Made by a program: the position numbers and the translations under genes
Notes under the pieces: model-generated
Seen by the model: only the letters and a program-made list of their open reading frames with translations
What the model was told of the DNA's origin: nothing
Databases searched by the model: none
Shown: one piece after another, positions 1 to 64,000 of the stretch
Numbering within the stretch: the first letter of the stretch is position 1
Layout: each line of letters opens with the position of its first letter
Source of the DNA: Chitinophaga alhagiae
Lineage (GTDB): Bacteria > Bacteroidota > Bacteroidia > Chitinophagales > Chitinophagaceae
Direction of reading: 5' to 3'
DNA: 64,000 bases
NCBI RefSeq assembly: GCF_003568665.1
Contig: NZ_QXMH01000001.1
Span: 1,240,001 to 1,304,000 of the forward strand

Positions 1-1041
1 CTGTAACGTGATCTTCACGTCTGACTTGTTGCCGTATGCGTCCGTTACACGCAGGGTAACCGGGTGCGGTTGTTTGTCAGAAAGGTCTATGGTGCCGTCT
101 CCTATCATTTCCTTGTAAATGCCCAGCTGGTTGCCCGGCAGCGCAAACAACAGTTGCACATAGGGGCCGCCCCCTTTTTTCATTTTATAGTCTATATGGG
201 CATTGAGATAACGGGTTTCGTCATAACCGATATTGTCCAGCTGGAAGCCGCAGTCTACCTCCCCGTCCTGTATCAGCATGGCCTCGTAAATGCCGTTGGG
301 GTTGGGGGAATTGCTTTGCCTGTCAAGCGCGGAAATACCCAGCCCCACCTTGTCTGTGGGCACGCTTACCACCGGGCGGGTGGCTGCGTAGCCTGCGGCC
401 GTTCTTTTCACCGGCACTACAACCGGCGTTTGTTCATAAAAACTGCGGTTGCGGTCATACACCACTATGCGGGATATTTCCGGGGCACGCGTGTCAGGTA
501 TATTGAAGCCGAACAGCATGGGGTTCAGCGGCTTTTCAGATTGCGTGTTTCGTATCTCGAAATGCAGGTGCGGCCCCGCGGAGCCGCCGGTATTGCCGCT
601 CCAGGCTACAAATTCGCCTTTTTTGACCGGGAACAGGCCTTCCGGTATGGTGAGGTCTGCCGCCCAGCTTTCCTGCTCGTACTGCTTGCGGGTCACATAT
701 TCATCCAGCAGCGGGTAGAACCGGTTGAGGTGGGCATACACCGTCGTATAGCCATTAGGGTGAGTGATGTACAGCACGTTGCCGAAACCGAGGTGCGAAA
801 CGCCTACCCGGCTTACATACCCTTCCGCGGCGGCATGTACCGGCAGGTTCTCCCGTTGCTGGGTCTTGAGGTCGAGCCCGGAATGGAAGTGATTGGGGCG
901 CAATTCCCCAAAGTTGCCGGCCAGTTCAATAGGCACGTTCAGCGGGTTCCTGAAATATCCTTTTGGGTATTGTTGTTCCGGCAAAGCCTGCCCCAACACC
1001 AGCTGGGGCATCAATAGCAACCAAACGAGCTGTCTTTTCAT
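1..1041 (-). CDS. M23 family metallopeptidase, 3' end outside window
   Basis: Secreted zinc peptidase of the LytM/M23 family, expected to cut peptidoglycan cross-links in the periplasm. The start codon is at 1041 and is followed by a short signal peptide (positively charged MKRQ, then a hydrophobic stretch ending near residue 18). The LytM zinc motifs are visible: His53-x-x-x-Asp57 in NHFHSGLDL, His104 in YAHL, and His158-x-His160 in GPHLHFEIR. About 347 codons are visible and the reading frame runs off the left edge, so the C-terminal part is missing here. After the M23 core (roughly residues 45-170) the protein continues into a beta-rich extension, as is common for long Bacteroidota M23 proteins. 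It is divergently transcribed from the DUF4332 gene. Family assignment is secure; the exact substrate is not known. Confidence 0.9.
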   Translation of the reverse strand, partial: MKRQLVWLLLMPQLVLGQALPEQQYPKGYFRNPLNVPIELAGNFGELRPNHFHSGLDLKTQQRENLPVHAAAEGYVSRVGVSHLGFGNVLYITHPNGYTTVYAHLNRFYPLLDEYVTRKQYEQESWAADLTIPEGLFPVKKGEFVAWSGNTGGSAGPHLHFEIRNTQSEKPLNPMLFGFNIPDTRAPEISRIVVYDRNRSFYEQTPVVVPVKRTAAGYAATRPVVSVPTDKVGLGISALDRQSNSPNPNGIYEAMLIQDGEVDCGFQLDNIGYDETRYLNAHIDYKMKKGGGPYVQLLFALPGNQLGIYKEMIGDGTIDLSDKQPHPVTLRVTDAYGNKSDVKITLQ

Positions 1042-1162
1042 CCTGTAAAAGTAATTGATATGCTGTGAAGGTTTAAAATTACGATGAAACACAATCATTT
1101 AACATATTTTTCAGCTAAAGGTGAAGGAGTTTCCTTAATTTCCGATCACCAAAACAACAGTT

Positions 1163-1570
1163 ATGAGCTACCCGATTCACGAAATCCAGGGCATTGGTCC
1201 TAATTATGCCAGCAAGCTGATAGGCATCGGTATTGATACCGTGGCCAAGCTGCTGGAAGACGGCAATACACGTACCGGCAGGCAGCGCCTGGCAGAATCT
1301 ACCGGCATTCCCGAAAGCCTGCTGCTGAAGTGGGTGAACCATGCGGACCTGATGCGCATCAACGGGGTGGGAGACCAGTTTGCGGAGCTGCTGGAAGCGG
1401 CCGGTGTGGATACTGTAAAGGAATTGCGCAACCGCGTTCCGGAAAACCTGCATGCCAAGGTAACGGAGCTGAACGCCCTGAAGAACCTGAGCGGCAGGGT
1501 ACCTTCCCTTGCGGAAATTACAGGAATGATCAGCCAGGCCAAGGACCTGGAGCCGGCTATTTCCTATTAA
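1163..1570 (+). CDS. DUF4332 helix-hairpin-helix protein
   Basis: A 135-residue soluble protein built from two helix-hairpin-helix-like units, one around residues 5-25 (IQGIGPNYASKL) and one around 65-85 (INGVGDQFAELL). This is the pattern of DUF4332, a family related to the HhH elements of DNA-binding and ribosomal proteins. Its function is not established; nucleic acid or protein binding is an inference from the fold. The start ATG at 1163 follows an A-rich leader. The gene stands alone and is followed by a strong terminator hairpin at 1638-1674. Confidence 0.85.
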   Translation: MSYPIHEIQGIGPNYASKLIGIGIDTVAKLLEDGNTRTGRQRLAESTGIPESLLLKWVNHADLMRINGVGDQFAELLEAAGVDTVKELRNRVPENLHAKVTELNALKNLSGRVPSLAEITGMISQAKDLEPAISY

Positions 1571-1637
1571 ATAACAAAGGCATCTTAACGCTGATATCAA
1601 CCTACAACTGTTTATTGCATTACAGAAGCCTTATGAG

Positions 1638-1674
1638 CGGCCTGTGCCTTCCTGGGCACGGGCCGTGTTTTTTC
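1638..1674 (+). terminator. Rho-independent terminator after DUF4332 gene
   Basis: Inverted repeat CGGCCTGTGCC / GGCACGGGCCG (one T-G pair) with a 6-base loop, followed by GTG and a run of six T. It lies 68 bases after the stop codon of the DUF4332 gene and before gldA. Confidence 0.85.
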
Positions 1675-1713
1675 TGTTTTTTCGTCTTACTTTAGTCTCC
1701 GCAAAAACTATCC

Positions 1714-2616
1714 ATGTCTATCATCGTATCGCAGATCACCAAGCTGTACGGCCAGCAAAAAGCAGTGGACGGCATCTCTTTTGAGCTGCAGAAAGGCGGT
1801 ATTGCAGGCTTTTTGGGGCCTAATGGCGCCGGCAAATCTACCACCATGAAGATCATCACCGGTTACCTGCCTCCCAGCGAGGGCCAGGCCAGCGTGTGCG
1901 GGTTTGACGTGGCCAAACACCCCATGGAGGTACGGCGGCGGGTAGGGTATTTGCCGGAAGCCAACCCGCTGTACCCGGATATGTACGTGAGGGAGTTCCT
2001 GGAATTTATGGCCGGCATGCACCGCCTGGGGCGGCAAACCGGTCCCCGCATCCGGGAAATGATAGGCCTCACCGGGCTGGGGCCGGAACAGCACAAAAAG
2101 ATCGGCGCCCTTTCCAAAGGGTACAAACAGCGTGTGGGCCTGGCCCAGGCGCTGCTGCACAACCCGGAGGTACTGATCCTGGACGAGCCCACTTCCGGCC
2201 TTGACCCCAACCAGCTGGCAGAAATAAGGGCCCTTATCAAAAGCCTGGGGGAAGATAAAACCGTGATGCTCTCCACCCATATCATGCAGGAAGTAGAGGC
2301 CATGTGCAGCCGGGTGATCATCATCAACAAGGGCCGGATCATAGCGGACGATGCCATCAGCGCCCTACAGCAGGGCGGCGGGGCTTACATCCAGGTCCAG
2401 TTCAGCGAGGAGGTGCCCGCCGGGGAACTGGAACAGCTGCCGGGAGTAACCCGCGCCGTGGCGGCGGAAGGGCATGTTTGGCGGTTATATACGGGCGAAC
2501 CGGAAACCGTACGGAAAAACCTGCTTCAATTCTCTTTGAATAATAACCGGAACATCCTTTCTTTGCACAGCAATTCGCAGTCGCTCGAAGCGGTGTTCAG
2601 GGAGCTGACAAACTAG
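1714..2616 (+). CDS. gldA: ABC transporter ATP-binding protein, GldA type
   Basis: ATPase subunit of an ABC exporter. At 300 residues it matches GldA, the ATPase that in flavobacteria works with membrane subunits GldF and GldG in gliding motility. Visible motifs are Walker A GPNGAGKST (residues 35-43), a signature region LSKGYKQRVGL near 133, Walker B VLILDEP near 152-158, and a switch histidine in LSTHIMQEVEA. The YLPEANPLYPDMYV Q-loop region and the divergent C-terminal 80 residues also fit GldA. No gldF or gldG lies in the window, so the partner permease must be elsewhere. Another drug or lipid ABC ATPase is the alternative. The next gene is eno, 75 bases downstream. Confidence 0.8.
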   Translation: MSIIVSQITKLYGQQKAVDGISFELQKGGIAGFLGPNGAGKSTTMKIITGYLPPSEGQASVCGFDVAKHPMEVRRRVGYLPEANPLYPDMYVREFLEFMAGMHRLGRQTGPRIREMIGLTGLGPEQHKKIGALSKGYKQRVGLAQALLHNPEVLILDEPTSGLDPNQLAEIRALIKSLGEDKTVMLSTHIMQEVEAMCSRVIIINKGRIIADDAISALQQGGGAYIQVQFSEEVPAGELEQLPGVTRAVAAEGHVWRLYTGEPETVRKNLLQFSLNNNRNILSLHSNSQSLEAVFRELTN

Positions 2617-2679
2617 TGGTACACGCAGCCGGAGAGGCGCCGGCGGCTGAAAATTCACTTTTTCTAGATTTAACAATAA

Positions 2680-3981
<1,302 letters not shown>

Positions 3982-4020
3982 TCACCACGCAACTTTTAGT
4001 GGTCAATCAATACAACATTT

Positions 4021-4053
4021 TCCGGGTGCCGGCCTGCCGGTACCCGGATCTTT
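4021..4053 (+). terminator. Terminator hairpin after eno
   Basis: Inverted repeat TCCGGGTGCCGG / CCGGTACCCGGA (12 pairs including one G-T) with a 4-base CCTG loop, followed by TCTTTA. The stem is very strong but the T-run is short, so read-through into the ftsB/divIC-like gene 13 bases further on is plausible. Confidence 0.7.
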
Positions 4054-4065
4054 AAAACGCAGGGC

Positions 4066-4380
4066 ATGGAAACGAAGAAGCGCTTTACTCTCCCCTCTTA
4101 CCTCCGCAACAAATACATTGTATGCGGCGCCCTCTTCCTTGCCTGGCTGGTATTTTTGGACCGCCATAACTCATTCTCCCAATATCAGCTCTACTCCGAG
4201 GTAAACCAGCTGGAGGCCCAGAAGGCCTTTTACCGGCAAGAGATAGACCGCGCCCGGCAAGACCAGTTTGAACTGCTTTCCAGCCCCGAAAAGCTCGAAA
4301 AATTTGCCCGGGAGCAATACCGCATGAAAAAAGACGATGAAGACCTCTTTATTGTACCCCTTCCTTCCCCCAATAAATAA
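4066..4380 (+). CDS. FtsB/DivIC-like septum formation initiator
   Basis: Small bitopic division protein of the FtsB/DivIC (septum formation initiator) family, which joins FtsL and FtsQ in the divisome. The 104-residue product has a short basic cytoplasmic tail, one membrane segment at about residues 17-33 (VCGALFLAWLVFLD), and then a coiled-coil stretch of about 35 residues (EVNQLEAQKAFYRQEI onward). It ends in the conserved region EKLEKFAREQYRMKKDDED. Location directly after eno matches the eno-ftsB order found in other bacteria. The start ATG at 4066 gives the expected short cytoplasmic tail. Confidence 0.88.
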   Translation: METKKRFTLPSYLRNKYIVCGALFLAWLVFLDRHNSFSQYQLYSEVNQLEAQKAFYRQEIDRARQDQFELLSSPEKLEKFAREQYRMKKDDEDLFIVPLPSPNK

Positions 4381-4534
4381 ACAACTGGTTCTCAACCCGC
4401 TATAAGTCCATGCAAATTGTTAAAAAATTGCATTTTCCAAAAAATTGACTTAAATTAACAATACTATCCCGTCATTCGTCGTTATTTAAGTGTTATATCT
4501 ACATAAATTCCGTTTAAACGAACAAATCAATCGC

Positions 4535-4738
4535 ATGAGCAATTTTACACTCCCCTATTCAACTCCTAACTGTGCTGTAACTGACCCTCAAGGGAAAACT
4601 ATGCAAGAGAAACAGGAAATGACGCGTGAAGAGCTGCAAACATTGCAAATATTGGACACGCTGCAGTACGCCCCCCGTACCAGCACCCTGGTAGCCATTT
4701 TTGAGCATGCAGGGAATGTTCAGGAGGAACAGCGTTAG
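4535..4738 (+). CDS. Small hypothetical protein, 67 aa
   Basis: A short open frame of 67 codons that ends 18 bases before nth and runs in the same direction. The product has no signal peptide or membrane segment. Its C-terminal half (MTREELQTLQILDTL, residues 29-43) looks helical and amphipathic. I do not recognise a family. ATG at 4535 is chosen over the upstream alternative at 4490 because the upstream 15 codons look like leader sequence; a later start at 4601 is possible. It could be a real small gene or the leader of nth. Confidence 0.45.
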   Translation: MSNFTLPYSTPNCAVTDPQGKTMQEKQEMTREELQTLQILDTLQYAPRTSTLVAIFEHAGNVQEEQR

Positions 4739-4756
4739 TTTTACTATTTTGCAGGC

Positions 4757-5407
4757 ATGACGAAAAAAGAACGGTTCCAGTTTGTAATCGACTATTTTGA
4801 GCACCATGCCCCCAATGCAGAAACAGAACTTATCTACGATAATCCGTACCAGTTGCTGGTGGCCGTAATATTGTCCGCCCAATGTACGGACAAGCGGGTG
4901 AACATGACCACGCCCGCCATTTTTGCACGCTACCCGAACGTAGAAGCCCTGAGCCACGCCACCTTCGACGAGCTCTTTCCCCTGATCAAAAGCATCAGTT
5001 ACCCCAACAATAAAACCAGGCACCTGATCGGCATGGCCAACATGGTGATGGAAGACTTTCATGGAGAAATTCCCGCTACGGTGCCAGAACTGGTAAAGCT
5101 GCCGGGCGTGGGCCGCAAAACGGCCAACGTAATTACCAGCGTGGTATACCAGCAACCCAACATGGCGGTAGATACGCACGTTTTCAGGGTATCCGCCCGG
5201 CTGGGGCTGACCACCAACGCCAAAACGCCTTTGCAAACGGAGCAGCAACTGCTCAAATACATCCCGGAAGAAAAAGTGCATGTGGCCCATCACTGGCTCA
5301 TACTCCATGGCCGCTATATCTGCGTGGCGCGCAATCCCAAATGCGGCGAGTGCGGGCTGCGGCCGGTTTGCAAATATTACCGCACGCTGGTAAAACCCGG
5401 CGCGTAA
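4757..5407 (+). CDS. nth: Endonuclease III
   Basis: DNA glycosylase/AP lyase that removes oxidised pyrimidines in base excision repair. The 216 residues cover the full family length. The helix-hairpin-helix LPGVGRKTANVI carries the catalytic lysine, followed by the catalytic aspartate in VDTHVFRVSARLGL. The C-terminal iron-sulfur loop has the spacing Cys-x6-Cys-x2-Cys-x5-Cys (CVARNPKCGECGLRPVC), so a [4Fe-4S] cluster is expected. The start ATG at 4757 gives the usual short N terminus. Confidence 0.97.
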   Translation: MTKKERFQFVIDYFEHHAPNAETELIYDNPYQLLVAVILSAQCTDKRVNMTTPAIFARYPNVEALSHATFDELFPLIKSISYPNNKTRHLIGMANMVMEDFHGEIPATVPELVKLPGVGRKTANVITSVVYQQPNMAVDTHVFRVSARLGLTTNAKTPLQTEQQLLKYIPEEKVHVAHHWLILHGRYICVARNPKCGECGLRPVCKYYRTLVKPGA

Positions 5408-5482
5408 GCATTAAAAAATCAGTTGCTGACGGATGAAAGGATAAATTGTTTTCGCTATCTTGAAAACAAAACCCTTCGCCAC

Positions 5483-6664
5483 GTGAACAATAGCATAAGA
5501 CTTCAATTATCCTTCATGATGTTCCTCGAATACTTCATTTGGGGAGCATGGTACGTTACCGTCAATACATACATGGTCACCAACCTGCAGGCCACCGGCC
5601 AGGAGGTAAGCTATGCGTACATGGCCCTGGCCATTGCCACCATGATCTCCCCGTTTATTGTGGGCATGATAGCAGACCGGTATTTTTCCGCGCAGAAAAT
5701 TATGGGCGTACTTCACCTGGCCGGCGCCGCGGCCTTGCTGCTGGCCTCTCTCACCAGCAATACATACCTGTTCATCGGCATTGTGCTGGTGTACTCGCTA
5801 CTGTATATGCCCACCATTGCCCTGAGCAACAGCGTGGCCTTCAGCCAGATGGCCGATCCCGGCAAACAGTTCCCCGGCGTTCGTACATTCGGCACTGTGG
5901 GGTGGATCGTTGCCGGCCTGCTCATCGGCTACCTGGCCATTGAAAAAACCGCCAACATCTTTTACATTGCCGCAGGCGCCTCCGCGCTACTGGGCCTCTT
6001 CTGCTTCTCATTGCCGGACGTACCGCCAAAAGGAAAGGGAGATTCAGCCGCACAGGTGCTGGGCACGGAGGCATTTGTACTGTTCAGGAACAGGTCTTAC
6101 GTGGTGTTCTTCATTTCCGCGGTGCTCATCTGCATTCCCCTCAGCTTCTACTACAGCTTTGCCAACCTCTACCTCAATGAGGCCGGTATGGAGAACGCGG
6201 CCGGCAAAATGATCTACGGGCAGATCTCCGAAGCGCTGTTCATACTCGCCATTCCCTTCCTGCTGCGCCGCATCGGCGTAAAAAAGATGCTGCTGGTGGG
6301 CATGGGGGCATGGGTATTGCGCTACATCTGTTTTGCCTACGGGGACATTGGCGCCAACCTGTGGATGCTGTATACCGGCATCATCCTGCACGGCATCTGC
6401 TACGACTTTTTCTTCGTAACAGGATATATGTATACCGAAAACAGGGCCGGCGAAAAGATCAAAAGCGCCGCGCAGGGCCTTTTTACTTTTGCCACTTACG
6501 GCCTTGGCATGGTAATAGGCACCCTGTTCTCCGGCATGGTGGCGGATTATTACATACTGAACGGCACGCGCCAGTGGCAAAGCATCTGGATGGTGCCCGT
6601 ATATATAGCCGCAGCGGTAATGATCTACTTTATGCTGGCATTCAGAGATAAAAAACCAGTCTGA
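5483..6664 (+). CDS. MFS permease, nucleoside:H+ symporter (NupG) type
   Basis: Twelve-helix inner-membrane transporter resembling the NupG/XapB nucleoside:proton symporters of the major facilitator superfamily. The N terminus reads RLQLSFMMFLEYFIWGAWYVT, typical of this group, with the motif PFIVGMIADRYFSAQKIMG in the first cytoplasmic loop region. I place the start at GTG 5483, which gives 393 residues and puts the conserved RLQLSFMMFLE segment at the N terminus; an in-frame start at 5423 would add an unlikely 20-residue extension. A Gfo/Idh/MocA oxidoreductase follows 23 bases later, and this pairing often marks sugar or nucleoside breakdown. The substrate is an inference. Confidence 0.82.
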   Translation: MNNSIRLQLSFMMFLEYFIWGAWYVTVNTYMVTNLQATGQEVSYAYMALAIATMISPFIVGMIADRYFSAQKIMGVLHLAGAAALLLASLTSNTYLFIGIVLVYSLLYMPTIALSNSVAFSQMADPGKQFPGVRTFGTVGWIVAGLLIGYLAIEKTANIFYIAAGASALLGLFCFSLPDVPPKGKGDSAAQVLGTEAFVLFRNRSYVVFFISAVLICIPLSFYYSFANLYLNEAGMENAAGKMIYGQISEALFILAIPFLLRRIGVKKMLLVGMGAWVLRYICFAYGDIGANLWMLYTGIILHGICYDFFFVTGYMYTENRAGEKIKSAAQGLFTFATYGLGMVIGTLFSGMVADYYILNGTRQWQSIWMVPVYIAAAVMIYFMLAFRDKKPV

Positions 6665-6687
6665 AACTTATAAAACACAAATTGACT

Positions 6688-7878
6688 ATGGCAAAAATTG
6701 CAATGCTGGGTTCCGGGTTCATTGGGCGGTTCTATGCAGATTCTTTACAGGGACAGCGCAGCCGGGACAAAATAGTAAGCATCTATTCACGCCGCGAGGA
6801 AAGCGCTAAAAAGTTTGCGGCAGACTATAATTGCGCGCACTGGACTACCAGCATGGAGGAAGCCATTAACCACCCTGACGTGGACATGGTTTGCATTTCC
6901 CTCCCCAACAACCTGCACGAAGCCGCTGTGCTGGCCTGCTGCAAGGCTAAAAAAGCCGTAATGTGCACCAAACCGCTGGGCAGGAACGCGGAAGAAGCCA
7001 AACGTATGCTGGACGCGGTAGAAAAAGCCGGCATTTTTAACGGTTACCTGGAAGACCTGGTGTATACGCCCAAATTCCTGAAAGCGCTGGCCAGCGTAAA
7101 AAGCGGCGCCCTGGGCCGTATTCTCTGGGCTAAATCGCGCGAGACGCACCCTGGCCCCCACAGCGAATGGTTCTGGGACAAAGAACAGGCCGGCGGCGGT
7201 TGTATACTTGACCTGGGCTGCCATTGCGTGGAAATTTCCCGCAGCTTCATCGGCAAAGACATTAAACCCATAGAGGTGATGTGCTGGGCAGACACGCAGG
7301 TGAAACCCATTGACGCGGAAGACCATGCCATTGGCCTGGTGAAATATGAGAACGGCGCCATCGGGCAGTTTGAAGTGAGCTGGACCTTCAGGGGCGGCCT
7401 GGACCTCCGGGACGAGGTAATGGGCTCCGAAGGCACCATCTGGCTCAACAGCTTCCTGCGTACCGGTTTTGATATGTTCACCACCGGCAAGGGGGCGGAT
7501 TACGTGGCGGAAAAAGCAGAAAGCAATACCGGCTGGCTGTTTCCCGTAGGAGACGAGCTGAACGAACTGGGTTACAACCATATGTTTGCCGATATGTTCA
7601 ACGCCGTAGAAGCCGGCAAAGCGCCACAGGAAACCTTTTACGACGGTTATGTGGTGAACGCCGTTCTGGACGCAGCTTACAGATCTGCCAAATCCAAACT
7701 GTGGGAACCTGTAAAACTGGAAGTGTGGCGCGGGAAAGAAGGCGCAGACAAGGAAAAATCGCTGACCAGCTATAACGAACAGTTTTATCTTATCAAAGAT
7801 GAAGTGACCCACTTCGGCAGCCGCAAGCTGATACTGAAAGACAAGAAAACAGGGCAGATCGTTGAGCAGGTAATATAA
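6688..7878 (+). CDS. Gfo/Idh/MocA family oxidoreductase
   Basis: NAD(P)-dependent oxidoreductase, 396 residues from ATG 6688. The Rossmann motif GSGFIGRFYADSL is at the N terminus, followed by the family's CTKPLGRNAEEAKRM element around residue 95 (the usual EKP replaced by TKP) and a GGGCILDLGCHCVEISRSF segment near 170, typical of the C-terminal alpha/beta domain. Members oxidise or isomerise sugars and cyclitols. An ATG six bases earlier (6682) is also possible. It lies just behind the NupG-like permease, probably in the same transcript, suggesting import and oxidation of one substrate. The substrate cannot be read from sequence. Confidence 0.88.
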   Translation: MAKIAMLGSGFIGRFYADSLQGQRSRDKIVSIYSRREESAKKFAADYNCAHWTTSMEEAINHPDVDMVCISLPNNLHEAAVLACCKAKKAVMCTKPLGRNAEEAKRMLDAVEKAGIFNGYLEDLVYTPKFLKALASVKSGALGRILWAKSRETHPGPHSEWFWDKEQAGGGCILDLGCHCVEISRSFIGKDIKPIEVMCWADTQVKPIDAEDHAIGLVKYENGAIGQFEVSWTFRGGLDLRDEVMGSEGTIWLNSFLRTGFDMFTTGKGADYVAEKAESNTGWLFPVGDELNELGYNHMFADMFNAVEAGKAPQETFYDGYVVNAVLDAAYRSAKSKLWEPVKLEVWRGKEGADKEKSLTSYNEQFYLIKDEVTHFGSRKLILKDKKTGQIVEQVI

Positions 7879-7901
7879 AACGGCAAGATACCGGTCTATA
7901 C

Positions 7902-7940
7902 AGCGGGCACGTCAGCAGATGATGCCCGCTTTTATTTTTT
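7902..7940 (+). terminator. Terminator after the oxidoreductase gene
   Basis: Stem AGCGGGCA / TGCCCGCT with a 13-base loop and a T-rich tail (TTTTATTTTTT). The tail overlaps the stop codon of the convergent DUF6134 gene, so the two genes share this short boundary. Confidence 0.8.
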
Positions 7941-8552
7941 CTCCAGCAGCCGGAAAACGGCGCGGCCCAGGGAATGGTTCACCTCTACCTGCGCCAGGCG
8001 GCCCTTTGAGTAGGTGTAAAAATTCTGCCGGCCTTCGGGCAGGCCCAGGGCGTAGCGGCCGTCTGCCAGGCGTTTGATGGGCAAAAAGCGGCCCAGGGTT
8101 TCCGAGTATACTTCCTTTACTTCTTTCGGTTCCGTAAAGTACAGGTCACTTACGCAAAAGATGATCTGGGGAACAGGAAAGGGCGCACGCACGCCTTTCC
8201 GGGTCACATTGTAGCCCCTGTCTGCTTTTTCCGTGAGCGTTTCCCGGTTATCGTCATTGGGGCGGGCCTGTATGCGGGTAACCCGGGCGCGGTGCAGTAC
8301 ATTATGCTGGTACACTACCTCAATATCCGTTTCCATCCGCGAAAGCAGTTTAGATTGCACACGGCTGCGGATGGTGATGCGCCGGGAAGCGCCGGCGGGC
8401 TCCTGCTTTACGTCAAGCAGGCCTACGGCGTTATTGCCAAACAGTATCTCGAAAGTATGGGATTGCCCGGCGGCCTCCGTGGCGGCAAGGAAAGGGAGTA
8501 TCAGTATAAACAATATCCTTTTCAGTTGGTATGGCTTTCGGGTTATATGCAT
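7932..8552 (-). CDS. DUF6134 family secreted protein
   Basis: A 206-residue exported protein whose sequence fits DUF6134, a Bacteroidota family without known function that resembles the DUF3108 beta-barrel-like proteins. ATG at 8552 is chosen because it gives a normal signal peptide (MHITRKPYQLKRI followed by LFILILPFLAATEAAG, cut near residue 33). The mature part is beta-rich and includes EILFGNNAVGLLDVKQE and the C-terminal YSKGRLAQVEVNHSLG. It lies downstream of korA on the same strand, separated by a gap that holds a 10-bp inverted repeat. No catalytic residues are evident. Confidence 0.72.
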   Translation of the reverse strand: MHITRKPYQLKRILFILILPFLAATEAAGQSHTFEILFGNNAVGLLDVKQEPAGASRRITIRSRVQSKLLSRMETDIEVVYQHNVLHRARVTRIQARPNDDNRETLTEKADRGYNVTRKGVRAPFPVPQIIFCVSDLYFTEPKEVKEVYSETLGRFLPIKRLADGRYALGLPEGRQNFYTYSKGRLAQVEVNHSLGRAVFRLLEKK

Positions 8553-8597
8553 GATGTATGATGCATCGGCAGCTGTTACGTATAGCAATATACGAAA

Positions 8598-8651
8598 ATC
8601 CGTAACGAAACGCGATGTATGCTTTCCTATTCAACGCGCCCCGTTACGGAT
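8598..8651 (-). repeat. 10-bp inverted repeat downstream of korA
   Basis: Perfect arms ATCCGTAACG and CGTTACGGAT are separated by 34 bases. Inside the loop, GCGCG and CGCG stretches can extend the pairing on the minus strand. The minus-strand 3' arm is followed by TTTTCG. It lies 19 bases past the korA stop and 45 bases before the DUF6134 start, so it may be a terminator, an mRNA 3' end stabiliser or an operator. Confidence 0.5.
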
Positions 8652-8669
8652 AAATTGCGATAACCGGTA

Positions 8670-10517
8670 CTATAACAGCTCCTTGATGCGGGCTACCAGT
8701 TCTCCCTTGGTAATGGGCACGCCCATAATTTTATTATATCCCTGCGCCGGTATCAGGAACTGGTCACGGATGATCTTGATGAGCTGGCCATTATTGATCT
8801 CGGGGATCAGCACATGGTCATAGCTGTGGAGTATTTCTGCCAGGTTCCTGGGGAAGGGGCGCAGATGGCGGATGTGGGCATGGGCCACCTGGTGGCCTTC
8901 AGCCAGCAGCTCCAGCACGGCGCTCTTGATGGCGCCGTAGGTAGAGCCCCAGCCCAGTACCAGCACCTTGCCTTTTTCAGGGCCTACTTCAATTTTCTGC
9001 AGGGGAATGTGGTCAGCTATCTTGTTCACCTTTTCTTCCCTGATCTTCACCATCAGCTGGTGGTTTTCAGGGTCGTAGCTCACGTTGCCCGTAATGTTCT
9101 GCTTCTCCAGGCCGCCAATGCGGTGCTCCAGGCCAGGGGTGCCGGGCACTGCCCAGGGCCTCACCAGGTTCTCGTCCCGCTGGTAGGGCAAAAACTGCTC
9201 TTCCCCTTCGTCAAGCCCTCTTTTGAACTTCACGGTAATGGGCGTCAGGTCTTCGCTCTTCGGGAAGCGCCAGGGCTCTGCGCCGTTGGCAATGTAACCG
9301 TCACTCAGGAAAATAACGGGGGTCATATGGTTTACCGCAATGCGGAAGGCTTCGTAAATGCCGTCAAAACAATCAGAAGGCGTGGAGGCTGACACAATTG
9401 GCATGGGGCACTCCCCGTTGCGGCCATAATAGGCCTGCAGCAGGTCTGACTGTTCTGTTTTGGTGGGCAGGCCAGTAGAGGGCCCGCCGCGCTGAATATC
9501 TACTATCAGGAGCGGTATTTCCAGCATCACGGCCAGGCCCATGGCCTCCCCTTTCAGGGCCATGCCCGGGCCGGAGGTGGTGGTAACCCCCATATGGCCG
9601 CCATAGGAGGCGCCAATGGCGGAGGTAATGCCCGCTATTTCGTCTTCCGCCTGGAAGGTACGGATGCCAAAGTTCTTGTACCGGCTCAGCTCATGTAAAA
9701 TGTCTGAGGCCGGGGTAATGGGATAGGTGCCCAGGAAAATGGGCAGGTCTGCCTTCTGGGAGGCCGCCACCAGCCCGTAGGCCAGGGCCGTGTTACCCGT
9801 AATGCTCCGGTAAGTGCCCGGTTCCATGCGGGCCTTTTCTACCTTGAAGCGGGTAGAAAAAGCCTCTACCGTCTCCGCAAAATTGTAGCCGGCGTGCAGC
9901 ACCTTCAGGTTGCTCTCCAGGATCTCCGGCTTTTTGCCGAATTTGTCCGTGAGGAAGTTCACCGTGCTGCTCATATCCCGGTCATACAGCCAGTAAAGGA
10001 AACCCAGTACGAACATGTTCTTGGCCCGGTCTTTTTCCTTCATGCCCAGGGTAGACTCTTTCAGGGCCTCCCGGGTCATTTTGGTCACGTCCATGGTGTG
10101 CAGCTGGTAGTTGGCCAGGGAGCCGTCTTCCAGGGGGTTCACCCCGTCAGGGTAGTTGGCGAGGCGCAGGTTTTTGGAATCAAACCCGTCTGTATTGGCA
10201 ATAATGATCCCTCCTTTTTTCAGCCCCTTCAGGTTAGCCTTGAGAGCGGCGGCGTTCATGGCCACCAGTACGTCACAGGCGTCTCCGGGGGTAAATATGC
10301 GGTTGGAAGAAAAGTGTAACTGGAAGCCGCTCACACCGGGCAGGGTGCCCTGGGGGGCGCGGATCTCGGCTGGAAAGTCAGGGAAGGTGCTGAGGTCGTT
10401 CCCGATCAGGGCGGTGTTATTGGAGAACTGGGTGCCAGTGAGCTGCATCCCGTCCCCGCTGTCTCCCGCAAATTTGATCACTACATCCTCTATCTGTTGA
10501 ATCGTTTTATTGGACAT
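8670..10517 (-). CDS. korA: 2-oxoacid:acceptor oxidoreductase subunit alpha
   Basis: Alpha subunit with fused gamma domain of a 2-oxoglutarate/2-oxoacid:ferredoxin oxidoreductase, which makes acyl-CoA and reduced ferredoxin. From ATG 10517 it has 615 residues, as usual for KorA. The gamma domain (about 10-190) begins VVIKFAGDSGDGMQLTGTQFS. The pyrimidine-binding alpha domain (about 225-430) contains GTYPITPASDILHELS, FQAEDEIAGITSAIGASYGG and TSGPGMALKGEAMGLA. The C-terminal domain II ends at ITKGELVARIKELL. The in-frame upstream extension to 10610 is not conserved-looking and is rejected. The beta subunit gene normally adjacent to korA is not found on either side; the next gene downstream is DUF6134. 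Confidence 0.9.
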   Translation of the reverse strand: MSNKTIQQIEDVVIKFAGDSGDGMQLTGTQFSNNTALIGNDLSTFPDFPAEIRAPQGTLPGVSGFQLHFSSNRIFTPGDACDVLVAMNAAALKANLKGLKKGGIIIANTDGFDSKNLRLANYPDGVNPLEDGSLANYQLHTMDVTKMTREALKESTLGMKEKDRAKNMFVLGFLYWLYDRDMSSTVNFLTDKFGKKPEILESNLKVLHAGYNFAETVEAFSTRFKVEKARMEPGTYRSITGNTALAYGLVAASQKADLPIFLGTYPITPASDILHELSRYKNFGIRTFQAEDEIAGITSAIGASYGGHMGVTTTSGPGMALKGEAMGLAVMLEIPLLIVDIQRGGPSTGLPTKTEQSDLLQAYYGRNGECPMPIVSASTPSDCFDGIYEAFRIAVNHMTPVIFLSDGYIANGAEPWRFPKSEDLTPITVKFKRGLDEGEEQFLPYQRDENLVRPWAVPGTPGLEHRIGGLEKQNITGNVSYDPENHQLMVKIREEKVNKIADHIPLQKIEVGPEKGKVLVLGWGSTYGAIKSAVLELLAEGHQVAHAHIRHLRPFPRNLAEILHSYDHVLIPEINNGQLIKIIRDQFLIPAQGYNKIMGVPITKGELVARIKELL

Positions 10518-11030
10518 TGGTGGATTCTTTATAATGAATACATATAATATTAATACAGTCCGTAAAATTAGGAAATCGGCAGGGAACTTTCCGCTGCCTT
10601 CCCGGAGCAAAAGTACACAAACTTGGTAGACTTTTCTTAAAATATATGCAAATGCCCTGTGAGTAATACTTTCAGCGCTTTTAAACGCCTACTGTTGTTT
10701 CTTTTGGCAAAATATTTGTGCTGCTACCCCACGCAGAAAAAAGCGCTGCGCGCCCCATATTGAAATAAAAACGGAAGAACAGCATTTCAGGATGAACGGT
10801 TACTACGGGGCTGAATACACGAAAATGTTAAAACAGCAAATCCAGTACAGGCCTGAATGTTAAAGGATCTTTAAAGAAATGTTAAATAGCGCTGAGTGGC
10901 GCTTGTGGCATGGTAATTGTAAAATTTACACTGAATCCAATTTCAACATACACACTTTAAAATTGATCACTATCGGGAAAACACTACTTGAACCATTTCT
11001 TTATTATTAAACCTTTTAAAATTGTATGCT
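10518..11030. other. Intergenic region between korA and the small secreted protein
   Basis: 513 bases without a convincing gene, serving two divergent genes. It holds the korA -7 box at 10608-10615 and AT-rich sequence with several TGTTAAA repeats between 10820 and 10890. A small hairpin (AGCGC/GCGCT near 10890) lies upstream of the plus-strand gene at 11031. I see no RNA gene. Confidence 0.5.
10608..10615 (-). promoter_or_regulatory. -7 box upstream of korA
   Basis: On the minus strand the sequence is TACTTTTG, a perfect match to the Bacteroidota -7 consensus TAnnTTTG. No TTTG is found at the usual -33 spacing. It predicts a leader of roughly 85 bases before ATG 10517. Confidence 0.45.
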
Positions 11031-11348
11031 ATGAAAAGGACAAAAATGAGCCTGTTAGCACTGGCGGCCGTAGCTTTCGGCGCCTTCGCCTTCAAAGGAT
11101 TTCAAGGCGGTTCCATCACTGGTAAAGTAGTACCTGCAGACGGCGCAACCGAAGCCTGGGCCGTATCTGGTACAGACACGCTGAAAGCGCCCATAGCAGA
11201 AGGAGCATTCTCTTTCGCTGATGCCAAGGCCGGCACTTACACCGTGGTTATTGACGCCAAGGAACCTTTCAAAGACGCTACCATTACGGATGTGAAAGTG
11301 GAAGACGGTAAAGGCACCGATCTTGGCGAAATCAAGTTAGCGCAATAG
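11031..11348 (+). CDS. Small secreted protein with carboxypeptidase-regulatory-like fold
   Basis: A 105-residue protein with a signal peptide (MKRTKMSLLALAAVAFGAFAF) and a single beta-sandwich unit that starts GGSITGKVVPADGA and ends TDLGEIKLAQ. This resembles the carboxypeptidase regulatory-like domain (CarboxypepD_reg/SpaA group) found as repeats in larger Bacteroidota surface proteins. Here it stands alone, so it is likely a small periplasmic or surface-associated structural protein of unknown role. ATG 11031 is preferred over the TTG three codons upstream. A long AT-rich leader and a strong terminator suggest an independent, possibly well-expressed transcript. Confidence 0.75.
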   Translation: MKRTKMSLLALAAVAFGAFAFKGFQGGSITGKVVPADGATEAWAVSGTDTLKAPIAEGAFSFADAKAGTYTVVIDAKEPFKDATITDVKVEDGKGTDLGEIKLAQ

Positions 11349-11370
11349 TTGGTTTTCATAGGGGTTAATC

Positions 11371-11414
11371 GAGCCGGTTTCCGACACCAAGTCGGGAACC
11401 GGCTCATTTTTTTT
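11371..11414 (+). terminator. Strong terminator after small secreted protein
   Basis: 15-bp stem (GAGCCGGTTTCCGAC / GTCGGGAACCGGCTC, one T-G pair) with a 5-base ACCAA loop, followed after one A by eight T. Confidence 0.93.
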
Positions 11415-11500
11415 GCCCCTTTCTAGGGGTAGCCGTTCCCATTGCCGTTATTCATGTATACCAGTCACCCATTGCGGGCTGACCCCTAAAACAATTTGAC

Positions 11501-12268
11501 ATGAAAATGACGGCTAAAAAAGAAACCATCGTTACCTACAGCGGGCTTTGTACCGGGCTCCTGCTCTGCCTCCTGGCTATTTTCGGACTTATTCTTACCG
11601 GCTGTGCCCGGGAAAACCTGTACGGCTCCGGCAAGGTGGTGACCGAAGAGCGCACCGTGGCCCGGTTTGAAGACCTGGTACTGGAAGGGCCCCTGGAAGT
11701 ACACCTCCAACAAGGCCTCAATGCTCCCCTCCGCCTTGAGGCGGAAGACAATGTGATGCGGTTCATAGAAACCTCTGTGAACGGCGCTACTCTCCGGGTA
11801 AAGATCCGCGACCATGTGAACCTCAAGCGCATCAAACCCATTCACGTATATGTGGAGAGTGAAAAATACCGCAAAATAGTTTTTTCCGGCTCCGGCTCGC
11901 TTAACAGCAACGGCGCAGACACCATCAAAACCACCCTGTTCAGCTACGAGATCAACGGCAGCGCCAATGCGGACCTGAAGGTAGCTGCCAACGAGGTGAA
12001 CATCTGGGTAAACGGCTCGGGCAACCTGGAACTGGAGGGCACGGCGGGAGACTACGTGTCCGAGATCAACGGCAGCGGCAATATTGGGGCCGCAGGCCTT
12101 CAATCTGTCAACGCCAGCATCCGTATCAATGGCTCCGGCGAGCAGCAGATATGGGTTACCGGAAAACTGGATGCGCGCATCCAGGGCAGCGGCAACATTC
12201 GATATAAAGGAACGCCCTCTACGGTCAACACTTCCGTAAGCGGCTCCGGCAAGGTATCTAAGTTATAG
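11501..12268 (+). CDS. DUF2807 (GIN domain) lipoprotein
   Basis: A 255-residue lipoprotein with an N-terminal membrane-spanning signal and lipobox LTGC at about residue 34. The rest is a DUF2807 head domain (also called GIN), a right-handed beta-helix-like fold seen across Bacteroidota. The repeated Gly-Ser-Gly turns are visible: FSGSGSLNS, INGSAN, VNGSGNLELEG, INGSGNIG, INGSGEQQ, IQGSGN and VSGSGKVSKL. Role unknown; it is often annotated as a putative autotransporter adhesin head, but I see no autotransporter barrel. It lies 99 bases upstream of an ECF sigma factor gene on the same strand and may be co-regulated with it. Confidence 0.85.
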   Translation: MKMTAKKETIVTYSGLCTGLLLCLLAIFGLILTGCARENLYGSGKVVTEERTVARFEDLVLEGPLEVHLQQGLNAPLRLEAEDNVMRFIETSVNGATLRVKIRDHVNLKRIKPIHVYVESEKYRKIVFSGSGSLNSNGADTIKTTLFSYEINGSANADLKVAANEVNIWVNGSGNLELEGTAGDYVSEINGSGNIGAAGLQSVNASIRINGSGEQQIWVTGKLDARIQGSGNIRYKGTPSTVNTSVSGSGKVSKL

Positions 12269-12355
12269 GAGAACGGATTTTACATGAAAGCTACCGGAAT
12301 ACTGTCACCCGCTGCACTAGGCATGAATGCCCACACTGTCAATCACAGTAAAGGT

Positions 12356-12363
12356 TATTTTTG
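12356..12363 (+). promoter_or_regulatory. -7 box immediately before ECF sigma factor start
   Basis: TATTTTTG, a perfect TAnnTTTG box, ends only 4 bases before ATG 12368. With the usual spacing of about 5-8 bases to the transcription start, the mRNA would begin at or next to the start codon. No clear -33 element is seen. Confidence 0.5.
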
Positions 12364-12367
12364 TACC

Positions 12368-12904
12368 ATGCCCGAAAATGCCTGGTTACAAAAACTATTG
12401 CAGGAAGACGAGCGCCAGTTCATGGAGGCGCTCTTCAAAACCTACTTCCCGCTGGTATGCAAGGCCATTTACCGCCTGGTGCCAGACATGGCCACCGCTG
12501 AAGACCTGGCCCAGGAAGTATTTATCAAGATATGGAACCGCCGGGAGCAGTTGGGAGAGGTCTACTTCAAGGCCTACCTGCACCGCGCGGCGGTAAACAT
12601 GGCCCTTGACCACATAGACAAGAACAAACGCCGGGGCGGCGCCCCGCAGGAGATCAGCCCGGCGCAGGAAGAGCTGGTGGCCACCGCGCCGGTGGTACAC
12701 GTAAAGGAAACAAAAGCCCGTATCCAGCAGGCAGTAGATGCCCTGCCGGAGAAATGCCGGGAAATATTCGTACTCAGCAGGTATGAAGAAATGAGCTACA
12801 AAGAAATAGCGCAAACACTGCAGATCTCTGTGAAAACAGTAGAGAACCAGATGATGACCGCGCTCAAAAAATTACGCGTTTCCCTCCGGGAATTCCTGGA
12901 ATAA
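12368..12904 (+). CDS. ECF RNA polymerase sigma-70 factor
   Basis: A 178-residue extracytoplasmic-function sigma factor of the Bacteroidota sigma-70 family. Region 2 is visible as FKTYFPLVCKAIYRL followed by AEDLAQEVFIKIWNRR (about residues 20-65), and region 4 as LPEKCREIFVLSRYEEMSYKEIAQTL with VKTVENQM (about 120-165). ATG 12368 is chosen since the earlier in-frame ATG at 12284 would add 28 residues not typical of the family. A FecR-type anti-sigma gene follows 48 bases downstream. No SusC/SusD genes follow, so the target genes of this pair are elsewhere or are the DUF2807 neighbour (inference). Confidence 0.9.
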   Translation: MPENAWLQKLLQEDERQFMEALFKTYFPLVCKAIYRLVPDMATAEDLAQEVFIKIWNRREQLGEVYFKAYLHRAAVNMALDHIDKNKRRGGAPQEISPAQEELVATAPVVHVKETKARIQQAVDALPEKCREIFVLSRYEEMSYKEIAQTLQISVKTVENQMMTALKKLRVSLREFLE

Positions 12905-12952
12905 CCTGTCACATCAACCAGATCCAAATCATTCGTCATTGAATTAAAGAGC

Positions 12953-13930
12953 ATGTTGAACAACGATCACATAGACACACTGATTGCCCGTGAAATTGAA
13001 GGGGAGATCACTACCGCAGAACGGGCACAGTTGGAAGACTGGCTGCAGCAGGATGTTGCCAACCGGCAATATTACGAGGCGCTGAAAGACACCTGGGGCC
13101 TTGCGGCCGAAGCATACAAGACCGTACCGGAACCTGATGTGGAGGCTAACTGGCAACGCTTTACGCGCAGCACGCTGGATGCGCCCGCTCCCCTGCGGGT
13201 GGTTTCCAGGCGCAATACCTGGTGGCGCCTTTCTGCCGCCGCGGTTGTAGTGGTGGCCGCCGCCGGCCTGGCGTTTGCCCTGCTGAAAGGGCAAGGCACT
13301 ACTACCCTGGCGGCCGGCACGGATAAAAAAGAAGTGGTGCTGCCGGATGGCAGCAAGGTATTCCTGAACCGCCACAGCCAGTTAAGCTACAATAAAGATT
13401 TTGCTACAAGCAGCCGCCAGGTAACGCTGGAGGGCGAGGCCTTTTTTGAAGTTGCCGCAGATGCCGGCCGGCCCTTTACCGTAAAGGCCGGCGCTTCCCA
13501 AACGCGGGTGCTGGGTACTTCTTTTGTGATCAAGGCGTACGAGCATAAAACCGTTCAACTGAATGTGGTAACGGGCAAGGTGGCCTTTTCCGGAAAGGAT
13601 GAACAGGGCGCACTGGTGCTCACTGCCGGCCATACCGCCATTTTACGGTCCAACAAGGCCCCACAGCAGGTGCAGAATACAGACCCCAACTTCATGGCCT
13701 GGAAGGAGAACCGCCTGGCTTTCCATAAAGTGCCGCTGTACAAGGCATTCACAGCCATGGAAGATTATTTTAACGTACGTATTGTTGTTACAGACAGCAG
13801 TCTTTTAAACATCGATTTTAACGGTACTTTCGAGAACCCGGGCTTGCATGAGCTGCTGGAAGTGATCTCGAAAGCGGTGGATGTAAAAGTGACGGAAGAA
13901 GAGGAGGGTGTGTACCGTATCAGCCGGTAA
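12953..13930 (+). CDS. FecR family anti-sigma factor
   Basis: A 325-residue inner-membrane regulator. The N-terminal cytoplasmic part (about 1-80) should bind the sigma factor encoded just upstream. One membrane segment follows at about residues 86-108 (LSAAAVVVVAAAGLAFALLK). The periplasmic FecR domain contains KKEVVLPDGSKVFLNRHSQLSY and LEGEAFFEVAADAGRPFTV. The C-terminal DUF4974 domain (about 255-325) includes LYKAFTAMEDYFNVRI. In classical systems this domain contacts a TonB-dependent receptor; none is encoded next to it. The gene ends before a strong terminator. Confidence 0.93.
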   Translation: MLNNDHIDTLIAREIEGEITTAERAQLEDWLQQDVANRQYYEALKDTWGLAAEAYKTVPEPDVEANWQRFTRSTLDAPAPLRVVSRRNTWWRLSAAAVVVVAAAGLAFALLKGQGTTTLAAGTDKKEVVLPDGSKVFLNRHSQLSYNKDFATSSRQVTLEGEAFFEVAADAGRPFTVKAGASQTRVLGTSFVIKAYEHKTVQLNVVTGKVAFSGKDEQGALVLTAGHTAILRSNKAPQQVQNTDPNFMAWKENRLAFHKVPLYKAFTAMEDYFNVRIVVTDSSLLNIDFNGTFENPGLHELLEVISKAVDVKVTEEEEGVYRISR

Positions 13931-13951
13931 ATTGCCAGCTTTTGATAGATG

Positions 13952-13987
13952 AGCCCGGGCCTGTAAAGAGGGCCTGGGCTTTCTTTT
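13952..13987 (+). terminator. Terminator after fecR-like gene
   Basis: Stem AGCCCGGGCC / GGCCTGGGCT with a loop of about 9 bases, followed by TTCTTTTGC. It closes the orphan sigma/anti-sigma unit. Confidence 0.82.
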
Positions 13988-14070
13988 GCTTTGCCTGGCA
14001 GCATCATTATTGCGGGACCAGCTTGAAACAACCGGCCGCAGCAACACCGGGTTCTCCGGCTACGTTCCAA

Positions 14071-14103
14071 TAAAAAACCCGGGCTCATGATGAGGCCCGG
14101 GTT
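14071..14103 (-). terminator. Terminator after the RGG/2H gene
   Basis: On the minus strand, stem AACCCGGGC / GCCCGGGTT with a roughly 10-base loop is followed by six T. It begins 22 bases past the stop codon of the 2H phosphoesterase gene and stands back to back with the plus-strand terminator at 13952-13987. Confidence 0.88.
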
Positions 14104-14125
14104 CTTAATATCCGATTTCCTTCTA

Positions 14126-15430
14126 TCAGGCACCGCCCAGTTTGCATTTCTGCAGTACTTCCCAGGATTTGCCGTTGTGGCGCAGGAAATAAAGGTTGTT
14201 GACTTTGAAGGATGCTTTGTATTCCTTGTTTTCGTACTCAGGCCATGCCTTTTCGAACACGGCGTCTTCAAGATCCTTGAAGGCTACGGTCACGTGGGGG
14301 GTGAAGCCGGTGCGGGCCAGCATGGTACTGAATCCAAATTCCTTGCGGAGGAAGTTGATCAGCTGCCTGTGCATGGCGCTCATGGTCTCGCTCTTTTCCA
14401 CGTTGATGAACAGTACGCGGTTCTGCTTGTTGGGGAAGGTACCGAAACCGTTCAGCGACACTTCGAAAGGCGCCTGGGTTTTGGCAAACTCCGTCAGTTC
14501 TTCGCAGAAAGCCCTTTCGAGGCTGGGATCTGCGGTGAACGGCACTTGCAGGGTGATGTGCGGGAGCACTTTCAACGCATATACCGGGCCGTATTGCTCG
14601 GCAAAGTCTTGTTTTATTTTGATGATCTCCTTGCCTACTTCTGCTGTTGGCAGCAGGGCAATGAAATAGATCTTGTTATCCACTTTCGGGGGGCGATTAC
14701 CGCCTCTGGGGCCACCCTGGCCACGGCCCTGGCTGCCGCCACGGTTAAAGCCGCCGCCACCGCCACCGCGGTTATAGCCACCGCCGCCACCGCCACGGTT
14801 GTAGCCACCGCCACCGCCGCCGCGGTCATAGCCGCCGCCACCGCCGCGGTTGTAACCACCGCCACCGCCGCCACGGTCGTAACCACCGCCGCCACCGCCG
14901 CGGTCGTATCCACCACCGCCACGGTTGTAGCCACCGCCACCACCGCCGCGGTCATAGCCGCCGCCACGGTCGTATCCGCCACCGCGGTCATAACCACCGC
15001 CACCGCCGCCGCGGTCGTACCCGCCGCCGCCACGGTTGTAGCCGCCGCCACCGCGGTCGTATCCGCCACCGCCACGGTCGTACCCGCCATCACGGTTGAA
15101 GTCGCGGTCACGGTTGTAGCCGCCGCCGTCACGGTCACGGTACCCGCCGCCTTCGTTGCGGGGAGTATAGCCGCCGCCTTCGCGGTTGTAAGCACCTTCA
15201 CGGTTAAAATTGTTTTCCCGGGGCGTGTAGCCGCCTTCATTGCGCGGACGGTAGCCACCTTCGCGGGGAGTGTAGCCGCCTTCAGAGCGTGGAGTGTAAG
15301 GACGGTCTTCGTCTTTGCCAAATTCGGGTTTCTTGGAATTGCCGCCATCCTGGTCTTGGTTGGGTTCTTGCTGGTCTCTGCTGTAGCCAGGAGAATACTT
15401 TCGGGGGCGTTCGTTTCTCTCAAAATTCAT
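14126..15430 (-). CDS. RGG-repeat low-complexity protein fused to a 2H phosphoesterase domain
   Basis: A 434-residue two-part protein. Residues 1-247 are disordered and rich in Gly, Arg, Tyr, Asp and Asn. First come GGYTPR-type repeats (about 45-95), then fifteen G-Y-D/N-R-G-G units (about 115-232; the last uses Phe for Tyr), then an RGQGGPRGG tail. Residues 248-434 form a 2H phosphoesterase (LigT / 2'-5' RNA ligase-like) domain with both catalytic motifs, His291-Ile-Thr-Leu and His379-Val-Thr-Val. 2H enzymes act on 2',3'-cyclic or 2'-5' phosphodiester bonds in RNA. The RGG/Tyr tail resembles eukaryotic RNA-binding condensate proteins, so an RNA-processing enzyme with an RNA-binding or phase-separating tail is inferred. 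Start ATG 15430. The opposite-strand frame across the repeats is an artefact of composition. Confidence 0.88.
   Translation of the reverse strand: MNFERNERPRKYSPGYSRDQQEPNQDQDGGNSKKPEFGKDEDRPYTPRSEGGYTPREGGYRPRNEGGYTPRENNFNREGAYNREGGGYTPRNEGGGYRDRDGGGYNRDRDFNRDGGYDRGGGGYDRGGGGYNRGGGGYDRGGGGGGYDRGGGYDRGGGYDRGGGGGGYNRGGGGYDRGGGGGGYDRGGGGGGYNRGGGGGYDRGGGGGGYNRGGGGGGYNRGGGGGGFNRGGSQGRGQGGPRGGNRPPKVDNKIYFIALLPTAEVGKEIIKIKQDFAEQYGPVYALKVLPHITLQVPFTADPSLERAFCEELTEFAKTQAPFEVSLNGFGTFPNKQNRVLFINVEKSETMSAMHRQLINFLRKEFGFSTMLARTGFTPHVTVAFKDLEDAVFEKAWPEYENKEYKASFKVNNLYFLRHNGKSWEVLQKCKLGGA
14735..15088 (-). repeat. Coding tandem repeat, GY(D/N)RGG units
   Basis: Imperfect tandem repeats of about 18-27 bases, rich in CCGCCACC and CGGTCGTA/CGGTTGTA on the plus strand. 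They encode fifteen GYDRGG/GYNRGG units with 2-6 extra glycines between them. The varying spacer length suggests expansion and contraction by slippage or recombination. Confidence 0.85.
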
Positions 15431-16128
15431 CTTACTTGATTAAAGCGTGTTGAAGGAATTTTTCAATGATTTCATAAAAATGAAATTCACCTACTTTTTT
15501 TAGGTTTTATAATACTCAGGTGCCGGAGCGATCCTTGCATAACGTCAGGATATATCATTTTTCAATAAAAATTATACCGGCTTCCGTTGTCTGATACTGA
15601 TTTTACTTCTTTTTTCCAGGAGCACAATAAATGAGCGTAGCCTGCATTACAAATTTTAAAGTCTGGAAATATACTCGCTTTCTCATCGTCTCGACAGGCA
15701 TTTAAGGTAGTTGGTTAACTGGATCTGATCCTAAAACCTGGCATGCCAGTCACAATTGCGTTTTTGGAATGCGTTCAGGGCTACCGTTAGAAGACCTGGG
15801 AAATTATTTTTGCCTCGGATTCACCTGAATTTCTACATGAGTAAGTTTTTCAATCTTATTCATATTTCATAGCACCAGGATAAATATGTCTTTCGCCTGC
15901 GCCAGTTGATACTGTAGTGGCACCCACACAGTGCCAGCCGCTGTTCTCAGACTCTAATATACAAAAAAATCCGGTGTATCTGGTTAAGCCTCCGGGCAAT
16001 ATTAACACAATACTAGCAATCTGTTCGTTAATAATTTGCAAAAAAAGGATAAACGGAAGATTTTGTGACAAATATAGGGAGGCCGGCTTGCCTGAAAAGC
16101 CCTGCAGGCCGGCCTTCTGTCTGATTTT
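15431..16128. other. Gene-free region upstream of the RGG/2H gene
   Basis: About 700 bases with no convincing gene on either strand and visibly lower GC than the flanks. It contains a T-run (15494-15500), a perfect 12-bp palindrome CTGGCATGCCAG at 15738-15749, and near its left end a small hairpin (TTTCAT/ATGAAA, about 15470-15484) that would fall in the 5' leader of the RGG/2H mRNA. No perfect TAnnTTTG box was found just upstream of that gene. It may hold a long leader, an unrecognised RNA, or decayed sequence. Confidence 0.5.
16080..16115 (-). terminator. Possible terminator after AIM24-like gene
   Basis: Arms AGGCCGGC and GCCGGCCT enclose a 20-base loop, 14 bases past the minus-strand stop codon. 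The tail CCCTATATTTG has no clean T-run, so termination may be inefficient. Confidence 0.45.
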
Positions 16129-16917
16129 TTATTCCCGTCCGTCCAGCAGGTTACCCAGTCCCCCCAGGATGCTGCCTTCTTCCTTCCGGGCGCCAGTACC
16201 GTAAGCCAGTACACGGCTGGCCAGGCGGCTGATGGGAAGGCTCTGCATCCATACCTTGCCGGGACCGCGCAGCACGGCAAAAAACAGCCCTTCGCCCCCG
16301 AACACCATATTCTTGATGCCCCGTACAAATTCCACGTCAAAGTCTACCTGCTGGGTATAGGCCACAATACAGCCGGTATCTACCTTCAGCACTTCACCGG
16401 GCTGCAGTTCCTTTTCTATAACATAGCCGCCGGCGTGCACAAACGCCAGCCCGTCGCCCTCCAGCTTTTGCATGATGAACCCTTCCCCGCCAAAGATGCC
16501 GGTACCCAGCTTCCGCTGGAACTCGATGCCTACGGTGACCCCTTTGGCCGCGCAAAGGAATGCGTCTTTCTGACAAATTACCTTGCCGCCCAAAAGGCGG
16601 AGGTCCATCGGAATGATCTTGCCGGGGTAAGGGGCCGCAAAGCTCACTTTCTTTTTGCCATGGCCTACATTGGTAAATGCTGTTATAAAAAGGCTCTCCC
16701 CTGTGATCAGGCGTTTGCCGGCAGACATCAGCTTGCCAAAAAAGCCTTGCTGTGCCCCGGAGCCGTCACCGAAGAGCGTTTCCATCCTGATTTCCTGGTC
16801 CATCATCATAAAACTGCCGCTCTCGGCCACTGCGCTCTCCTGCGGGTCCAGTTCTATTTCTACAATTTGCATCTCCTCACCATGAATATGGTAGTCGATC
16901 TCATGATTTTTAAGCAT
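16129..16917 (-). CDS. TIGR00266/AIM24 family protein
   Basis: A 262-residue beta-rich protein of the AIM24 (TIGR00266) family, which forms a triangular beta-prism-like fold of unknown biochemical role in bacteria. Family features are [31 protein letters not shown] and [21 protein letters not shown], which are strongly conserved. ATG 16917 is preferred over 16947 because the family starts near [19 protein letters not shown]. No signal peptide is present, so it is cytosolic. It follows the SGNH hydrolase gene by 44 bases on the same strand and probably shares its transcript, although no functional link is obvious. Confidence 0.88.
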
Positions 16918-16961
16918 AGGTGTTGTTGCTGTTTTTAATAGTGGCAAGTTACATAAAATGG

Positions 16962-18056
16962 CTATCTGGCCGCTCTGGATTTTTTCATCAGCTTTTCGAG
17001 CAAAGGCTGTACCTCCGCCGCCTGCCGCATAAAACCAAGGTCTGTAAGATGGGAGCCGTCAATGGTGCCTTCATGGTCATGCCCCAGGAGGTTGGTGGCC
17101 GGCAGGTAATACAGTTGTTGATACCCTTCCTTCTTCAGCTGCCCGTACACTTCTTTCCACAGCCTGTTCTTTTCCGCGGTGCTGGCGCCCACCTGCTGGT
17201 TCCAGTAGCCCGTTTCATGAATGCGGCTTTCCACCATTAAAACGGGTACTCCCGGGCGCGTGGTGAGCAGGTGTTTTACAAAGGGGTAACCGCGCTCCCT
17301 GATCTCTTCTGCAGTAGGGTTGGGAATGCAGTCCAGCACAAAGCAAGACGCTTTCATGGTGGCCAGCAGCTCCGCTACGGGGAACTCCATTTTGCCGGCG
17401 CCGCTGAAGCCGAGGTTCACCACTTCCCAGCCGGTGCGGCGGCTGATGATGGAAGGATAGGTCATACCGGCACGGCTGGCGGAAGCTCCCTGCAGAATGC
17501 TGGAACCGTATATCACTACCCGCCTGGTTGTATCTATGCCGGGCCGGGAAGGGCTGGCCAGCGTAGCTTCCGGCGCTACCCCTATCTCGAGCGCTACCAG
17601 TTCATTATAGGTAGGCAGGTACAGCATGAACTGTTTCATACTGTTGTCCATGTTTCCTACCATCAGCTGGTTGTTGAGCGTGTCTTTATCCGCCGGGCGG
17701 CCAACGCTTACCCATTGCCACTGGCCGCTTTTGTTGCGCGCGTAAAGGTCAAGCCCGCTATGTACAATGGGCGTCATGTTGGCATAATACTTTCTGCCCC
17801 GCAGCGACCATTTGGCGCGGATGTACGGGGAATTGGTCTCAAACAGCACGGCTATGCCGGCGCTGTGTTTGCTCAGGCCCTTGACAGCGGGGGTAAGCGG
17901 TTTGGTCTGCTCTACGTCCAGCCGTACGTATACAGGATCAGTAGGCAGCCCTTTACCAATGATCATCAGTGAACGGGCATCCGTATAACGGGCATTGTCT
18001 TTTTCCTGGCCATAGGCGCAGGTAAACGGTAATAACAGGAAAAGTAAATAACGCAT
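16962..18056 (-). CDS. SGNH/GDSL hydrolase with N-terminal accessory domain
   Basis: A 364-residue secreted esterase-like hydrolase. The signal peptide is [16 protein letters not shown]. An N-terminal SGNH_hydro_N-type beta-sandwich (about 20-165) precedes the SGNH catalytic domain. Block I has the nucleophile serine in [15 protein letters not shown] (about residue 180), followed by [13 protein letters not shown], and the final Asp-x-x-His is in [11 protein letters not shown] (about residue 335). Such enzymes in Bacteroidota usually deacetylate or de-esterify polysaccharides. It lies upstream of the AIM24-like gene on the same strand. Substrate unknown. Confidence 0.88.
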
Positions 18057-18104
18057 ATTGGTTTCTTTTTTTAAAGGCCCGGGAATGGGCGGCCGAAAAA
18101 TAAT

Positions 18105-18136
18105 ATAAAAAAACCGTCCTGAAGAATCAGGACGGT
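18105..18136 (-). terminator. Terminator of the efflux operon
   Basis: On the minus strand, a perfect 10-bp stem ACCGTCCTGA / TCAGGACGGT with a 4-base loop is followed by a T-run of seven to eight bases and then ATATTATTTTT. It lies about 60 bases past the RND permease stop. Confidence 0.92.
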
Positions 18137-18196
18137 ACTAGTTAACCTACAACTGTTACACTGTTTGCTTTTATTATTACCAGAAAACAGTACGAT

Positions 18197-21100
18197 TTAA
18201 TGCATTACTACTCCTTTGGCGGATTTTGCCTGCTCCTTGTCTTCTTCATGGGCCTGGCCGTTGAAGAAATTATAGGGGCGGGGAGAAATATAGTTCGGGT
18301 CATGCAGTTTCCGGATCACTTCTCTTTTGGTGAACAATTTCAGGACCAGCACGAGGAACGGCACATATTTGAGCCCGCGCGGCCAGCCGTAATAATCCAG
18401 CACGTCTATGCAACGCTTGTTCATATAGTACATGACCGGCACCAGCACCAGGGTGAGGAAGGTGGCGAAAATGAGGCCGAACACCATGGTCCAGGCCAGG
18501 GGCCCCCAGAAGGCCACGTTGTCTCCACCGAAGAACAGGTGCGGGTTAAACTCATCAAACATCTTCCAGAAGTCGATATTGAGGCCCACCGCCAGCGGAA
18601 TGAGACCAAGTATGGCGGCTATGGCGGTAAGCAATACCGGCGTCATACGCGTTCTGCCTCCTTCCACCACGGCTTCGTTCATAGGCGTACCCTGCATTAC
18701 CAGCAGGTCTGTAAACTCTACCAGTACGATACCGTTCCTGGCCACAATACCTGCCAGCGCCATGATGCCTACACCGGTCATTACGATGGAGATATCCATG
18801 CCAAAGATGGCGAAGCCCAGGAACACACCGATGATGCTGAACAGTATCTCCAGGAAGATCACAAGCGCGCGGCCTACGGAGTTGAACTGCGTTACCATGA
18901 TCATGAAGATGAGGCCAATGGCCCCCAGCATGGCCAGCAGGAGGAAGTTCATGGTTTCCGCCTGGTCTTCCTGCTCCCCCGTCATTTTTACGGTGATGCC
19001 GTCTGGCGGCGCAAACTCCAGCACAGCGGCGTTGATGGCCATTACCACTTCATTGGCGTTGTAGCCGGTAAGCACGTTGGAATACAGCGTTACCACCCTC
19101 TTTTCATCAATGTGTTTGATGCCCGCGTAAGTGTTGGAGTAGCGGATATCGGCTACGGCGCTCAGCGGCACCTGGCGGATCTGTCCACCCATGTTCATGT
19201 CACGGTAGGTGAGGTTGAGGTTTATGAGCGTATTGATGTTGTTTTTCTGGTCTTCCTTGAAACGGATCATGATGGGATAATCATCATCCGGGTCACGGAA
19301 CTTGGACACTTCCAGCCCGAAGAGCGCGGCGCGCAGCGAGTTGGAGATCTGTTCGGTAGAGATCCCTTCCCGGTTGGCCCGCTCCCGGTCTATATTCAGT
19401 ACAATTTCCGGCTTGTTGCTCTGGAAGTCGCTTTTCAGTTCTTCCACGCCGCCTATCTGCAAACTGTCCAGGTACCGCTTGAGGCGGTCTGACGTGCTGG
19501 CCAGCAGTTCAAAATCATCTCCCGAGATCTCGATATTGATCGGTTTACCCGTGGGAGGCCCACCTTGTTCCTGTTCTACCACAATATCCGCGCCGGGCAC
19601 ACCTTTTACAGCATCGCGGATCTTGTCAAGATATTCTACGGTAGACTGGCCGTTACGTTTGGCAAACTCCACGAAAGCTACCGTTACCTTGCCTTTGTTG
19701 GAGCTGACGCTCATATCCATCTGCGACGGGTCTCCGGCGCCTACGGCCACGTTGGAGATAATGGATTTCACCAGCGGGTTCTTGACGCCGCCTACCACTT
19801 TTGTGATCCTTTCTTCAATAATATGGGTAATAGAGTCTGTGTATTTCTGGTCTGTACCAATGGGCAGCTCTATGTATGCATAGATAAAGTTGGGGTCGGA
19901 AGTGGGGAAGAATATCACTTTCGGGTTCCGCATGCCGGTGATCATAATACTGAATACCAGCAGCCCGAATGTACCCAACAGTATATACACCGGCCTCCAG
20001 CCGATAATGCACCAGCTCAATATCCGTTTGTAGCGGTTCTGCACGCGGGGCCAGAAGTTTGACTGAAACTTGCGCGCCACGCCGCCCAGCCAGAAACGCT
20101 CCAGCGCTATCATCAGGTAAATGAACATTACCAGGTTACCGGTACCCACGCTGCCGGATGCATAGCCGATAAGTGCAATAAATACGAACAGGCCGGTGAG
20201 CATCGCAAACTTTTTATCGAACCTGGGTTTGGGGTGGTGTTCCCCTTCATGGCGGTCCATAAAGTCTACCGCAAACACCGGGTTGATGAGGTATGCCACT
20301 ATCAGTGAGGCGGTAAGCGTTACGATAAGCGTTACCGGCAGGAAGTACATGAAGCTGCCTATGATGCCGGGCCAGAAAAGCAGCGGGAAGAAGGGCGCCA
20401 GCACCGTCATGGTACCAGACAATACGGGCAGGAACACTTCGCCTGCCGCTATTTTGGCGGCCTTCACAATCCCAAGGTCTTTCCGTTCATAGAATATACG
20501 GTGTACGTTCTCGATCACCACAATGGCGTCATCCACCACAATACCCAGCGCCAGCAGGAAGGAGAACAGCACCATCATGTTCAGCGTAAAGCCGAAGGCC
20601 GGCAATACGGTAAAAGCAATGAACATGGATATGGGAACGGACAACGCCACAAAGATGGCGTTCACGGCGCCCATGAAGAACATGAGCACAATGGTTACCA
20701 GCAGGAAGCCGATGATGATGGTGTTGATCAGGTCATGCAGCGTAACACGGGTAGACTCTGACTGGTCTGCCGTAATGGTCACATCCAGCCCTTTGGGCAG
20801 GTAATTGGCTTTCATATCTTCCACGATCTGGAAGATCTTGTCAGACGCGTTGATGAGGTTCTGCCCGCTCTGTTTGATCACATTCAGCGTGATCACGCTT
20901 TTACCGTTCAGGCGTGCGTAGCTTTCCTGTTCTTTATGGCTGTCTTTCACATCCGCGATGTCACGGAGGTACACTACCGCGCCGGAACTGCCGCGAATAA
21001 CGAGGTCTCTCAGCTTGAGAGGATCTTTATATTCCCCTTTTACACTGAGGGAGCGTTTCTGCCCGTCCATGGTCACAAGGCCGGCGGAGGTGGTCTTGTT

Positions 21101-21748
21101 TTCACTCCGCACTGCCATCATCACATCTTCAAAACTGATCCTGGCAGCGTCCATCTTGAATTTGTCCAGGTCAATATGGATCTCCCTGTCCAGCGCGCCT
21201 ACAATTTCCACGCGGGTGATCTCTCCAAGCGCCTCTATCCTGTCCTGCATTTCATCCGCATACTTCTTCAGCGTCTGCAGGTCAAAATCACCGCTCATGT
21301 TCACGTTCATGATGGGTATCTGGGACACGTCTATTTTTGTGATGCGCGGTTCTTCCGTGAGGTTCTGGGGAAGGTCAACCTTCGCTTCATCCACTTTCTC
21401 GCGCACTTCCATCCTGGCCTCCATCATGTCTTTATCCGGGTTGAACTCAATGATGATAGAGGAGAAGTCCTGTATGGAAGTGCTTTTTATTTCCTTCACA
21501 CCGGAAATGGATTTCAGTTTTTTCTCCAGCGGCTTTGTTACCAGCGTTTCCATATCTTCCGGCGATGTGCCGTCATTAATAGTGCTGATATAGAACTGCG
21601 GGAACACCACCTCGGGAAACTGCTCCTTCGGCATGGAATTATATTTCAGTATACCCATCACGCAAATGATAAGCGTGGCCACATAAATGCTGACCTTGTT
21701 ATCAATTGCCCAACTGGTGGGTTTAAACTCTTTTTCTAAGTCCTTCAT
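18197..21748 (-). CDS. Efflux RND transporter permease subunit
   Basis: Inner-membrane proton-driven pump of the AcrB/HAE-1 type, 1183 residues, slightly longer than typical because of extra sequence around the central membrane block and the C terminus. The N terminus (WAIDNKVSIYVATLIICVMGILKYNSMPKEQFPEV) is the usual first helix. TM4 carries the paired aspartates of proton relay in LGIVVDDAIVVIENVHRIF. Porter-domain sequence GTSPEDMETLVTKPLEKKLK and a second TM block with VARNGIVLVEFTDLL are present. It is the last gene of a tetR-tolC-MFP-RND operon, 25 bases after the adaptor gene. Substrate unknown; drugs, bile-type detergents or metabolites are possible. Confidence 0.95.
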   Translation of the reverse strand: MKDLEKEFKPTSWAIDNKVSIYVATLIICVMGILKYNSMPKEQFPEVVFPQFYISTINDGTSPEDMETLVTKPLEKKLKSISGVKEIKSTSIQDFSSIIIEFNPDKDMMEARMEVREKVDEAKVDLPQNLTEEPRITKIDVSQIPIMNVNMSGDFDLQTLKKYADEMQDRIEALGEITRVEIVGALDREIHIDLDKFKMDAARISFEDVMMAVRSENKTTSAGLVTMDGQKRSLSVKGEYKDPLKLRDLVIRGSSGAVVYLRDIADVKDSHKEQESYARLNGKSVITLNVIKQSGQNLINASDKIFQIVEDMKANYLPKGLDVTITADQSESTRVTLHDLINTIIIGFLLVTIVLMFFMGAVNAIFVALSVPISMFIAFTVLPAFGFTLNMMVLFSFLLALGIVVDDAIVVIENVHRIFYERKDLGIVKAAKIAAGEVFLPVLSGTMTVLAPFFPLLFWPGIIGSFMYFLPVTLIVTLTASLIVAYLINPVFAVDFMDRHEGEHHPKPRFDKKFAMLTGLFVFIALIGYASGSVGTGNLVMFIYLMIALERFWLGGVARKFQSNFWPRVQNRYKRILSWCIIGWRPVYILLGTFGLLVFSIMITGMRNPKVIFFPTSDPNFIYAYIELPIGTDQKYTDSITHIIEERITKVVGGVKNPLVKSIISNVAVGAGDPSQMDMSVSSNKGKVTVAFVEFAKRNGQSTVEYLDKIRDAVKGVPGADIVVEQEQGGPPTGKPINIEISGDDFELLASTSDRLKRYLDSLQIGGVEELKSDFQSNKPEIVLNIDRERANREGISTEQISNSLRAALFGLEVSKFRDPDDDYPIMIRFKEDQKNNINTLINLNLTYRDMNMGGQIRQVPLSAVADIRYSNTYAGIKHIDEKRVVTLYSNVLTGYNANEVVMAINAAVLEFAPPDGITVKMTGEQEDQAETMNFLLLAMLGAIGLIFMIMVTQFNSVGRALVIFLEILFSIIGVFLGFAIFGMDISIVMTGVGIMALAGIVARNGIVLVEFTDLLVMQGTPMNEAVVEGGRTRMTPVLLTAIAAILGLIPLAVGLNIDFWKMFDEFNPHLFFGGDNVAFWGPLAWTMVFGLIFATFLTLVLVPVMYYMNKRCIDVLDYYGWPRGLKYVPFLVLVLKLFTKREVIRKLHDPNYISPRPYNFFNGQAHEEDKEQAKSAKGVVMH

Positions 21749-21773
21749 CGGGTAGTTTTTTAAAAGTGGATGC

Positions 21774-22883
21774 TTACAGTTTCACCATGTCATTGTCGTT
21801 CACGCCCTGGAACCCTGCGGTGATGATCCTGTCTCCCGCCTGTAAACCTGATTTGATCTCTGCCTGGTCGTTATACGTACGGCCCATTTCTATTTCCTTG
21901 CGCACTGCCTGCAATTTGCCGCCATCTCCTTTTACGGTGAGCACATAGGGGTTGCCCATGGAATACTGGATCACTCTCACCGGCACTACAATAGCATTCT
22001 TGGCTTTATAATCCACTATCCTTATATGCGCTATCATGTTCGGGCGTACGTCTCCGGAAGGTTTCAGCGGCACTTCCACCCTGATGGTGCGGCTCAGCGG
22101 GTCAATTACCTTGGCGGCAAACCCGATCTTTGTCCTGATCTCTTTGTTGATATCCGGGAAGCTGATGATCACATCATCGCCGGTTTTCACCTTACCCGCA
22201 AAAGATTCCGCCACGTTAGCCACTACCCGGAGGTTGGAGCTGTTTACCACGCGGAAGGCCGGCTGGCCCGGTGCGCCCGCATCGCCCAATCTGGCGATCA
22301 CCGCGTCTACCGTGCCATTAATGGGAGACACAATGCGTGTCTGCGCCAGTTGTTCCTTCATAGTGGCCATCTTCCTTTCCAGGCCTTCTACATTGGTTTT
22401 GGCATTAAGGTATTGCACTTCCGAACCTATTTTCTGTTTCCAGAGGTTGGCCTGCCTTTCAAAGAGCGTTTTGGCCAGGTCTATCTGCGTCTGCAGCTCT
22501 GCAATGCCTGCGCGCACCACCACATCGTCTACCTGGGCAAGCGTCTGGCCTTTTGATACGGCCTGTCCTTCCCGCACGTAAATGGCTTTTATCACACCCG
22601 GCACCTGGGGAGACACGTTCACGTTCTCGCGGGCGTCTACAGCGCCCTGTACATCAATGAAGTGCTCAAATAAAGTGTCTGCAACGGTAGCGATGCTGAC
22701 CGTTTTCATTTGCACCGCGGTATCCGAGCCTTTAGTCGCTTTCTCCAGTTCCTTGATCTCCTGCTGCAGTTTGGCTATCTCCTGTTTCTTTTTCTGTATC
22801 TGCTCTTCCGGTTTCCCTTCACCGCCGCCGCAGGCAGCCAGTACAAGTGTTACGAGGGGGAGTATGAAATATTTTTTGTTCAT
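21774..22883 (-). CDS. Efflux RND periplasmic adaptor lipoprotein
   Basis: Membrane fusion protein of 369 residues that links the RND pump to a TolC channel. ATG 22883 is chosen because it gives a clean lipoprotein signal (MNKKYFILPLVTLVLAACGGG, lipidated Cys about residue 16); an upstream start would place the signal internally. A coiled coil follows directly (EQIQKKKQEIAKLQQEIKEL, about 24-45). The lipoyl/barrel-sandwich halves include VSPQVPGVIKAIYVREGQAV and RIVSPINGTVDAVIARLGD, with a beta-barrel domain near VPLKPSGDVRPNMIAHIRI. Located between tolC and the permease. Confidence 0.95.
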   Translation of the reverse strand: MNKKYFILPLVTLVLAACGGGEGKPEEQIQKKKQEIAKLQQEIKELEKATKGSDTAVQMKTVSIATVADTLFEHFIDVQGAVDARENVNVSPQVPGVIKAIYVREGQAVSKGQTLAQVDDVVVRAGIAELQTQIDLAKTLFERQANLWKQKIGSEVQYLNAKTNVEGLERKMATMKEQLAQTRIVSPINGTVDAVIARLGDAGAPGQPAFRVVNSSNLRVVANVAESFAGKVKTGDDVIISFPDINKEIRTKIGFAAKVIDPLSRTIRVEVPLKPSGDVRPNMIAHIRIVDYKAKNAIVVPVRVIQYSMGNPYVLTVKGDGGKLQAVRKEIEMGRTYNDQAEIKSGLQAGDRIITAGFQGVNDNDMVKL

Positions 22884-22920
22884 TGTATGATAGATTTTAG
22901 GCGGGTGCTGATTTTTAAAA

Positions 22921-24279
22921 TTAGAGTTTGCCATATGCTTTCATGTATTCAATGCGGGACACAATTACATTGAACAGGGCCGTGAAATAGTTGTTCTGCG
23001 CTTCGAGCAGCTGCGTTTCCGCAGTGATCACTTCCAGGCTGGAACCTACGCCCTCACGGTATTTGATCATGGTGGTGGCATGTACGTCCTTGGCCAGCTG
23101 CATATTCTCTTCCTGGTTTTCCAGGGTGGTGATGTTATTGCGCAGGTTGGTGGCGGAGTTCACCTGGTCCAGGTCTATTACGTTCTTGATGTTCTCAATT
23201 TCCAGGTCTGCCTGTTTCAGGTCGATCATGGCCTGGTCTACCCGCCTTCTGCGCTGCATGCCGGAGAAGATGGGAATGTTCAGGTTGAGGCCCCAGGATA
23301 CGTAGCCGTACCACATTTGAGACTGGAAGAAGTCAAAGCTGTTGGTTTGCCGGGAGGCTCCCCCCTGCCCGAAGGCGGAGAGGGAAGGCAGTGCTTCCAT
23401 GCGGTACCTTTTCAGGTTGTACTCCTGTGTTTTTTTCTGGGCCTGCATCAACTGGTATTCAATGCGGTCATTATAATTGAAACCGGTGGTTTCCTGTATG
23501 TCTGCTTTGAGCACGTTGTTGCCCAGGGAGTCTGCCAGCTCCAGCGGCTGCCTCATAGGCATGCCCATCTGGAATTTCAGGGCGGCCAGGCCCACTTCGC
23601 GCAGGTTGCGGATGCGCACTACTTCGGACTGGATGTTGTTGTACTGCACCACCAGCCGATCTACGTCCAGCTTTTCCACCAGGCCGTTCTTGTAGATCTC
23701 TTTGGTTTCGTCCAGCGTTTTGCGGATGCGCTGCGTGGTCTCGTCCAGTATGGCCAGCGCCTTGTCTGCCGCCACCACGTTATAGTAGGCTTTATATACT
23801 TCGGTCTTCACATCTATCTCTGACTTCTGCACCCCTTTCCTGGCCAGGTCTTCCAGTGTTCTCCGGGCCTGGAGGGCCACCAGTACGCTGGGGTCGAACA
23901 GTGTCTGGTTAATATTCACCGTGCCGGCGGCATTGAATTTGAGGCCGAAGGCAAAGGGCACCAGGGTGCCTTTGGGCACGTTGGGGTCAAAGTTGGACGC
24001 GTCGATCAGCTGTTTCTGGATGATCGGGTTGTCCTGAAAGGTACCGCTGGCAGACACCTGCGGCAACGCCAGCCCGCTCACTTCCTTGTTGCGGGCAATT
24101 GTGTACAGCTCTTCCAGTTTGGCGTTGCGTACGGCATACTGATGCGTCAGCGCGTAGGCTACCGCCTCCTGTGCGGAAAGGCGGGCCGTTTCCGTTGTGG
24201 GCTGCTGCTGGGCACTAGCGTAGGTTAAAAATTGCACCATCGTTCCCGTAAGGGCGATGAGCTTCCATTTAAACTGCAT
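22921..24279 (-). CDS. TolC family outer membrane protein
   Basis: Outer-membrane channel of the TolC/OEP family, 452 residues, with signal peptide ending near TYASAQQ (about residue 24). Two repeated helical-hairpin halves are visible. The first includes LSAQEAVAYALTHQYAVRNAKLE, the second LVAQ/NYNDRIEYQLMQAQKK onward, and the C-terminal helix reads GVGSSLEVITAETQLLEAQNNYFTALFN, a typical OEP motif. It is the first structural gene behind the tetR gene (11-base gap) and completes the tripartite pump. Confidence 0.94.
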   Translation of the reverse strand: MQFKWKLIALTGTMVQFLTYASAQQQPTTETARLSAQEAVAYALTHQYAVRNAKLEELYTIARNKEVSGLALPQVSASGTFQDNPIIQKQLIDASNFDPNVPKGTLVPFAFGLKFNAAGTVNINQTLFDPSVLVALQARRTLEDLARKGVQKSEIDVKTEVYKAYYNVVAADKALAILDETTQRIRKTLDETKEIYKNGLVEKLDVDRLVVQYNNIQSEVVRIRNLREVGLAALKFQMGMPMRQPLELADSLGNNVLKADIQETTGFNYNDRIEYQLMQAQKKTQEYNLKRYRMEALPSLSAFGQGGASRQTNSFDFFQSQMWYGYVSWGLNLNIPIFSGMQRRRRVDQAMIDLKQADLEIENIKNVIDLDQVNSATNLRNNITTLENQEENMQLAKDVHATTMIKYREGVGSSLEVITAETQLLEAQNNYFTALFNVIVSRIEYMKAYGKL

Positions 24280-24290
24280 AGTTCGTGTGT

Positions 24291-24905
24291 TTATTTCGAA
24301 TAATCTTTCGTCTTGTATTTTTCAATTTGCTTGTAGCCTTTCGGGCTGGCCACTCCGTAGAGGAAGTGTTCCAGCAGTATCCGCTGCACCCGCGTCATAT
24401 CGTACCCGTTCATGGGGAACAGCTCGGGCTGGAAGCAGAACATGGACGAGGCAGCGCGGAAGTGGCTGAGGATGTCCAGGTCCAGGTCTTCGCGGTAAAG
24501 CCCTTCCCGTATGCCCCGCACCAGGTTTTCGCGGATGGTCTGGAGCATGAACACATTGCGGTGTGTTTCAAACAGCTGGAAGGCTTTGGCGTGGAACTTC
24601 TGCAGGTCCATCATGGCCACGGGGTTCATGTTCCTGAGCTTGTCTTCCAGCATCTTCATCACCATAAACAGTTCTTCTATTGCGTCTTTACTGTTTACCC
24701 GGCTTTCGTTGCATTGGTCTTCCATCAGCTTCAGGTGGCGGCTCATCACGTTCACCACCAGGTCACTCTTGTCCGCAAAATGGGCATACAGGGTCTTTTT
24801 GGAAATGCCCATCTTGAGGGCAATGTCGTCCATCGTAATAGACCTGGTGCCATATTGCCGGAACAGGTTGAACGCCGTATCAAGTATTCGTTCTTGTACT
24901 TCCAT
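24291..24905 (-). CDS. TetR/AcrR family transcriptional regulator
   Basis: A 204-residue repressor. The N-terminal helix-turn-helix (about 1-50) reads ILDTAFNLFRQYGTRSITMDDIALKMGISKKTLYAHFADK, which is the classic TetR signature. The C-terminal ligand domain is not similar to a specific subgroup. ATG 24905 is preferred over 24944, as the extra 13 residues would precede the usual helix 1 and lie over the predicted transcript start. It leads the efflux operon. A Bacteroidota promoter and an 8-bp inverted repeat sit directly upstream, so autorepression relieved by an efflux substrate is likely. Confidence 0.93.
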   Translation of the reverse strand: MEVQERILDTAFNLFRQYGTRSITMDDIALKMGISKKTLYAHFADKSDLVVNVMSRHLKLMEDQCNESRVNSKDAIEELFMVMKMLEDKLRNMNPVAMMDLQKFHAKAFQLFETHRNVFMLQTIRENLVRGIREGLYREDLDLDILSHFRAASSMFCFQPELFPMNGYDMTRVQRILLEHFLYGVASPKGYKQIEKYKTKDYSK

Positions 24906-24941
24906 CAGTTTTAAAACGGGGTGGTCTGGTAAATAGTCGGA

Positions 24942-24972
24942 CAAAACTATGGAAACTATTTAAACTGCCAAA
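24942..24972 (-). promoter_or_regulatory. Promoter of the efflux operon
   Basis: On the minus strand a -33 TTTG (24969-24972) and a -7 TAGTTTTG (24942-24949) are separated by 19 bases, matching the Bacteroidota housekeeping consensus (TTTG ~19-21 TAnnTTTG). The predicted start is near 24935, about 30 bases before ATG 24905. Confidence 0.8.
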
Positions 24973-24979
24973 GTTTCCA
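24950..24979. promoter_or_regulatory. Candidate TetR operator in the efflux promoter
   Basis: Perfect 8-bp inverted repeat TGGAAACT / AGTTTCCA with a 14-base spacer (30 bp in total). It starts immediately next to the -7 box and covers the -33 box, so a bound dimer would block RNA polymerase. Position and symmetry fit TetR-family operators; the assignment to the adjacent regulator is inference. Confidence 0.7.
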
Positions 24980-25113
24980 GTACGAATTTTTTAGATTTTA
25001 TGATGAATGCGGTTTGTCAGGTGTATTTGGGGGTCATGCCCGCAAAAAACAGCAGTTTTGTCCCTTACCAACCCGATTTATCATTTGGCGCGGGGGAATG
25101 GGCGTGAAAGCAG

Positions 25114-25121
25114 TAACTTTG
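25114..25121 (+). promoter_or_regulatory. -7 box for the DUF502 gene
   Basis: TAACTTTG matches TAnnTTTG exactly. A TTTGG at 25084-25088 is the nearest -33-like element, though its spacing of about 25 bases is longer than usual. Predicted start near 25127, giving a leader of about 14 bases to ATG 25141. Confidence 0.6.
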
Positions 25122-25140
25122 CGTTTTCAACACACATCAC

Positions 25141-25779
25141 ATGTCTCCAAAACTGAGGTTCAGGCTATTATTATCGCGGATACTGCGTTATTTCTTCCAG
25201 GGTCTGCTCATTCTGGCGCCGATTGGTATTACCGCCTTTACGCTGTACTGGGGGTTTATCACCATTGACAACCTGCTGCCGCGTGACATCCTGCCGGTAG
25301 ACCACCCTATGAACTTCCTGAAATACAAGGGGGTAGGGTTTGCTATTGTATTGATAATCATTTCATTTGTAGGATATCTCAGTTCATCCTTCATTGTAGG
25401 GCGGCTCATAGACATGTTTGACCACATCCTGGAGCGCACGCCATTTATTAAATACATCTATTCTTCCGTAAAAGACGTGTTTGACGCCTTTGTGGGGGAA
25501 AAGAAGAAGTTTGACCACCCGGTGCTGGTAAACGTGTACGGGGAGGATGTGTGGGAAATGGGATTCATCACACAGGAAAACGTGAGGAGCCTGGGCCTGG
25601 AAGGGTACCTGGCGGTGTATGTGCCGCACGCCTATGCCATTACGGGCAAGGTTTTTATTGTACGGCAGGAAAAAGTGCGGCCGCTGACCAACATTTCAGC
25701 CGGCGAGGCCATGAAGTTTGCGGTGTCTGGCGGGGTTACGAACATCACAGAAACGCAAACAGCGCAAACGGCAAAATAA
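25141..25779 (+). CDS. DUF502 family membrane protein
   Basis: A 212-residue inner-membrane protein of DUF502. Two membrane segments are visible, at about residues 17-40 (YFFQGLLILAPIGITAFTLYWGF) and 60-85 (GFAIVLIIISFVGYLSSSFIV). These are followed by the conserved soluble part with RTPFIKYIYSSVKDVFDAF and a GFITQENV element. The family is widespread and its role unsettled; envelope homeostasis has been proposed. The start ATG follows a good promoter box. The following zinc phospholipase C-like gene lies 63 bases downstream on the same strand. Confidence 0.9.
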   Translation: MSPKLRFRLLLSRILRYFFQGLLILAPIGITAFTLYWGFITIDNLLPRDILPVDHPMNFLKYKGVGFAIVLIIISFVGYLSSSFIVGRLIDMFDHILERTPFIKYIYSSVKDVFDAFVGEKKKFDHPVLVNVYGEDVWEMGFITQENVRSLGLEGYLAVYVPHAYAITGKVFIVRQEKVRPLTNISAGEAMKFAVSGGVTNITETQTAQTAK

Positions 25780-25842
25780 ATTCTCTCAGGTGTGAGAGAC
25801 GGAGGCGCATGATGCACGATCTTTGCGCCCAATTTGTTGCCT

Positions 25843-26817
25843 ATGTATCCATTGTTTCGCCCGGCAGTGATAGTGCTGCTGCTGATCTTTACCTTTTCGG
25901 ACGTACGGGGCTGGGGCTTTTTTGCCCATGAGCGGATTAACCGCCTGGCGGTGTTTGCCCTCCCGCCGGAGATGTTGCTTTTATATAAGCCTCATATTGA
26001 ATATATCGTACAACAATCCACGGCGCCGGATAAACGACGGTATATCATAGCTGAAGAAGGCGCCCGCCATTACCTGGACGCCGACCGTTACGGCCTTCCG
26101 CCCTTTCCGGGGCTGCCCCGCCGCTGGCAGGAGGCCGTGGAGCGGTTTTCCGCAGATACCCTGGAGCGCTACGGGGTACTGCCCTGGCACCTGGAACGGG
26201 TAATGCGGCAGCTCACAACGGCCTTTGAAGAACGCAACACCGCCCGTATCCTGCGGCTGTCCGCAGAGCTGGGGCACTATGTGGGCGATGCCCATGTACC
26301 GCTCCACGCCTGCTCCAACCACAACGGGCAGTTCACGGAACAGCAGGGCATCCACGGGTTGTGGGAGTCCCGCATCCCGGAACTGCTGGCAGACGCGCGG
26401 TTTGACTACTGGGTAGGAAGCACCGCCTATATCAGGGACTTTCGCGGCCTGGTGTGGCAGGTGATAGGGGAAAGCGCCGCCGCGGCCGATACGGTACTGC
26501 GGCTGGAGAAAGCGCTCAGCCAGCGGTTCCCGGCAGACCGGCGGTTTGCCTACGAACTGCGGAAAGGCCGGCTGGTACGCAGCTACTCAGCAGCCTATAC
26601 CAAGGCCTACCACCGGCTGCTGGGCAATATGGTGGAAAGGCGGATGCGCGCATCCATACAGGCCGTGGCCGCCTGCTGGTATACCGCCTGGGTGAACGCC
26701 GGCCAACCGCCCCTGGGAAAGCCGGGAACGGCGGGTATTACAGATGATGAACACGCGGCGGCAACGCGGCTGGACAGCCTGTGGAGGGTTGGTAAAATAA
26801 TTGGGAGGGACCATTAA
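25843..26817 (+). CDS. Zinc-dependent phospholipase C / S1-P1 nuclease-like protein
   Basis: A 324-residue secreted protein with signal peptide MYPLFRPAVIVLLLIFTFSDVRG. It has the zinc-ligand pattern of the phospholipase C/P1 nuclease superfamily: the new N terminus Trp-Gly-Phe-Phe-Ala-His after cleavage, HERINRLAV, ARHYLDADRY, the metal motif LGHYVGDAHVPLHACSNHNGQ, and GIHGLWESRIPE. The N-terminal Trp and these His/Asp residues normally form a trinuclear zinc site. It may cleave phospholipids or nucleic acids; annotators usually call the Bacteroidota members zinc-dependent phospholipase C. ATG 25843 gives a normal signal peptide. Confidence 0.85.
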   Translation: MYPLFRPAVIVLLLIFTFSDVRGWGFFAHERINRLAVFALPPEMLLLYKPHIEYIVQQSTAPDKRRYIIAEEGARHYLDADRYGLPPFPGLPRRWQEAVERFSADTLERYGVLPWHLERVMRQLTTAFEERNTARILRLSAELGHYVGDAHVPLHACSNHNGQFTEQQGIHGLWESRIPELLADARFDYWVGSTAYIRDFRGLVWQVIGESAAAADTVLRLEKALSQRFPADRRFAYELRKGRLVRSYSAAYTKAYHRLLGNMVERRMRASIQAVAACWYTAWVNAGQPPLGKPGTAGITDDEHAAATRLDSLWRVGKIIGRDH

Positions 26818-26836
26818 GAAATAACAAAAGAAAGTT

Positions 26837-26844
26837 TATCTTTG
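26837..26844 (+). promoter_or_regulatory. -7 box for serC
   Basis: TATCTTTG, an exact TAnnTTTG match, lies about 138 bases before the serC start at 26982. No matching -33 TTTG is seen. The leader would be about 130 bases. Confidence 0.5.
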
Positions 26845-26981
26845 GCCTTCTATCTATCTTTTTAACCTGTCCTCACTGACCAATCCTTCCGGTTTTTTTA
26901 ATGCGACCGCGATTTTTTACCAATTCCTTCGAAAAACCATAGAACGTGGAACAAGAAAACGTATTCAACTTAGATCGCAAC

Positions 26982-28052
26982 ATGAAGGTGCACAATTTTA
27001 ATGCAGGTCCTTCTGTATTACCAAACGAAGTACTGTACAAAGCCAGTAAAGCACTTATTGACTTTGACGGTACGGGCATGTCTATACTGGAAATAGGACA
27101 CCGCACAGAACCATTTATAGCCGTAATGGAGGAAGCACGCAGTCTTGCAAAGGAACTGATGCAGCTGGAGGACGATTACGAGATATTGTACCTGCAGGGA
27201 GGGGCTACCACCCAGTTCATGCAGGTGCCCATGAACCTGCTTGACAGCGGGGAAACAGCGGCATATGTAGACACCGGCGTATGGTCCAACAAAGCCATTA
27301 AAGAAGCCAAACTGTTTGGTTATGTAGACGTTGTGGCCAGCTCCAAAGACAGCAATTACAATCACATCCCCAGGCAGTTTACGGTACCCCAGCAAGCCAA
27401 ATACCTGCACATCACCACCAACAATACCATTTATGGTACCCAGTGGCAGCACACCCCTGAAACGGACGTGCCCCTGATCGCAGATATGAGCAGCGACATT
27501 CTCAGCCGCCAGATGGATTTCAACAAGTACGCCCTCATCTATGCCGGCGCACAGAAGAACATGGGCGCCGCGGGCACCACCATGGTAGCCGTGCGCAAAA
27601 GCATACTGGGCAGCGTAACCCGTAAAATTCCCAGCATCCTGGATTACCGGCTGCACGTGGAAAACGGCTCCATGCTTAACACCCCGCCGGTATTTGCCGT
27701 ATACATTTCCATGCTCACCCTGCGCTGGCTCAAAGGCCAGGGAGGCCTTGCCGCTATTGAAAAACTCAATACCAAAAAGGCAGCCCTCCTGTATGACGAA
27801 ATTGACCACAACCCGCTCTTCCGCGGCAACGTGGTAAAGGAAGACCGCAGCAAAATGAACGTTACCTTTACCATAGACAAACCCGAACTGGAAGAAGAAT
27901 TCCTGAAATTCTGCAAAAAAGAAGACATCGTAGGCATCAAAGGCCACCGCTTGTCTGGCGGTTTCCGCGCATCCCTGTACAATGCATTGCCCGTAGAAAG
28001 TGTGGAAGTAATGGTGGAAGCCATGAAATTCTTCTCTCTCAAAAAGGCATAG
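26982..28052 (+). CDS. serC: Phosphoserine aminotransferase
   Basis: PLP enzyme converting 3-phosphohydroxypyruvate to phosphoserine in serine synthesis (and acting in pyridoxal phosphate synthesis). From ATG 26982 it has 356 residues, standard for SerC. The N terminus is MKVHNFNAGPSVLPNEV and the PLP lysine sits in YAGAQKNMGAAG. Other conserved sequence includes GGATTQFMQVPMNLL, NNTIYGTQW and RASLYNALP near the end. A GTG 12 codons upstream is open but gives an atypical N terminus. The serA gene often found next to serC is absent; a DUF1015 gene follows instead after a terminator. Confidence 0.96.
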   Translation: MKVHNFNAGPSVLPNEVLYKASKALIDFDGTGMSILEIGHRTEPFIAVMEEARSLAKELMQLEDDYEILYLQGGATTQFMQVPMNLLDSGETAAYVDTGVWSNKAIKEAKLFGYVDVVASSKDSNYNHIPRQFTVPQQAKYLHITTNNTIYGTQWQHTPETDVPLIADMSSDILSRQMDFNKYALIYAGAQKNMGAAGTTMVAVRKSILGSVTRKIPSILDYRLHVENGSMLNTPPVFAVYISMLTLRWLKGQGGLAAIEKLNTKKAALLYDEIDHNPLFRGNVVKEDRSKMNVTFTIDKPELEEEFLKFCKKEDIVGIKGHRLSGGFRASLYNALPVESVEVMVEAMKFFSLKKA

Positions 28053-28073
28053 TAGCAAAATATTTTTCATATG

Positions 28074-28104
28074 AGGGCCGGCCGAAAAGACCGTCCCTTT
28101 TTTT
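28074..28104 (+). terminator. Terminator after serC
   Basis: Stem AGGGCCGG / CCGTCCCT (one mismatch) with a 9-base loop and a run of seven T. It lies 21 bases past the serC stop. Confidence 0.75.
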
Positions 28105-28153
28105 ATACCTGCTTTTCTTATTTTTACCCCCTCTTAACAGAAAATACTATATC

Positions 28154-29389
28154 ATGGCAATTATCAAACCTTTCCGGGCGCTGCGTCCGCAACCGGCGTT
28201 AGCAAAAGAAGTAGCCGCAAGGCCATATGATGTACTGAACTCAAAAGAAGCCGCCGCAGAAGCCGCCGGCAACCCGAATTCGTTCTATCATGTGTCCAAA
28301 TCTGAAATAGACCTGCCCGAAGGAACAGACATCCACAGCGAGGAAGTGTACCTGAAAGCAGCGGAAAACCTGCAGGGCCTGCAGGCCGCCGGTACCCTCA
28401 TTCATGAAGAACAGCCATGCTATTATATTTACAAACTGGTGATGGACGGCCGCTCCCAAACCGGCCTGGTATGCGTTTCTTCCATAGATGACTACAACAA
28501 CGGCATCATCAAAAAACACGAATTTACCCGGCCTGACAAGGAGCTGGACCGCATCAACCACATCACCCACACCCGCGCGCAAACCGGCAATGTGTTCCTG
28601 GCCTATAACGACGTGCCCGAGCTGAACGCCATCATAGACCAATGGCAGCAGCATCACGCACCCGTGTACGACTTTACAGCGGACGACGGCATTTCCCACA
28701 CCATCTGGGTCATCAATGAAGCCGCCACCGGCGACCAGATCACCGCTTTGTTTGCCGAAAAAGTGCCCGCCACCTACATCGCAGACGGCCACCACCGCGC
28801 CGCCTCCGCCGCCCTGGTGCAAAAGGCCACCAACGAAAACATTCACAGCAGCGCCAATCTTAACTATTTTCTCACCACCATATTCCCCGCCAGCCAGCTC
28901 GCTATCCTGGACTACAACCGCCTGGTGAAAGACCTGAACGGCCATAGCAAGGAAGATTTCCTCTCCCAACTGGAATACGACTTTATTGTGGAGCCCGTAG
29001 GCCACCATGAGCAGAAACCCAGCATGCTGCACGAGTTCAGCATGTACCTGGACGGCACCTGGTACCGCCTGGTAGCCCGGGAAGGCACCTACACCGCAGA
29101 CCCCATCGGCATACTGGATGTTACCATTCTGCAAAACAACGTGCTGGGCAAATTGCTGGGCATCAAAGATCCCCGCACAGACAAGCGCGTAGACTTTGTG
29201 GGCGGCATCCGCGGGCTCGGAGAACTGGTTAAAAGAGTGAACAGCGGGGAGATGAAAGTGGCCTTCGCCCTTTACCCCGTTACCATTCAGCAGCTTTTTG
29301 ATATTGCGGACAGCGGCAATGTAATGCCCCCCAAATCTACCTGGTTTGAACCCAAGCTGCGAGACGGCCTGTTAACACATTTGATCTGA
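28154..29389 (+). CDS. DUF1015 family protein
   Basis: A 411-residue cytosolic protein of DUF1015 (annotated HTH-like or HprK-type in some sources, but with no proven activity). Family hallmarks are the N terminus IIKPFRALRPQPALAKEVAARPYDVL, then NPNSFYHVSKSEID, FTRPDKELDRINHI, and ATYIADGHHRAASA (about residue 210). The YIADGHHR stretch suggests a metal or phosphate-binding site. DUF1015 genes lie next to serC or serA in many phyla, so a link to serine metabolism is likely, but this is context evidence only. Confidence 0.9.
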   Translation: MAIIKPFRALRPQPALAKEVAARPYDVLNSKEAAAEAAGNPNSFYHVSKSEIDLPEGTDIHSEEVYLKAAENLQGLQAAGTLIHEEQPCYYIYKLVMDGRSQTGLVCVSSIDDYNNGIIKKHEFTRPDKELDRINHITHTRAQTGNVFLAYNDVPELNAIIDQWQQHHAPVYDFTADDGISHTIWVINEAATGDQITALFAEKVPATYIADGHHRAASAALVQKATNENIHSSANLNYFLTTIFPASQLAILDYNRLVKDLNGHSKEDFLSQLEYDFIVEPVGHHEQKPSMLHEFSMYLDGTWYRLVAREGTYTADPIGILDVTILQNNVLGKLLGIKDPRTDKRVDFVGGIRGLGELVKRVNSGEMKVAFALYPVTIQQLFDIADSGNVMPPKSTWFEPKLRDGLLTHLI

Positions 29390-29402
29390 TCATCATCTGA
29401 AA

Positions 29403-29439
29403 CGTTGGCCCCGCCTTGCTCCGGGGTCAACGCTTTTTT
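29403..29439 (+). terminator. Terminator after DUF1015 gene
   Basis: 11-bp stem CGTTGGCCCCG / CGGGGTCAACG (one G-T pair) with an 8-base loop, followed by CTTTTTT. Confidence 0.88.
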
Positions 29440-29464
29440 CTTACATTTACATAAAACGAACTGA

Positions 29465-30550
29465 ATGATGGAATGGCAAAAGGTTGCTAAAAAATGTGCC
29501 CTTGTGCTGGCAGGGATATTGACTGTACAATGGAGTATTGCGCAGGATAATGCTGAACTGCAGCAAACGGCCAACTCTTTTCTCCGCACCGGGGACTATG
29601 CCAATGCCATATTGGTATTGAACCAGGCTATCCAGAATGCGCCGGACGATATTCAGTTGAAAAAAGACCTGGCTTTTGCCTATTACCTGAAAGGGGACTA
29701 TAACCGTGCCTACACCGTAGTGTCCCCCCTGGTAGACAGCAAGGAGGCAGATATTCATTTGTACCAGATTGCCGGGAATATCTACCAGAGCAAGCAGGAC
29801 TGGAAAGGAGCGGAAAAGCTCTACGTACGCGGCCTGAAAAAGTTCCCGAAAAGCGGTGAGCTGTATAATGACTACGGCGACCTGCTGCAGAATATGAAAA
29901 ACTTTGACGGAGCGCTGCGCCAGTGGGTAAAAGGCATTGAAACAGACCCTAATTTCCCGGGCAACTACTACCACGCCGCCCGCAGCTACCTGTGGACCAA
30001 AGAGCCCATCTGGGCCATCCTCTATGGCGAAACCTTTGTGAACCTGGAAAGTTATACCACCCGCACGGCCGAGATCAGGGAGGTAATAGTGGAATGCTAT
30101 AAAAAGCTGTTTGACGACCCGGCCATTTTCAACAGCGTACCTACAGAAACCACAGATAACAAAAAAAGCCGCAAAGGCAGTAACGACAGCGGGTTTATGG
30201 ACGCGTTCAAAAGCACCATTGCCAAGCAGGTGAGCGTAATAGCCACAGGCATTGAGCCGCAATCTCTTATTATGCTGCGCACCCGCTTCCTGCTGGACTG
30301 GTACAGTTTTTATGGCGTACGTTACCCATACGCCCTTTTTGATTTTCAGCGTAAACTGCTGAAAGAAGGAATGTTTGAGTCATACAACCAATGGCTGTTT
30401 GGCCCCGTGGCCAACCAGGCGGAATACAAAGCCTGGACCAGCCTGCATAAAACCGAATACGACGCCTTTTCTGCATGGCAGCGAAACCACCCGCTGAAGC
30501 TCCGGGAAGACGAGTTTTACAATACCGGCAAACTGGCCGTTATCAAGTAG
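29465..30550 (+). CDS. Tetratricopeptide repeat protein, secreted
   Basis: A 361-residue exported protein with signal peptide (KVAKKCALVLAGILTVQWSIAQ, cut near residue 27). At least four TPR units are visible over about residues 30-190, for example ANSFLRTGDYANAILVLNQAIQ, AFAYYLKGDYNRAYTVVSPLV, AGNIYQSKQDWKGAEKLYVRGL and YGDLLQNMKNFDGALRQWVKGI. The C-terminal 150 residues have no recognised domain. Location is periplasmic or attached to the outer membrane, serving as a protein-interaction scaffold. An ATG one codon downstream (29468) is equally plausible. Close relatives occur across Chitinophagaceae-type genomes; function unknown. Confidence 0.85.
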   Translation: MMEWQKVAKKCALVLAGILTVQWSIAQDNAELQQTANSFLRTGDYANAILVLNQAIQNAPDDIQLKKDLAFAYYLKGDYNRAYTVVSPLVDSKEADIHLYQIAGNIYQSKQDWKGAEKLYVRGLKKFPKSGELYNDYGDLLQNMKNFDGALRQWVKGIETDPNFPGNYYHAARSYLWTKEPIWAILYGETFVNLESYTTRTAEIREVIVECYKKLFDDPAIFNSVPTETTDNKKSRKGSNDSGFMDAFKSTIAKQVSVIATGIEPQSLIMLRTRFLLDWYSFYGVRYPYALFDFQRKLLKEGMFESYNQWLFGPVANQAEYKAWTSLHKTEYDAFSAWQRNHPLKLREDEFYNTGKLAVIK

Positions 30551-30616
30551 CACAGGAGCAGCAGAACAGCATAGAAGGCCGCGTTTAATTACAACAATAT
30601 CTTAAACATAGAGCTT

Positions 30617-32278
30617 ATGCTGATCGCAAAACACCAAAACATTATTGACAACGCGGTAAAAGCCAACCAGAACAGAACTTTTTACGCGCAGTACCCCGAG
30701 CACCCCAAAGCGTACGGAGAAGAAGCTCCCCCGCAAGGCGAGGCCTCCTTTAAAAGCCTGTTGCAGCAGCCCTTTTCACGTCTGAAACAAAAAGTTGTGG
30801 CCGGCTGGGCGGGCGAAGAAGTGTCTCCCTACACCGGCGAGCCCCTGGGCATTACCTACCCCCTTACAGACACGGAAGAGCTGGTGAAGGCCGGCAAAAG
30901 GGCCGGCCAGCGCTGGGCGCAGCTGGGCGTGGCAGACCGCGCGGGCATCCTCACGGAATCACTGGAGAAAATACAGCACCACTTCTTCGAGATAGCCCAC
31001 GCCACCATGCACACCACCGGCCAGAGCTTTATGATGAGCTTCCAGGCCAGCGGCCCCCATGCCAATGACCGCGCGCTGGAAGCCATTGCCATGGGCTACC
31101 AGCAATTGCAGGCCTACCCGGAAAGGCAGACCTGGGAAAAACCCATGGGAAAGATCAGCATACGCCTGGAAAAGTCTTTCCGCGCTGTTCCCCGGGGGCT
31201 GGGCCTGGTGATAGGCTGTTCCACCTTTCCCGTCTGGAACTCCCTGCCCGGTATTTATGCAGACCTGATCACCGGCAACGCGGTGCTGGTAAAACCGCAC
31301 CCCAAAGCCGTACTGCCCATTGCCATTGTGGTAGCCGTTATTCAGCAGGTACTGGAAGAGAACGGGCAAGACCCTTACACCTGCCAGCTGGCCGCAGACA
31401 GCAGTGAGCACCTTATTACCAAAGAGCTTTGTGAGCACCCTGATGTGGCGCTCATAGACTATACAGGCAGCAGCAGCTTCGGCAATTACGTAGAGTCTCT
31501 TGCCGCTAAAGGCAAGACCGTTTTTACAGAAAAAGCCGGCGTCAACTCTGTTATACTGGATTCCGCCAAAGACATAGACGCCGTGGTGCAAAACCTCGCC
31601 TTTTCTGTAAGCCTTTACTCCGGGCAGATGTGTACCGCCCCGCAGAACTTCTTTATCCCCGAAAGCGGTGTGAACACCTCAGGTGGCATATTGAGCTTCA
31701 ATGAAGTGGCCGTAAAGCTGAAAGACGCGGTTACCGCCCTCGTCAACAACCCGAAAATGGGCACCGGCACCCTGGGCGCCGTACAGAACGAGGCAACGCT
31801 GCAGCGCGCAAAAGACATTCACCAGCTTGGCGGCAAAGTACTGCTCAACGGCATGCCGGTAGTGAACGAAGAATACAGGAATGCCCGCACCTTTTCGCCC
31901 GCCATTGTAGAGGTCAGCTCCGCAGATAGCGGAATTTATGAAAAGGAATTGTTCGGGCCGGTGATACTGCTCATCAAAACAAAAGATACAGACCATTCCA
32001 TACAACTGGCGCGGCAAATGGCAGCCAAACACGGCGCCATTACCTGCGCGGCATATACTACAGACGAGGCGGTGAAAGACAAGATCGAGGATGCCATGAA
32101 CAGCGTGTTCACGCCCGTTTCCTTCAATTTTACCGGCTTCATCTGGGTAAACCAGCACGCTGCCTTTTCAGACTTCCATGTAACGGGAGGCAACCCGGCC
32201 GGCAATGCCAGTTTTACCAACCAGGAGTTTATTGTGAAGCGTTTTGTATGGGTGGGCAACAGAACATTCCTGGAATAA
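30617..32278 (+). CDS. paaN: Phenylacetic acid degradation protein PaaN (aldehyde dehydrogenase)
   Basis: A 553-residue NAD(P)-dependent aldehyde dehydrogenase of the PaaN subtype, linked to the phenylacetate pathway where it oxidises the ring-opened semialdehyde. Typical sequence includes WAGEEVSPYTGEPLGITYP, VPRGLGLVIGCSTFPVWNSLPG, the cofactor loop IDYTGSSSFGNYVES, the glutamate in FTEKAGVNSVILDS and the catalytic cysteine in YSGQMCTAPQNFF. No other paa genes (paaABCDE, paaG, paaJ, paaK) are in the window, so either the pathway is split or this copy serves another aldehyde. A YceI lipoprotein gene follows 10 bases downstream. Confidence 0.88.
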   Translation: MLIAKHQNIIDNAVKANQNRTFYAQYPEHPKAYGEEAPPQGEASFKSLLQQPFSRLKQKVVAGWAGEEVSPYTGEPLGITYPLTDTEELVKAGKRAGQRWAQLGVADRAGILTESLEKIQHHFFEIAHATMHTTGQSFMMSFQASGPHANDRALEAIAMGYQQLQAYPERQTWEKPMGKISIRLEKSFRAVPRGLGLVIGCSTFPVWNSLPGIYADLITGNAVLVKPHPKAVLPIAIVVAVIQQVLEENGQDPYTCQLAADSSEHLITKELCEHPDVALIDYTGSSSFGNYVESLAAKGKTVFTEKAGVNSVILDSAKDIDAVVQNLAFSVSLYSGQMCTAPQNFFIPESGVNTSGGILSFNEVAVKLKDAVTALVNNPKMGTGTLGAVQNEATLQRAKDIHQLGGKVLLNGMPVVNEEYRNARTFSPAIVEVSSADSGIYEKELFGPVILLIKTKDTDHSIQLARQMAAKHGAITCAAYTTDEAVKDKIEDAMNSVFTPVSFNFTGFIWVNQHAAFSDFHVTGGNPAGNASFTNQEFIVKRFVWVGNRTFLE

Positions 32279-32288
32279 AAAACATACT

Positions 32289-32954
32289 ATGCGTACAGTC
32301 AGACTACTTTTTTTCATGGCAATGGCCGTTGCCTGCCAGCAGGCGCCCAAGGCTGACAAGGCCGAGGTAACAGACGCCCAGGCCGTAAAACAGCCGGACG
32401 CGACCGGACGCAGCCATCAGCTAGACACGGCCGCCAGCGTCCTGTACTGGATAGGCACCAAACCTACCGGTGAACACAAAGGCTCTTTTCGTTTCAGCCA
32501 GGGTGAATTGCATATAAAAGACAGTGTGCTGACCAGCGGCCAGTTCGTGATAGACATCAACAGCCTCCGTAACCTGGACCTGGCCTCCCAGCCGGATATG
32601 CGGATAAAGCTGGAAGACGAGCTGCGGGGCGCCAATTTCTTTGATGCGCACCAGTACCCCACCGCCCGCTTCGAAATAACCGGGGTGGAAGAGTACCACC
32701 CTGCCGCCACAGACAAAAGCGTGCTGCTGAAAGATGCCACACACATGATCAGGGGCAACCTGACCATCAAAAACGTGAGCAAAAACATCAGTTTCCCCGC
32801 TAAAATTGCGCTGAAAGAAGGTAAAGTAATGGCTACCGCCGATTTTAACATTGACCGTACGCAATGGGGCATGACCTACCGGGCAGACAAATCGCTACAA
32901 GACAAGCTGATCAATTCTATTGTGAACATTCGCTTCGAAATAGTTACCAGATAG
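32289..32954 (+). CDS. YceI family lipoprotein
   Basis: A 221-residue protein with a lipoprotein signal (MRTVRLLFFMAMAVAC, lipidated Cys about residue 16), a short polar linker, and a YceI domain (about 45-221). The YceI lipocalin-like barrel binds isoprenoid or other long hydrophobic molecules in the periplasm. Conserved parts include LYWIGTKPTGEHKGSFRFS, GANFFDAHQYPTARFEITG, IRGNLTIKNVSKNISFPA and the final DFNIDRTQWGMTYRADKS. It probably shares a transcript with paaN. ATG 32289 is chosen for the signal peptide. Confidence 0.92.
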   Translation: MRTVRLLFFMAMAVACQQAPKADKAEVTDAQAVKQPDATGRSHQLDTAASVLYWIGTKPTGEHKGSFRFSQGELHIKDSVLTSGQFVIDINSLRNLDLASQPDMRIKLEDELRGANFFDAHQYPTARFEITGVEEYHPAATDKSVLLKDATHMIRGNLTIKNVSKNISFPAKIALKEGKVMATADFNIDRTQWGMTYRADKSLQDKLINSIVNIRFEIVTR

Positions 32955-32957
32955 GCG

Positions 32958-32994
32958 CCGGGGCAGCATCCAGGCTGCCCCGGACCGTTTTTTT
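32958..32994 (+). terminator. Terminator after YceI gene
   Basis: Perfect 10-bp stem CCGGGGCAGC / GCTGCCCCGG with a 6-base loop, followed by ACCG and a run of seven T. Confidence 0.9.
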
Positions 32995-33034
32995 CAGTAT
33001 ATTTAGTAAGATCACCGATCCTAAATACACACAC

Positions 33035-33322
33035 ATGGAAACGAATCAGCAAAAAGATGAACGCCTCTGGCGCATTGCCAAAGCCCGGGCCGGATTCCGG
33101 ACCCACCTGATGACCTACCTCATCATCAATGCTTTTCTGTGGGCCATTTGGTTCCTTACCAACGAGCATCACCACGGCGTGCCCTGGCCGGTATGGCCCA
33201 TGTGCGGCTGGGGGCTCGTGCTGGCTTTCGCCTATTTCAACGCTTACCACCGCGACCCGTTTGGAGACGCCACCCGTGAATACGAAAAGCTGCAGCAGGA
33301 AAAGCAACAGCGAGGCCTTTAA
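33035..33322 (+). CDS. 2TM domain-containing protein
   Basis: A 95-residue membrane protein of the 2TM family: a basic N terminus (KDERLWRIAKARAGFRTHL), a first helix (YLIINAFLWAIWFLT, about 30-45), a short His-rich loop (NEHHHG), a second helix (WPMCGWGLVLAFAYFNAY, about 53-70), and a charged C-terminal helix. In Bacteroidota the same module is often linked to LytTR histidine kinases; here it stands alone. ATG 33035 is chosen since the reading frame upstream overlaps the YceI gene and its terminator. It precedes the acyl-CoA ligase gene by 15 bases. Confidence 0.88.
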   Translation: METNQQKDERLWRIAKARAGFRTHLMTYLIINAFLWAIWFLTNEHHHGVPWPVWPMCGWGLVLAFAYFNAYHRDPFGDATREYEKLQQEKQQRGL

Positions 33323-33337
33323 GTTAACCGCATCATC

Positions 33338-35098
33338 ATGCACCACCCCACCCGCCTATTTGATGTTATTCCGCATCAGCTGGCCTACTATTCAAAAACC
33401 GATATGCTGGCCGCCAAAGATCAGGGCGTCTGGAAAACCTACAGCACCAGCGAAGTGGCCGGGATAGTGCAACGGTACAGCTCCGGCCTGCTGCGATCAG
33501 GCTTCGGGCCAGACAGCAAAGTGGCCATTATCAGCACCAACCGCCCGGAATGGATCTTCACAGACCTGGCCTGCCAGCAGATAGGCGCCATACTGGTTCC
33601 CATTTACCCCACCATTAGCGATACAGAGCTGGAATTTGTGCTGAATGACGCGGAAGCGGGCGTTTTGTTTGTCAGCAATCAGGACCTGTACGAGAAAGTG
33701 AACGCCCTCCGCGGTAAACTCCCCCGGTTGCAGCACATCTATTCTTTCGACATCATTCCCGGCGTACAGCACTGGTCTGCCATTACCGCGCTGGCAAAGG
33801 AGAGCGACAATGAGCGGGTGGAAGCGCTCAAAAACAGCATTACCCCCGATCACCTGGCCACCATCATCTATACCTCCGGCACCACCGGTACACCCAAAGG
33901 CGTTATGCTCACCCACCGCAACATCATGAGCAACGTGGAAGCCTGCCTGCCCGTACTGCCGGTAACGAACAGCGGCCGCGCCCTCAGCTTTTTGCCGCTG
34001 AACCATATATTTGAGCGGATGGTCACCTATGTGTACCTCACCGCAGGCGTATCTGTATACTACGCGGAAAGCATGGAAGCCATCTCAGACAACCTCCGGG
34101 AAGTAAACCCTTCTATTTTTACCACCGTACCCCGCCTGCTGGAAAAGATCTATGAAAAGATCATGGCCCGCGGCACGGCCCTGCGCGGCTTGAAAAAACA
34201 ATTGTTCTTCTGGGCGCTCAACCTGGCCAGGCAGTTTGAGATCAACAAACCCCTGCCGCCCTGGTACCGCCTGCAACTGGCCGTGGCAGACAAGCTCGTG
34301 TATAAAAAGTGGCGGGAAGCCCTGGGCGGCGAGCTGCAATGCATTGTAACCGGCGCCGCTGCCTGCCAGGTACGCCTGCTGAAGATATTTACCGCCGCCG
34401 GCATTCCCATCCTGGAAGGGTACGGCCTCACAGAAACGTCTCCCGTAATTGCCGTGAACCGCATGCCGGAAAAAGACCGGATGTTTGGCACCGTGGGGCC
34501 CGTGATCAGTAATGTGGAGGTGAAGCTGGCAGACGACGGGGAAATTCTCTGCAAAGGCCCCAACGTGACCAGCGGCTATTACAAATGGCCGGACCTCACC
34601 GCAGATGCCTTTACAGACGGCTGGTTCCGTACCGGCGATATAGGCGTGCTGGTGAACGGAAAATTTCTGAAAATCACGGACCGCAAAAAAGAACTGTTCA
34701 AAACCTCCGGCGGTAAATTTGTAGCCCCGCAACCCATCGAGAACAAATTCCGGGAATCGCCGTTTATAGAACAGATCATGGTGGTAGGCGCTGACCGCAA
34801 GTTCACCGGCGCGCTGATAGTGCCTAACTTCCGCAACCTGGAAGACTGGTTTGCCCACCAGGGCGTTTCGTACCCCGGCCCGGAAAAAGCCCTGCAAGAC
34901 ACGAAGGTGCGGCAATTATACCGCCAGTCCGTTGAAAAATACAACCAGTACTTTTCCCATATTGAGCAGGTCAAGAAATTTGAGCTGATGCCGCATGAGT
35001 GGACGGTAAACGGCGGGGAAATGACCCCTACCCTCAAACTCAAGCGGAAAGTGATACAGGAGAAGTACCGGGACGCCATTGAGCGGATTTATGCATAA
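33338..35098 (+). CDS. AMP-dependent long-chain acyl-CoA synthetase
   Basis: A 586-residue ligase that activates fatty acids through an acyl-AMP to acyl-CoA. Visible motifs are the P-loop-like IIYTSGTTGTPKGVMLTHRN (about 175-195), ILEGYGLTETSPVIAVN (about 365), GWFRTGDIGVLVNGKFLKITDRKKE (about 430-450), and KTSGGKFVAPQPIENKF. The overall type is FadD15/long-chain fatty-acid-CoA ligase rather than acetyl-CoA synthetase. It is probably co-transcribed with the 2TM gene. Chain-length preference cannot be read from sequence. Confidence 0.93.
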   Translation: MHHPTRLFDVIPHQLAYYSKTDMLAAKDQGVWKTYSTSEVAGIVQRYSSGLLRSGFGPDSKVAIISTNRPEWIFTDLACQQIGAILVPIYPTISDTELEFVLNDAEAGVLFVSNQDLYEKVNALRGKLPRLQHIYSFDIIPGVQHWSAITALAKESDNERVEALKNSITPDHLATIIYTSGTTGTPKGVMLTHRNIMSNVEACLPVLPVTNSGRALSFLPLNHIFERMVTYVYLTAGVSVYYAESMEAISDNLREVNPSIFTTVPRLLEKIYEKIMARGTALRGLKKQLFFWALNLARQFEINKPLPPWYRLQLAVADKLVYKKWREALGGELQCIVTGAAACQVRLLKIFTAAGIPILEGYGLTETSPVIAVNRMPEKDRMFGTVGPVISNVEVKLADDGEILCKGPNVTSGYYKWPDLTADAFTDGWFRTGDIGVLVNGKFLKITDRKKELFKTSGGKFVAPQPIENKFRESPFIEQIMVVGADRKFTGALIVPNFRNLEDWFAHQGVSYPGPEKALQDTKVRQLYRQSVEKYNQYFSHIEQVKKFELMPHEWTVNGGEMTPTLKLKRKVIQEKYRDAIERIYA

Positions 35099-35100
35099 TT

Positions 35101-35133
35101 TTTGAGGAAAATTGCCAAAAACGCTTATTTTTG
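35101..35133 (+). promoter_or_regulatory. Promoter of tRNA-Arg
   Basis: TTTG at 35101-35104 and TATTTTTG at 35126-35133, 21 bases apart, match the Bacteroidota -33/-7 consensus on both elements. The -33 box lies immediately after the stop codon of the acyl-CoA ligase. Predicted start is near 35140, 15 bases before the mature tRNA. Confidence 0.85.
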
Positions 35134-35154
35134 CCCTCCCGCCGATGGCGGTAT

Positions 35155-35229
35155 GGCCCTGTAGTTCAATGGATAGAATAGAAGTTTCCTAAACTTTAGA
35201 TCCAAGTTCGATTCTTGGCGGGGCTACCA
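35155..35229 (+). tRNA. tRNA-Arg (anticodon CCU)
   Basis: Folds into a full cloverleaf. Acceptor GGCCCTG pairs with CGGGGCT; U8-A9 follow; the D stem is GTTC/GAAT; the anticodon stem GAAGT/ACTTT encloses TTCCTAA with anticodon CCT; the T arm is CCAAG-TTCGATT-CTTGG; discriminator A and an encoded CCA end at 35229. It decodes AGG. Confidence 0.97.
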
Positions 35230-35235
35230 AAGAAA

Positions 35236-35284
35236 GAAAAGCGGAATATTCCAGTCCCGAACCTGGTATTCCGCTTTTCTTTTT
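35236..35284. terminator. Bidirectional terminator between tRNA-Arg and susD-like gene
   Basis: 13-bp stem GAAAAGCGGAATA / TATTCCGCTTTTC with further pairing (CCAG/CTGG) towards the loop. On the plus strand it is followed by six T for the tRNA. On the minus strand it lies 19 bases after the susD-like stop, with a weaker TTTCTTTC tail. Confidence 0.85.
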
Positions 35285-35302
35285 CCTCACAAATTGTTTA
35301 TG

Positions 35303-36913
35303 TTATTCCCAGGCCGGATTTTGTGTCAATTGCGGGTTTAGCGCCAGTTCATTCACTGGCAAAGGCCATAAATAATCTTTAGCCGGATCGAACCGCCTGT
35401 TGGCAGAAGATTGCAATAAGATGTAATTATCAGGCGTAAGCTTCGGGCTTGCAGTTGAAAAACCTGGTTCGTTTGCAAAGAAATAGCTACCCAAAACAGC
35501 TTTGGGAAGTTCTGTTTCTGCGGTCTTCCATCGAATCAGGTCCCAATACCGGAAACCCTCCATAGCCAGTTCCACCCTTCGTTCACGGCGAAGTTCGTTG
35601 CGCATGTCCAGGCCATTATCCTGAACAAAGGCATTACTGAGATCGGGCAAATCCGCCCGCGCGCGTAAAAGATTGATACTTGCATTAAGGTCCGCATCGG
35701 AAATAGATCCGTTAAGTTCATAAAGCGCTTCGGCATATACCAACAGTACTTCTGCATACCGGATAATCGGATAGTCTATAAACGTAACCCCGGTACCCAC
35801 TGTATGGGCATCTACAAATTTCCGCGGACAATAGGCAGTGGTGTGGTAAACCAGGGCAGGCGCCTGAAAAGGTACACTGTAGAAATATGGATCTCCTGCT
35901 TTCATTATAGTTGCATTCAACCGCTCATCCCGGTTAACGAATGTTTCAGAAAAAGTGGCAGGCGCTATATACTGGGGCGAAATCTCAATTGGCAATCCGT
36001 CTTTCATCAGGTAAGCATCTACCAACGCCTTGGTTGCATTTGTTGCACCGTTTATCAGCGTTCCGCAATTATAGCCGGAAATATTATCGGCAATATCTCT
36101 GCCGTATTGCCGTACCAGTATGTTTTCTCTATTTTGCCGGCCCTCGCCCTCATACTGAAAAAGTCCGAAATAGCTATTAAACAACTGATGTTCGCCGCTC
36201 TCCATAACTCCTTTTGCAGCCGCTACCGCCAATGAAAGGTGGTTGTTGGGATCTCCGTACTGATGGAACTTTGAACGGGTGCCCTCAAATAAAGCAACCC
36301 TCGCTTTAAACGCCAGTGCTGCCGTATTGGTGATACGTCCATATCCTGCAGCTCCCCTTACAGCAGGTGTAGGAAGCTTTTCAACGGCATAGTCCAGGTC
36401 TGCATAAATTGCTTCGTATACCTGCTCTTTGGGTGTTCGGGGAGCTGTTAGCTCAGGTGAATCTTCTTTTAGCAAGCCTAAAATAAGAGGAACGTCGCCA
36501 AATTTCTGAACAAGCTGAAAATAGGCCCATGCACGAAAGAAACGAGCTTCCGCTACATACATATTTACAATCTGCGAAGGTACACCTGCATTCTCTCCTA
36601 ACGGCGCCTTCTCTACAATATTAGATGCCGCCCTTATCATCCTGTACGGCGTACTATAATCACCGGATGTTGCCGGCGCAAGCCTGGAACCATCGCTTAT
36701 TGATTGTGGCGCTGTAGCAAACCCGTCATCCGACCAGTTGTCAGCAGTTACCAACAGGCTGGGCAGATAAGTATACAGATAATTGGTAGCGGCCTTCAGA
36801 TCACGCTCGTTCTTCCAGAAAGACCCGTCACTAAGATTGGTTTCCGAGACCCTGTCAACATCGCAAGCGCTTAACAAGCATAGCGAGATGACAAAATATA
36901 ATAGATTCTTCAT
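35303..36913 (-). CDS. SusD/RagB family nutrient-binding lipoprotein
   Basis: Outer-membrane lipoprotein of 536 residues that caps a SusC barrel and captures its substrate, usually a glycan or peptide. The signal ends in the lipobox LLSACD (Cys about residue 17). The SusD TPR core includes NIVEKAPLGENAGVPSQIVNMYVAEARFFRAWAYF (in part), and the C-terminal RagB part has LRRERRVELAMEGFRYWDLIRWK and the final YLWPLPVNELALNPQLTQNPAW, which are family hallmarks. It follows the susC-like gene by 34 bases. No glycoside hydrolase, peptidase or sulfatase gene is attached, so the substrate is unknown. Confidence 0.95.
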   Translation of the reverse strand: MKNLLYFVISLCLLSACDVDRVSETNLSDGSFWKNERDLKAATNYLYTYLPSLLVTADNWSDDGFATAPQSISDGSRLAPATSGDYSTPYRMIRAASNIVEKAPLGENAGVPSQIVNMYVAEARFFRAWAYFQLVQKFGDVPLILGLLKEDSPELTAPRTPKEQVYEAIYADLDYAVEKLPTPAVRGAAGYGRITNTAALAFKARVALFEGTRSKFHQYGDPNNHLSLAVAAAKGVMESGEHQLFNSYFGLFQYEGEGRQNRENILVRQYGRDIADNISGYNCGTLINGATNATKALVDAYLMKDGLPIEISPQYIAPATFSETFVNRDERLNATIMKAGDPYFYSVPFQAPALVYHTTAYCPRKFVDAHTVGTGVTFIDYPIIRYAEVLLVYAEALYELNGSISDADLNASINLLRARADLPDLSNAFVQDNGLDMRNELRRERRVELAMEGFRYWDLIRWKTAETELPKAVLGSYFFANEPGFSTASPKLTPDNYILLQSSANRRFDPAKDYLWPLPVNELALNPQLTQNPAWE

Positions 36914-36947
36914 GTTCGATTTATTTTAAAGTGACAGTAGAACTGTA

Positions 36948-39900
36948 TCAAAATGAAATATTTAGCCCAATAGAGGCAGTAGCCGCAAATGGATATTCAA
37001 ACTCAACATTATTGGTATATTCCGGATTGAAAACCCGATCAAAAATGCCAAGGTTTGTAAATGTTAAAAGGTCCTGGCCACTAAAATAGATCCTGGCCCG
37101 CGCTATATGGACCTTTTTTAACAGACCATCTGGCAAAGAATATCCTAATTGAATATTCTTTAAGCGGATGTATTTTCCATCCAGCATCCATTTATCAGAG
37201 AAGACATAATTATGCTGACCTCCGGTATAAGGACGGGGAAAAGCTGCATCCCGGTTTTCTTCCGTCCAATAGTCCTTATGGATTGCTAATGGCTGACGTG
37301 GTGCTGTTACCTGTGGGTTAACAGTATTTACTGTTGCATAAAAGGTCCGTAATCCTACTCCCTGAAAAAAGACGTAAAAATCGAATCCTTTCCAGTCAAA
37401 ACCGCCGTTGATCCCGAAATTATAACGTGGCTGATCGGTTCCAAGATAAACAAGATCACCATGGTCTTCAAACAGTCCGCCGCCAATATTAATGCGGTTG
37501 TCTCCATTCTGATCTACATACCTGACATCTCCTACGCCTGTTCTGGCATTGTAGAATGGCGCTTTATCCACCTCATCCTGCGATTGATAGTATCCATTTG
37601 TCTGAAACCCCCAGATGGAACCCAATGGATAACCCTCCAGTATATCCACTATTCCGGCATTAACCACCTTCCTTCCGGCATAGCTCATTACTTTATTCCG
37701 GTTGTCTGACAGGTTAAACCCGATTGAATAGTTAAAATTCTTTCCGATCTTGTCCCGGAAATTGGCCTCTATCTCCCAGCCCCAGGATTTAAGTTCTCCG
37801 TTGTTAGTACGCGGGGTAGCAACACCAAAGGTTGCCGGCAATTGCAACGGCGTGAGCATGTTCTTGTTAAATTTCACATAGTAATCCGCGTTAACAGATA
37901 ACTTGCCGTCAAACATTCCGAAATCAAAACCACCGTTGGTTGTTTCTACAGTCTCCCATGTGAGGTTTGAGGAAGGGACTACGCTTTGATAGAAGTACAT
38001 GGTACGGTCTTCTGAAGCGCCCAATACCAGGTTATTGCTTCGTGAAAGCATATTCATAAAATCATAGTTGCCGATAATATTTCCAAGCGCGCTTCCTAAT
38101 TGCCCCCATGACGCCCGGAGCCTTAGTGAAGAGACAAAGGAGTTTTTAGGAAACCAGTTTTCCTTATGAATATTCCACCCGGCAGATACTGAAGGAAATG
38201 TCTTTACCCGTAAACCCGGTGCCAACCTGGAGCTTTCATCAGAGCGAAGGGTTGCTTCAAAGAGATACCTGTTTTGATAGTTATAATTCAGCCGGCCGAA
38301 ATACGATTTATATGCGTATGTATTAATTGTCTGGCTATTCGTTTTGGTAGCATCCTCTCCAAGATTAAGCGTTGGCAGGTCATTGCTGGCCAGGTTCTGT
38401 GCCGAAGTGTACACAGATGAATTTCTGCTATCTTCAAATTGGTAACCAACCAGTAAATGGAAGTTGTGTTTCGCTCCCAGGCTTAAAGAATAGTCGGCCA
38501 GCAATTGCAGGTTGTTGGTGCTGTACACGCCACGGGTTACTTCGAACTTATTTGTCTGATTGATGTAAGCCACCGGGAAATAGCGCTGCCACAACTCAAC
38601 GGTACGGGAGAAATGGTCCCGGTCTGACCGGTTATAGGTTGCGCCGTAGATGCCACGCAGCTGCAAGCCTTTTACAACATCCGCTATTTTAAGTGTAAAA
38701 ACACCATCAAAGTTATTATCGTTACGGTTATTGTAACCTCCCTCTTTAAGGTAAGCATAAGATTGGTTTGCAGAAAACGAGCCCTCGCCGCTAAGCCTGC
38801 CTTCCGGAGTAAATATAGGCCATTTTTGCCGGAGACGAAGTGCCTGGTAAAGCAATGCAGAAACATCCAACGACGGCATTTCAGTCTTTTTACGCGTATA
38901 AGAGATCCTCGACTCAACAGATACATGCTTGGTAAGCTTTGCACCCAAATTCACCCGTCCATTATAGCGGTTATGCTTGTCCGGGCCAACTTTAAAGGCG
39001 CCATCTTTGGAGTAACTCCCCAAGGAAACCAGGAAGTTCAGCTTTTCCGTTCCACCGCTGACCGCTATGTTATGCGTTTGCATCGTGGTAACATCACGTA
39101 TGGTTTGGCTAACAAAGTCCTTTTGATTCAGATAAACATATTTGTTAGTATCAACCGGGTCCACGTAATATTCCACCCCGTCAATTATCCGCTGAATATC
39201 TGCTGCCGGGTAGGGCGGCGCCAGGCCTGCATTTTCAGCTGACAAATTGCTGAAATAAGCTTCCTCCAGCAAGGTCATCCGCCTGGGAACATTCAACATC
39301 TTGTCTGCGCCAAACAGGTTGGAATATTCAATTCTTGTTTTTCCCGCCACTCCTTTTTTTGTAGTGACCAGGATCACGCCACCCGCGGCCTGGGCGCCAT
39401 AGATGGCCGCCGCAGCCGCATCCTTCAAAAAGGTCACGTTATCAACATCATTGGGATTTAATGATTGCAGGGTGCCAATAGGCGCAGAAACACCATCTAC
39501 AATTAAAAGAGGGTTCACATTTCCGTTTGCAGATGTTGCCCCCCTCAATTGTATCGAGATGTTTTCATTGCCTGGTTGTCCCGAGGTACGGGTAACTACA
39601 AGTCCGGGAGATGTTCCCTGCAGGGCAGTGGCAAGATTGCTGACTGGTCTGTTTTCGATACTTTTTGAATCAACTGTTGATACCGCCCCTGTCAGATTAA
39701 TTTTCTGCTGTGTTCCATATCCCACCACAACTACTTCATTCAATGCCTCGGTATTTTCGATCAATGTAATATGCACCTGGTTTCGGTTGCCAACGGAAAG
39801 CTCCTGTGTATGGAAGCCTACAAATGACACTACAAGCACTGCCCCTGAATCAATATTCTTCAGCATAAATTCACCATTAGCATCGGTGTTAGCTGCATTG

Positions 39901-40358
39901 TTAGTCCCCTTCACCCGGATTGAAGCGCCAGGCAAAGGCGCTCCTTTTTCATCGGTCACTTTCCCCTTTATATCTGCAGGAACTATTGCTTTCTCAGTAC
40001 CGCTTTGTTTAATGACAATAAAATTATCTGAAATAGTGTACGTCAAGGGTTGGTTGCCAAAGCAAATTGCCAGCACTTTTTCAATGCTTGCGTTCCGGAC
40101 ATTAATGGTAACAGGATGGGCAATCTTTAATACCGCGTTATTATACAAAAAGTCATAACCGCTTTGGGTCCTGATCTCATCAATTATTTCACCCAAAGGG
40201 GCATTGACCTTTTTCAGGGTAATTTGCTGTGCGAAGGAACTTGCACTTACCTGCATAAATGCAGTAGTTAGCAGAATTACAATCAGTTTCATAACCAGTA
40301 CGAATTGATTTAGAGCATGGCGGCCGCCACGACTCCTGAAATGTAATTTTAAATGCAT
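36948..40358 (-). CDS. SusC/RagA family TonB-linked outer membrane protein with STN domain
   Basis: A 1136-residue outer-membrane transporter. Signal peptide region LIVILLTTAFMQVSASSFAQQ; secretin/TonB short N-terminal domain (STN) about residues 48-115; carboxypeptidase-regulatory domain about 130-205 (IKGKVTDEKGAPLPGASIRV); TonB-box region EALNEVVVVGYG; plug (GAVSTVDSKSIENRPVSNLATALQG); then the 22-strand barrel ending TASIGLNISF. The STN domain marks a receptor that signals to a FecR anti-sigma factor, which is encoded directly upstream. Start ATG 40358 gives the basic N terminus typical of the group. The leader before it carries an antisense terminator. Confidence 0.95.
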   Translation of the reverse strand: MHLKLHFRSRGGRHALNQFVLVMKLIVILLTTAFMQVSASSFAQQITLKKVNAPLGEIIDEIRTQSGYDFLYNNAVLKIAHPVTINVRNASIEKVLAICFGNQPLTYTISDNFIVIKQSGTEKAIVPADIKGKVTDEKGAPLPGASIRVKGTNNAANTDANGEFMLKNIDSGAVLVVSFVGFHTQELSVGNRNQVHITLIENTEALNEVVVVGYGTQQKINLTGAVSTVDSKSIENRPVSNLATALQGTSPGLVVTRTSGQPGNENISIQLRGATSANGNVNPLLIVDGVSAPIGTLQSLNPNDVDNVTFLKDAAAAAIYGAQAAGGVILVTTKKGVAGKTRIEYSNLFGADKMLNVPRRMTLLEEAYFSNLSAENAGLAPPYPAADIQRIIDGVEYYVDPVDTNKYVYLNQKDFVSQTIRDVTTMQTHNIAVSGGTEKLNFLVSLGSYSKDGAFKVGPDKHNRYNGRVNLGAKLTKHVSVESRISYTRKKTEMPSLDVSALLYQALRLRQKWPIFTPEGRLSGEGSFSANQSYAYLKEGGYNNRNDNNFDGVFTLKIADVVKGLQLRGIYGATYNRSDRDHFSRTVELWQRYFPVAYINQTNKFEVTRGVYSTNNLQLLADYSLSLGAKHNFHLLVGYQFEDSRNSSVYTSAQNLASNDLPTLNLGEDATKTNSQTINTYAYKSYFGRLNYNYQNRYLFEATLRSDESSRLAPGLRVKTFPSVSAGWNIHKENWFPKNSFVSSLRLRASWGQLGSALGNIIGNYDFMNMLSRSNNLVLGASEDRTMYFYQSVVPSSNLTWETVETTNGGFDFGMFDGKLSVNADYYVKFNKNMLTPLQLPATFGVATPRTNNGELKSWGWEIEANFRDKIGKNFNYSIGFNLSDNRNKVMSYAGRKVVNAGIVDILEGYPLGSIWGFQTNGYYQSQDEVDKAPFYNARTGVGDVRYVDQNGDNRINIGGGLFEDHGDLVYLGTDQPRYNFGINGGFDWKGFDFYVFFQGVGLRTFYATVNTVNPQVTAPRQPLAIHKDYWTEENRDAAFPRPYTGGQHNYVFSDKWMLDGKYIRLKNIQLGYSLPDGLLKKVHIARARIYFSGQDLLTFTNLGIFDRVFNPEYTNNVEFEYPFAATASIGLNISF

Positions 40359-40365
40359 AAATTTG
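40358..40365 (+). promoter_or_regulatory. Antisense -7 box at the susC-like start
   Basis: TAAATTTG on the plus strand matches TAnnTTTG exactly and points away from the susC-like gene towards the orphan terminator at 40446-40480. No -33 TTTG is seen. It would start a transcript at about 40371 that is antisense to the susC-like mRNA leader. Confidence 0.35.
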
Positions 40366-40370
40366 GTTTG

Positions 40371-40480
40371 TTGGGTTTTAGACCTTTAATGTTTGATTCC
40401 AGTCAATAGTTTTAATCCTTATAGGAAAGGCAAGCTCAACATTCGCCAAGTCCCGATGCCAGTCGGGATTTGGTTTTTTT
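40371..40480 (+). ncRNA. Candidate cis-antisense small RNA in the susC-like leader
   Basis: Inferred from a plus-strand -7 box (40358-40365) and a perfect plus-strand terminator (40446-40480) inside the gap between the minus-strand fecR-like and susC-like genes. The predicted RNA of about 110 bases is fully complementary to the susC-like mRNA leader. Antisense RNAs that repress susC homologues are known in Bacteroides fragilis (DonS). No sequence similarity is claimed; evidence is position and signals only. Confidence 0.35.
40446..40480 (+). terminator. Orphan plus-strand terminator between fecR-like and susC-like genes
   Basis: 11-bp stem CCAAGTCCCGA / TCGGGATTTGG (one G-T pair) with a 6-base TGCCAG loop, followed by seven T on the plus strand. 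Both flanking genes are on the minus strand, where the T-run becomes an A-run placed before the hairpin, so it cannot end their transcripts. Confidence 0.8.
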
Positions 40481-40491
40481 GTGCTGCGTAC

Positions 40492-41625
40492 TTATTTGGT
40501 CACAATCACCTTTCTTCCCTCTAGTTTAAAGTGAACATCACCTGTATATTCCAACATCTTTAAAATACCGGAGATATCTCTTGATCTTGATATCTTACCC
40601 GAGAAGGTAAGGCCTATAGCGGGCTTATCCCGGTATTCAACATCTACATCGTACCATCTTGCTATCTTTGCCATGATACTTTCGAGGCCTTCATTAAATT
40701 TGAAGTAGCCGTTTTTCCAAGCCACCACACCCTCCAGATCCACATCACTGGAAACTTTCAGCTTATTCCCTGATAGCTGCGCCTGCTCTCCCGGTTCCAG
40801 CATTTTTGATCCCAAAGCAGTAACAATCCTCACAGACCCTTCCAGGAGCGTAGTTTGGACTATCCTTTCATCGGCATAGGCCATTACATTAAAATGTGTT
40901 CCCAATACTTCAACTGTTTGCCCGCGACTTTCCACCCGGAATGGCATCTCCTTGTTATGTGCTATTTCAAAATAGGCTTCCCCGGTCATCTGTATCTTTC
41001 TTTCGTTACCAACAAACCGTGTTGGATAGGTAATACTAGATGAAGCATTGAGGAATATCACCGAACCGTCCGGCAGTCTTACCTGCCACTGTCCACCAGC
41101 AGGGGCCTCAATAGAATTGTATTCCAGTGGCAAACTTTCATTTGTGCTACCAGTTGCATCATATACCAGTTGTCCATTGGTAGTTTTTGTAATTTTCACT
41201 CCAGACCGGTTGGCAACCTCACCGTTGGCTGCATCAGCAAGAATAATTTTTTCCCCGTTGCCTAACGTCAAAATTGCCTGATCCTTCCCAGGCCTGATCT
41301 CTTTACCGGCTACCGCAACCTGCTCACGGGGATCCGACCTTAAAACATATAAGTAGGTGCCTACTCCTAACAGGATCAGCAAAACGGCGGCGGCTGGGAT
41401 TTGCCACCTTTTGGAAAAATAAGAGGGTTTCTTCTGAGTATTGATATTACTCAATAAACGCGCAGCCAGCTGCTCTTCAGACGCGTCACCTGCGGCCCAG
41501 GTAACGGGCTCTTCCGTGTCCAGGTCATACCATTTATCCAGCAGCTCCTTTTCCGATGGTGTAATAGTGCCCTTCATCCACTTATCCGCCAGTTCATTTA
41601 GCTGCGCTCGTGTTGGTCGTGTCAT
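40492..41625 (-). CDS. FecR family anti-sigma factor
   Basis: A 377-residue membrane regulator that transmits the SusC signal to the ECF sigma factor. N-terminal cytoplasmic domain (about 1-75) with LADKWMKGTITPSEKELLDKW; membrane segment about residues 76-94 (AAAVLLILLGVGTYLYVL); FecR domain with GGQWQVRLPDGSVIFLNASS and MTGEAYFEIAHNKEMPFRVE; C-terminal DUF4974 domain (about 300-377) with FNEGLESIMAKIARWYDVDV. It lies between the sigma factor and the susC-like gene, the usual order. A perfect 11-bp hairpin covers the region just before its start codon. Confidence 0.95.
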   Translation of the reverse strand: MTRPTRAQLNELADKWMKGTITPSEKELLDKWYDLDTEEPVTWAAGDASEEQLAARLLSNINTQKKPSYFSKRWQIPAAAVLLILLGVGTYLYVLRSDPREQVAVAGKEIRPGKDQAILTLGNGEKIILADAANGEVANRSGVKITKTTNGQLVYDATGSTNESLPLEYNSIEAPAGGQWQVRLPDGSVIFLNASSSITYPTRFVGNERKIQMTGEAYFEIAHNKEMPFRVESRGQTVEVLGTHFNVMAYADERIVQTTLLEGSVRIVTALGSKMLEPGEQAQLSGNKLKVSSDVDLEGVVAWKNGYFKFNEGLESIMAKIARWYDVDVEYRDKPAIGLTFSGKISRSRDISGILKMLEYTGDVHFKLEGRKVIVTK

Positions 41626-41634
41626 AAGATAACT

Positions 41635-41661
41635 CGTTTCTTATATAGTGTATAAGAAACG
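41635..41661 (-). repeat. Perfect 11-bp hairpin in front of fecR-like start
   Basis: CGTTTCTTATA / TATAAGAAACG around a 5-base loop, in the gap between the sigma factor stop and the fecR-like start. On the minus-strand mRNA it occupies about positions -36 to -10 relative to ATG 41625. There is no T-run after it, so it is not an ordinary terminator; it could limit fecR translation, stabilise an mRNA end, or be a protein-binding site. Confidence 0.8.
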
Positions 41662-41702
41662 GGAACTACCCTATATTGAACAAAAAAAATAAATGGATAT
41701 TT

Positions 41703-42296
41703 CTACGCCCTCGTTAAAAGCGTAGCGGCAAATGCCAGCATGTAAACGAATCTATTGATATAAATACGCAGGAACTTAAGTGCCCTGGAGATATGGGCTT
41801 CTACTGTTTTAGGGGAAATATTCAGGTACCGTGCTATCTCTTTATCGCTCATGCCTCGTTCCCTGCTCATCCGAAATATCAACTGGCACTTCTCAGGCAG
41901 GGCTTTCACTGATCTTTCAATTTCATTCCGCAGCTCATTAAAACTGAGCCATTGCTCAGTAGCGTTGTCTTCGGCATGCAACGTATGTACATCTTCTGCA
42001 TAGCCAGCGGCTTCCCGTTTATTGGAAGCCATCTTTGCCATCACCTTGTACCGTATGATTGCGGCGATATAGGTATGAAAACTGTTCTGTATTTTTATTC
42101 TATGCCGGCTTTTCCAGATATCTGTAAATGCATCCTGAACAACCTCTTCTGCATCAGCATGGGATTGCAGCTTTATGACTGCCTTGTATAGCATACGCTT
42201 CCAATACCGATGGTACAAAATAGTAAACGCCTCTTCGTTGTCCTGAACCAACAGAAGATACAATTCATTATCGGTGAAAAAGCTATACGCGCTCAT
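41703..42296 (-). CDS. ECF RNA polymerase sigma-70 factor
   Basis: A 197-residue extracytoplasmic-function sigma factor of the Bacteroidota group paired with FecR and SusC. Region 2 spans about 20-80 (FTILYHRYWKRMLYKAVIK, HADAEEVVQDAFTDIWKSR). Region 4 spans about 125-185 (LPEKCQLIFRMSRERGMSDKEIARYL, ISPKTVEAHISRALKFL). ATG 42296 is used since the 20 residues before it are unlike the family. A short hydrophobic tail (YMLAFAATLL) follows region 4, which is unusual but seen in some relatives. It leads the sigma-fecR-susC-susD locus. Confidence 0.93.
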   Translation of the reverse strand: MSAYSFFTDNELYLLLVQDNEEAFTILYHRYWKRMLYKAVIKLQSHADAEEVVQDAFTDIWKSRHRIKIQNSFHTYIAAIIRYKVMAKMASNKREAAGYAEDVHTLHAEDNATEQWLSFNELRNEIERSVKALPEKCQLIFRMSRERGMSDKEIARYLNISPKTVEAHISRALKFLRIYINRFVYMLAFAATLLTRA

Positions 42297-42437
42297 GGTA
42301 TATTGAAGTAAAGTAAGAAAAAAAGATTGATATCTACAAGCCTGTGAATTGGCCAACGGGTTCCGGCCAGCCGGCCAAAAGCGGGGCAGAACTATTGGCC
42401 CGGTTAAAAGTACCGGAAGATAAAAGGAGTGAGCAGC

Positions 42438-43133
42438 ATGGAAGTTTACAACAGATGGTTTACCTTCGGTTTTATCATGTATACAAAATCCTTCAAGGTA
42501 AAAGTGTCTCCGTCAGCAGGCAGCGTAACCGCCAAATACACTGCTCCTGATAACCCGAAGTGCATCCTCACACTGGCCCATGGCGCCGGCGCCGGTATGG
42601 ACCATGTATTCATGGAAACACTGGCAAATGCGCTGGCAAATGCTGGTATAGCCGTGCTCCGGTTTAACTTTCCATTTGCCGAAAACAAAAAAGGCCGGCC
42701 TGATTCTCCCGGAGTTGCGCATCAAACAATAAAAGCGGCTATCGCAAAAGCGCAGGAGCTGCATCCCGGCCTGCCGCTCTTTGTTGCAGGTAAATCTTTC
42801 GGAGGAAGAATGAGCTCGCAATACCTGGCGGAACACCCTGACAGTGCTGTTGCCGGCATCATCTTTTACGGTTTCCCGCTTCACCCTTCAGGCAAGCCGG
42901 GTACAGACCGGGCAGATCATCTCAAAGCGGTGAAAGTGCCGATGCTCTTTTTGCAAGGCGCCAGGGATACCCTGGCTACGTGGGAACTGATTGAAGCCGT
43001 CTGTAAATCGTTGCGGAAAGCCACTCTCGTGAAATTTGAAGGGGCAGATCATTCTTTTAAAGCGGGAAAGAAAGATGTGATGTCTTTATTGGTAGATGAA
43101 ACAAATAGATGGATAGAGAAAAGGTTTAAATAG
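42438..43133 (+). CDS. Alpha/beta hydrolase of the KANSL3/Tex30-like type
   Basis: A 231-residue cytosolic alpha/beta hydrolase (dienelactone hydrolase-like). The oxyanion region is LTLAHGAGAGMDHVFME, the nucleophile elbow is FVAGKSFGGRMSS (Ser about residue 120), the acid is in MLFLQGARDTLAT, and the histidine in LVKFEGADHSFK. This set matches the KANSL3/Tex30-like bacterial family with predicted hydrolase activity and unknown substrate. ATG 42438 is chosen because AAGGAG sits 9 bases upstream, an unusually good Shine-Dalgarno for this genome; ATG 42477 is the alternative and would better match typical family N termini. Confidence 0.85.
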   Translation: MEVYNRWFTFGFIMYTKSFKVKVSPSAGSVTAKYTAPDNPKCILTLAHGAGAGMDHVFMETLANALANAGIAVLRFNFPFAENKKGRPDSPGVAHQTIKAAIAKAQELHPGLPLFVAGKSFGGRMSSQYLAEHPDSAVAGIIFYGFPLHPSGKPGTDRADHLKAVKVPMLFLQGARDTLATWELIEAVCKSLRKATLVKFEGADHSFKAGKKDVMSLLVDETNRWIEKRFK

Positions 43134-43156
43134 CTTGCCCGGCAGATCATACAAGC

Positions 43157-43900
43157 TCACCGCCCCCCGCTCACATCAATAAAAGTACCGGTAGAATACC
43201 CCGCCTTGTCAGAAGCCAGCCACAAAACGGCCTCTGCCACCTCCGCCGCCGAGCCTCCCCGTTTCAGTGGAATGCTGCTTTTCAGCCGCTCTACCCGCCC
43301 CGGTTCACCGCCGGCCGCGTGAATATCTGTGGCAATAAATCCCGGGCGTACGCCGTTTACCCGTATCCCTTCTTCCGCCACTTCTTTGGACAGCCCGATG
43401 GTAAATGTATCGATTGCACCTTTTGAGGCGGCATAGTCAAGGTACTCGTTGGGCGAGCCGGTTTTGGCAGCCACGGAGGATATGTTGATGATGGCACCAC
43501 CGCTGCCGCCGTGTTTCGTTGACATTCTTTTTACCGCCTCCCTGGCACAGATGAACTGCCCGGTAATGTTGGCGGCAAATATGCGGTTGAGGCGGGCGGC
43601 GGTCATGTTCTCAAGGCGCATCTGGTGCTCCAGTATACCAGCGTTGTTAACCAGCACGGTCAACCTGCCTAGTAACCTGTCTGTTTCCGAAAACAGTTTC
43701 ATCACTTCCTCTTCTCGTGAAATGTCTGCCTGAATGGCTGCAGCCGTGCCGCCGGCAGCCCTGATCTTCTCCACTACCTGCGCGGCCGCGGCCGCATTGC
43801 TGCAATAGTTCACGGCAACAGCATAACCGGCTTCTGCCGCAAGCAGCGCCGTAGCCGCACCAATTCCGCGGCTGGCGCCGGTGATCAATATTATTTTCAT
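43157..43900 (-). CDS. SDR family NAD(P)-dependent oxidoreductase
   Basis: A classical short-chain dehydrogenase/reductase of 247 residues. The cofactor motif TGASRGIGAATALLA begins at residue 7; NNAG follows near 86; the catalytic serine is in INISSVAAKTGS and Tyr-x-x-x-Lys in YLDYAASKGAID; the C terminus has GYSTGTFIDVSGGR. The Arg after TGAS suggests NADP preference. Its start codon overlaps the stop of the ketopantoate reductase-like gene by 4 bases (ATGA type), so the two are translationally coupled and may act on the same small molecule. Substrate unknown. Confidence 0.92.
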   Translation of the reverse strand: MKIILITGASRGIGAATALLAAEAGYAVAVNYCSNAAAAAQVVEKIRAAGGTAAAIQADISREEEVMKLFSETDRLLGRLTVLVNNAGILEHQMRLENMTAARLNRIFAANITGQFICAREAVKRMSTKHGGSGGAIINISSVAAKTGSPNEYLDYAASKGAIDTFTIGLSKEVAEEGIRVNGVRPGFIATDIHAAGGEPGRVERLKSSIPLKRGGSAAEVAEAVLWLASDKAGYSTGTFIDVSGGR

Positions 43901-44811
43901 ATGCTTAACTCCGATTTTAGTTTCGTCAATTCTCCCAGCAAACTGGTTTCTTTCACGGCTGCTTCCATGTTCAGTGAACGCGCAATGCGGGCTATTTCCA
44001 GGTTGAGCGTTCCTATTTCGGTCTGCCTTTTATTACGAATGTCTTGCAAGGTAGAGATGAGCTGCCCGTCTGATGATTTGCTGATCTGTAAAAGCTGGCG
44101 CAAAACATCTTCCGCTTCAAGAAGGATGCCTTTTTCCCGCGCTATTACCAGGCACTCCAGCACAATCCTTTCCGCTATTCCGAGCGCAGCGGGATTGCGG
44201 TGAAATATGCCGTTATCCGTTTCCAGCAGCGGGCATACAGAATTGAACACACTGTTGATGATCGTCTTCTTCCAAACCACCGTTTCAATTTGAGCTTCCT
44301 CACTGAACAGGAGGTAGCTGCCGCTCAGCTGCTCTATTATCCTTTGCAATGTAGCGACATTGCCTTTCACAATGCCAACTGGGCATGCGGCCACCGGCTT
44401 GAACCGCACGCCGCCCTCAGCCAGCGTTTGACCGGTAACGAACAGCACGCAGCGGTATATTTCCGGGTAGTTTTCTTTAATGAACGGCTGTTCCACGCCA
44501 AGCCCGTTTTGCAATATGACGAGCGGCGAAGCGCGGGTTTTCCCTTTCAGCTTGCGGGCAAGAGCTTCGTTGCCGTAAGATTTGTTGGCCAGTACGATCA
44601 GCCCGTCCAGCTCCCCAAAGTTGCCAATGGTACTGACCAGTACAGTGGCTTCCTGTATTTGGCCATCTTCCTGTATGACCTGTATGGTCTCCGTATGAGC
44701 AGCCACGTTATCAATGCTTCCGCGAATGAGCGCCACATCTTTCCCCTGCAGCTGCAATGCTACGGCCAATGCTTTGCCGATGGCGCCAGAACCGATGATG
44801 TATGTTTTCAT
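43897..44811 (-). CDS. Ketopantoate reductase (ApbA/PanE) family protein
   Basis: A 304-residue NADPH-dependent reductase family member. N-terminal Rossmann domain with IIGSGAIGKALAVALQLQG; the substrate loop contains LVILQNGLGVEQPF (Asn near 105) and the C-terminal domain has the helical lysine region VVWKKTIINSVFNSVCPLLE. The fold and motifs match PanE, but the sequence differs enough from housekeeping PanE that a role on another 2-oxoacid is possible, and the coupled SDR gene supports that. It is divergent from the metal ATPase gene. Confidence 0.82.
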   Translation of the reverse strand: MKTYIIGSGAIGKALAVALQLQGKDVALIRGSIDNVAAHTETIQVIQEDGQIQEATVLVSTIGNFGELDGLIVLANKSYGNEALARKLKGKTRASPLVILQNGLGVEQPFIKENYPEIYRCVLFVTGQTLAEGGVRFKPVAACPVGIVKGNVATLQRIIEQLSGSYLLFSEEAQIETVVWKKTIINSVFNSVCPLLETDNGIFHRNPAALGIAERIVLECLVIAREKGILLEAEDVLRQLLQISKSSDGQLISTLQDIRNKRQTEIGTLNLEIARIARSLNMEAAVKETSLLGELTKLKSELSI

Positions 44812-44990
44812 AACGATAATAAAATTGCGGAAAATATTTGTTTCAGTACAGATGCAGTTTTAACAAATTTGACCGTATCAGTTTCAGCGGAGAAACCGAT
44901 TTCTGCAACCACGTATATTTAATATTTCCATCCCGTTCCCGCCAATTCCCTAATTTCATATCGTTATCCCAACCTCTCAATAAATCATAC

Positions 44991-47384
44991 ATGGAAAAAC
45001 TCAAGATCAATATAGACCTGGTGCTTCCTGATATTCCTGACGAAAAAGATGCCTGCGTACAGCGCATTATCACTACGCTGCAAGGCAGGCCGGGCATTGA
45101 CAAAGTGCATGTGATACCCGGTACGGCCAATACCAAACCGCAGCTTTGTTTCCACTACAACCCCGATGTGATCACCCTGGCACATGTGCAGAAAATGGCG
45201 GAACAGGCCGGGGCTGGCATCACGCGCAGATACGGGCACCTCCTGCTGGAAGTGGAAGGCATCCGCCACCAGCGGCAAACGCGGCTGATCGAAACGGCCC
45301 TGCTGCGTAACAAGGGCGTGCTTTCCGTTGCGGTGTCAGGCGCGGGCTCTATCATGATAGAGTTTGACAACGAAATAACCAGTGAAGAAAAAATTGAAGC
45401 GCTCATCAAAAAGGAAGGCCTGCAAATAGCGGCGCATGCACACAAACATGGGCATGATCATGATCACGCCCATGGCGGCATCTTCGGCAAAAACACGGAA
45501 CTTGTATTCAGCCTGCTTTGCGGCGGTTTGCTGGGCGCCGGTTATGGATTGTCTTACGTTGCTCACCTGCCCGCCCTGTTGTGTTATATTGCGGCTTATT
45601 TCTTCGGTGGTTTCTTCACCGCCAAAGAAGCCATTGAAACCATCCGCAATGGCGGTTTTGAAATTGACTTCCTGATGCTGGTAGCGGCAATTGGCGCGGC
45701 CATTCTCGGTAACTGGGCGGAGGGCGCGCTGCTGCTGTTCCTGTTCAGCCTGGGCCATGCGCTGGAGCATTTCGCCATGGAAAAGGCCCGCAAGTCCATT
45801 GCCGCGCTCACGGACCTGGCTCCCAAAACGGCCCTGCTGAAAACAGGCAGCCAAACGCAGGAAATACCGGTAGAAAAGCTCCGCAAAGATGACGTGATCA
45901 TTATACGCCCGCACACAAAAATTGCAGCAGACGGCATTGTAGTGAATGGCAGCGGCAGCGTAAACCAGGCGCCTATTACAGGGGAGAGCATGCCGGTAGA
46001 TAAAATAGCGGTAGATGACCCTAACACGGACGCCACGCAACTGGAGGCGAAGCACCGGGTATTTGCAGGCACCATCAACGGCAACGAACTGCTGGAGATC
46101 AAAGTCACCAAAGAAGCGGCGGATTCTACCCTGGCGCGGTTGGTAAAAATGGTGAACGAAGCGCAAACACAGAAATCGCCCACGCAGCAGTTCACCGACC
46201 GCTTTGAGCGCTATTTTGTGCCCGCGGTACTGATATTGGTAGTTTTGCTGTGCTTCGCGTTTGTGGTAATTGACGAACCTTTTAGTACCAGTTTTTACAG
46301 GGCCATGTCTGTACTGGTGGCCGCAAGCCCTTGCGCACTGGCAATTTCCACACCCAGTGCGGTGCTTAGCGGCGTGGCCCGGGCAGCCAGGGCGGGCGTG
46401 CTGATAAAAGGCGGCCGGCCGCTGGAAGACCTTGGCTCGCTCACGGCGCTGGCCTTCGATAAAACAGGTACGCTCACAGAGGGCAAGCCCAAAATGACAC
46501 ATGTTGTTCCCCTGGCAGGCATGGATGAAACAGCACTGTTGAAAACAGTAGTGGCGGTAGAAGCCCTGAGTGACCATCCGCTGGCCAAGGCCATTGTAAG
46601 GGACGGCAGGGAAAAGCTGGGCAACGTGCCCATACCGCAGGCGCAAAACATGGAAGCGGTAATGGGAAAGGGTATCAGGGCCACGCTCAACAATAGCTCC
46701 ATAGTGATTGGCAATATGGCGCTTTTTGAGCCTGAAGGAGATGAACAGGTAAAATCCACGGTCCGGCAACTGGAAGCAGGCGGCAATACCACCATGCTGG
46801 TACAAAAAGACGGTCAATACATTGGTATTATTGCCGTGATGGACACGCCCAGAAAAGAAGCGAAAGAGGCCGTGCAGCAACTGAAACAGACGGGTATCCA
46901 AAAAATGGTGATGCTCACGGGAGACAACCAGGAAGTAGCCAACGCCATTGCCGCGCAAACCGGCATTATGGAAGCGCAGGGCAACCTGCTGCCGGAGCAG
47001 AAGGTGGAAGCCATTCAACAACTGGCGGCACAGGAAAATAAAGTGGCCATGGTGGGTGATGGGGTGAACGATGCGCCCGCAATGGCTAAAAGCACCGTTG
47101 GCATAGCTATGGGAGCGGCAGGCAGTGATGTGGCGCTGGAAACGGCAGACATTGCGCTGATGGGAGACCAGCTAACGCTACTCCCCTTTGCCATAGGCCT
47201 CAGCCGCCAGGCCAGCCGCATCATTAAACAAAATCTTGTGATCAGTTTGGGCGTGGTAGCCCTACTGGTGCCGCTGACCATCTTTGGCATAGCGTCCATA
47301 GGTCCTGCCGTACTAGCGCATGAAGGCTCTACGCTGGTAGTGGTGTTTAACGCGTTGCGGCTGCTGGCGTATAAGGAACGTTAA
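44991..47384 (+). CDS. P1B-type heavy-metal ATPase, P1B-4-like
   Basis: Metal-exporting P-type ATPase of 797 residues. The N terminus has two degenerate HMA-like domains without CxxC (about 5-75 and 82-145), then a His-rich linker (residues 149-163, HAHKHGHDHDHAHGG). Core motifs: membrane metal site Ser446-Pro-Cys448, phosphorylation site Asp490 in DKTGT, TGDN, GDGVNDAP near 689, and the last-helix motif HEGST near 777. SPC with HEGST marks subgroup P1B-4, linked to cobalt, zinc, iron or nickel export, rather than the CPC copper pumps. ATG 44991 is the natural start. Its TAA shares bases with the stop of the convergent DprE1-like gene. Confidence 0.92.
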   Translation: MEKLKINIDLVLPDIPDEKDACVQRIITTLQGRPGIDKVHVIPGTANTKPQLCFHYNPDVITLAHVQKMAEQAGAGITRRYGHLLLEVEGIRHQRQTRLIETALLRNKGVLSVAVSGAGSIMIEFDNEITSEEKIEALIKKEGLQIAAHAHKHGHDHDHAHGGIFGKNTELVFSLLCGGLLGAGYGLSYVAHLPALLCYIAAYFFGGFFTAKEAIETIRNGGFEIDFLMLVAAIGAAILGNWAEGALLLFLFSLGHALEHFAMEKARKSIAALTDLAPKTALLKTGSQTQEIPVEKLRKDDVIIIRPHTKIAADGIVVNGSGSVNQAPITGESMPVDKIAVDDPNTDATQLEAKHRVFAGTINGNELLEIKVTKEAADSTLARLVKMVNEAQTQKSPTQQFTDRFERYFVPAVLILVVLLCFAFVVIDEPFSTSFYRAMSVLVAASPCALAISTPSAVLSGVARAARAGVLIKGGRPLEDLGSLTALAFDKTGTLTEGKPKMTHVVPLAGMDETALLKTVVAVEALSDHPLAKAIVRDGREKLGNVPIPQAQNMEAVMGKGIRATLNNSSIVIGNMALFEPEGDEQVKSTVRQLEAGGNTTMLVQKDGQYIGIIAVMDTPRKEAKEAVQQLKQTGIQKMVMLTGDNQEVANAIAAQTGIMEAQGNLLPEQKVEAIQQLAAQENKVAMVGDGVNDAPAMAKSTVGIAMGAAGSDVALETADIALMGDQLTLLPFAIGLSRQASRIIKQNLVISLGVVALLVPLTIFGIASIGPAVLAHEGSTLVVVFNALRLLAYKER

Positions 47385-48727
47385 ACCGCTTCCAGACCCA
47401 GCCGGCGCGAAATATCAGAGCTGAACTTGTTCTGGGGATCGTATTTCTGCTTTACAGACAACCATTCGGGGTATTGGGGGTACATTTCCTTGAACATTTT
47501 TTCTTCCAGCAGGGCGTCTTTGCCCAGGTAGAGGCGGCCGCCGCAGGAGAGCACTTTTTCGTCGAGCCTGGGCGTAAAAGCCAGCAGGCGGGGCGTTACA
47601 GGAAAATCTATAGCCAGCGTGTAGCCCCTGAAAGGAAAAGAAAGAATACCCTGGCCATCGCCCATTTTTTTGAATACGTTCAGGAAGGGCGTGCAACCGC
47701 TGTCTGCGATCATTTCCAATATTTCCGTAAGGTTCTTTTTGCCGTTCTCTTCCGGTATCACAAACTGGTATTGAATAAAACCTCTTTTTCCATAACCCTT
47801 GTTCCAGTCGTTAATAATATCCAGCGGGAAGAAAAATTTATCGTAGTGTACAAATTCTTTCGGCGAGTTCTGCACCACAGCGATCACTTTATTCAGCACC
47901 CTTACCGTGAGGCCGTTGAGCGCAAAGCCCGGTAAAAAGAAGGGCACCCTGAGCTTGGTGGCGGAATGCAGCCGGAGAGGGCGGTGCTTCAGCCTTTCGG
48001 GCAGCTCGTTGAAACCAGCTCCGTTGCCGAGTGACAGTACGCCGCGGCCCAGTTTTTTGCCCCTGGCCAGGGCGTCAATCCAGGCTACGGAATAGTTATA
48101 CTCCTTGTCATAGGTTTCCAAGGCCTCCAGCATATGGTCAAGGTTGCGGATGGCTATGGATTTCTGGCGGAAATAGGTGGTCTCTATTTTCCGCATTTTC
48201 ATGGTAACGGTCAGGATGATGCCCAGCAGGCCCAGGCCGCCGAAGTTGGCCCAGAAGAGGTCTGCGTTTTCCGTGCGGGAGGCGGTCACAATGCTGCCAT
48301 CTGCCAGCAGGATGGTAAAAGAAATGACGCAGTTCACGAAAGAGCCGTCTATATGATGGGCCTTGCCATGAATATCGTTGGCAATGGCGCCGCCCATGGT
48401 CACAAACTTGGTACCAGGGCAGATCATCGGGAACCAGCCTTTGGGGGCAAATACGGTAATGATCTCGTCAAGGCTTACACCGGCCTGGCAGGTCAATATG
48501 CCTTCCGCCTCGTTCCAGGAAATAAAATGGTTGAGATGGGTACACAGGGCTACATAGCGGTTGTTGTTCACCGCCTGGTCTCCGTAACTTCTACCCAGCC
48601 CGCGGGCAATCAGCGGGGTGTCCTGTAAAATATTCCGGGAGTCGTTTTCGCTGCGAGGGGTTAATATGTATGATTCTGCAACGGGATAATTACCCCAGCC
48701 AACCAGTTTTCCTTTCTTCAACGGCAT
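47381..48727 (-). CDS. FAD-binding oxidoreductase, DprE1-like
   Basis: A 448-residue flavoprotein of the vanillyl-alcohol oxidase/FAD_binding_4 superfamily that resembles DprE1, which oxidises decaprenyl-phosphoryl ribose. FAD-binding stretches are LIARGLGRSYGDQAVNN (about 40) and CPGTKFVTMGGAIANDIHGK (about 105), with the following HHIDGSFVNCV typical of DprE1. The C-terminal cap ends YDPQNKFSSDISRRLGL. ATG 48727 is preferred over 48769 because a -7 box lies between them. A DprE2-type SDR is not adjacent, so the substrate in this organism (possibly a polyprenyl-linked sugar) is inference. Confidence 0.85.
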   Translation of the reverse strand: MPLKKGKLVGWGNYPVAESYILTPRSENDSRNILQDTPLIARGLGRSYGDQAVNNNRYVALCTHLNHFISWNEAEGILTCQAGVSLDEIITVFAPKGWFPMICPGTKFVTMGGAIANDIHGKAHHIDGSFVNCVISFTILLADGSIVTASRTENADLFWANFGGLGLLGIILTVTMKMRKIETTYFRQKSIAIRNLDHMLEALETYDKEYNYSVAWIDALARGKKLGRGVLSLGNGAGFNELPERLKHRPLRLHSATKLRVPFFLPGFALNGLTVRVLNKVIAVVQNSPKEFVHYDKFFFPLDIINDWNKGYGKRGFIQYQFVIPEENGKKNLTEILEMIADSGCTPFLNVFKKMGDGQGILSFPFRGYTLAIDFPVTPRLLAFTPRLDEKVLSCGGRLYLGKDALLEEKMFKEMYPQYPEWLSVKQKYDPQNKFSSDISRRLGLEAV

Positions 48728-48747
48728 CGGAAACGATAATTTTTGCG

Positions 48748-48755
48748 CAAAGTTA
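48748..48755 (-). promoter_or_regulatory. -7 box for the DprE1-like gene
   Basis: TAACTTTG on the minus strand, an exact TAnnTTTG match, about 20 bases before ATG 48727 and inside the gap after the upstream lipoprotein gene. No clear -33 element. Confidence 0.5.
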
Positions 48756-48779
48756 AGCGTTTTTGGCACATACCCGGCC

Positions 48780-49412
48780 CTATTTACGGTAAAACAGGTC
48801 TATACTACCGTTGTGACGGAAACTGATATGGTAGATTTCCCGGCTGCCACTGATGGTTTGAGGGTACCATTCAAAATTGCCGTTGCGGATAATGATGTAC
48901 GCGTGGGTAAACGGCATGGTACCTTGCACGCTGTCTGCTTTTTGGGTATAATTGCGGTAAATGGTAGCTATAGCGGCAAACTGCACGGAATCCAGGGGCA
49001 CGCGGTGCAGGGTAATATTATCCCTTACGGAGAGCTGCACCGGCTTGGGACCGGCCCATTTACCGCCTTCATAATCGTACTCATCCACGTATTCCGGGTT
49101 TTCAGGGTGCTGCAGCCTGGCCATAATGCGGCCATCGTCATAAAAATGGGCATGCTGGCAGAGGTAGATGGTTTTGCCGGCAAAGGCCGGTAATGCACGC
49201 AACGCCTGCTGCGCGGCACCGAGGCGGCCAGCGTCTTTCAGAAAATCTTTGGTACGGCGGGGGCGCTTGGGAATAAATGTCCCTTCAGCATCTGCGGCCG
49301 GGCCTTCTTGCGGGTTAAAGGTGTCCCTGATAGTATTGGTGAACTGAGTACAGGAAGCGGTCATGAAAAGGCTGCCGGTAGCGGCCAGTATCAACAATGC
49401 TGGTTTCTTCAT
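48780..49412 (-). CDS. Lipoprotein of unknown family
   Basis: A 210-residue predicted lipoprotein (signal MKKPALLILAATGSLFMTASC, lipidated Cys about residue 21). I do not recognise the family. A polar, Pro/Arg-rich segment (about 30-60) precedes a beta-rich domain with TIYLCQHAHFYDDGRIMARLQ and ISGSREIYHISFRHNG. The domain has some look of a CpeT/DUF1001-like beta barrel, but the similarity is too weak to claim. It is transcribed with the DUF3592 gene (10-base gap upstream). Confidence 0.7.
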   Translation of the reverse strand: MKKPALLILAATGSLFMTASCTQFTNTIRDTFNPQEGPAADAEGTFIPKRPRRTKDFLKDAGRLGAAQQALRALPAFAGKTIYLCQHAHFYDDGRIMARLQHPENPEYVDEYDYEGGKWAGPKPVQLSVRDNITLHRVPLDSVQFAAIATIYRNYTQKADSVQGTMPFTHAYIIIRNGNFEWYPQTISGSREIYHISFRHNGSIDLFYRK

Positions 49413-49422
49413 AAACTCTCTT

Positions 49423-50391
49423 TTAACTGTCCGGATCGCTGGCCAGGGCTACCTGCCCGGGCTTTTCTTCCAGGTAAAAAACGGGAAGCCGGGGCATTTG
49501 TGTAATTCCCATATTAATTAAAGGTACCACCTTTTTTAGTGTGGCCGTATGAGATTGCCCCAGGCGGTCCGTATACTGCAGCTCAAAGCGTACCTGCGGC
49601 TGGTTATTGATGTAAGTGCCTGTTTGTGAGGCGGAAAGCACGGTTGCGGATGTACGCCGGCCGTAATATTTCAGTTGCTGCGCATTTTGAGGGATGCCGG
49701 TCAACATGCCCAGCAGCCTGCCAATGCCAAAACGGGTGAACAGCAGGATAAGGGGGCACAGCACCAGCGGGTGGTAAAACACCAGGAACCGCCAGCCTTT
49801 GCCGTTATGCTGCACCCCGTAAGCGTACATGTAATACCATACCACGGCAGCCGCAATGGCCAGCCATGCCAGCATCAGCAGGAACAGCACGCCCGGGCGC
49901 AACTCGGCCCTGGCATCGTCCAGCACCAGCAAGGGATTGGTTTTCAGGCGTTCATCTATGCGCAGCGTTACCCTTTCCCCTTCTTCGAACCGCCGCTCTT
50001 CCGGGCGGCTGTCTACCACGGCCAGTTGCTCTTTTATTTCCTCTCCCGCAAAATTGCGGAATGCCAGGGTAAGGGTATAGGTATGAAAGCCTCGTACCAG
50101 CGGGCCTTTTTGTTCCGACCGTACAATCACGGCTTCTTTACGGGCCCCTTCGCGCAGCAGGTAGGCAACATCCTGTTTGGCCTTTACCGGGCCCAGGATA
50201 AAACCGCGGAAAAAGCTCCAGAGCACCAGCGCCCAGGCCACTACGGATAGCAGCAGGTAAAACAGGGCCAGCCAGGGGTTACTCCCCGTATCATCCAGCC
50301 GGTAACCGGTATTGTAATAGATGATCATAGGGAAAGGAATGGCAAAGAAGAGGGCGTAGATGATCCAGAAATATTTCCAAAAGCCTTTCAT
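49423..50391 (-). CDS. DUF3592 family membrane protein
   Basis: A 322-residue membrane protein with DUF3592-type repeats. Four hydrophobic segments are visible: YFWIIYALFFAIPFPMIIYY (about 5-24), LALFYLLLSVVAWALVLWSFF (about 38-58), VLFLLMLAWLAIAAAVVWYYMY (about 165-186), and FLVFYHPLVLCPLILLFT (about 200-218). Between and after them come beta-rich soluble parts, including the TSATVLSASQTGTYINNQP and VFYLEEKPGQVALASD elements typical of DUF3592. Function unknown. ATG 50391 starts just before the first membrane helix. Confidence 0.85.
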   Translation of the reverse strand: MKGFWKYFWIIYALFFAIPFPMIIYYNTGYRLDDTGSNPWLALFYLLLSVVAWALVLWSFFRGFILGPVKAKQDVAYLLREGARKEAVIVRSEQKGPLVRGFHTYTLTLAFRNFAGEEIKEQLAVVDSRPEERRFEEGERVTLRIDERLKTNPLLVLDDARAELRPGVLFLLMLAWLAIAAAVVWYYMYAYGVQHNGKGWRFLVFYHPLVLCPLILLFTRFGIGRLLGMLTGIPQNAQQLKYYGRRTSATVLSASQTGTYINNQPQVRFELQYTDRLGQSHTATLKKVVPLINMGITQMPRLPVFYLEEKPGQVALASDPDS

Positions 50392-50603
50392 ATAACTAAG
50401 ATAAGCAACTGTTCTGTCAGTTGGCCGGGCGTACTGCATCTTTCGTATATACTTCAGGGGAGGTCATTACCTGGCTTCCATAAGCGGCCACGCCAGTAAA
50501 TATAATCGCCATTCTTCGATTTATACCAATAATAGTGTGATACCGGCCACTGCGGGAACTCATCGCAAACGACCTTTGCATCATACATTTAAATACATTC
50601 TTC

Positions 50604-51371
50604 ATGAACAACAACACCGTTAAAGTAGCGCTGGTAACCGGCGGCAGCCGCGGCCTCGGTAAAGATATGGCCCTGGCGTTGGCACAGCAGGGAACAAACG
50701 TGATATTCACATATAACAGCCAGGCAGAGGAAGCGCAAACCGTTCTGGCCGCCATTGAAAAAACAGGCCGCAAGGCAGCCGCGCTGCAACTGAATGTAGC
50801 GGCCACCGGAACGTTCAACACGTTCGTTGAACAGGTAAACACCGTGCTGAAAGAACAATTGCAGGCGGAAAAGATAGATTACCTGGTCAACAACGCTGGC
50901 ATCGGCATTCATGTGCCCTTTGCAAGCACTACGGAAGAACAATTTGACACGTTGATGAACATTCACCTTAAGGGTACCTTTTTTCTTACACAGAAAATGC
51001 TGCCATTGCTGGCAGACGGCGGCGGCATCGTCAACCTTTCTTCCGGGCTGGCACGGTTCAGCATTCCCGGCTTTGCGGCGTATGCAGCCATGAAAGGGGC
51101 CATAGAAACCCTTTCCCGCTACCAGGCCAAAGAACTGGGCGGCAGGCGTATCCGCGTGAACGTTGTGGCGCCCGGCCCTATTGAAACTGATTTTGGCGGC
51201 GGCGCCGTGCGGGACAACCGGGAAATGAACAGCTTTCTTTCCTCTCAGACCGCACTAGGCCGTGTTGGCATGGCGGATGACATTGGCTGCGTGGTAGCCT
51301 TCCTTTGCAGTGATGCGGCCAAATGGGTGAATGCCCAGCGGATCGAGGCATCAGGTGGGATATTCCTGTAG
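50604..51371 (+). CDS. SDR family oxidoreductase
   Basis: A classical short-chain dehydrogenase of 255 residues. The cofactor motif is VTGGSRGLGKDMALAL, the NNAG motif is VNNAGIGIHVPF, the active site has LSSGLARFSIPGFAAYAAMKGAIE (Ser, Tyr-x-x-x-Lys), and the C terminus KWVNAQRIEASGGIFL fits the family. Substrate unknown; family members range from fatty-acid to sugar and xenobiotic reduction. It is the last conserved-looking gene before the AT-richer island. Confidence 0.93.
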   Translation: MNNNTVKVALVTGGSRGLGKDMALALAQQGTNVIFTYNSQAEEAQTVLAAIEKTGRKAAALQLNVAATGTFNTFVEQVNTVLKEQLQAEKIDYLVNNAGIGIHVPFASTTEEQFDTLMNIHLKGTFFLTQKMLPLLADGGGIVNLSSGLARFSIPGFAAYAAMKGAIETLSRYQAKELGGRRIRVNVVAPGPIETDFGGGAVRDNREMNSFLSSQTALGRVGMADDIGCVVAFLCSDAAKWVNAQRIEASGGIFL

Positions 51372-51512
51372 CATCAAATTTGCAAAAATTCCGACACGAA
51401 AATCAAATCTTTTTTTTATTATTGTAGCACACCCTTACCAAAGGGCTTGCCATCATTAACCCCGTCTTCTGAAAAGCCACCGTACTTATTTTTAATCATT
51501 CTATTTGATTGC

Positions 51513-52967
51513 ATGAAGGTGGATATGTTTTTCATATTGCTGAGTGAGCGGGAAGTTACAATATCGATATATGGTAATGAGGGACCTGTTTTGGTCCCTG
51601 ATCTGGACGGGGGCTATGGCTTGCCTCTTTCGTTAACCTATTATGGCAAAGATGTATGGCAAAATGGTGCTGATCATACTACTCTCCGGGCCGGCACCCT
51701 ATCTTCTCTTCGTATGCTGACAGCCGGTGAACGTACATTGTTGTTCAACGATGAAAAAATAAGTACCTCAACAGCATTGACGATTTTGTTTCAAAGGGCC
51801 AAGGAATCAGTAGAACTGTTTCTGGGATATCCCGTACATCGCGTAGCGATAGGTGCAGGCTGCAATGCTACATCTTTTCAGAAACAATACCTTTTGCATG
51901 CGGTAGAAGAAGCTGGTCTTCACCTGCATTCTATTTTCACCCAAACAGAAGCCCTGGCTATCGGCCATGAATACACAAATGGCTGCATAGATGTTATCAA
52001 CACCGTCGCTCTTTTTGTTGACGAAGGCAGGAGTGAAATGGGTGTTTTTGAAATTGGAGATGGTGTCATAGAAAGTCAGTTTTTATATGGCATTGAACAC
52101 TTCAGCATCTCACATCTGGTAGATGATCTTATTAACAACTGCCTGAACAGGTGCCGCTTCACAGGTAGTCATAATAATATAGATATGGCCAGATTACGGA
52201 TAAACTGCAGCCAGGCAATAAAAAAGATTAATCTTACCGGTACGTACCATATCCATGTGCAGGATATTTGGGGAAATACCATTTTGACTGTCGCACTGAC
52301 CCTCAACGACATGTTGAACATCCTGGACAAGCCTCTTCAGGGACTGGTTAATTCGATCAAAGAACCTTCGCCTTACCTATATAATCCTGAACGTGCATTG
52401 ATCGTGGATTGCCTACCGGCGTTCCGCAATTTTATACAATACTTTCTCTCAAAAAAATTCTCCGGCTGGAGAATTACTATGCTACCCGGTGGGGCCGTTA
52501 GTGGAGGAGCCAGATATACCGGGGTATTAGGAGGGAAAGTACGCGATCCGGTACTCCTTGCTGCAACGTCCCATGCTTACGGCATCATCACAACCAATGA
52601 TCATTTCTGTGCTATAATAGCGGAAAAGACAACAATACCTACGTATAAGGAAGAAAAATTCCTTCTTGATACTTCAGATGCATTTGTAGAAGTGCATATA
52701 CTGGAAAGCAGAGATTGCAGCGGGGCAGATTGCCAGCTATTGGGTACGGTGGTATTAGCTCTGCCAGAAAGCCACAGAAACATAAGATCAGAAGTGTCTG
52801 TCAGGATTGATATAGCGAATACCTTTAAAATAAAATGTACAGCGCAGTTGCTGAACAGCGCCAGTTCGCCTGTTCACGCTGAGTTGCCTGCCAGGTACGA
52901 ACTTCCCGCTATTTCCAGCCTGGCCACCACACTTGAAAGCCAGTCAGTGAATGAGCATGATGGCTAG
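51513..52967 (+). CDS. Degenerate Hsp70-like protein
   Basis: A 484-residue protein that aligns with DnaK from end to end of the ATPase domain and the beta-sandwich substrate domain, yet lacks the nucleotide site. Shared landmarks are GYPVHRVAIGAGCNATSFQ with TQTEALAIGHE (DnaK ...PAYFNDAQR and EPTAAALAYG), FEIGDGVIES, KVRDPVLLAATSHAYGI, the entry TTIPTYKEE, and VEVHILESRDCSGADCQLLG. The first phosphate loop is replaced (residues 9-15), the second reads VDEGRSE (169-175) in place of DLGGGT, and the adenosine motif reads IVDCL (297-301) instead of VGG. The helical lid is missing. It is therefore probably a non-hydrolysing adaptor. ATG 51513 is chosen; a near -7 box TATTTTTA at 51487-51494 lies just upstream. 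Confidence 0.82.
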   Translation: MKVDMFFILLSEREVTISIYGNEGPVLVPDLDGGYGLPLSLTYYGKDVWQNGADHTTLRAGTLSSLRMLTAGERTLLFNDEKISTSTALTILFQRAKESVELFLGYPVHRVAIGAGCNATSFQKQYLLHAVEEAGLHLHSIFTQTEALAIGHEYTNGCIDVINTVALFVDEGRSEMGVFEIGDGVIESQFLYGIEHFSISHLVDDLINNCLNRCRFTGSHNNIDMARLRINCSQAIKKINLTGTYHIHVQDIWGNTILTVALTLNDMLNILDKPLQGLVNSIKEPSPYLYNPERALIVDCLPAFRNFIQYFLSKKFSGWRITMLPGGAVSGGARYTGVLGGKVRDPVLLAATSHAYGIITTNDHFCAIIAEKTTIPTYKEEKFLLDTSDAFVEVHILESRDCSGADCQLLGTVVLALPESHRNIRSEVSVRIDIANTFKIKCTAQLLNSASSPVHAELPARYELPAISSLATTLESQSVNEHDG

Positions 52968-53044
52968 GGAGATCAGCTTCCCCTGTATGCACGTCAGATA
53001 CCCTTCCGGGCAGGAATATAAACTGTTAAAATAAACAATTTAAG

Positions 53045-54670
53045 ATGAGCAAATCACATCAGGCATCAGCAACAAAGAAAGTGAGTTCCATTCTCCTTTC
53101 CCTCAGCGCGCTCATATATCTCTGTACATTTTCTTATTGGTTCGTGGCCCAGCATAGCCAGGGCTCTGTTGTCAATATCCTGATGGGTCGTATTGCAGAC
53201 AATCCGTTTATTGCAAACAATTCAGACTGGGCCGCCTTTCTTCTACATCTTGCTGTAACCGGAACAGGGCTTATTTTATACATTAAAAGCGGCGTGCTGC
53301 AGTATGTCGGAAACTGGATAGCCAGGCAACACAAGGTAGCCGGCTTCTTTTATACCCAGAGTGCCCAAGCCAAAACCGCCATTATCATATTCAAGGTCTT
53401 TATTGGATGCGCCTGCGTATTTCTGCTGTATAACATTCTGTTGAGAACCATGCAGGGCTTAGTTCCCAGAATAGACTTCAGCATGCTCATACTGCTGGTA
53501 ACTATCGGCGGGCTGGGCTGGTTTGTGACCTACCCCGAACCACAGAAACTGCCCGGTTTTGACGGGAACCTGGATAATCTCAACAAAACCATGTGGCTTC
53601 GCCTCAGTGATAACCAGGGCGCATATGTGCAGGACAGGGAAGATCGGGAAACATGGTATCTTGTTAAAAATAAGCGTGAAATAAACGTATCCTACACAGA
53701 AACCTACCTGTTCTATGAACGTACCTTTAGCAACCAGATCAGGGAAGACATTATCAGCGAGGATATCATCGGCAAGCTATTTTACTCGTTCAGGGCAGAG
53801 GCGCTCATGGACAATTTTCCGCAAACAACTTCTACAGAAAAGCTCCAGGCACTGTACCGGAACTTCAATAGCCAGGAAGGACTGAAAAAGCTTCTCTTCC
53901 TCGCAATTGACAAAGGCGCCTTGCTAAAGGGTAGCCGGAATGCTATTTTTGAAAGCCTGAACAAGTACTTTGATACAGATCCCAACATCCTGCATAACCA
54001 GGGCCATCAACGGAACCGCGACTTTGAGCGCATATTGGCGGGTTACGGCAATTTTACTGACATAAGCGGGGGCATCGCAAAAGAAATAGCGCTCTATATT
54101 GAAAAACTCTTAGGGAAGGCTAATATGTTCAAGATCAGTTTCGAGATTACCAGAACTGCATTCAATATGGATGAAATGCTAAAGGAAATTGTAGACAGCC
54201 GCAAACGTACCGCGCACCAGATCACACAGGGCAACATAGATACACAAAAGAGCATTGTAGATACGGCTATAAGAATAGCCACCACGCCAGGTGCATCACC
54301 GGGCCGTCTTAAAAACATGATAGACCTGCTTGGAGGGCTGGGGCAAACGTTCTCCCAACAACCTAAACAGTTCTGGGTAGCGGATCATACCAACGAAACA
54401 ATGCCAGAAAATGCCCTGAAAAAAGTAACGGCAGCATCGCATGACGTTATCAACGCCATTTTTGGAATTATTGAATCTAATCCTACACCTGAGCAACTTT
54501 CCGAAGCAGTAGCGCTTTCAACTCCATATCTGAGCCAGAACGCCATTCCCCCTGACGCTTTTATCAAGCGTTTCTTTGCCAAGATGAGTAACGAGAAAAC
54601 TGAACGTACACATGAAGCCTATATTAAACTGGCAGAAGACACCCTGCTGGAATTTACACACAAAGCATGA
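53045..54670 (+). CDS. Four-TM membrane protein with large soluble domain, unknown family
   Basis: A 541-residue protein that I do not recognise. Four membrane segments lie near the N terminus (about 13-34, 60-80, 111-133 and 145-163), followed by about 370 soluble, mostly alpha-helical residues that by the positive-inside pattern should face the cytoplasm. The soluble part starts with MWLRLSDNQGAYVQDRED and contains AIDKGALLKGSRNAIFESLNKYFDTD and ITQGNIDTQKSIVDTAIRIA. No known catalytic motif is visible. It stands 77 bases after the Hsp70-like gene, and its stop overlaps the start of the ATPase gene (ATGA), so it is likely the membrane anchor of the same complex. Confidence 0.75.
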   Translation: MSKSHQASATKKVSSILLSLSALIYLCTFSYWFVAQHSQGSVVNILMGRIADNPFIANNSDWAAFLLHLAVTGTGLILYIKSGVLQYVGNWIARQHKVAGFFYTQSAQAKTAIIIFKVFIGCACVFLLYNILLRTMQGLVPRIDFSMLILLVTIGGLGWFVTYPEPQKLPGFDGNLDNLNKTMWLRLSDNQGAYVQDREDRETWYLVKNKREINVSYTETYLFYERTFSNQIREDIISEDIIGKLFYSFRAEALMDNFPQTTSTEKLQALYRNFNSQEGLKKLLFLAIDKGALLKGSRNAIFESLNKYFDTDPNILHNQGHQRNRDFERILAGYGNFTDISGGIAKEIALYIEKLLGKANMFKISFEITRTAFNMDEMLKEIVDSRKRTAHQITQGNIDTQKSIVDTAIRIATTPGASPGRLKNMIDLLGGLGQTFSQQPKQFWVADHTNETMPENALKKVTAASHDVINAIFGIIESNPTPEQLSEAVALSTPYLSQNAIPPDAFIKRFFAKMSNEKTERTHEAYIKLAEDTLLEFTHKA

Positions 54671-57255
54671 AAGATCTGTCTTCATTTGCAAATAATGTGA
54701 TGGCCTTTACATCTGCCTATACTCCCTGCACGTTGTTCAACTGGCGGCAGGACGGATTTGAGGAGCCCATTACCTGTGCCACGGAAAGTGCCACACACCT
54801 GTTGATTGCCTATGAATTGAAGCAGGTGCCCGAACTCCAGACAACACCAGACGTAAAACAGCAGGACCAGTACCGGGAACATCTCCTGAAACAAAAGACT
54901 TTTATTGACACGGTAGCCAGCGTGTTCCTCCGGCCTAAAAAAGAAACAACCGCTTTTCTCGATTTACGCATCCGGAATAATCCCGCTACCCGTACGGTGC
55001 AATGTTATGTATTGCTGCGGGTAGTACTGCGCAATGCTTCCGTGTTCTATGATAGCAAACGGTTGCGTGAAGAGTTCCGGCAACTGGTGCCGGAAGACTA
55101 CCCGCTATATGAATTAAGCCAGGAAGAAATACAAGAGCTGCTGCTCCTGAGTAACCAACGCGTAGTTGAAATACGAAAAAAACAACAATTCATACCGGTC
55201 GGCCTCGGGTACAATGCGGATGAAATGATTGTAGCGCCGTCGGGGCTTTTGAACTGGGATGAAAAATCGCGTTTCTATTTGCCTTCTTCGTCTTACCTGC
55301 CATCACAACAGTATAACCTGGCCGGCCTGTACAGGATGCTGCAGAACATTGATGAAACGGTGCAAGTCCGTATCTCGCTCGGCTTGTGCAGTTTGTTTGA
55401 ATATGAAAAGAACCTGGCGCTGCAATATTTCAAGATGCTCAGGTCTACCTATAAAGACATTACATCTGCCGAGCTGGATGCCAGTTTCAAAGCTTTTTCA
55501 AAATATGTGACGGCGCCTGAATTATTTTCACTCAAACTGCAGGTAGCCGCCCGTTCGGAAATAACCGCCATGGCCGTGGGCAATTCACTTTCAGCACAAA
55601 TGGAAGCGGGCAACACCAGCTCTCCAGGTCAACTGACATGCCTGGCCCTGAACAAAGAATATGCCCATGCAACAATAAAGGCAGACTGGGAGGAATGCAA
55701 TCATTATTTTTACCCAGCCAGCGGCCATGAGCATTATGATGGCCTGGACGACACGCTACATTCCTTTATCCGCCGTTTGCCCTACTTGTGTGACGCCGCA
55801 GAAGCCGCTGCCGTATTTCGCCTCCCTGTTGCCAACATTGGCGGGCTTCCGGGCATGATAGCCAAGCCCCCAAGGCCTTTTTTTCAGCCGAACCCCCGGA
55901 GCAGAAAAACGGAAGAGATAGAAATAGGCCGGGTTATTACCGCCCCTCCCTCCGAAATCAATAATGAGAAAGCGCCGCAATATACTCTGCCTGTGACGGA
56001 CCTCACTAAACATGGGCTCATAGTAGGTTCAACAGGCTCAGGAAAAACCAACACCACTCTTAACTTTGTAAAAGAACTGACCAAAAAGGGCATCCCTTTT
56101 TTATTGATTGAGCCTGTAAAATCAGAATACTACGATGAACTAAGCCCCTATTTCAAGCCCGGAGAATTACGGCGCTTCAATTTTAAAAGACCTTTTCTGG
56201 AAGATGGTTCCTGCAACCCGGAGTACCTGCGGTTCAACCCGCTTATACCCATACCAGGCATATCCAGCATGCAACATATCTCCTATATTAAAGGTTGCTT
56301 CACGGCCGCATTTCCAATGCACGGTGTTATGCCGATGATATTGGAAGAATGCCTGACCCGGCTTTACCTGGAATTGTTTGACTTTAATGAAAGGCCACTT
56401 TTTGATGCGGAACGTTCACCGGTTTACCTTCATGACCGGGCGTCTGAAACGCTTTCCGAAGAAGAAAAGAACCAGCACCGGCTGATGAGCCTGGGTTGGC
56501 TGAAAGCCGCTGTTGATCTCCACCTGGAAGATGCCGAGATGTTCACGGACGAAGACAGGGCCAACATGGGCAGCTACCTGAAACGCCGGGCGGAAAAGCT
56601 ATCAAAGGGCGTGTTGGGCAATGCCTTTCTGCCTGAGCTGTGGCTGGATGCAGAAGGTCAGCCCTGTACAATAGATAATGCTATCAACACCCTGCTTACT
56701 CAATCTGTGATCATAGAACTGGAAGCCCTGCCGGATAATGATGAGAAGGCCCTGATAATGGCATTTTTGCTTACCTATCTGTTTGAATACCGGCAGACAA
56801 TGCCATCTATGAAAAGCATTGAAATGGCGGAGAAAGACGGCTTTGATCCTTGCAAACATATACACATCACCATTATTGAGGAGGCGCATCGCCTGCTGAG
56901 CAGTGGCAATATGTCTACTGTCAGCGGCGGTGAAGATGGCGTGTCTGCCATGGACAGCAAATCCAAATCCATCAGCCTGTTCATTGACATGCTTGCGGAA
57001 ATCAGGGCAAAGGGAGAGGGGATTTTTATCGTTGAGCAGATACCTACCAAACTGGTTTCAGATGTGATCAAAAATACTAATCTAAAGATCATGCATCGCA
57101 TTACCTCCAAAGATGACCGGCATTATCTGGGTGAGGCAATGAACATGAACGAACAGCAGAAAAATTATGTTAACAATCTAAAAACCGGGGAAGCTGTCAT
57201 TTTTGAAGAGCAATTGGACAAACCGGTTTTTGTTAAAATGAACAGGTTCATATGA
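54667..57255 (+). CDS. HerA/FtsK-superfamily ATPase with novel N-terminal half
   Basis: An 862-residue ATPase. The C-terminal half is a HerA/DUF87-type motor: Walker A GSTGSGKT (about residues 454-461) preceded by THGLIV-like sequence, FLLIEPVKSEYYD after it, Walker B HITIIEEAHRLL (about 733), and the sensor/arginine region EIRAKGEGIFIVEQIPTKL (about 775-795) with NTNLKIMHRITSKDDRHYLGE. The N-terminal 430 residues match nothing I know; they are soluble and may be an oligomer or substrate domain. HerA motors pump DNA or peptides as hexamers and occur in DNA repair, conjugation and many defence systems. Both ends are coupled by ATGA overlaps with its neighbours. Confidence 0.88.
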   Translation: MKDLSSFANNVMAFTSAYTPCTLFNWRQDGFEEPITCATESATHLLIAYELKQVPELQTTPDVKQQDQYREHLLKQKTFIDTVASVFLRPKKETTAFLDLRIRNNPATRTVQCYVLLRVVLRNASVFYDSKRLREEFRQLVPEDYPLYELSQEEIQELLLLSNQRVVEIRKKQQFIPVGLGYNADEMIVAPSGLLNWDEKSRFYLPSSSYLPSQQYNLAGLYRMLQNIDETVQVRISLGLCSLFEYEKNLALQYFKMLRSTYKDITSAELDASFKAFSKYVTAPELFSLKLQVAARSEITAMAVGNSLSAQMEAGNTSSPGQLTCLALNKEYAHATIKADWEECNHYFYPASGHEHYDGLDDTLHSFIRRLPYLCDAAEAAAVFRLPVANIGGLPGMIAKPPRPFFQPNPRSRKTEEIEIGRVITAPPSEINNEKAPQYTLPVTDLTKHGLIVGSTGSGKTNTTLNFVKELTKKGIPFLLIEPVKSEYYDELSPYFKPGELRRFNFKRPFLEDGSCNPEYLRFNPLIPIPGISSMQHISYIKGCFTAAFPMHGVMPMILEECLTRLYLELFDFNERPLFDAERSPVYLHDRASETLSEEEKNQHRLMSLGWLKAAVDLHLEDAEMFTDEDRANMGSYLKRRAEKLSKGVLGNAFLPELWLDAEGQPCTIDNAINTLLTQSVIIELEALPDNDEKALIMAFLLTYLFEYRQTMPSMKSIEMAEKDGFDPCKHIHITIIEEAHRLLSSGNMSTVSGGEDGVSAMDSKSKSISLFIDMLAEIRAKGEGIFIVEQIPTKLVSDVIKNTNLKIMHRITSKDDRHYLGEAMNMNEQQKNYVNNLKTGEAVIFEEQLDKPVFVKMNRFI

Positions 57256-57956
57256 CTAAAAAAGATAAAACACTGAAGGATAAAGCAGGAGCCATAGGAG
57301 GAACATTCATGCACCTTGCTCTTGGATTGACAGATCTTCACGGCCAACGGCAAGCCTATATGGCGCAACTGGAAGAACTGGCAAAAACGAATCAGTTGCT
57401 CTTGCAAGAGCGAAAGGCACCCGAAATGCCCAAGTGGGTGAAAAAGAGTGGCGAACCGGCAGCCAAGCCGGCCCATACCATGCCTAAAGATCTCCTGGAA
57501 GGCATGAGCGAAGCATACATGCAGGGGAAGGAAATACCGCGCAAAAAAAAGAGCATAGACAATCAAAACAATAAAACCATGAGTACTGCAAAAGATAAAG
57601 CCGCCCTGATCAGGCAAAACGCGAACGACATTACTAAAAAAGCAGACGCCATACAGAAAAAACTGAGTGATGCAAAATCCGACAACAAAAAAAAGGATAC
57701 TATTATCAAAAAACTGGAAAAGGGGACCACAACCAGCTCTAATGACCTCAACAAAAAGAGATTGCTTGACATGAAACCTGCCAATCTCCCAAAAAAAGAA
57801 ACGCGATTGGATAAATTCAAAGAGAACAAACCCGGCAACCCCACCAAGCAAGACGTTAAGGAGGCGTTCAACATTAATAAGAAAGATATGCTGGGTGACA
57901 GCACCAATAAGAAAGGGCCCGATAAACCCGGCGCACCCAAACCGAAGTTCAGATAA
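57252..57956 (+). CDS. Lysine-rich, largely disordered protein
   Basis: A 234-residue hydrophilic protein with very high Lys content. A helical N-terminal part (about 12-55, LALGLTDLHGQRQAYMAQLEE) is followed by a linker and a predicted coiled-coil stretch (about 110-160, KAALIRQNANDITKKADAIQKK), then a Lys/Pro/Asn-rich tail ending PGAPKPKFR. It has no catalytic motif or membrane segment. It could bind DNA or RNA, act as an adaptor, or be a substrate of the upstream motor. An internal ATG (residue 110) could give a shorter form. Its start overlaps the ATPase stop (ATGA). Confidence 0.7.
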   Translation: MTKKDKTLKDKAGAIGGTFMHLALGLTDLHGQRQAYMAQLEELAKTNQLLLQERKAPEMPKWVKKSGEPAAKPAHTMPKDLLEGMSEAYMQGKEIPRKKKSIDNQNNKTMSTAKDKAALIRQNANDITKKADAIQKKLSDAKSDNKKKDTIIKKLEKGTTTSSNDLNKKRLLDMKPANLPKKETRLDKFKENKPGNPTKQDVKEAFNINKKDMLGDSTNKKGPDKPGAPKPKFR

Positions 57957-57977
57957 ACTTCGTGCGGTATGAAGATG

Positions 57978-59702
57978 TCATTTCTTCAAAAAATTACTGC
58001 TGATAGTCTGCCACACCTCCGCGCCATCCCCGTTCAGTATCTGCTTGAGCATATACACGCCAAAGCCCTTTGCCTGAGACAATTCAATTTTCGGCGGCAT
58101 GGAAAGTTCCGACGGGTTGACCAACACATCCACCAGCACGGGGCCGTTATGCGCCAGCGCCTTTTCCATAGCCGGTTGTATTTCTTCCGGCAGCTCCACG
58201 CGAATGCCTAACATACCCATGGCTTCCGCCATACGTGCAAAGTCAGGATTCTGAAGATCCGTGCCAAACGGCGGCAGGCCGGCTACTTTCATTTCCATGG
58301 CCACAAAGCCCAGGGAGCCATTGTTGTACACTACTATTTTTACCGGCAGTTTGTACTGTAAAATGGTGAGCAGGTCTCCCATCAGCATGGCAAAACCGCC
58401 ATCTCCGGAAAGGGAGATCACCTGCCGCTGCGGATACGCTATTTGCGCACCAATGGCCAGGGGCATGGCGCAGGCCATGGAGCCGTGGTTGAAAGAGCCC
58501 AGCAGCCTCCTTTCCGCCGTCATGGTCAGGTAGCGGGCGGCCCATACGGTGGGGGCGCCTACGTCTACGGTGAAGATGGCATCCGGGGCGGAGGTTTCGC
58601 TAATGATGCGGGTGAGGTATTCCGGGTGGATGGGTTGCTGGCCGGCAGTGCCGAGCGCATGCGCGTCAAGGCTTTTCCGGCTTTTGCGGTACCGGCTGAG
58701 GCATTGCTCCAGGTGGGCGGCATCTGTTTTCTGTTGCAGTAGTGGCAGCAGGGCGGCGAGGGTGTGTTTTACTTGCCCCACCAGGCCGAGGTCTACCCGG
58801 CAACGGCGGCCCAGGCGGTCTGCCCGCACGTCCAGCTGAACTATTTTGGCGTTTGCGGGGTACCAGTCGTTATAAGGGAAATCCGTGCCCAGCATCAGCA
58901 GCAGCTCGCTTTCTTCCATGGCGTGGTAACCGGAGGCAAAACCTATCAGGCCCGTCATACCTACATCAAAAGGGTTGTCGTATTCCACATGTTCTTTACC
59001 GCGGAGGCTATGTACAACAGGCGCCTGAACGGTGCCAGCCAGGGCCATTAGTTCGTGATGCGCACCGGCACAGCCGCTGCCGCAGAGCAGGGTTATTTTG
59101 CTGCAGCCGTTGATCCATTGCGCCAGGGTGGCAAGGGCTGCGTCTGACGGGCGTATCACCGGTTCATGCGGCAACAGCAACGGCCAGCCTTCCGCTTCCA
59201 CATCCTGCATGGCCACATCCCCGGAAATGCCCAGCACTGCCACACCTTTGAGGCCTACGGCATTTTGCACCGCCACCTGCACCAGACGCGGCATTTGCCG
59301 GGCAGAGGAAATGATCTCGCAATAGTGGCTGCACTCCCTGAAAAGCAATTCCGGGTGCGTTTCCTGGAAATACCCGGTGCCGATCTCGTTGCTCGGGATG
59401 TGAGCGGCAATGGCGAGCACCGGGGCCATGCTGCGGTGGCAATCGTACAGGCCGTTAATGAGGTGCAGGTTGCCAGGCCCGCAACTGCCTGCGCAAACGG
59501 CCAGCCGGCCCGTCAGCTGCGCTTCTGCGCCGGCGGCAAAAGCGGCGGCCTCTTCATGCCGGTATTGCACCCATTCTATTTTGCCGCCACGGCGTATCTC
59601 GTCCACAATACCATTGAGCGAATCGCCCACTACGCCATGTATGCGCCTGACCCCGGCTTCTGCCAGCATGTTTACAAGCATGGAAGCTACTGTACGTGCC
59701 AT
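57978..59702 (-). CDS. poxB: ThDP-dependent pyruvate oxidase/dehydrogenase (PoxB-like)
   Basis: A 574-residue thiamine-diphosphate enzyme most like PoxB, the quinone-linked pyruvate dehydrogenase that yields acetate and CO2. The catalytic glutamate is in VQYRHEEAAAFAAGAEAQLTG (about residue 50); an FAD domain is central (VGMTGLIGFASGYHAMEES); the ThDP/Mg motif is SLSGDGGFAMLMGDLLTILQY (about 430) with VVYNNGSLGFV; and the C terminus is lysine-containing and polar, though shorter than the membrane-binding tail of E. coli PoxB. Acetolactate synthase-type enzymes are the alternative, but VYDCHRSMAPVLAIAAHIPS-like sequence favours PoxB. It is convergent with the island and has no visible operon partners. 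Confidence 0.85.
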   Translation of the reverse strand: MARTVASMLVNMLAEAGVRRIHGVVGDSLNGIVDEIRRGGKIEWVQYRHEEAAAFAAGAEAQLTGRLAVCAGSCGPGNLHLINGLYDCHRSMAPVLAIAAHIPSNEIGTGYFQETHPELLFRECSHYCEIISSARQMPRLVQVAVQNAVGLKGVAVLGISGDVAMQDVEAEGWPLLLPHEPVIRPSDAALATLAQWINGCSKITLLCGSGCAGAHHELMALAGTVQAPVVHSLRGKEHVEYDNPFDVGMTGLIGFASGYHAMEESELLLMLGTDFPYNDWYPANAKIVQLDVRADRLGRRCRVDLGLVGQVKHTLAALLPLLQQKTDAAHLEQCLSRYRKSRKSLDAHALGTAGQQPIHPEYLTRIISETSAPDAIFTVDVGAPTVWAARYLTMTAERRLLGSFNHGSMACAMPLAIGAQIAYPQRQVISLSGDGGFAMLMGDLLTILQYKLPVKIVVYNNGSLGFVAMEMKVAGLPPFGTDLQNPDFARMAEAMGMLGIRVELPEEIQPAMEKALAHNGPVLVDVLVNPSELSMPPKIELSQAKGFGVYMLKQILNGDGAEVWQTISSNFLKK

Positions 59703-59831
59703 ATGGAAGTTTTATTTTACAAACAGCAGGACGCGGATATTGTTTGGTATTTGCCGGACCTGGGCTACCCTTGTCGCAATCAGCCCGCTAAAAAGTCAGA
59801 TTTGCACCGCTCCCCTGTAAAAGGCCTGTCC

Positions 59832-59839
59832 TATTTTTG
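59832..59839 (+). promoter_or_regulatory. -7 box for VOC protein at 59885
   Basis: TATTTTTG, exact match to TAnnTTTG, about 46 bases before ATG 59885. A TTTG at 59801-59804 is 27 bases away, too far for the usual -33 spacing. Confidence 0.5.
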
Positions 59840-59884
59840 TACCAGCAAAACAAACACATCGTTCAACACCCAAAAAAGCGTATC

Positions 59885-60391
59885 ATGACAAAGCGACTAT
59901 CCAATCAGAAAATCAGCGCCAATCTTTGGTTTGACAAGAATGCGGAAGCAGCCGTAGACTTTTACCTGGGCGTTTTCAGGAATGCAAGGAAAGGGCGGGT
60001 CACCTACTATGGCAAGGAAGGTTTCGAGTTCCATGGCATGCCGGAAGGCGCCGTGCTGACAATCGAATTTATACTGGACGGGCAGGAATTTATTGCGCTG
60101 AACGGCGGGCCTCATTTCAAGTTCAATGAAGCTATTTCATTTGTGATCAATTGCGATACACAGGAAGAAGTAGACTATTACTGGAACAAACTGACCGAAG
60201 GCGGCGATCCTAAAGCGCAGATGTGCGGCTGGCTGAAAGACAAGTTCGGCGTGAGCTGGCAGGTGGTGCCCACTGTATTGGCGGATATGATGGACGACCC
60301 CGATGCCGCCAAAGTACAGCAGGTCAGCGCCGCGGTGTTCCAGATGAAAAAGCTGGATATTGCGGAACTGGAAAAAGCATTCGGGAAATAA
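59885..60391 (+). CDS. VOC family protein (PhnB/3-demethylubiquinone methyltransferase-like)
   Basis: A 168-residue vicinal-oxygen-chelate fold protein of the group once called 3-demethylubiquinone-9 3-methyltransferase/PhnB-like. Conserved parts are LWFDKNAEAAVDFYLGVF, EFILDGQEFIALNGGPHF, SFVINCDTQEEVDYYWNKL and CGWLKDKFGVSWQVVPTVL. Members are mostly uncharacterised; several are linked to antibiotic resistance or glyoxalase-like activity. ATG 59885 gives the standard N terminus. A hairpin terminator at 60395-60430 follows at once. Confidence 0.9.
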   Translation: MTKRLSNQKISANLWFDKNAEAAVDFYLGVFRNARKGRVTYYGKEGFEFHGMPEGAVLTIEFILDGQEFIALNGGPHFKFNEAISFVINCDTQEEVDYYWNKLTEGGDPKAQMCGWLKDKFGVSWQVVPTVLADMMDDPDAAKVQQVSAAVFQMKKLDIAELEKAFGK

Positions 60392-60394
60392 AAC

Positions 60395-60435
60395 GACCGG
60401 GGCAGACGTTATGAACCGCCTGCCCCGGTCTTTAA
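60395..60435. terminator. Bidirectional terminator between VOC and heparinase-like genes
   Basis: Perfect 10-bp stem GACCGGGGCA / TGCCCCGGTC with a 16-base loop. Plus-strand tail TTTAAAAAC; minus-strand tail GTTTTATTT. It lies between the convergent stop codons. Confidence 0.75.
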
Positions 60436-60460
60436 AAACTTTCCGGATGTCCGCACTATG

Positions 60461-62338
60461 TTACGGCCAGTTGGCCAGTGCTCCCGGCAGATCGTACGTT
60501 TTGTTCTGATCCCCTCCGGGTGCCAGCACCACGGTAAAACTTCCCTTGTAGCCCGGCGGCAGGTCCACCTCAAAGCCGGTGAGTACCGTACCGGGGTTGG
60601 GCGCATCGTAGTCATGGGGAGGAGTGGTAGTCCATGTTTTCATTTGCACATTGAGCGGCGCGTCTACCTTTAAAAGCAGCTTCTTCCCGTTTTTGGTCAG
60701 CTCTGCCGTTTTGCTGCCGGTTATTTTCACGTTGGCAGGGGTGAGCAACGTCCACCGCAGTTTGGTGGCTTTGGCGGGCGCTTCCACTTCATCCCGCACC
60801 ACTACATACTCCTTATTCACTACGGCAATACCGCGGGTAGCCTTCTGCAATTGCCCGTCATACACGCCGCTCAGATCGCAAATAGCATGCATGAACGCCG
60901 GTTTGTCAGAATAGCGGGTGATGGGCGCATTGCCTTTCACACGCTGCAGCGAATCGTTGATGGTGAGGGTGCTATGCGCAAAATTATTGTAGCGGAACAC
61001 CTGCCAACGTTGGGCATACTGGCCTTTGTCCCATATTTTAACGCCTTTTTGTTCAAGTGAGTTATAGTCCTGCATACCAAAGTCCATTCCCCAGCGCACG
61101 CCGTCCGCTTCCATAATAAAAGAGCCCACGTCCATGTGCGCGTGGTTTACAGCAGGAGAGCCTGCTTTCAGGCCCACGTAAATGGCCAAGCTGTCTGTCC
61201 AGGATGTGCGCATCAGCGCCACGGGAGATTTGCCGTTACCTGTCCAGAAGGTAGCGGCGGGAGGCGCTACACTCTTCATGGAAATGCCGTTGCCCCAAAG
61301 CATCAGGGCAGGCAGCAGCCTGTTTCTGACGTGCCTGGTAGACTTTTCCGATTCAAGGCGGCTGCGTTCTACCCATAGCAGGGAGGGCTGCTTGCGCCGG
61401 GCAGCAAACCAGAACATGGCGGGTTGTACGCCGCCGCCACCGCCAGCGTCAGAATAGTTAAAGGAATCACCCCAGGCGCCGGTAACATGCTCCAGGTAAT
61501 CAGCCGTTTGCAGAAAACCGGGTTTGCTGACAAGCCCGAAGTCTTTGCCGAACAGTTTCTCTACCGCGCTGATAAAAAGTACGTTGAAGCTGGTGCCGTA
61601 CCCCCAGTAGCCATAACCTTCCGGATAAGCACCGTCAGGGTGATAATCTTCCATGGGCAGGTCAATACTGCGGATGCCGCGGTTAATGATCTGCAGGGCC
61701 AGTTCCGGCTCGCTCTCATAAATGGCCAGCGCGCCATACAGCATGCCGGCGTTGCACACCTGGTTCCAGTTGTTGGATACGCGCAGCCAGCCGCTGTTGC
61801 GGGGCTCCAGGGAAGGGGCGATCCCCTTTTTGAGAATGGCCTCACGGATAATGTTTTTCGACGCGGCCGGCAACGCGTTGTGGAGCCAGTCATACCCAAT
61901 GGCCACCGCCATGGTCATTTCCGCTACGTCCAGGAAGTGAGACGGGTTCCAGTCACTGAACCGGCTCACCGCCAGCAGTTCCTTCTCCGCCCGCTGCATG
62001 TACTGCTTGTTGCCGGTCATGCGCCAGGCGTAAGACAGGAAAAAGACCCGCCGCAGGCACTCGCGGGATACGCCCAGCAACCGGCGGCCTATTACTTTCC
62101 TTTCCAGGGCGGGCACGCTTTGCAGGGCATCGCATTCGGCCAGTATGCTATTGTGCACCTTTTGCCAGATAGCGTCTCCATGCAGGGTTTGTTTGACGTT
62201 CTTTTCTTCGCCCTGCAGCCACAGGATACGGGGATGGCCGGGCATTTTTACGGAAGGGCCCACAGAATCGTGCTGTGCGTGGGCCAGTAGACAGGTGAGC
62301 AGGCACACCAGTGCGCTGCCGCATAGTTTCTTGATCAT
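60461..62338 (-). CDS. Heparinase II/III family protein
   Basis: A 625-residue secreted polysaccharide lyase-like protein. From ATG 62338 the signal peptide is MIKKLCGSALVCLLTCLLAHAQ. An alpha/alpha toroid domain (about 60-370) has sequences such as SDWNPSHFLDVAEMTMAVAIGYDWL and NNWNQVCNAGMLYGALAIYE, followed by the heparinase II/III beta-sandwich domain (about 380-625) with AVNHAHMDVGSFIMEADGVRWGMDFG, which carries the family's His/Asp metal or substrate site. Targets in this family include heparin, alginate and other uronic acid polymers; this member's target is unknown. No SusC/D pair is beside it. Confidence 0.88.
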   Translation of the reverse strand: MIKKLCGSALVCLLTCLLAHAQHDSVGPSVKMPGHPRILWLQGEEKNVKQTLHGDAIWQKVHNSILAECDALQSVPALERKVIGRRLLGVSRECLRRVFFLSYAWRMTGNKQYMQRAEKELLAVSRFSDWNPSHFLDVAEMTMAVAIGYDWLHNALPAASKNIIREAILKKGIAPSLEPRNSGWLRVSNNWNQVCNAGMLYGALAIYESEPELALQIINRGIRSIDLPMEDYHPDGAYPEGYGYWGYGTSFNVLFISAVEKLFGKDFGLVSKPGFLQTADYLEHVTGAWGDSFNYSDAGGGGGVQPAMFWFAARRKQPSLLWVERSRLESEKSTRHVRNRLLPALMLWGNGISMKSVAPPAATFWTGNGKSPVALMRTSWTDSLAIYVGLKAGSPAVNHAHMDVGSFIMEADGVRWGMDFGMQDYNSLEQKGVKIWDKGQYAQRWQVFRYNNFAHSTLTINDSLQRVKGNAPITRYSDKPAFMHAICDLSGVYDGQLQKATRGIAVVNKEYVVVRDEVEAPAKATKLRWTLLTPANVKITGSKTAELTKNGKKLLLKVDAPLNVQMKTWTTTPPHDYDAPNPGTVLTGFEVDLPPGYKGSFTVVLAPGGDQNKTYDLPGALANWP

Positions 62339-62451
62339 GACGAGGAATTTTTTTTTCAGGTAAACAATATACAAGTTTCTATTTATTTTTTTGGCGCAAA
62401 TTGCCCCGGAAATTGTCGTATCTACCAACCGTATACCCGTACCGCATTCCT

Positions 62452-62459
62452 TAGTTTTG
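62452..62459 (+). promoter_or_regulatory. -7 box for VOC protein at 62479
   Basis: TAGTTTTG, exact match to TAnnTTTG, 19 bases before ATG 62479. It supports that start over the ATT/TTG-initiated frame starting earlier. No clear -33 element. Confidence 0.55.
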
Positions 62460-62478
62460 TTTGAAAAAGAAAAAAGAT

Positions 62479-62898
62479 ATGTCTACGATCAATGCTTATA
62501 TCACGTTCAATGGCAATTGTCATGAAGCCATGAAGTTTTACCAGGACGCCCTGGGCGGAGAACTGACCCTGCAATCTGTGGGCGGTATGCCCGTTGAGGC
62601 CCGTTGTCCGGCGGGAGAAGAGCAACAGATCATGCATTCCCAGCTCATGAAGGGAAATATGGTGCTGATGGGTACGGATATGCTGGGGCCGGCCGGCTTT
62701 ATACAAGGAACCACCATGTCTCTTGCCCTCCAGTGCGATACGGCGGAAGAGATCAATACTTATTTTGCCAACCTTTCCCAGGGCGGGCAAGTAGTAGAGC
62801 CGCTTGGAAAACAGGCCTGGGGTCCGCTTTGGGGTATGCTGATAGACCGGTACGGCGTAGCCTGGATGTTGAATCACGATCTGAAAGAAGGCGCATAA
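62479..62898 (+). CDS. VOC family protein (PhnB-like)
   Basis: A 139-residue vicinal-oxygen-chelate protein of the PhnB-like subgroup. Signature sequences are AYITFNGNCHEAMKFYQDALGGE at the N terminus, IMHSQLMKGNMVLMGTDML in the middle, and the C-terminal WGPLWGMLIDRYGVAWMLNH. It is distinct from the VOC protein at 59885. The stop is 3 bases before the 2H phosphoesterase gene, so the two are almost certainly co-transcribed. Confidence 0.92.
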   Translation: MSTINAYITFNGNCHEAMKFYQDALGGELTLQSVGGMPVEARCPAGEEQQIMHSQLMKGNMVLMGTDMLGPAGFIQGTTMSLALQCDTAEEINTYFANLSQGGQVVEPLGKQAWGPLWGMLIDRYGVAWMLNHDLKEGA

Positions 62899-62901
62899 CC
62901 T

Positions 62902-63462
62902 ATGCAGCTCAGTATGTTTGAAGAAGACCGCGCGGTGGTGAGGTATGCTATCCTGATCTCACCGCCCGCCGCTGTCAAAAAAGCGGTGGCGGGGTTCAAG
63001 CAACAACTGCACGAAGCCGTGGGACTGGACGATATGAACCTGAAATCCCTGGCCCACATTTCCCTATGCCGTGTTAATGCGGCAGATGATGATGCTTTTG
63101 TAATTACAACGGCCACCCGCGCGGTGGCCAATATGTGCTGCTTTGATATCGAGATCAACGGGGCTGACAGCTTTACGCATGGGAAAACGGGTACCCTGTA
63201 CCTGAGAATAGAACGCCCTGAGCCCGTGCAGATCCTGTTTGTCCTGCTCAACCGGGTATTCAGGGCCTCCCGCAACGCCAACATCACCCCGCACCTGACC
63301 ATTGCCAGGGCGCTTCCCGCCGGCAAGTTCCGGCAGATAGACCCTGCCGCCTTTGCATACCGGTACGCCTTTGTGTGTGACCGTATAACCATCCTGAAAT
63401 GGGCGGGAGAAAGATATAACCTCATCCATGAAGTGCCCCTACAAAACCGGCCGCCTGCATAA
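62902..63462 (+). CDS. 2H phosphoesterase (2'-5' RNA ligase-like) protein
   Basis: A 186-residue stand-alone member of the 2H phosphoesterase superfamily. Both motifs are present: His52-Ile-Ser-Leu and His131-Leu-Thr-Ile. Expected action is on 2',3'-cyclic or 2'-5' phosphodiesters in RNA or nucleotides. It lacks the RGG tail of the larger 2H protein at 14126-15430. Its gene follows the PhnB-like gene by 3 bases. The last 41 bases overlap the 3' end of the convergent small gene at 63422-63697. Confidence 0.88.
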   Translation: MQLSMFEEDRAVVRYAILISPPAAVKKAVAGFKQQLHEAVGLDDMNLKSLAHISLCRVNAADDDAFVITTATRAVANMCCFDIEINGADSFTHGKTGTLYLRIERPEPVQILFVLLNRVFRASRNANITPHLTIARALPAGKFRQIDPAAFAYRYAFVCDRITILKWAGERYNLIHEVPLQNRPPA

Positions 63463-63697
63463 CATGCGGAACAGGGCACTCGTCCGGCAGCACTTCCGCC
63501 GTACAGCCATGTTGTTGCAGGAAAGCGATCAGCGGCAGCGGGTGTATTGTGCCGGTAGTGCTTTTCACCCGTAAAATACGGTCGCAGTCTTCCAGGTCAA
63601 AATTCACGATGTACTCTGTAAACCTTTGCCGTATCCGGTAAATGAGGATGTGGGCATAGCAGGCACTGTTCACATTTGTTTTGAATACTTCTACCAT
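63422..63697 (-). CDS. Small conserved-looking protein, 91 aa
   Basis: A 91-residue cytosolic protein beginning MVEVFKTNVNSACYAHIL, with NFDLEDCDRILRVKS in the middle, then a His/Cys-containing C-terminal part. This resembles short Bacteroidota proteins with a ferredoxin-like (HMA-type) fold but without CxxC; I recognise the pattern, not a named family. ATG 63697 is supported by a -7 box (63719-63726). Its 3' end overlaps the convergent 2H gene by 41 bases. Confidence 0.7.
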   Translation of the reverse strand: MVEVFKTNVNSACYAHILIYRIRQRFTEYIVNFDLEDCDRILRVKSTTGTIHPLPLIAFLQQHGCTAEVLPDECPVPHVMQAAGFVGALHG

Positions 63698-63718
63698 AAA
63701 CATCAGCATTAAGCACTG

Positions 63719-63726
63719 CAAACTTA
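63719..63726 (-). promoter_or_regulatory. -7 box for small protein gene
   Basis: TAAGTTTG on the minus strand matches TAnnTTTG and lies 22 bases before ATG 63697, which settles the start choice against the in-frame codon at 63760. Confidence 0.5.
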
Positions 63727-63807
63727 CTACGCCCCGCCTGTTTTTTACATGGCAGAACACGACAATAGAGGGGGGTTATGCGACATTCTTGCTAATTTTA
63801 TGAAAAC

Positions 63808-63978
63808 ATGGCTATCATGAAAACAAACAAGGAATGGCACCAGGCCCACCGGATGCCTGCCCGCGCCACGCTGGAGCAACGGGTGGCCTGGCATATTGAA
63901 CATGCACGTCATTGCGGCTGCCGCCAGATGCCGGAAAAGATCAGGGAAGAGATCAAAAAGAGGAACCTGAAGGCCTGA
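63808..63978 (+). CDS. Small protein with HxxHCGCR motif, 56 aa
   Basis: A 56-codon gene at the right edge, with a start ATG at 63808 (ATG 63817 also possible). The product is basic and helical: KTNKEWHQAHRMPARATLEQR, then HIEHARHCGCRQMPEKI and a Lys-rich end. The clustered His and Cys residues (HIEHARHCGC) suggest metal binding. I believe similar short proteins occur in many Chitinophagaceae and some Proteobacteria, but the role is unknown. No reliable promoter box was found; a near match TAATTTTA lies at 63793-63800. Confidence 0.65.
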   Translation: MAIMKTNKEWHQAHRMPARATLEQRVAWHIEHARHCGCRQMPEKIREEIKKRNLKA

Positions 63979-64000
63979 ACTATATTTTCGCCAGCAGCTT

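Follow-up and report, generated by a model that had tools for sequence, protein, structure and literature searches.

HerA/VirB4-type motors move DNA or proteins, and they take part in chromosome segregation, conjugation and defence. The locus described here lies in the window, a 64,000-nucleotide stretch of the Chitinophaga alhagiae genome, and places such a motor beside a membrane protein, a Lys-rich protein and an Hsp70-like protein. The nearest published theme is that of the conflict systems, centred on GTPases and including HSP70 and tubulin, that are treated in the available part of PMC7159879; the available part of PMC11090510 adds CoCoNuT Hsp70-like NBD/SBD proteins with degenerate Walker A-like motifs. 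Both share with the window an Hsp70-like protein recruited into a predicted conflict system, whereas in those parts of the two papers the published systems are built on a GTPase or McrB core, FtsK-type domains are rare and serve as inactive effectors, and no HerA/VirB4 motor is described whose partner is SPFH-like or an Hsp70. The polymorphic toxin systems that export through FtsK/HerA motors (T7SS; PMC3482391, available part) are similar in that the motors of some relatives of the window's motor adjoin toxin-like genes, but no WXG/LXG substrate was seen among the genes submitted to Pfam, an Hsp70-superfamily protein is a partner, and the window's Lys-rich protein carries no toxin domain.

Named systems built around related motors do not fit either. 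Unlike HerA-SIR2, HerA-DUF4297 and DndH, the cassette lacks a partner of the SIR2, DUF4297 or Dnd kind, its motor domain is preceded by about 400 aa, and its membrane partner looks SPFH-like; PADLOC recognised no partner gene of HerA-SIR2, HerA-DUF4297, Dnd, Zorya, Druantia or MADS among the four genes. In the open-access literature as far as it could be accessed (PMC8195603 and PMC10853773 within its scope, most subscription papers and all bioRxiv preprints outside it), no HerA-type motor with an Hsp70 or SPFH protein as its partner turned up. The initial annotation's view that no named system fits thus agrees with both the models searched and the publications found.

Results and discussion

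The cassette comprises four genes:

51513..52967, plus strand: pseudo-Hsp70, 484 aa (P0001), assigned by Pfam HSP70, DnaK structures and a motif-loss alignment; accessory, outside the conserved trio
53045..54670, plus strand: membrane protein, 541 aa (P0002), four long helices at its N-terminus and then a predicted SPFH-like domain at residues ~180-420
54667..57255, plus strand: HerA/VirB4-like motor ATPase, 862 aa, assigned by Pfam HerA_C and DUF87
57252..57956, plus strand: Lys-rich low-complexity protein, 234 aa, defined by its position after the motor, with no family over cut-off

The four open reading frames were confirmed as consecutive plus-strand genes at the coordinates first given for them, the last three joined by 4-base ATGA overlaps and the first separated from the membrane protein gene by 77 bases; the pseudo-Hsp70 starts at ATG 51513 or at an in-frame TTG, 51447, where the mechanical reading frame begins. 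They were also said to be more AT-rich than their flanks, and this is correct: their G+C contents of 0.446, 0.459, 0.477 and 0.447, in order, all fall in the lowest 4% (percentiles 0.7, 1.4, 3.5 and 0.7) of 143 reading frames of >=200 aa sampled from twelve stretches of this genome, 20 kb each (mean 0.542, sd 0.030), compared with 0.548 for the flanking SDR gene (percentile 54.5) and 0.586 for the G+C-rich poxB-like gene. Third-position G+C is less extreme (percentiles 0.7, 5.6, 5.6 and 5.6). Since 3.0% of 336 same-length sliding windows equal or undercut the G+C of the whole block (0.462), composition is suggestive of a foreign origin rather than conclusive.

I saw neither a pair of repeats around the cassette nor, among the starts of reading frames, a transposase. 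Promoter-like sites number 10 where shuffles have 11.2, and terminator-like sites 10 where shuffles have 7.5 (sd 2.9). The poxB-like gene is present in 49 of 60 genomes of the genus. The initial annotation had looked to occupancy between the same SDR and poxB neighbours in close relatives: eight poxB flanking regions, from among the best matches, hold no match to any cassette gene, but an intact SDR-poxB empty site was not found among them, and where an SDR homologue does occur (four of the eight) it lies on the other side of poxB. Elsewhere in the window, at 35155-42356, a tRNA-Arg is followed by a block of low G+C (0.43-0.47) whose genes I take to resemble SusC/SusD with sigma and anti-sigma factors.

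A conserved core of three genes

The order membrane protein, motor, low-complexity protein is kept in four other Bacteroidota loci:

L003, Hymenobacter plasmid: trio, nothing evident upstream
L036, Hymenobacter polaris: trio, nothing evident upstream
L037, Sphingobacteriales MAG: trio, with a Wadjet-type set (DUF3375, JetC-like, JetD_C) upstream
L038, Flavobacteriaceae: trio, with two genes without assignment upstream

The window's membrane protein and those of L003, L036 and L038 are linked by BLAST, and a tblastn search with P0002 reaches the Hymenobacter plasmid protein at 5e-28; the membrane protein of L037 is 17% identical to the window's and is assigned by position. Scores of the trio profiles provide no independent test, because the profiles were made from the trio sequences themselves. 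An Hsp70 match beside the trio is found in none of these four loci, and a search with P0001 through the whole genomes of L036, L037 and L038 yields, outside the trio loci, open frames of 634-651 aa taken as DnaK. The proposal that all four genes form one conserved system was thus rejected by the annotation's own co-occurrence test, from which a three-gene core emerges intact. Its pairing of the membrane protein with the ATPase is upheld, in that the two recur side by side in other genomes more often than chance allows, and together they very probably constitute a real and undescribed unit. Two Pseudomonadota loci, L039 and L042, also have a many-helix protein before the motor and a low-complexity protein after it; kinship of these membrane proteins with the window's was considered and rejected, there being no profile match.

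The cassette is rare and patchy. A full-length homologue of the motor is found in none of 35 other genomes of the genus and in one of 395 Bacteroidota genomes, which is the window's own. The order of L038 yields one in 395, again L038's own, and the order of L036 two in 390, namely itself and one partial match at 6.6e-54. Viral sequences returned one distant locus for the motor, plus two unannotated phage records spanning about half of it, and viral contigs returned no homologue of the membrane protein. Taken together, composition and distribution suggest that the cassette was probably acquired laterally.

The motor

Pfam recognises both HerA_C (32.6 bits, cut-off 22) and DUF87 (31.7, cut-off 23.2), Walker A, Walker B and the sensor Q are intact and invariant across 41 aligned sequences (A1), and the fold of the motor domain, nearest to those of DndH, VirB4 and HerA (anti-phage HerA included), confirms the superfamily. 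A VirB4-type N-terminal domain was looked for by superposing full-length TrwK, a VirB4, which aligns over 570 residues but loosely, at an rmsd of 13.4. The motor shares the VirB4-type ATPase fold with VirB4 and Ced, and its best NCBIfam model is CedD; the membrane partner, which looks SPFH-like, sets the cassette apart from both.

These likenesses raise the question of whether the cassette is a reduced DNA-transfer machine in the manner of archaeal Ced, in which the VirB4-like motor and the multi-helix membrane protein would move DNA. Ced is described as having parts like VirB4 and VirB6 but no outer-membrane complex (PMC11868833, available part), and one copy of the trio is borne on a plasmid (L003). 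That plasmid, however, is typed non-mobilizable, the CedD match reaches 83.8 bits, far under a cut-off of 600, and the matches listed for the membrane protein by fold are SPFH proteins and not VirB6, although a missing row there excludes nothing. DNA transfer is an unlikely account of the cassette.

The membrane protein

The four-transmembrane protein of the initial annotation agrees with the AlphaFold model, which has long helices at residues 3-33, 60-81, 106-136 and 142-160 that I read as membrane helices. A fold search with the model lists, in addition, SPFH proteins, HflK/C-FtsH complexes included, over a domain at about 180-420. I therefore describe the protein, with moderate confidence, as a predicted four-helix anchor followed by an SPFH-like (stomatin/prohibitin/flotillin) domain, an assignment that derives from one moderate-confidence model built from five sequences. 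Pfam gives no match up to E 1, Band_7 included, and hhalign against three SPFH proteins of the same genome, with shallow profiles, gives nothing. What the protein has in common with SPFH scaffolds such as prohibitin, stomatin, flotillin and HflK/C is this predicted domain; it differs from them in the four preceding membrane helices, in the neighbouring HerA/VirB4-type motor and in the absence of a Band_7 match.

The SPFH fold and the Hsp70 fold are both characteristic of protein quality control. On that basis one could imagine a module for membrane proteostasis or stress, with the SPFH-like scaffold and the motor extracting or sorting membrane proteins in HflKC-FtsH style and the Hsp70-like protein presenting clients, and both the HflK/C-FtsH complexes among the fold matches and the recurrence of Hsp70-superfamily genes next to related motors (below) are in keeping with it. 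No HerA/VirB4 motor is known to unfold proteins for degradation, however, Pfam finds no protease domain in the four genes, and the patchy distribution is unlike that of housekeeping genes, which together make this module distinctly improbable.

The pseudo-Hsp70

P0001 matches Pfam HSP70 at 45.8 bits (cut-off 20.6, E 3.6e-12), and its best solved relative is a DnaK (1e-15) that aligns over residues 85-434, the substrate-binding beta domain included. An alignment with three DnaK proteins shows what has been lost: conservation fails at the positions that I take to be the first and the second phosphate loop, the adenosine motif and the linker aspartate, the nucleotide-binding domain lacks a stretch, and the protein stops shortly past the beta domain, which it retains, so that the alpha-helical lid of DnaK is absent. 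ATP-driven cycling has probably been lost, to judge from these residues. The same genome encodes a full-length DnaK elsewhere (881 bits), and both observations favour the earlier suggestion that the Hsp70-like protein serves for binding and not as a chaperone. Among 120 database proteins matching P0001, with its own entry (P0095) set aside, the top match is 25% identical over 71%; closer kin could have escaped, because the search scores only candidates that share short words.

Hsp70-superfamily partners in the wider motor family

Hsp70-like partners had been regarded as non-standard beside HerA-type motors, yet among distant relatives Hsp70-superfamily partners are common. From a start set of 80 loci, five were dropped for having no usable motor reading frame (L040, L041, L048, L059 and L094), the addition of L003-L006 and L116 gave 81 loci (L116 counted), and ten with less than 2 kb upstream were set aside, leaving 71 scored. 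A same-strand Hsp70-superfamily gene lies within five genes upstream of the motor in 36 of the 71, and in the first slot in 30:

Partner loci: L004, L047, L060, L061, L063, L065, L067, L069-L072, L075, L076, L080, L083-L086, L088, L090-L093, L095, L096, L098-L100, L102, L103, L105, L107, L110-L112, L115

By phylum, a partner is present in 11 of 14 Bacteroidota, 11 of 17 Chloroflexota, 6 of 7 Cyanobacteriota plus an Anabaena plasmid (L004), 3 of 4 Acidobacteriota, 3 of 6 Bacillota and 1 of 5 Pseudomonadota loci; the remaining loci, which include 5 Actinomycetota and 4 archaea, yielded none. Hsp70-superfamily genes occupy 40 of 336 upstream slots against 3 of 335 downstream (Fisher 1e-9, a nominal value because the loci are related). 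Half of the partners (18 of 36) were detected by a profile of P0001 and 119 of its database matches. The other 18, mainly from Bacteroidia and cyanobacteria, are less certain, because they were detected by profiles built largely from those same genes and because the two that were checked, in L076 and L072, score below the Pfam cut-off.

A tree computed for 94 motor domains by a quick search without bootstrap needs 6 changes of the partner label, against a shuffled mean of 24.3, and one of its clades (SH-aLRT 100), which spans five phyla, has a partner in 33 of its 35 scored members. The window falls in a different clade of 13 rows, eight of which are database proteins with unscored neighbours, the nearest relative P0005 included (59% identical to the window's motor, encoded on a contig of 10.5 kb), and the partner is absent in all four other scored rows. 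For this reason the Hsp70 of the window is best read as a separate recruitment, which looks like an addition made in this lineage.

Several neighbours of these motors deserve mention. The partner in L060 (Chloroflexota) bears a C-terminal FHA domain, and genes near several Hsp70-partner loci presumably resemble protein kinases, to judge by motif. Related genes lie just upstream of the motor in L047, L073, L101, L106, L107 and L108, with Hsp70 genes nearby in L047 and L107; some of this cluster I take to resemble J-domain proteins, and Pfam gives no J-domain match for the neighbouring J-like gene of L107. On the Anabaena plasmid pANACY.04 (L004 1-10075), genes for an Hsp70, a double-GTPase-like protein, a GUN4 protein and a GTPase lead into the motor. 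The DO-GTPase matches of L004 and a Tubulin_2 match in L043 are below cut-off, and these two loci mean that the wider motor family may partly overlap the published GTPase systems.

The gene after the motor

The Lys-rich protein of the window has below-cut-off matches at most, and no toxin domain, in Pfam, PADLOC and NCBIfam. A low-complexity gene also follows the motor in all four other trio loci, and the proteins of L003, L036 and L037 are related to one another by BLAST (cluster 15); those of the window and L038 fall outside that cluster, so that their kinship is one of position and composition only. A toxin module in the last protein of L037 was considered and rejected, the single weak match (E 0.07) being to an unannotated stretch beside a haemagglutinin and an immunity gene, with no solved structure. 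For the corresponding stretch of L036 the search returns only the Hymenobacter plasmid.

Eighteen post-motor genes were put to Pfam (L003, L036-L039, L042, L044, L045, L047, L056, L060, L076, L083, L084, L089, L095, L098 and L116), and a nuclease-toxin domain exceeds the cut-off in four, a proportion that is no frequency because the genes were picked by eye, some for a visible nuclease motif. The four lie directly 3' of the motor:

L056 12142-13163: LHH nuclease toxin, followed by a SUKH immunity gene
L083 11339-12502: colicin-type DNase/WHH nuclease toxin
L084 11272-12078: LHH nuclease toxin
L089 10412-11020: colicin-type DNase/WHH nuclease toxin

A nuclease-toxin domain falls just under cut-off in L098, metallopeptidase matches in L076, L095 and L116 are weak and below cut-off, and the remaining ten genes give nothing convincing in Pfam. 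The last 91 residues of the L042 protein match a Leptospira protein annotated as polymorphic-toxin-type (2e-8). Eight Chloroflexota loci have related proteins 3' of the motor (cluster 3: L060, L063, L065, L067, L069, L070, L075 and L088); the one member tested, L075 12133-15701, contains an NHLP-clan peptide-precursor domain that is over the NCBIfam cut-off and just under that of Pfam. Genes near the motor in L070 and L088 are, by motif, presumably radical-SAM-like.

Both the toxin slot and the constancy of gene order would follow from export, and it is the reading that I tentatively prefer: the cassette may be a membrane-embedded, ATP-driven, export-type machine that handles the product of its last gene. 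At the inner membrane, SPFH-like subunits with their four-helix anchors would assemble into a ring or cage, on which the HerA/VirB4-like motor, probably a hexamer to judge from its fold, would dock in order to thread or extract a substrate. That substrate would be the product of the last gene, whose slot holds nuclease-toxin genes in some distant relatives, and the pseudo-Hsp70 could serve as a fixed adaptor that holds a peptide from either the substrate or the motor. Several observations weaken this proposal. The last protein of the window has no toxin domain and the next gene is poxB-like, not a visible immunity gene; the motors next to nuclease toxins all lie outside the window's motor clade; no outer-membrane or channel component was recognised; the SPFH-like domain comes from one moderate-confidence model, built from five sequences, which neither Pfam nor a shallow profile-profile comparison supports; and two of the four trio loci adjoin defence genes, which fits a rival.

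Neighbours with roles in defence

That rival, and because of those two loci the main one, is defence against phages or plasmids, in which the motor would sense or pump invading DNA at the membrane, the SPFH-like protein would act on or organise the membrane, and the basic protein would bind nucleic acid. PADLOC tests covered the neighbours in L036, L037 and L038. Near the trio in L037 are the Wadjet-type set, called from its DUF3375, JetC-like and JetD_C genes, between which lies a further small gene, and Upx-like and Hhe/PDC-S37-like genes; in L036 a class II pAgo lies ~2-6.6 kb downstream (15257-19941), together with a helical nuclease as its partner and a PDC-S02 gene. Rarity, as much as these neighbours, is what defence would explain, and the motor fold is near those of DndH and anti-phage HerA. 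Against it, no nuclease, NADase or other effector was recognised in the four genes, the neighbours of the cassette in the window look metabolic, in PADLOC the motor matches only the generic HerA and mad8 models and the other three proteins match no model below E 0.2, and the sole match among four upstream genes tested in L038 is to a regulator model. Proteins from ten relatives gave three weak PADLOC matches (DrmD 0.0015, PDC-M61B 9e-4 and LeoBC 9e-6), and no Wadjet JetD was found in the window's own genome. Defence is possible as a function of the cassette, and it is compatible with export of the last gene's product, the two not being exclusive.

Conclusions

A wider generalization, which I hold to be doubtful, is that these loci represent a new class of protein delivery, in which polymorphic toxins or peptides would be exported, in bacteria of many phyla, by a HerA/VirB4-type motor that works with a substrate receptor of the Hsp70 superfamily or, within the clade of the window, with an SPFH membrane cage; the window would then be a second, independent recruitment of an Hsp70, one that is catalytically dead. 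If this is true, a class of motor found repeatedly beside Hsp70-superfamily proteins, sometimes beside toxins and, in Bacteroidota, beside an SPFH-like partner would point to a new kind of delivery or defence machine, and a chaperone fold would have been co-opted repeatedly as a machine component, once after loss of its ATPase.
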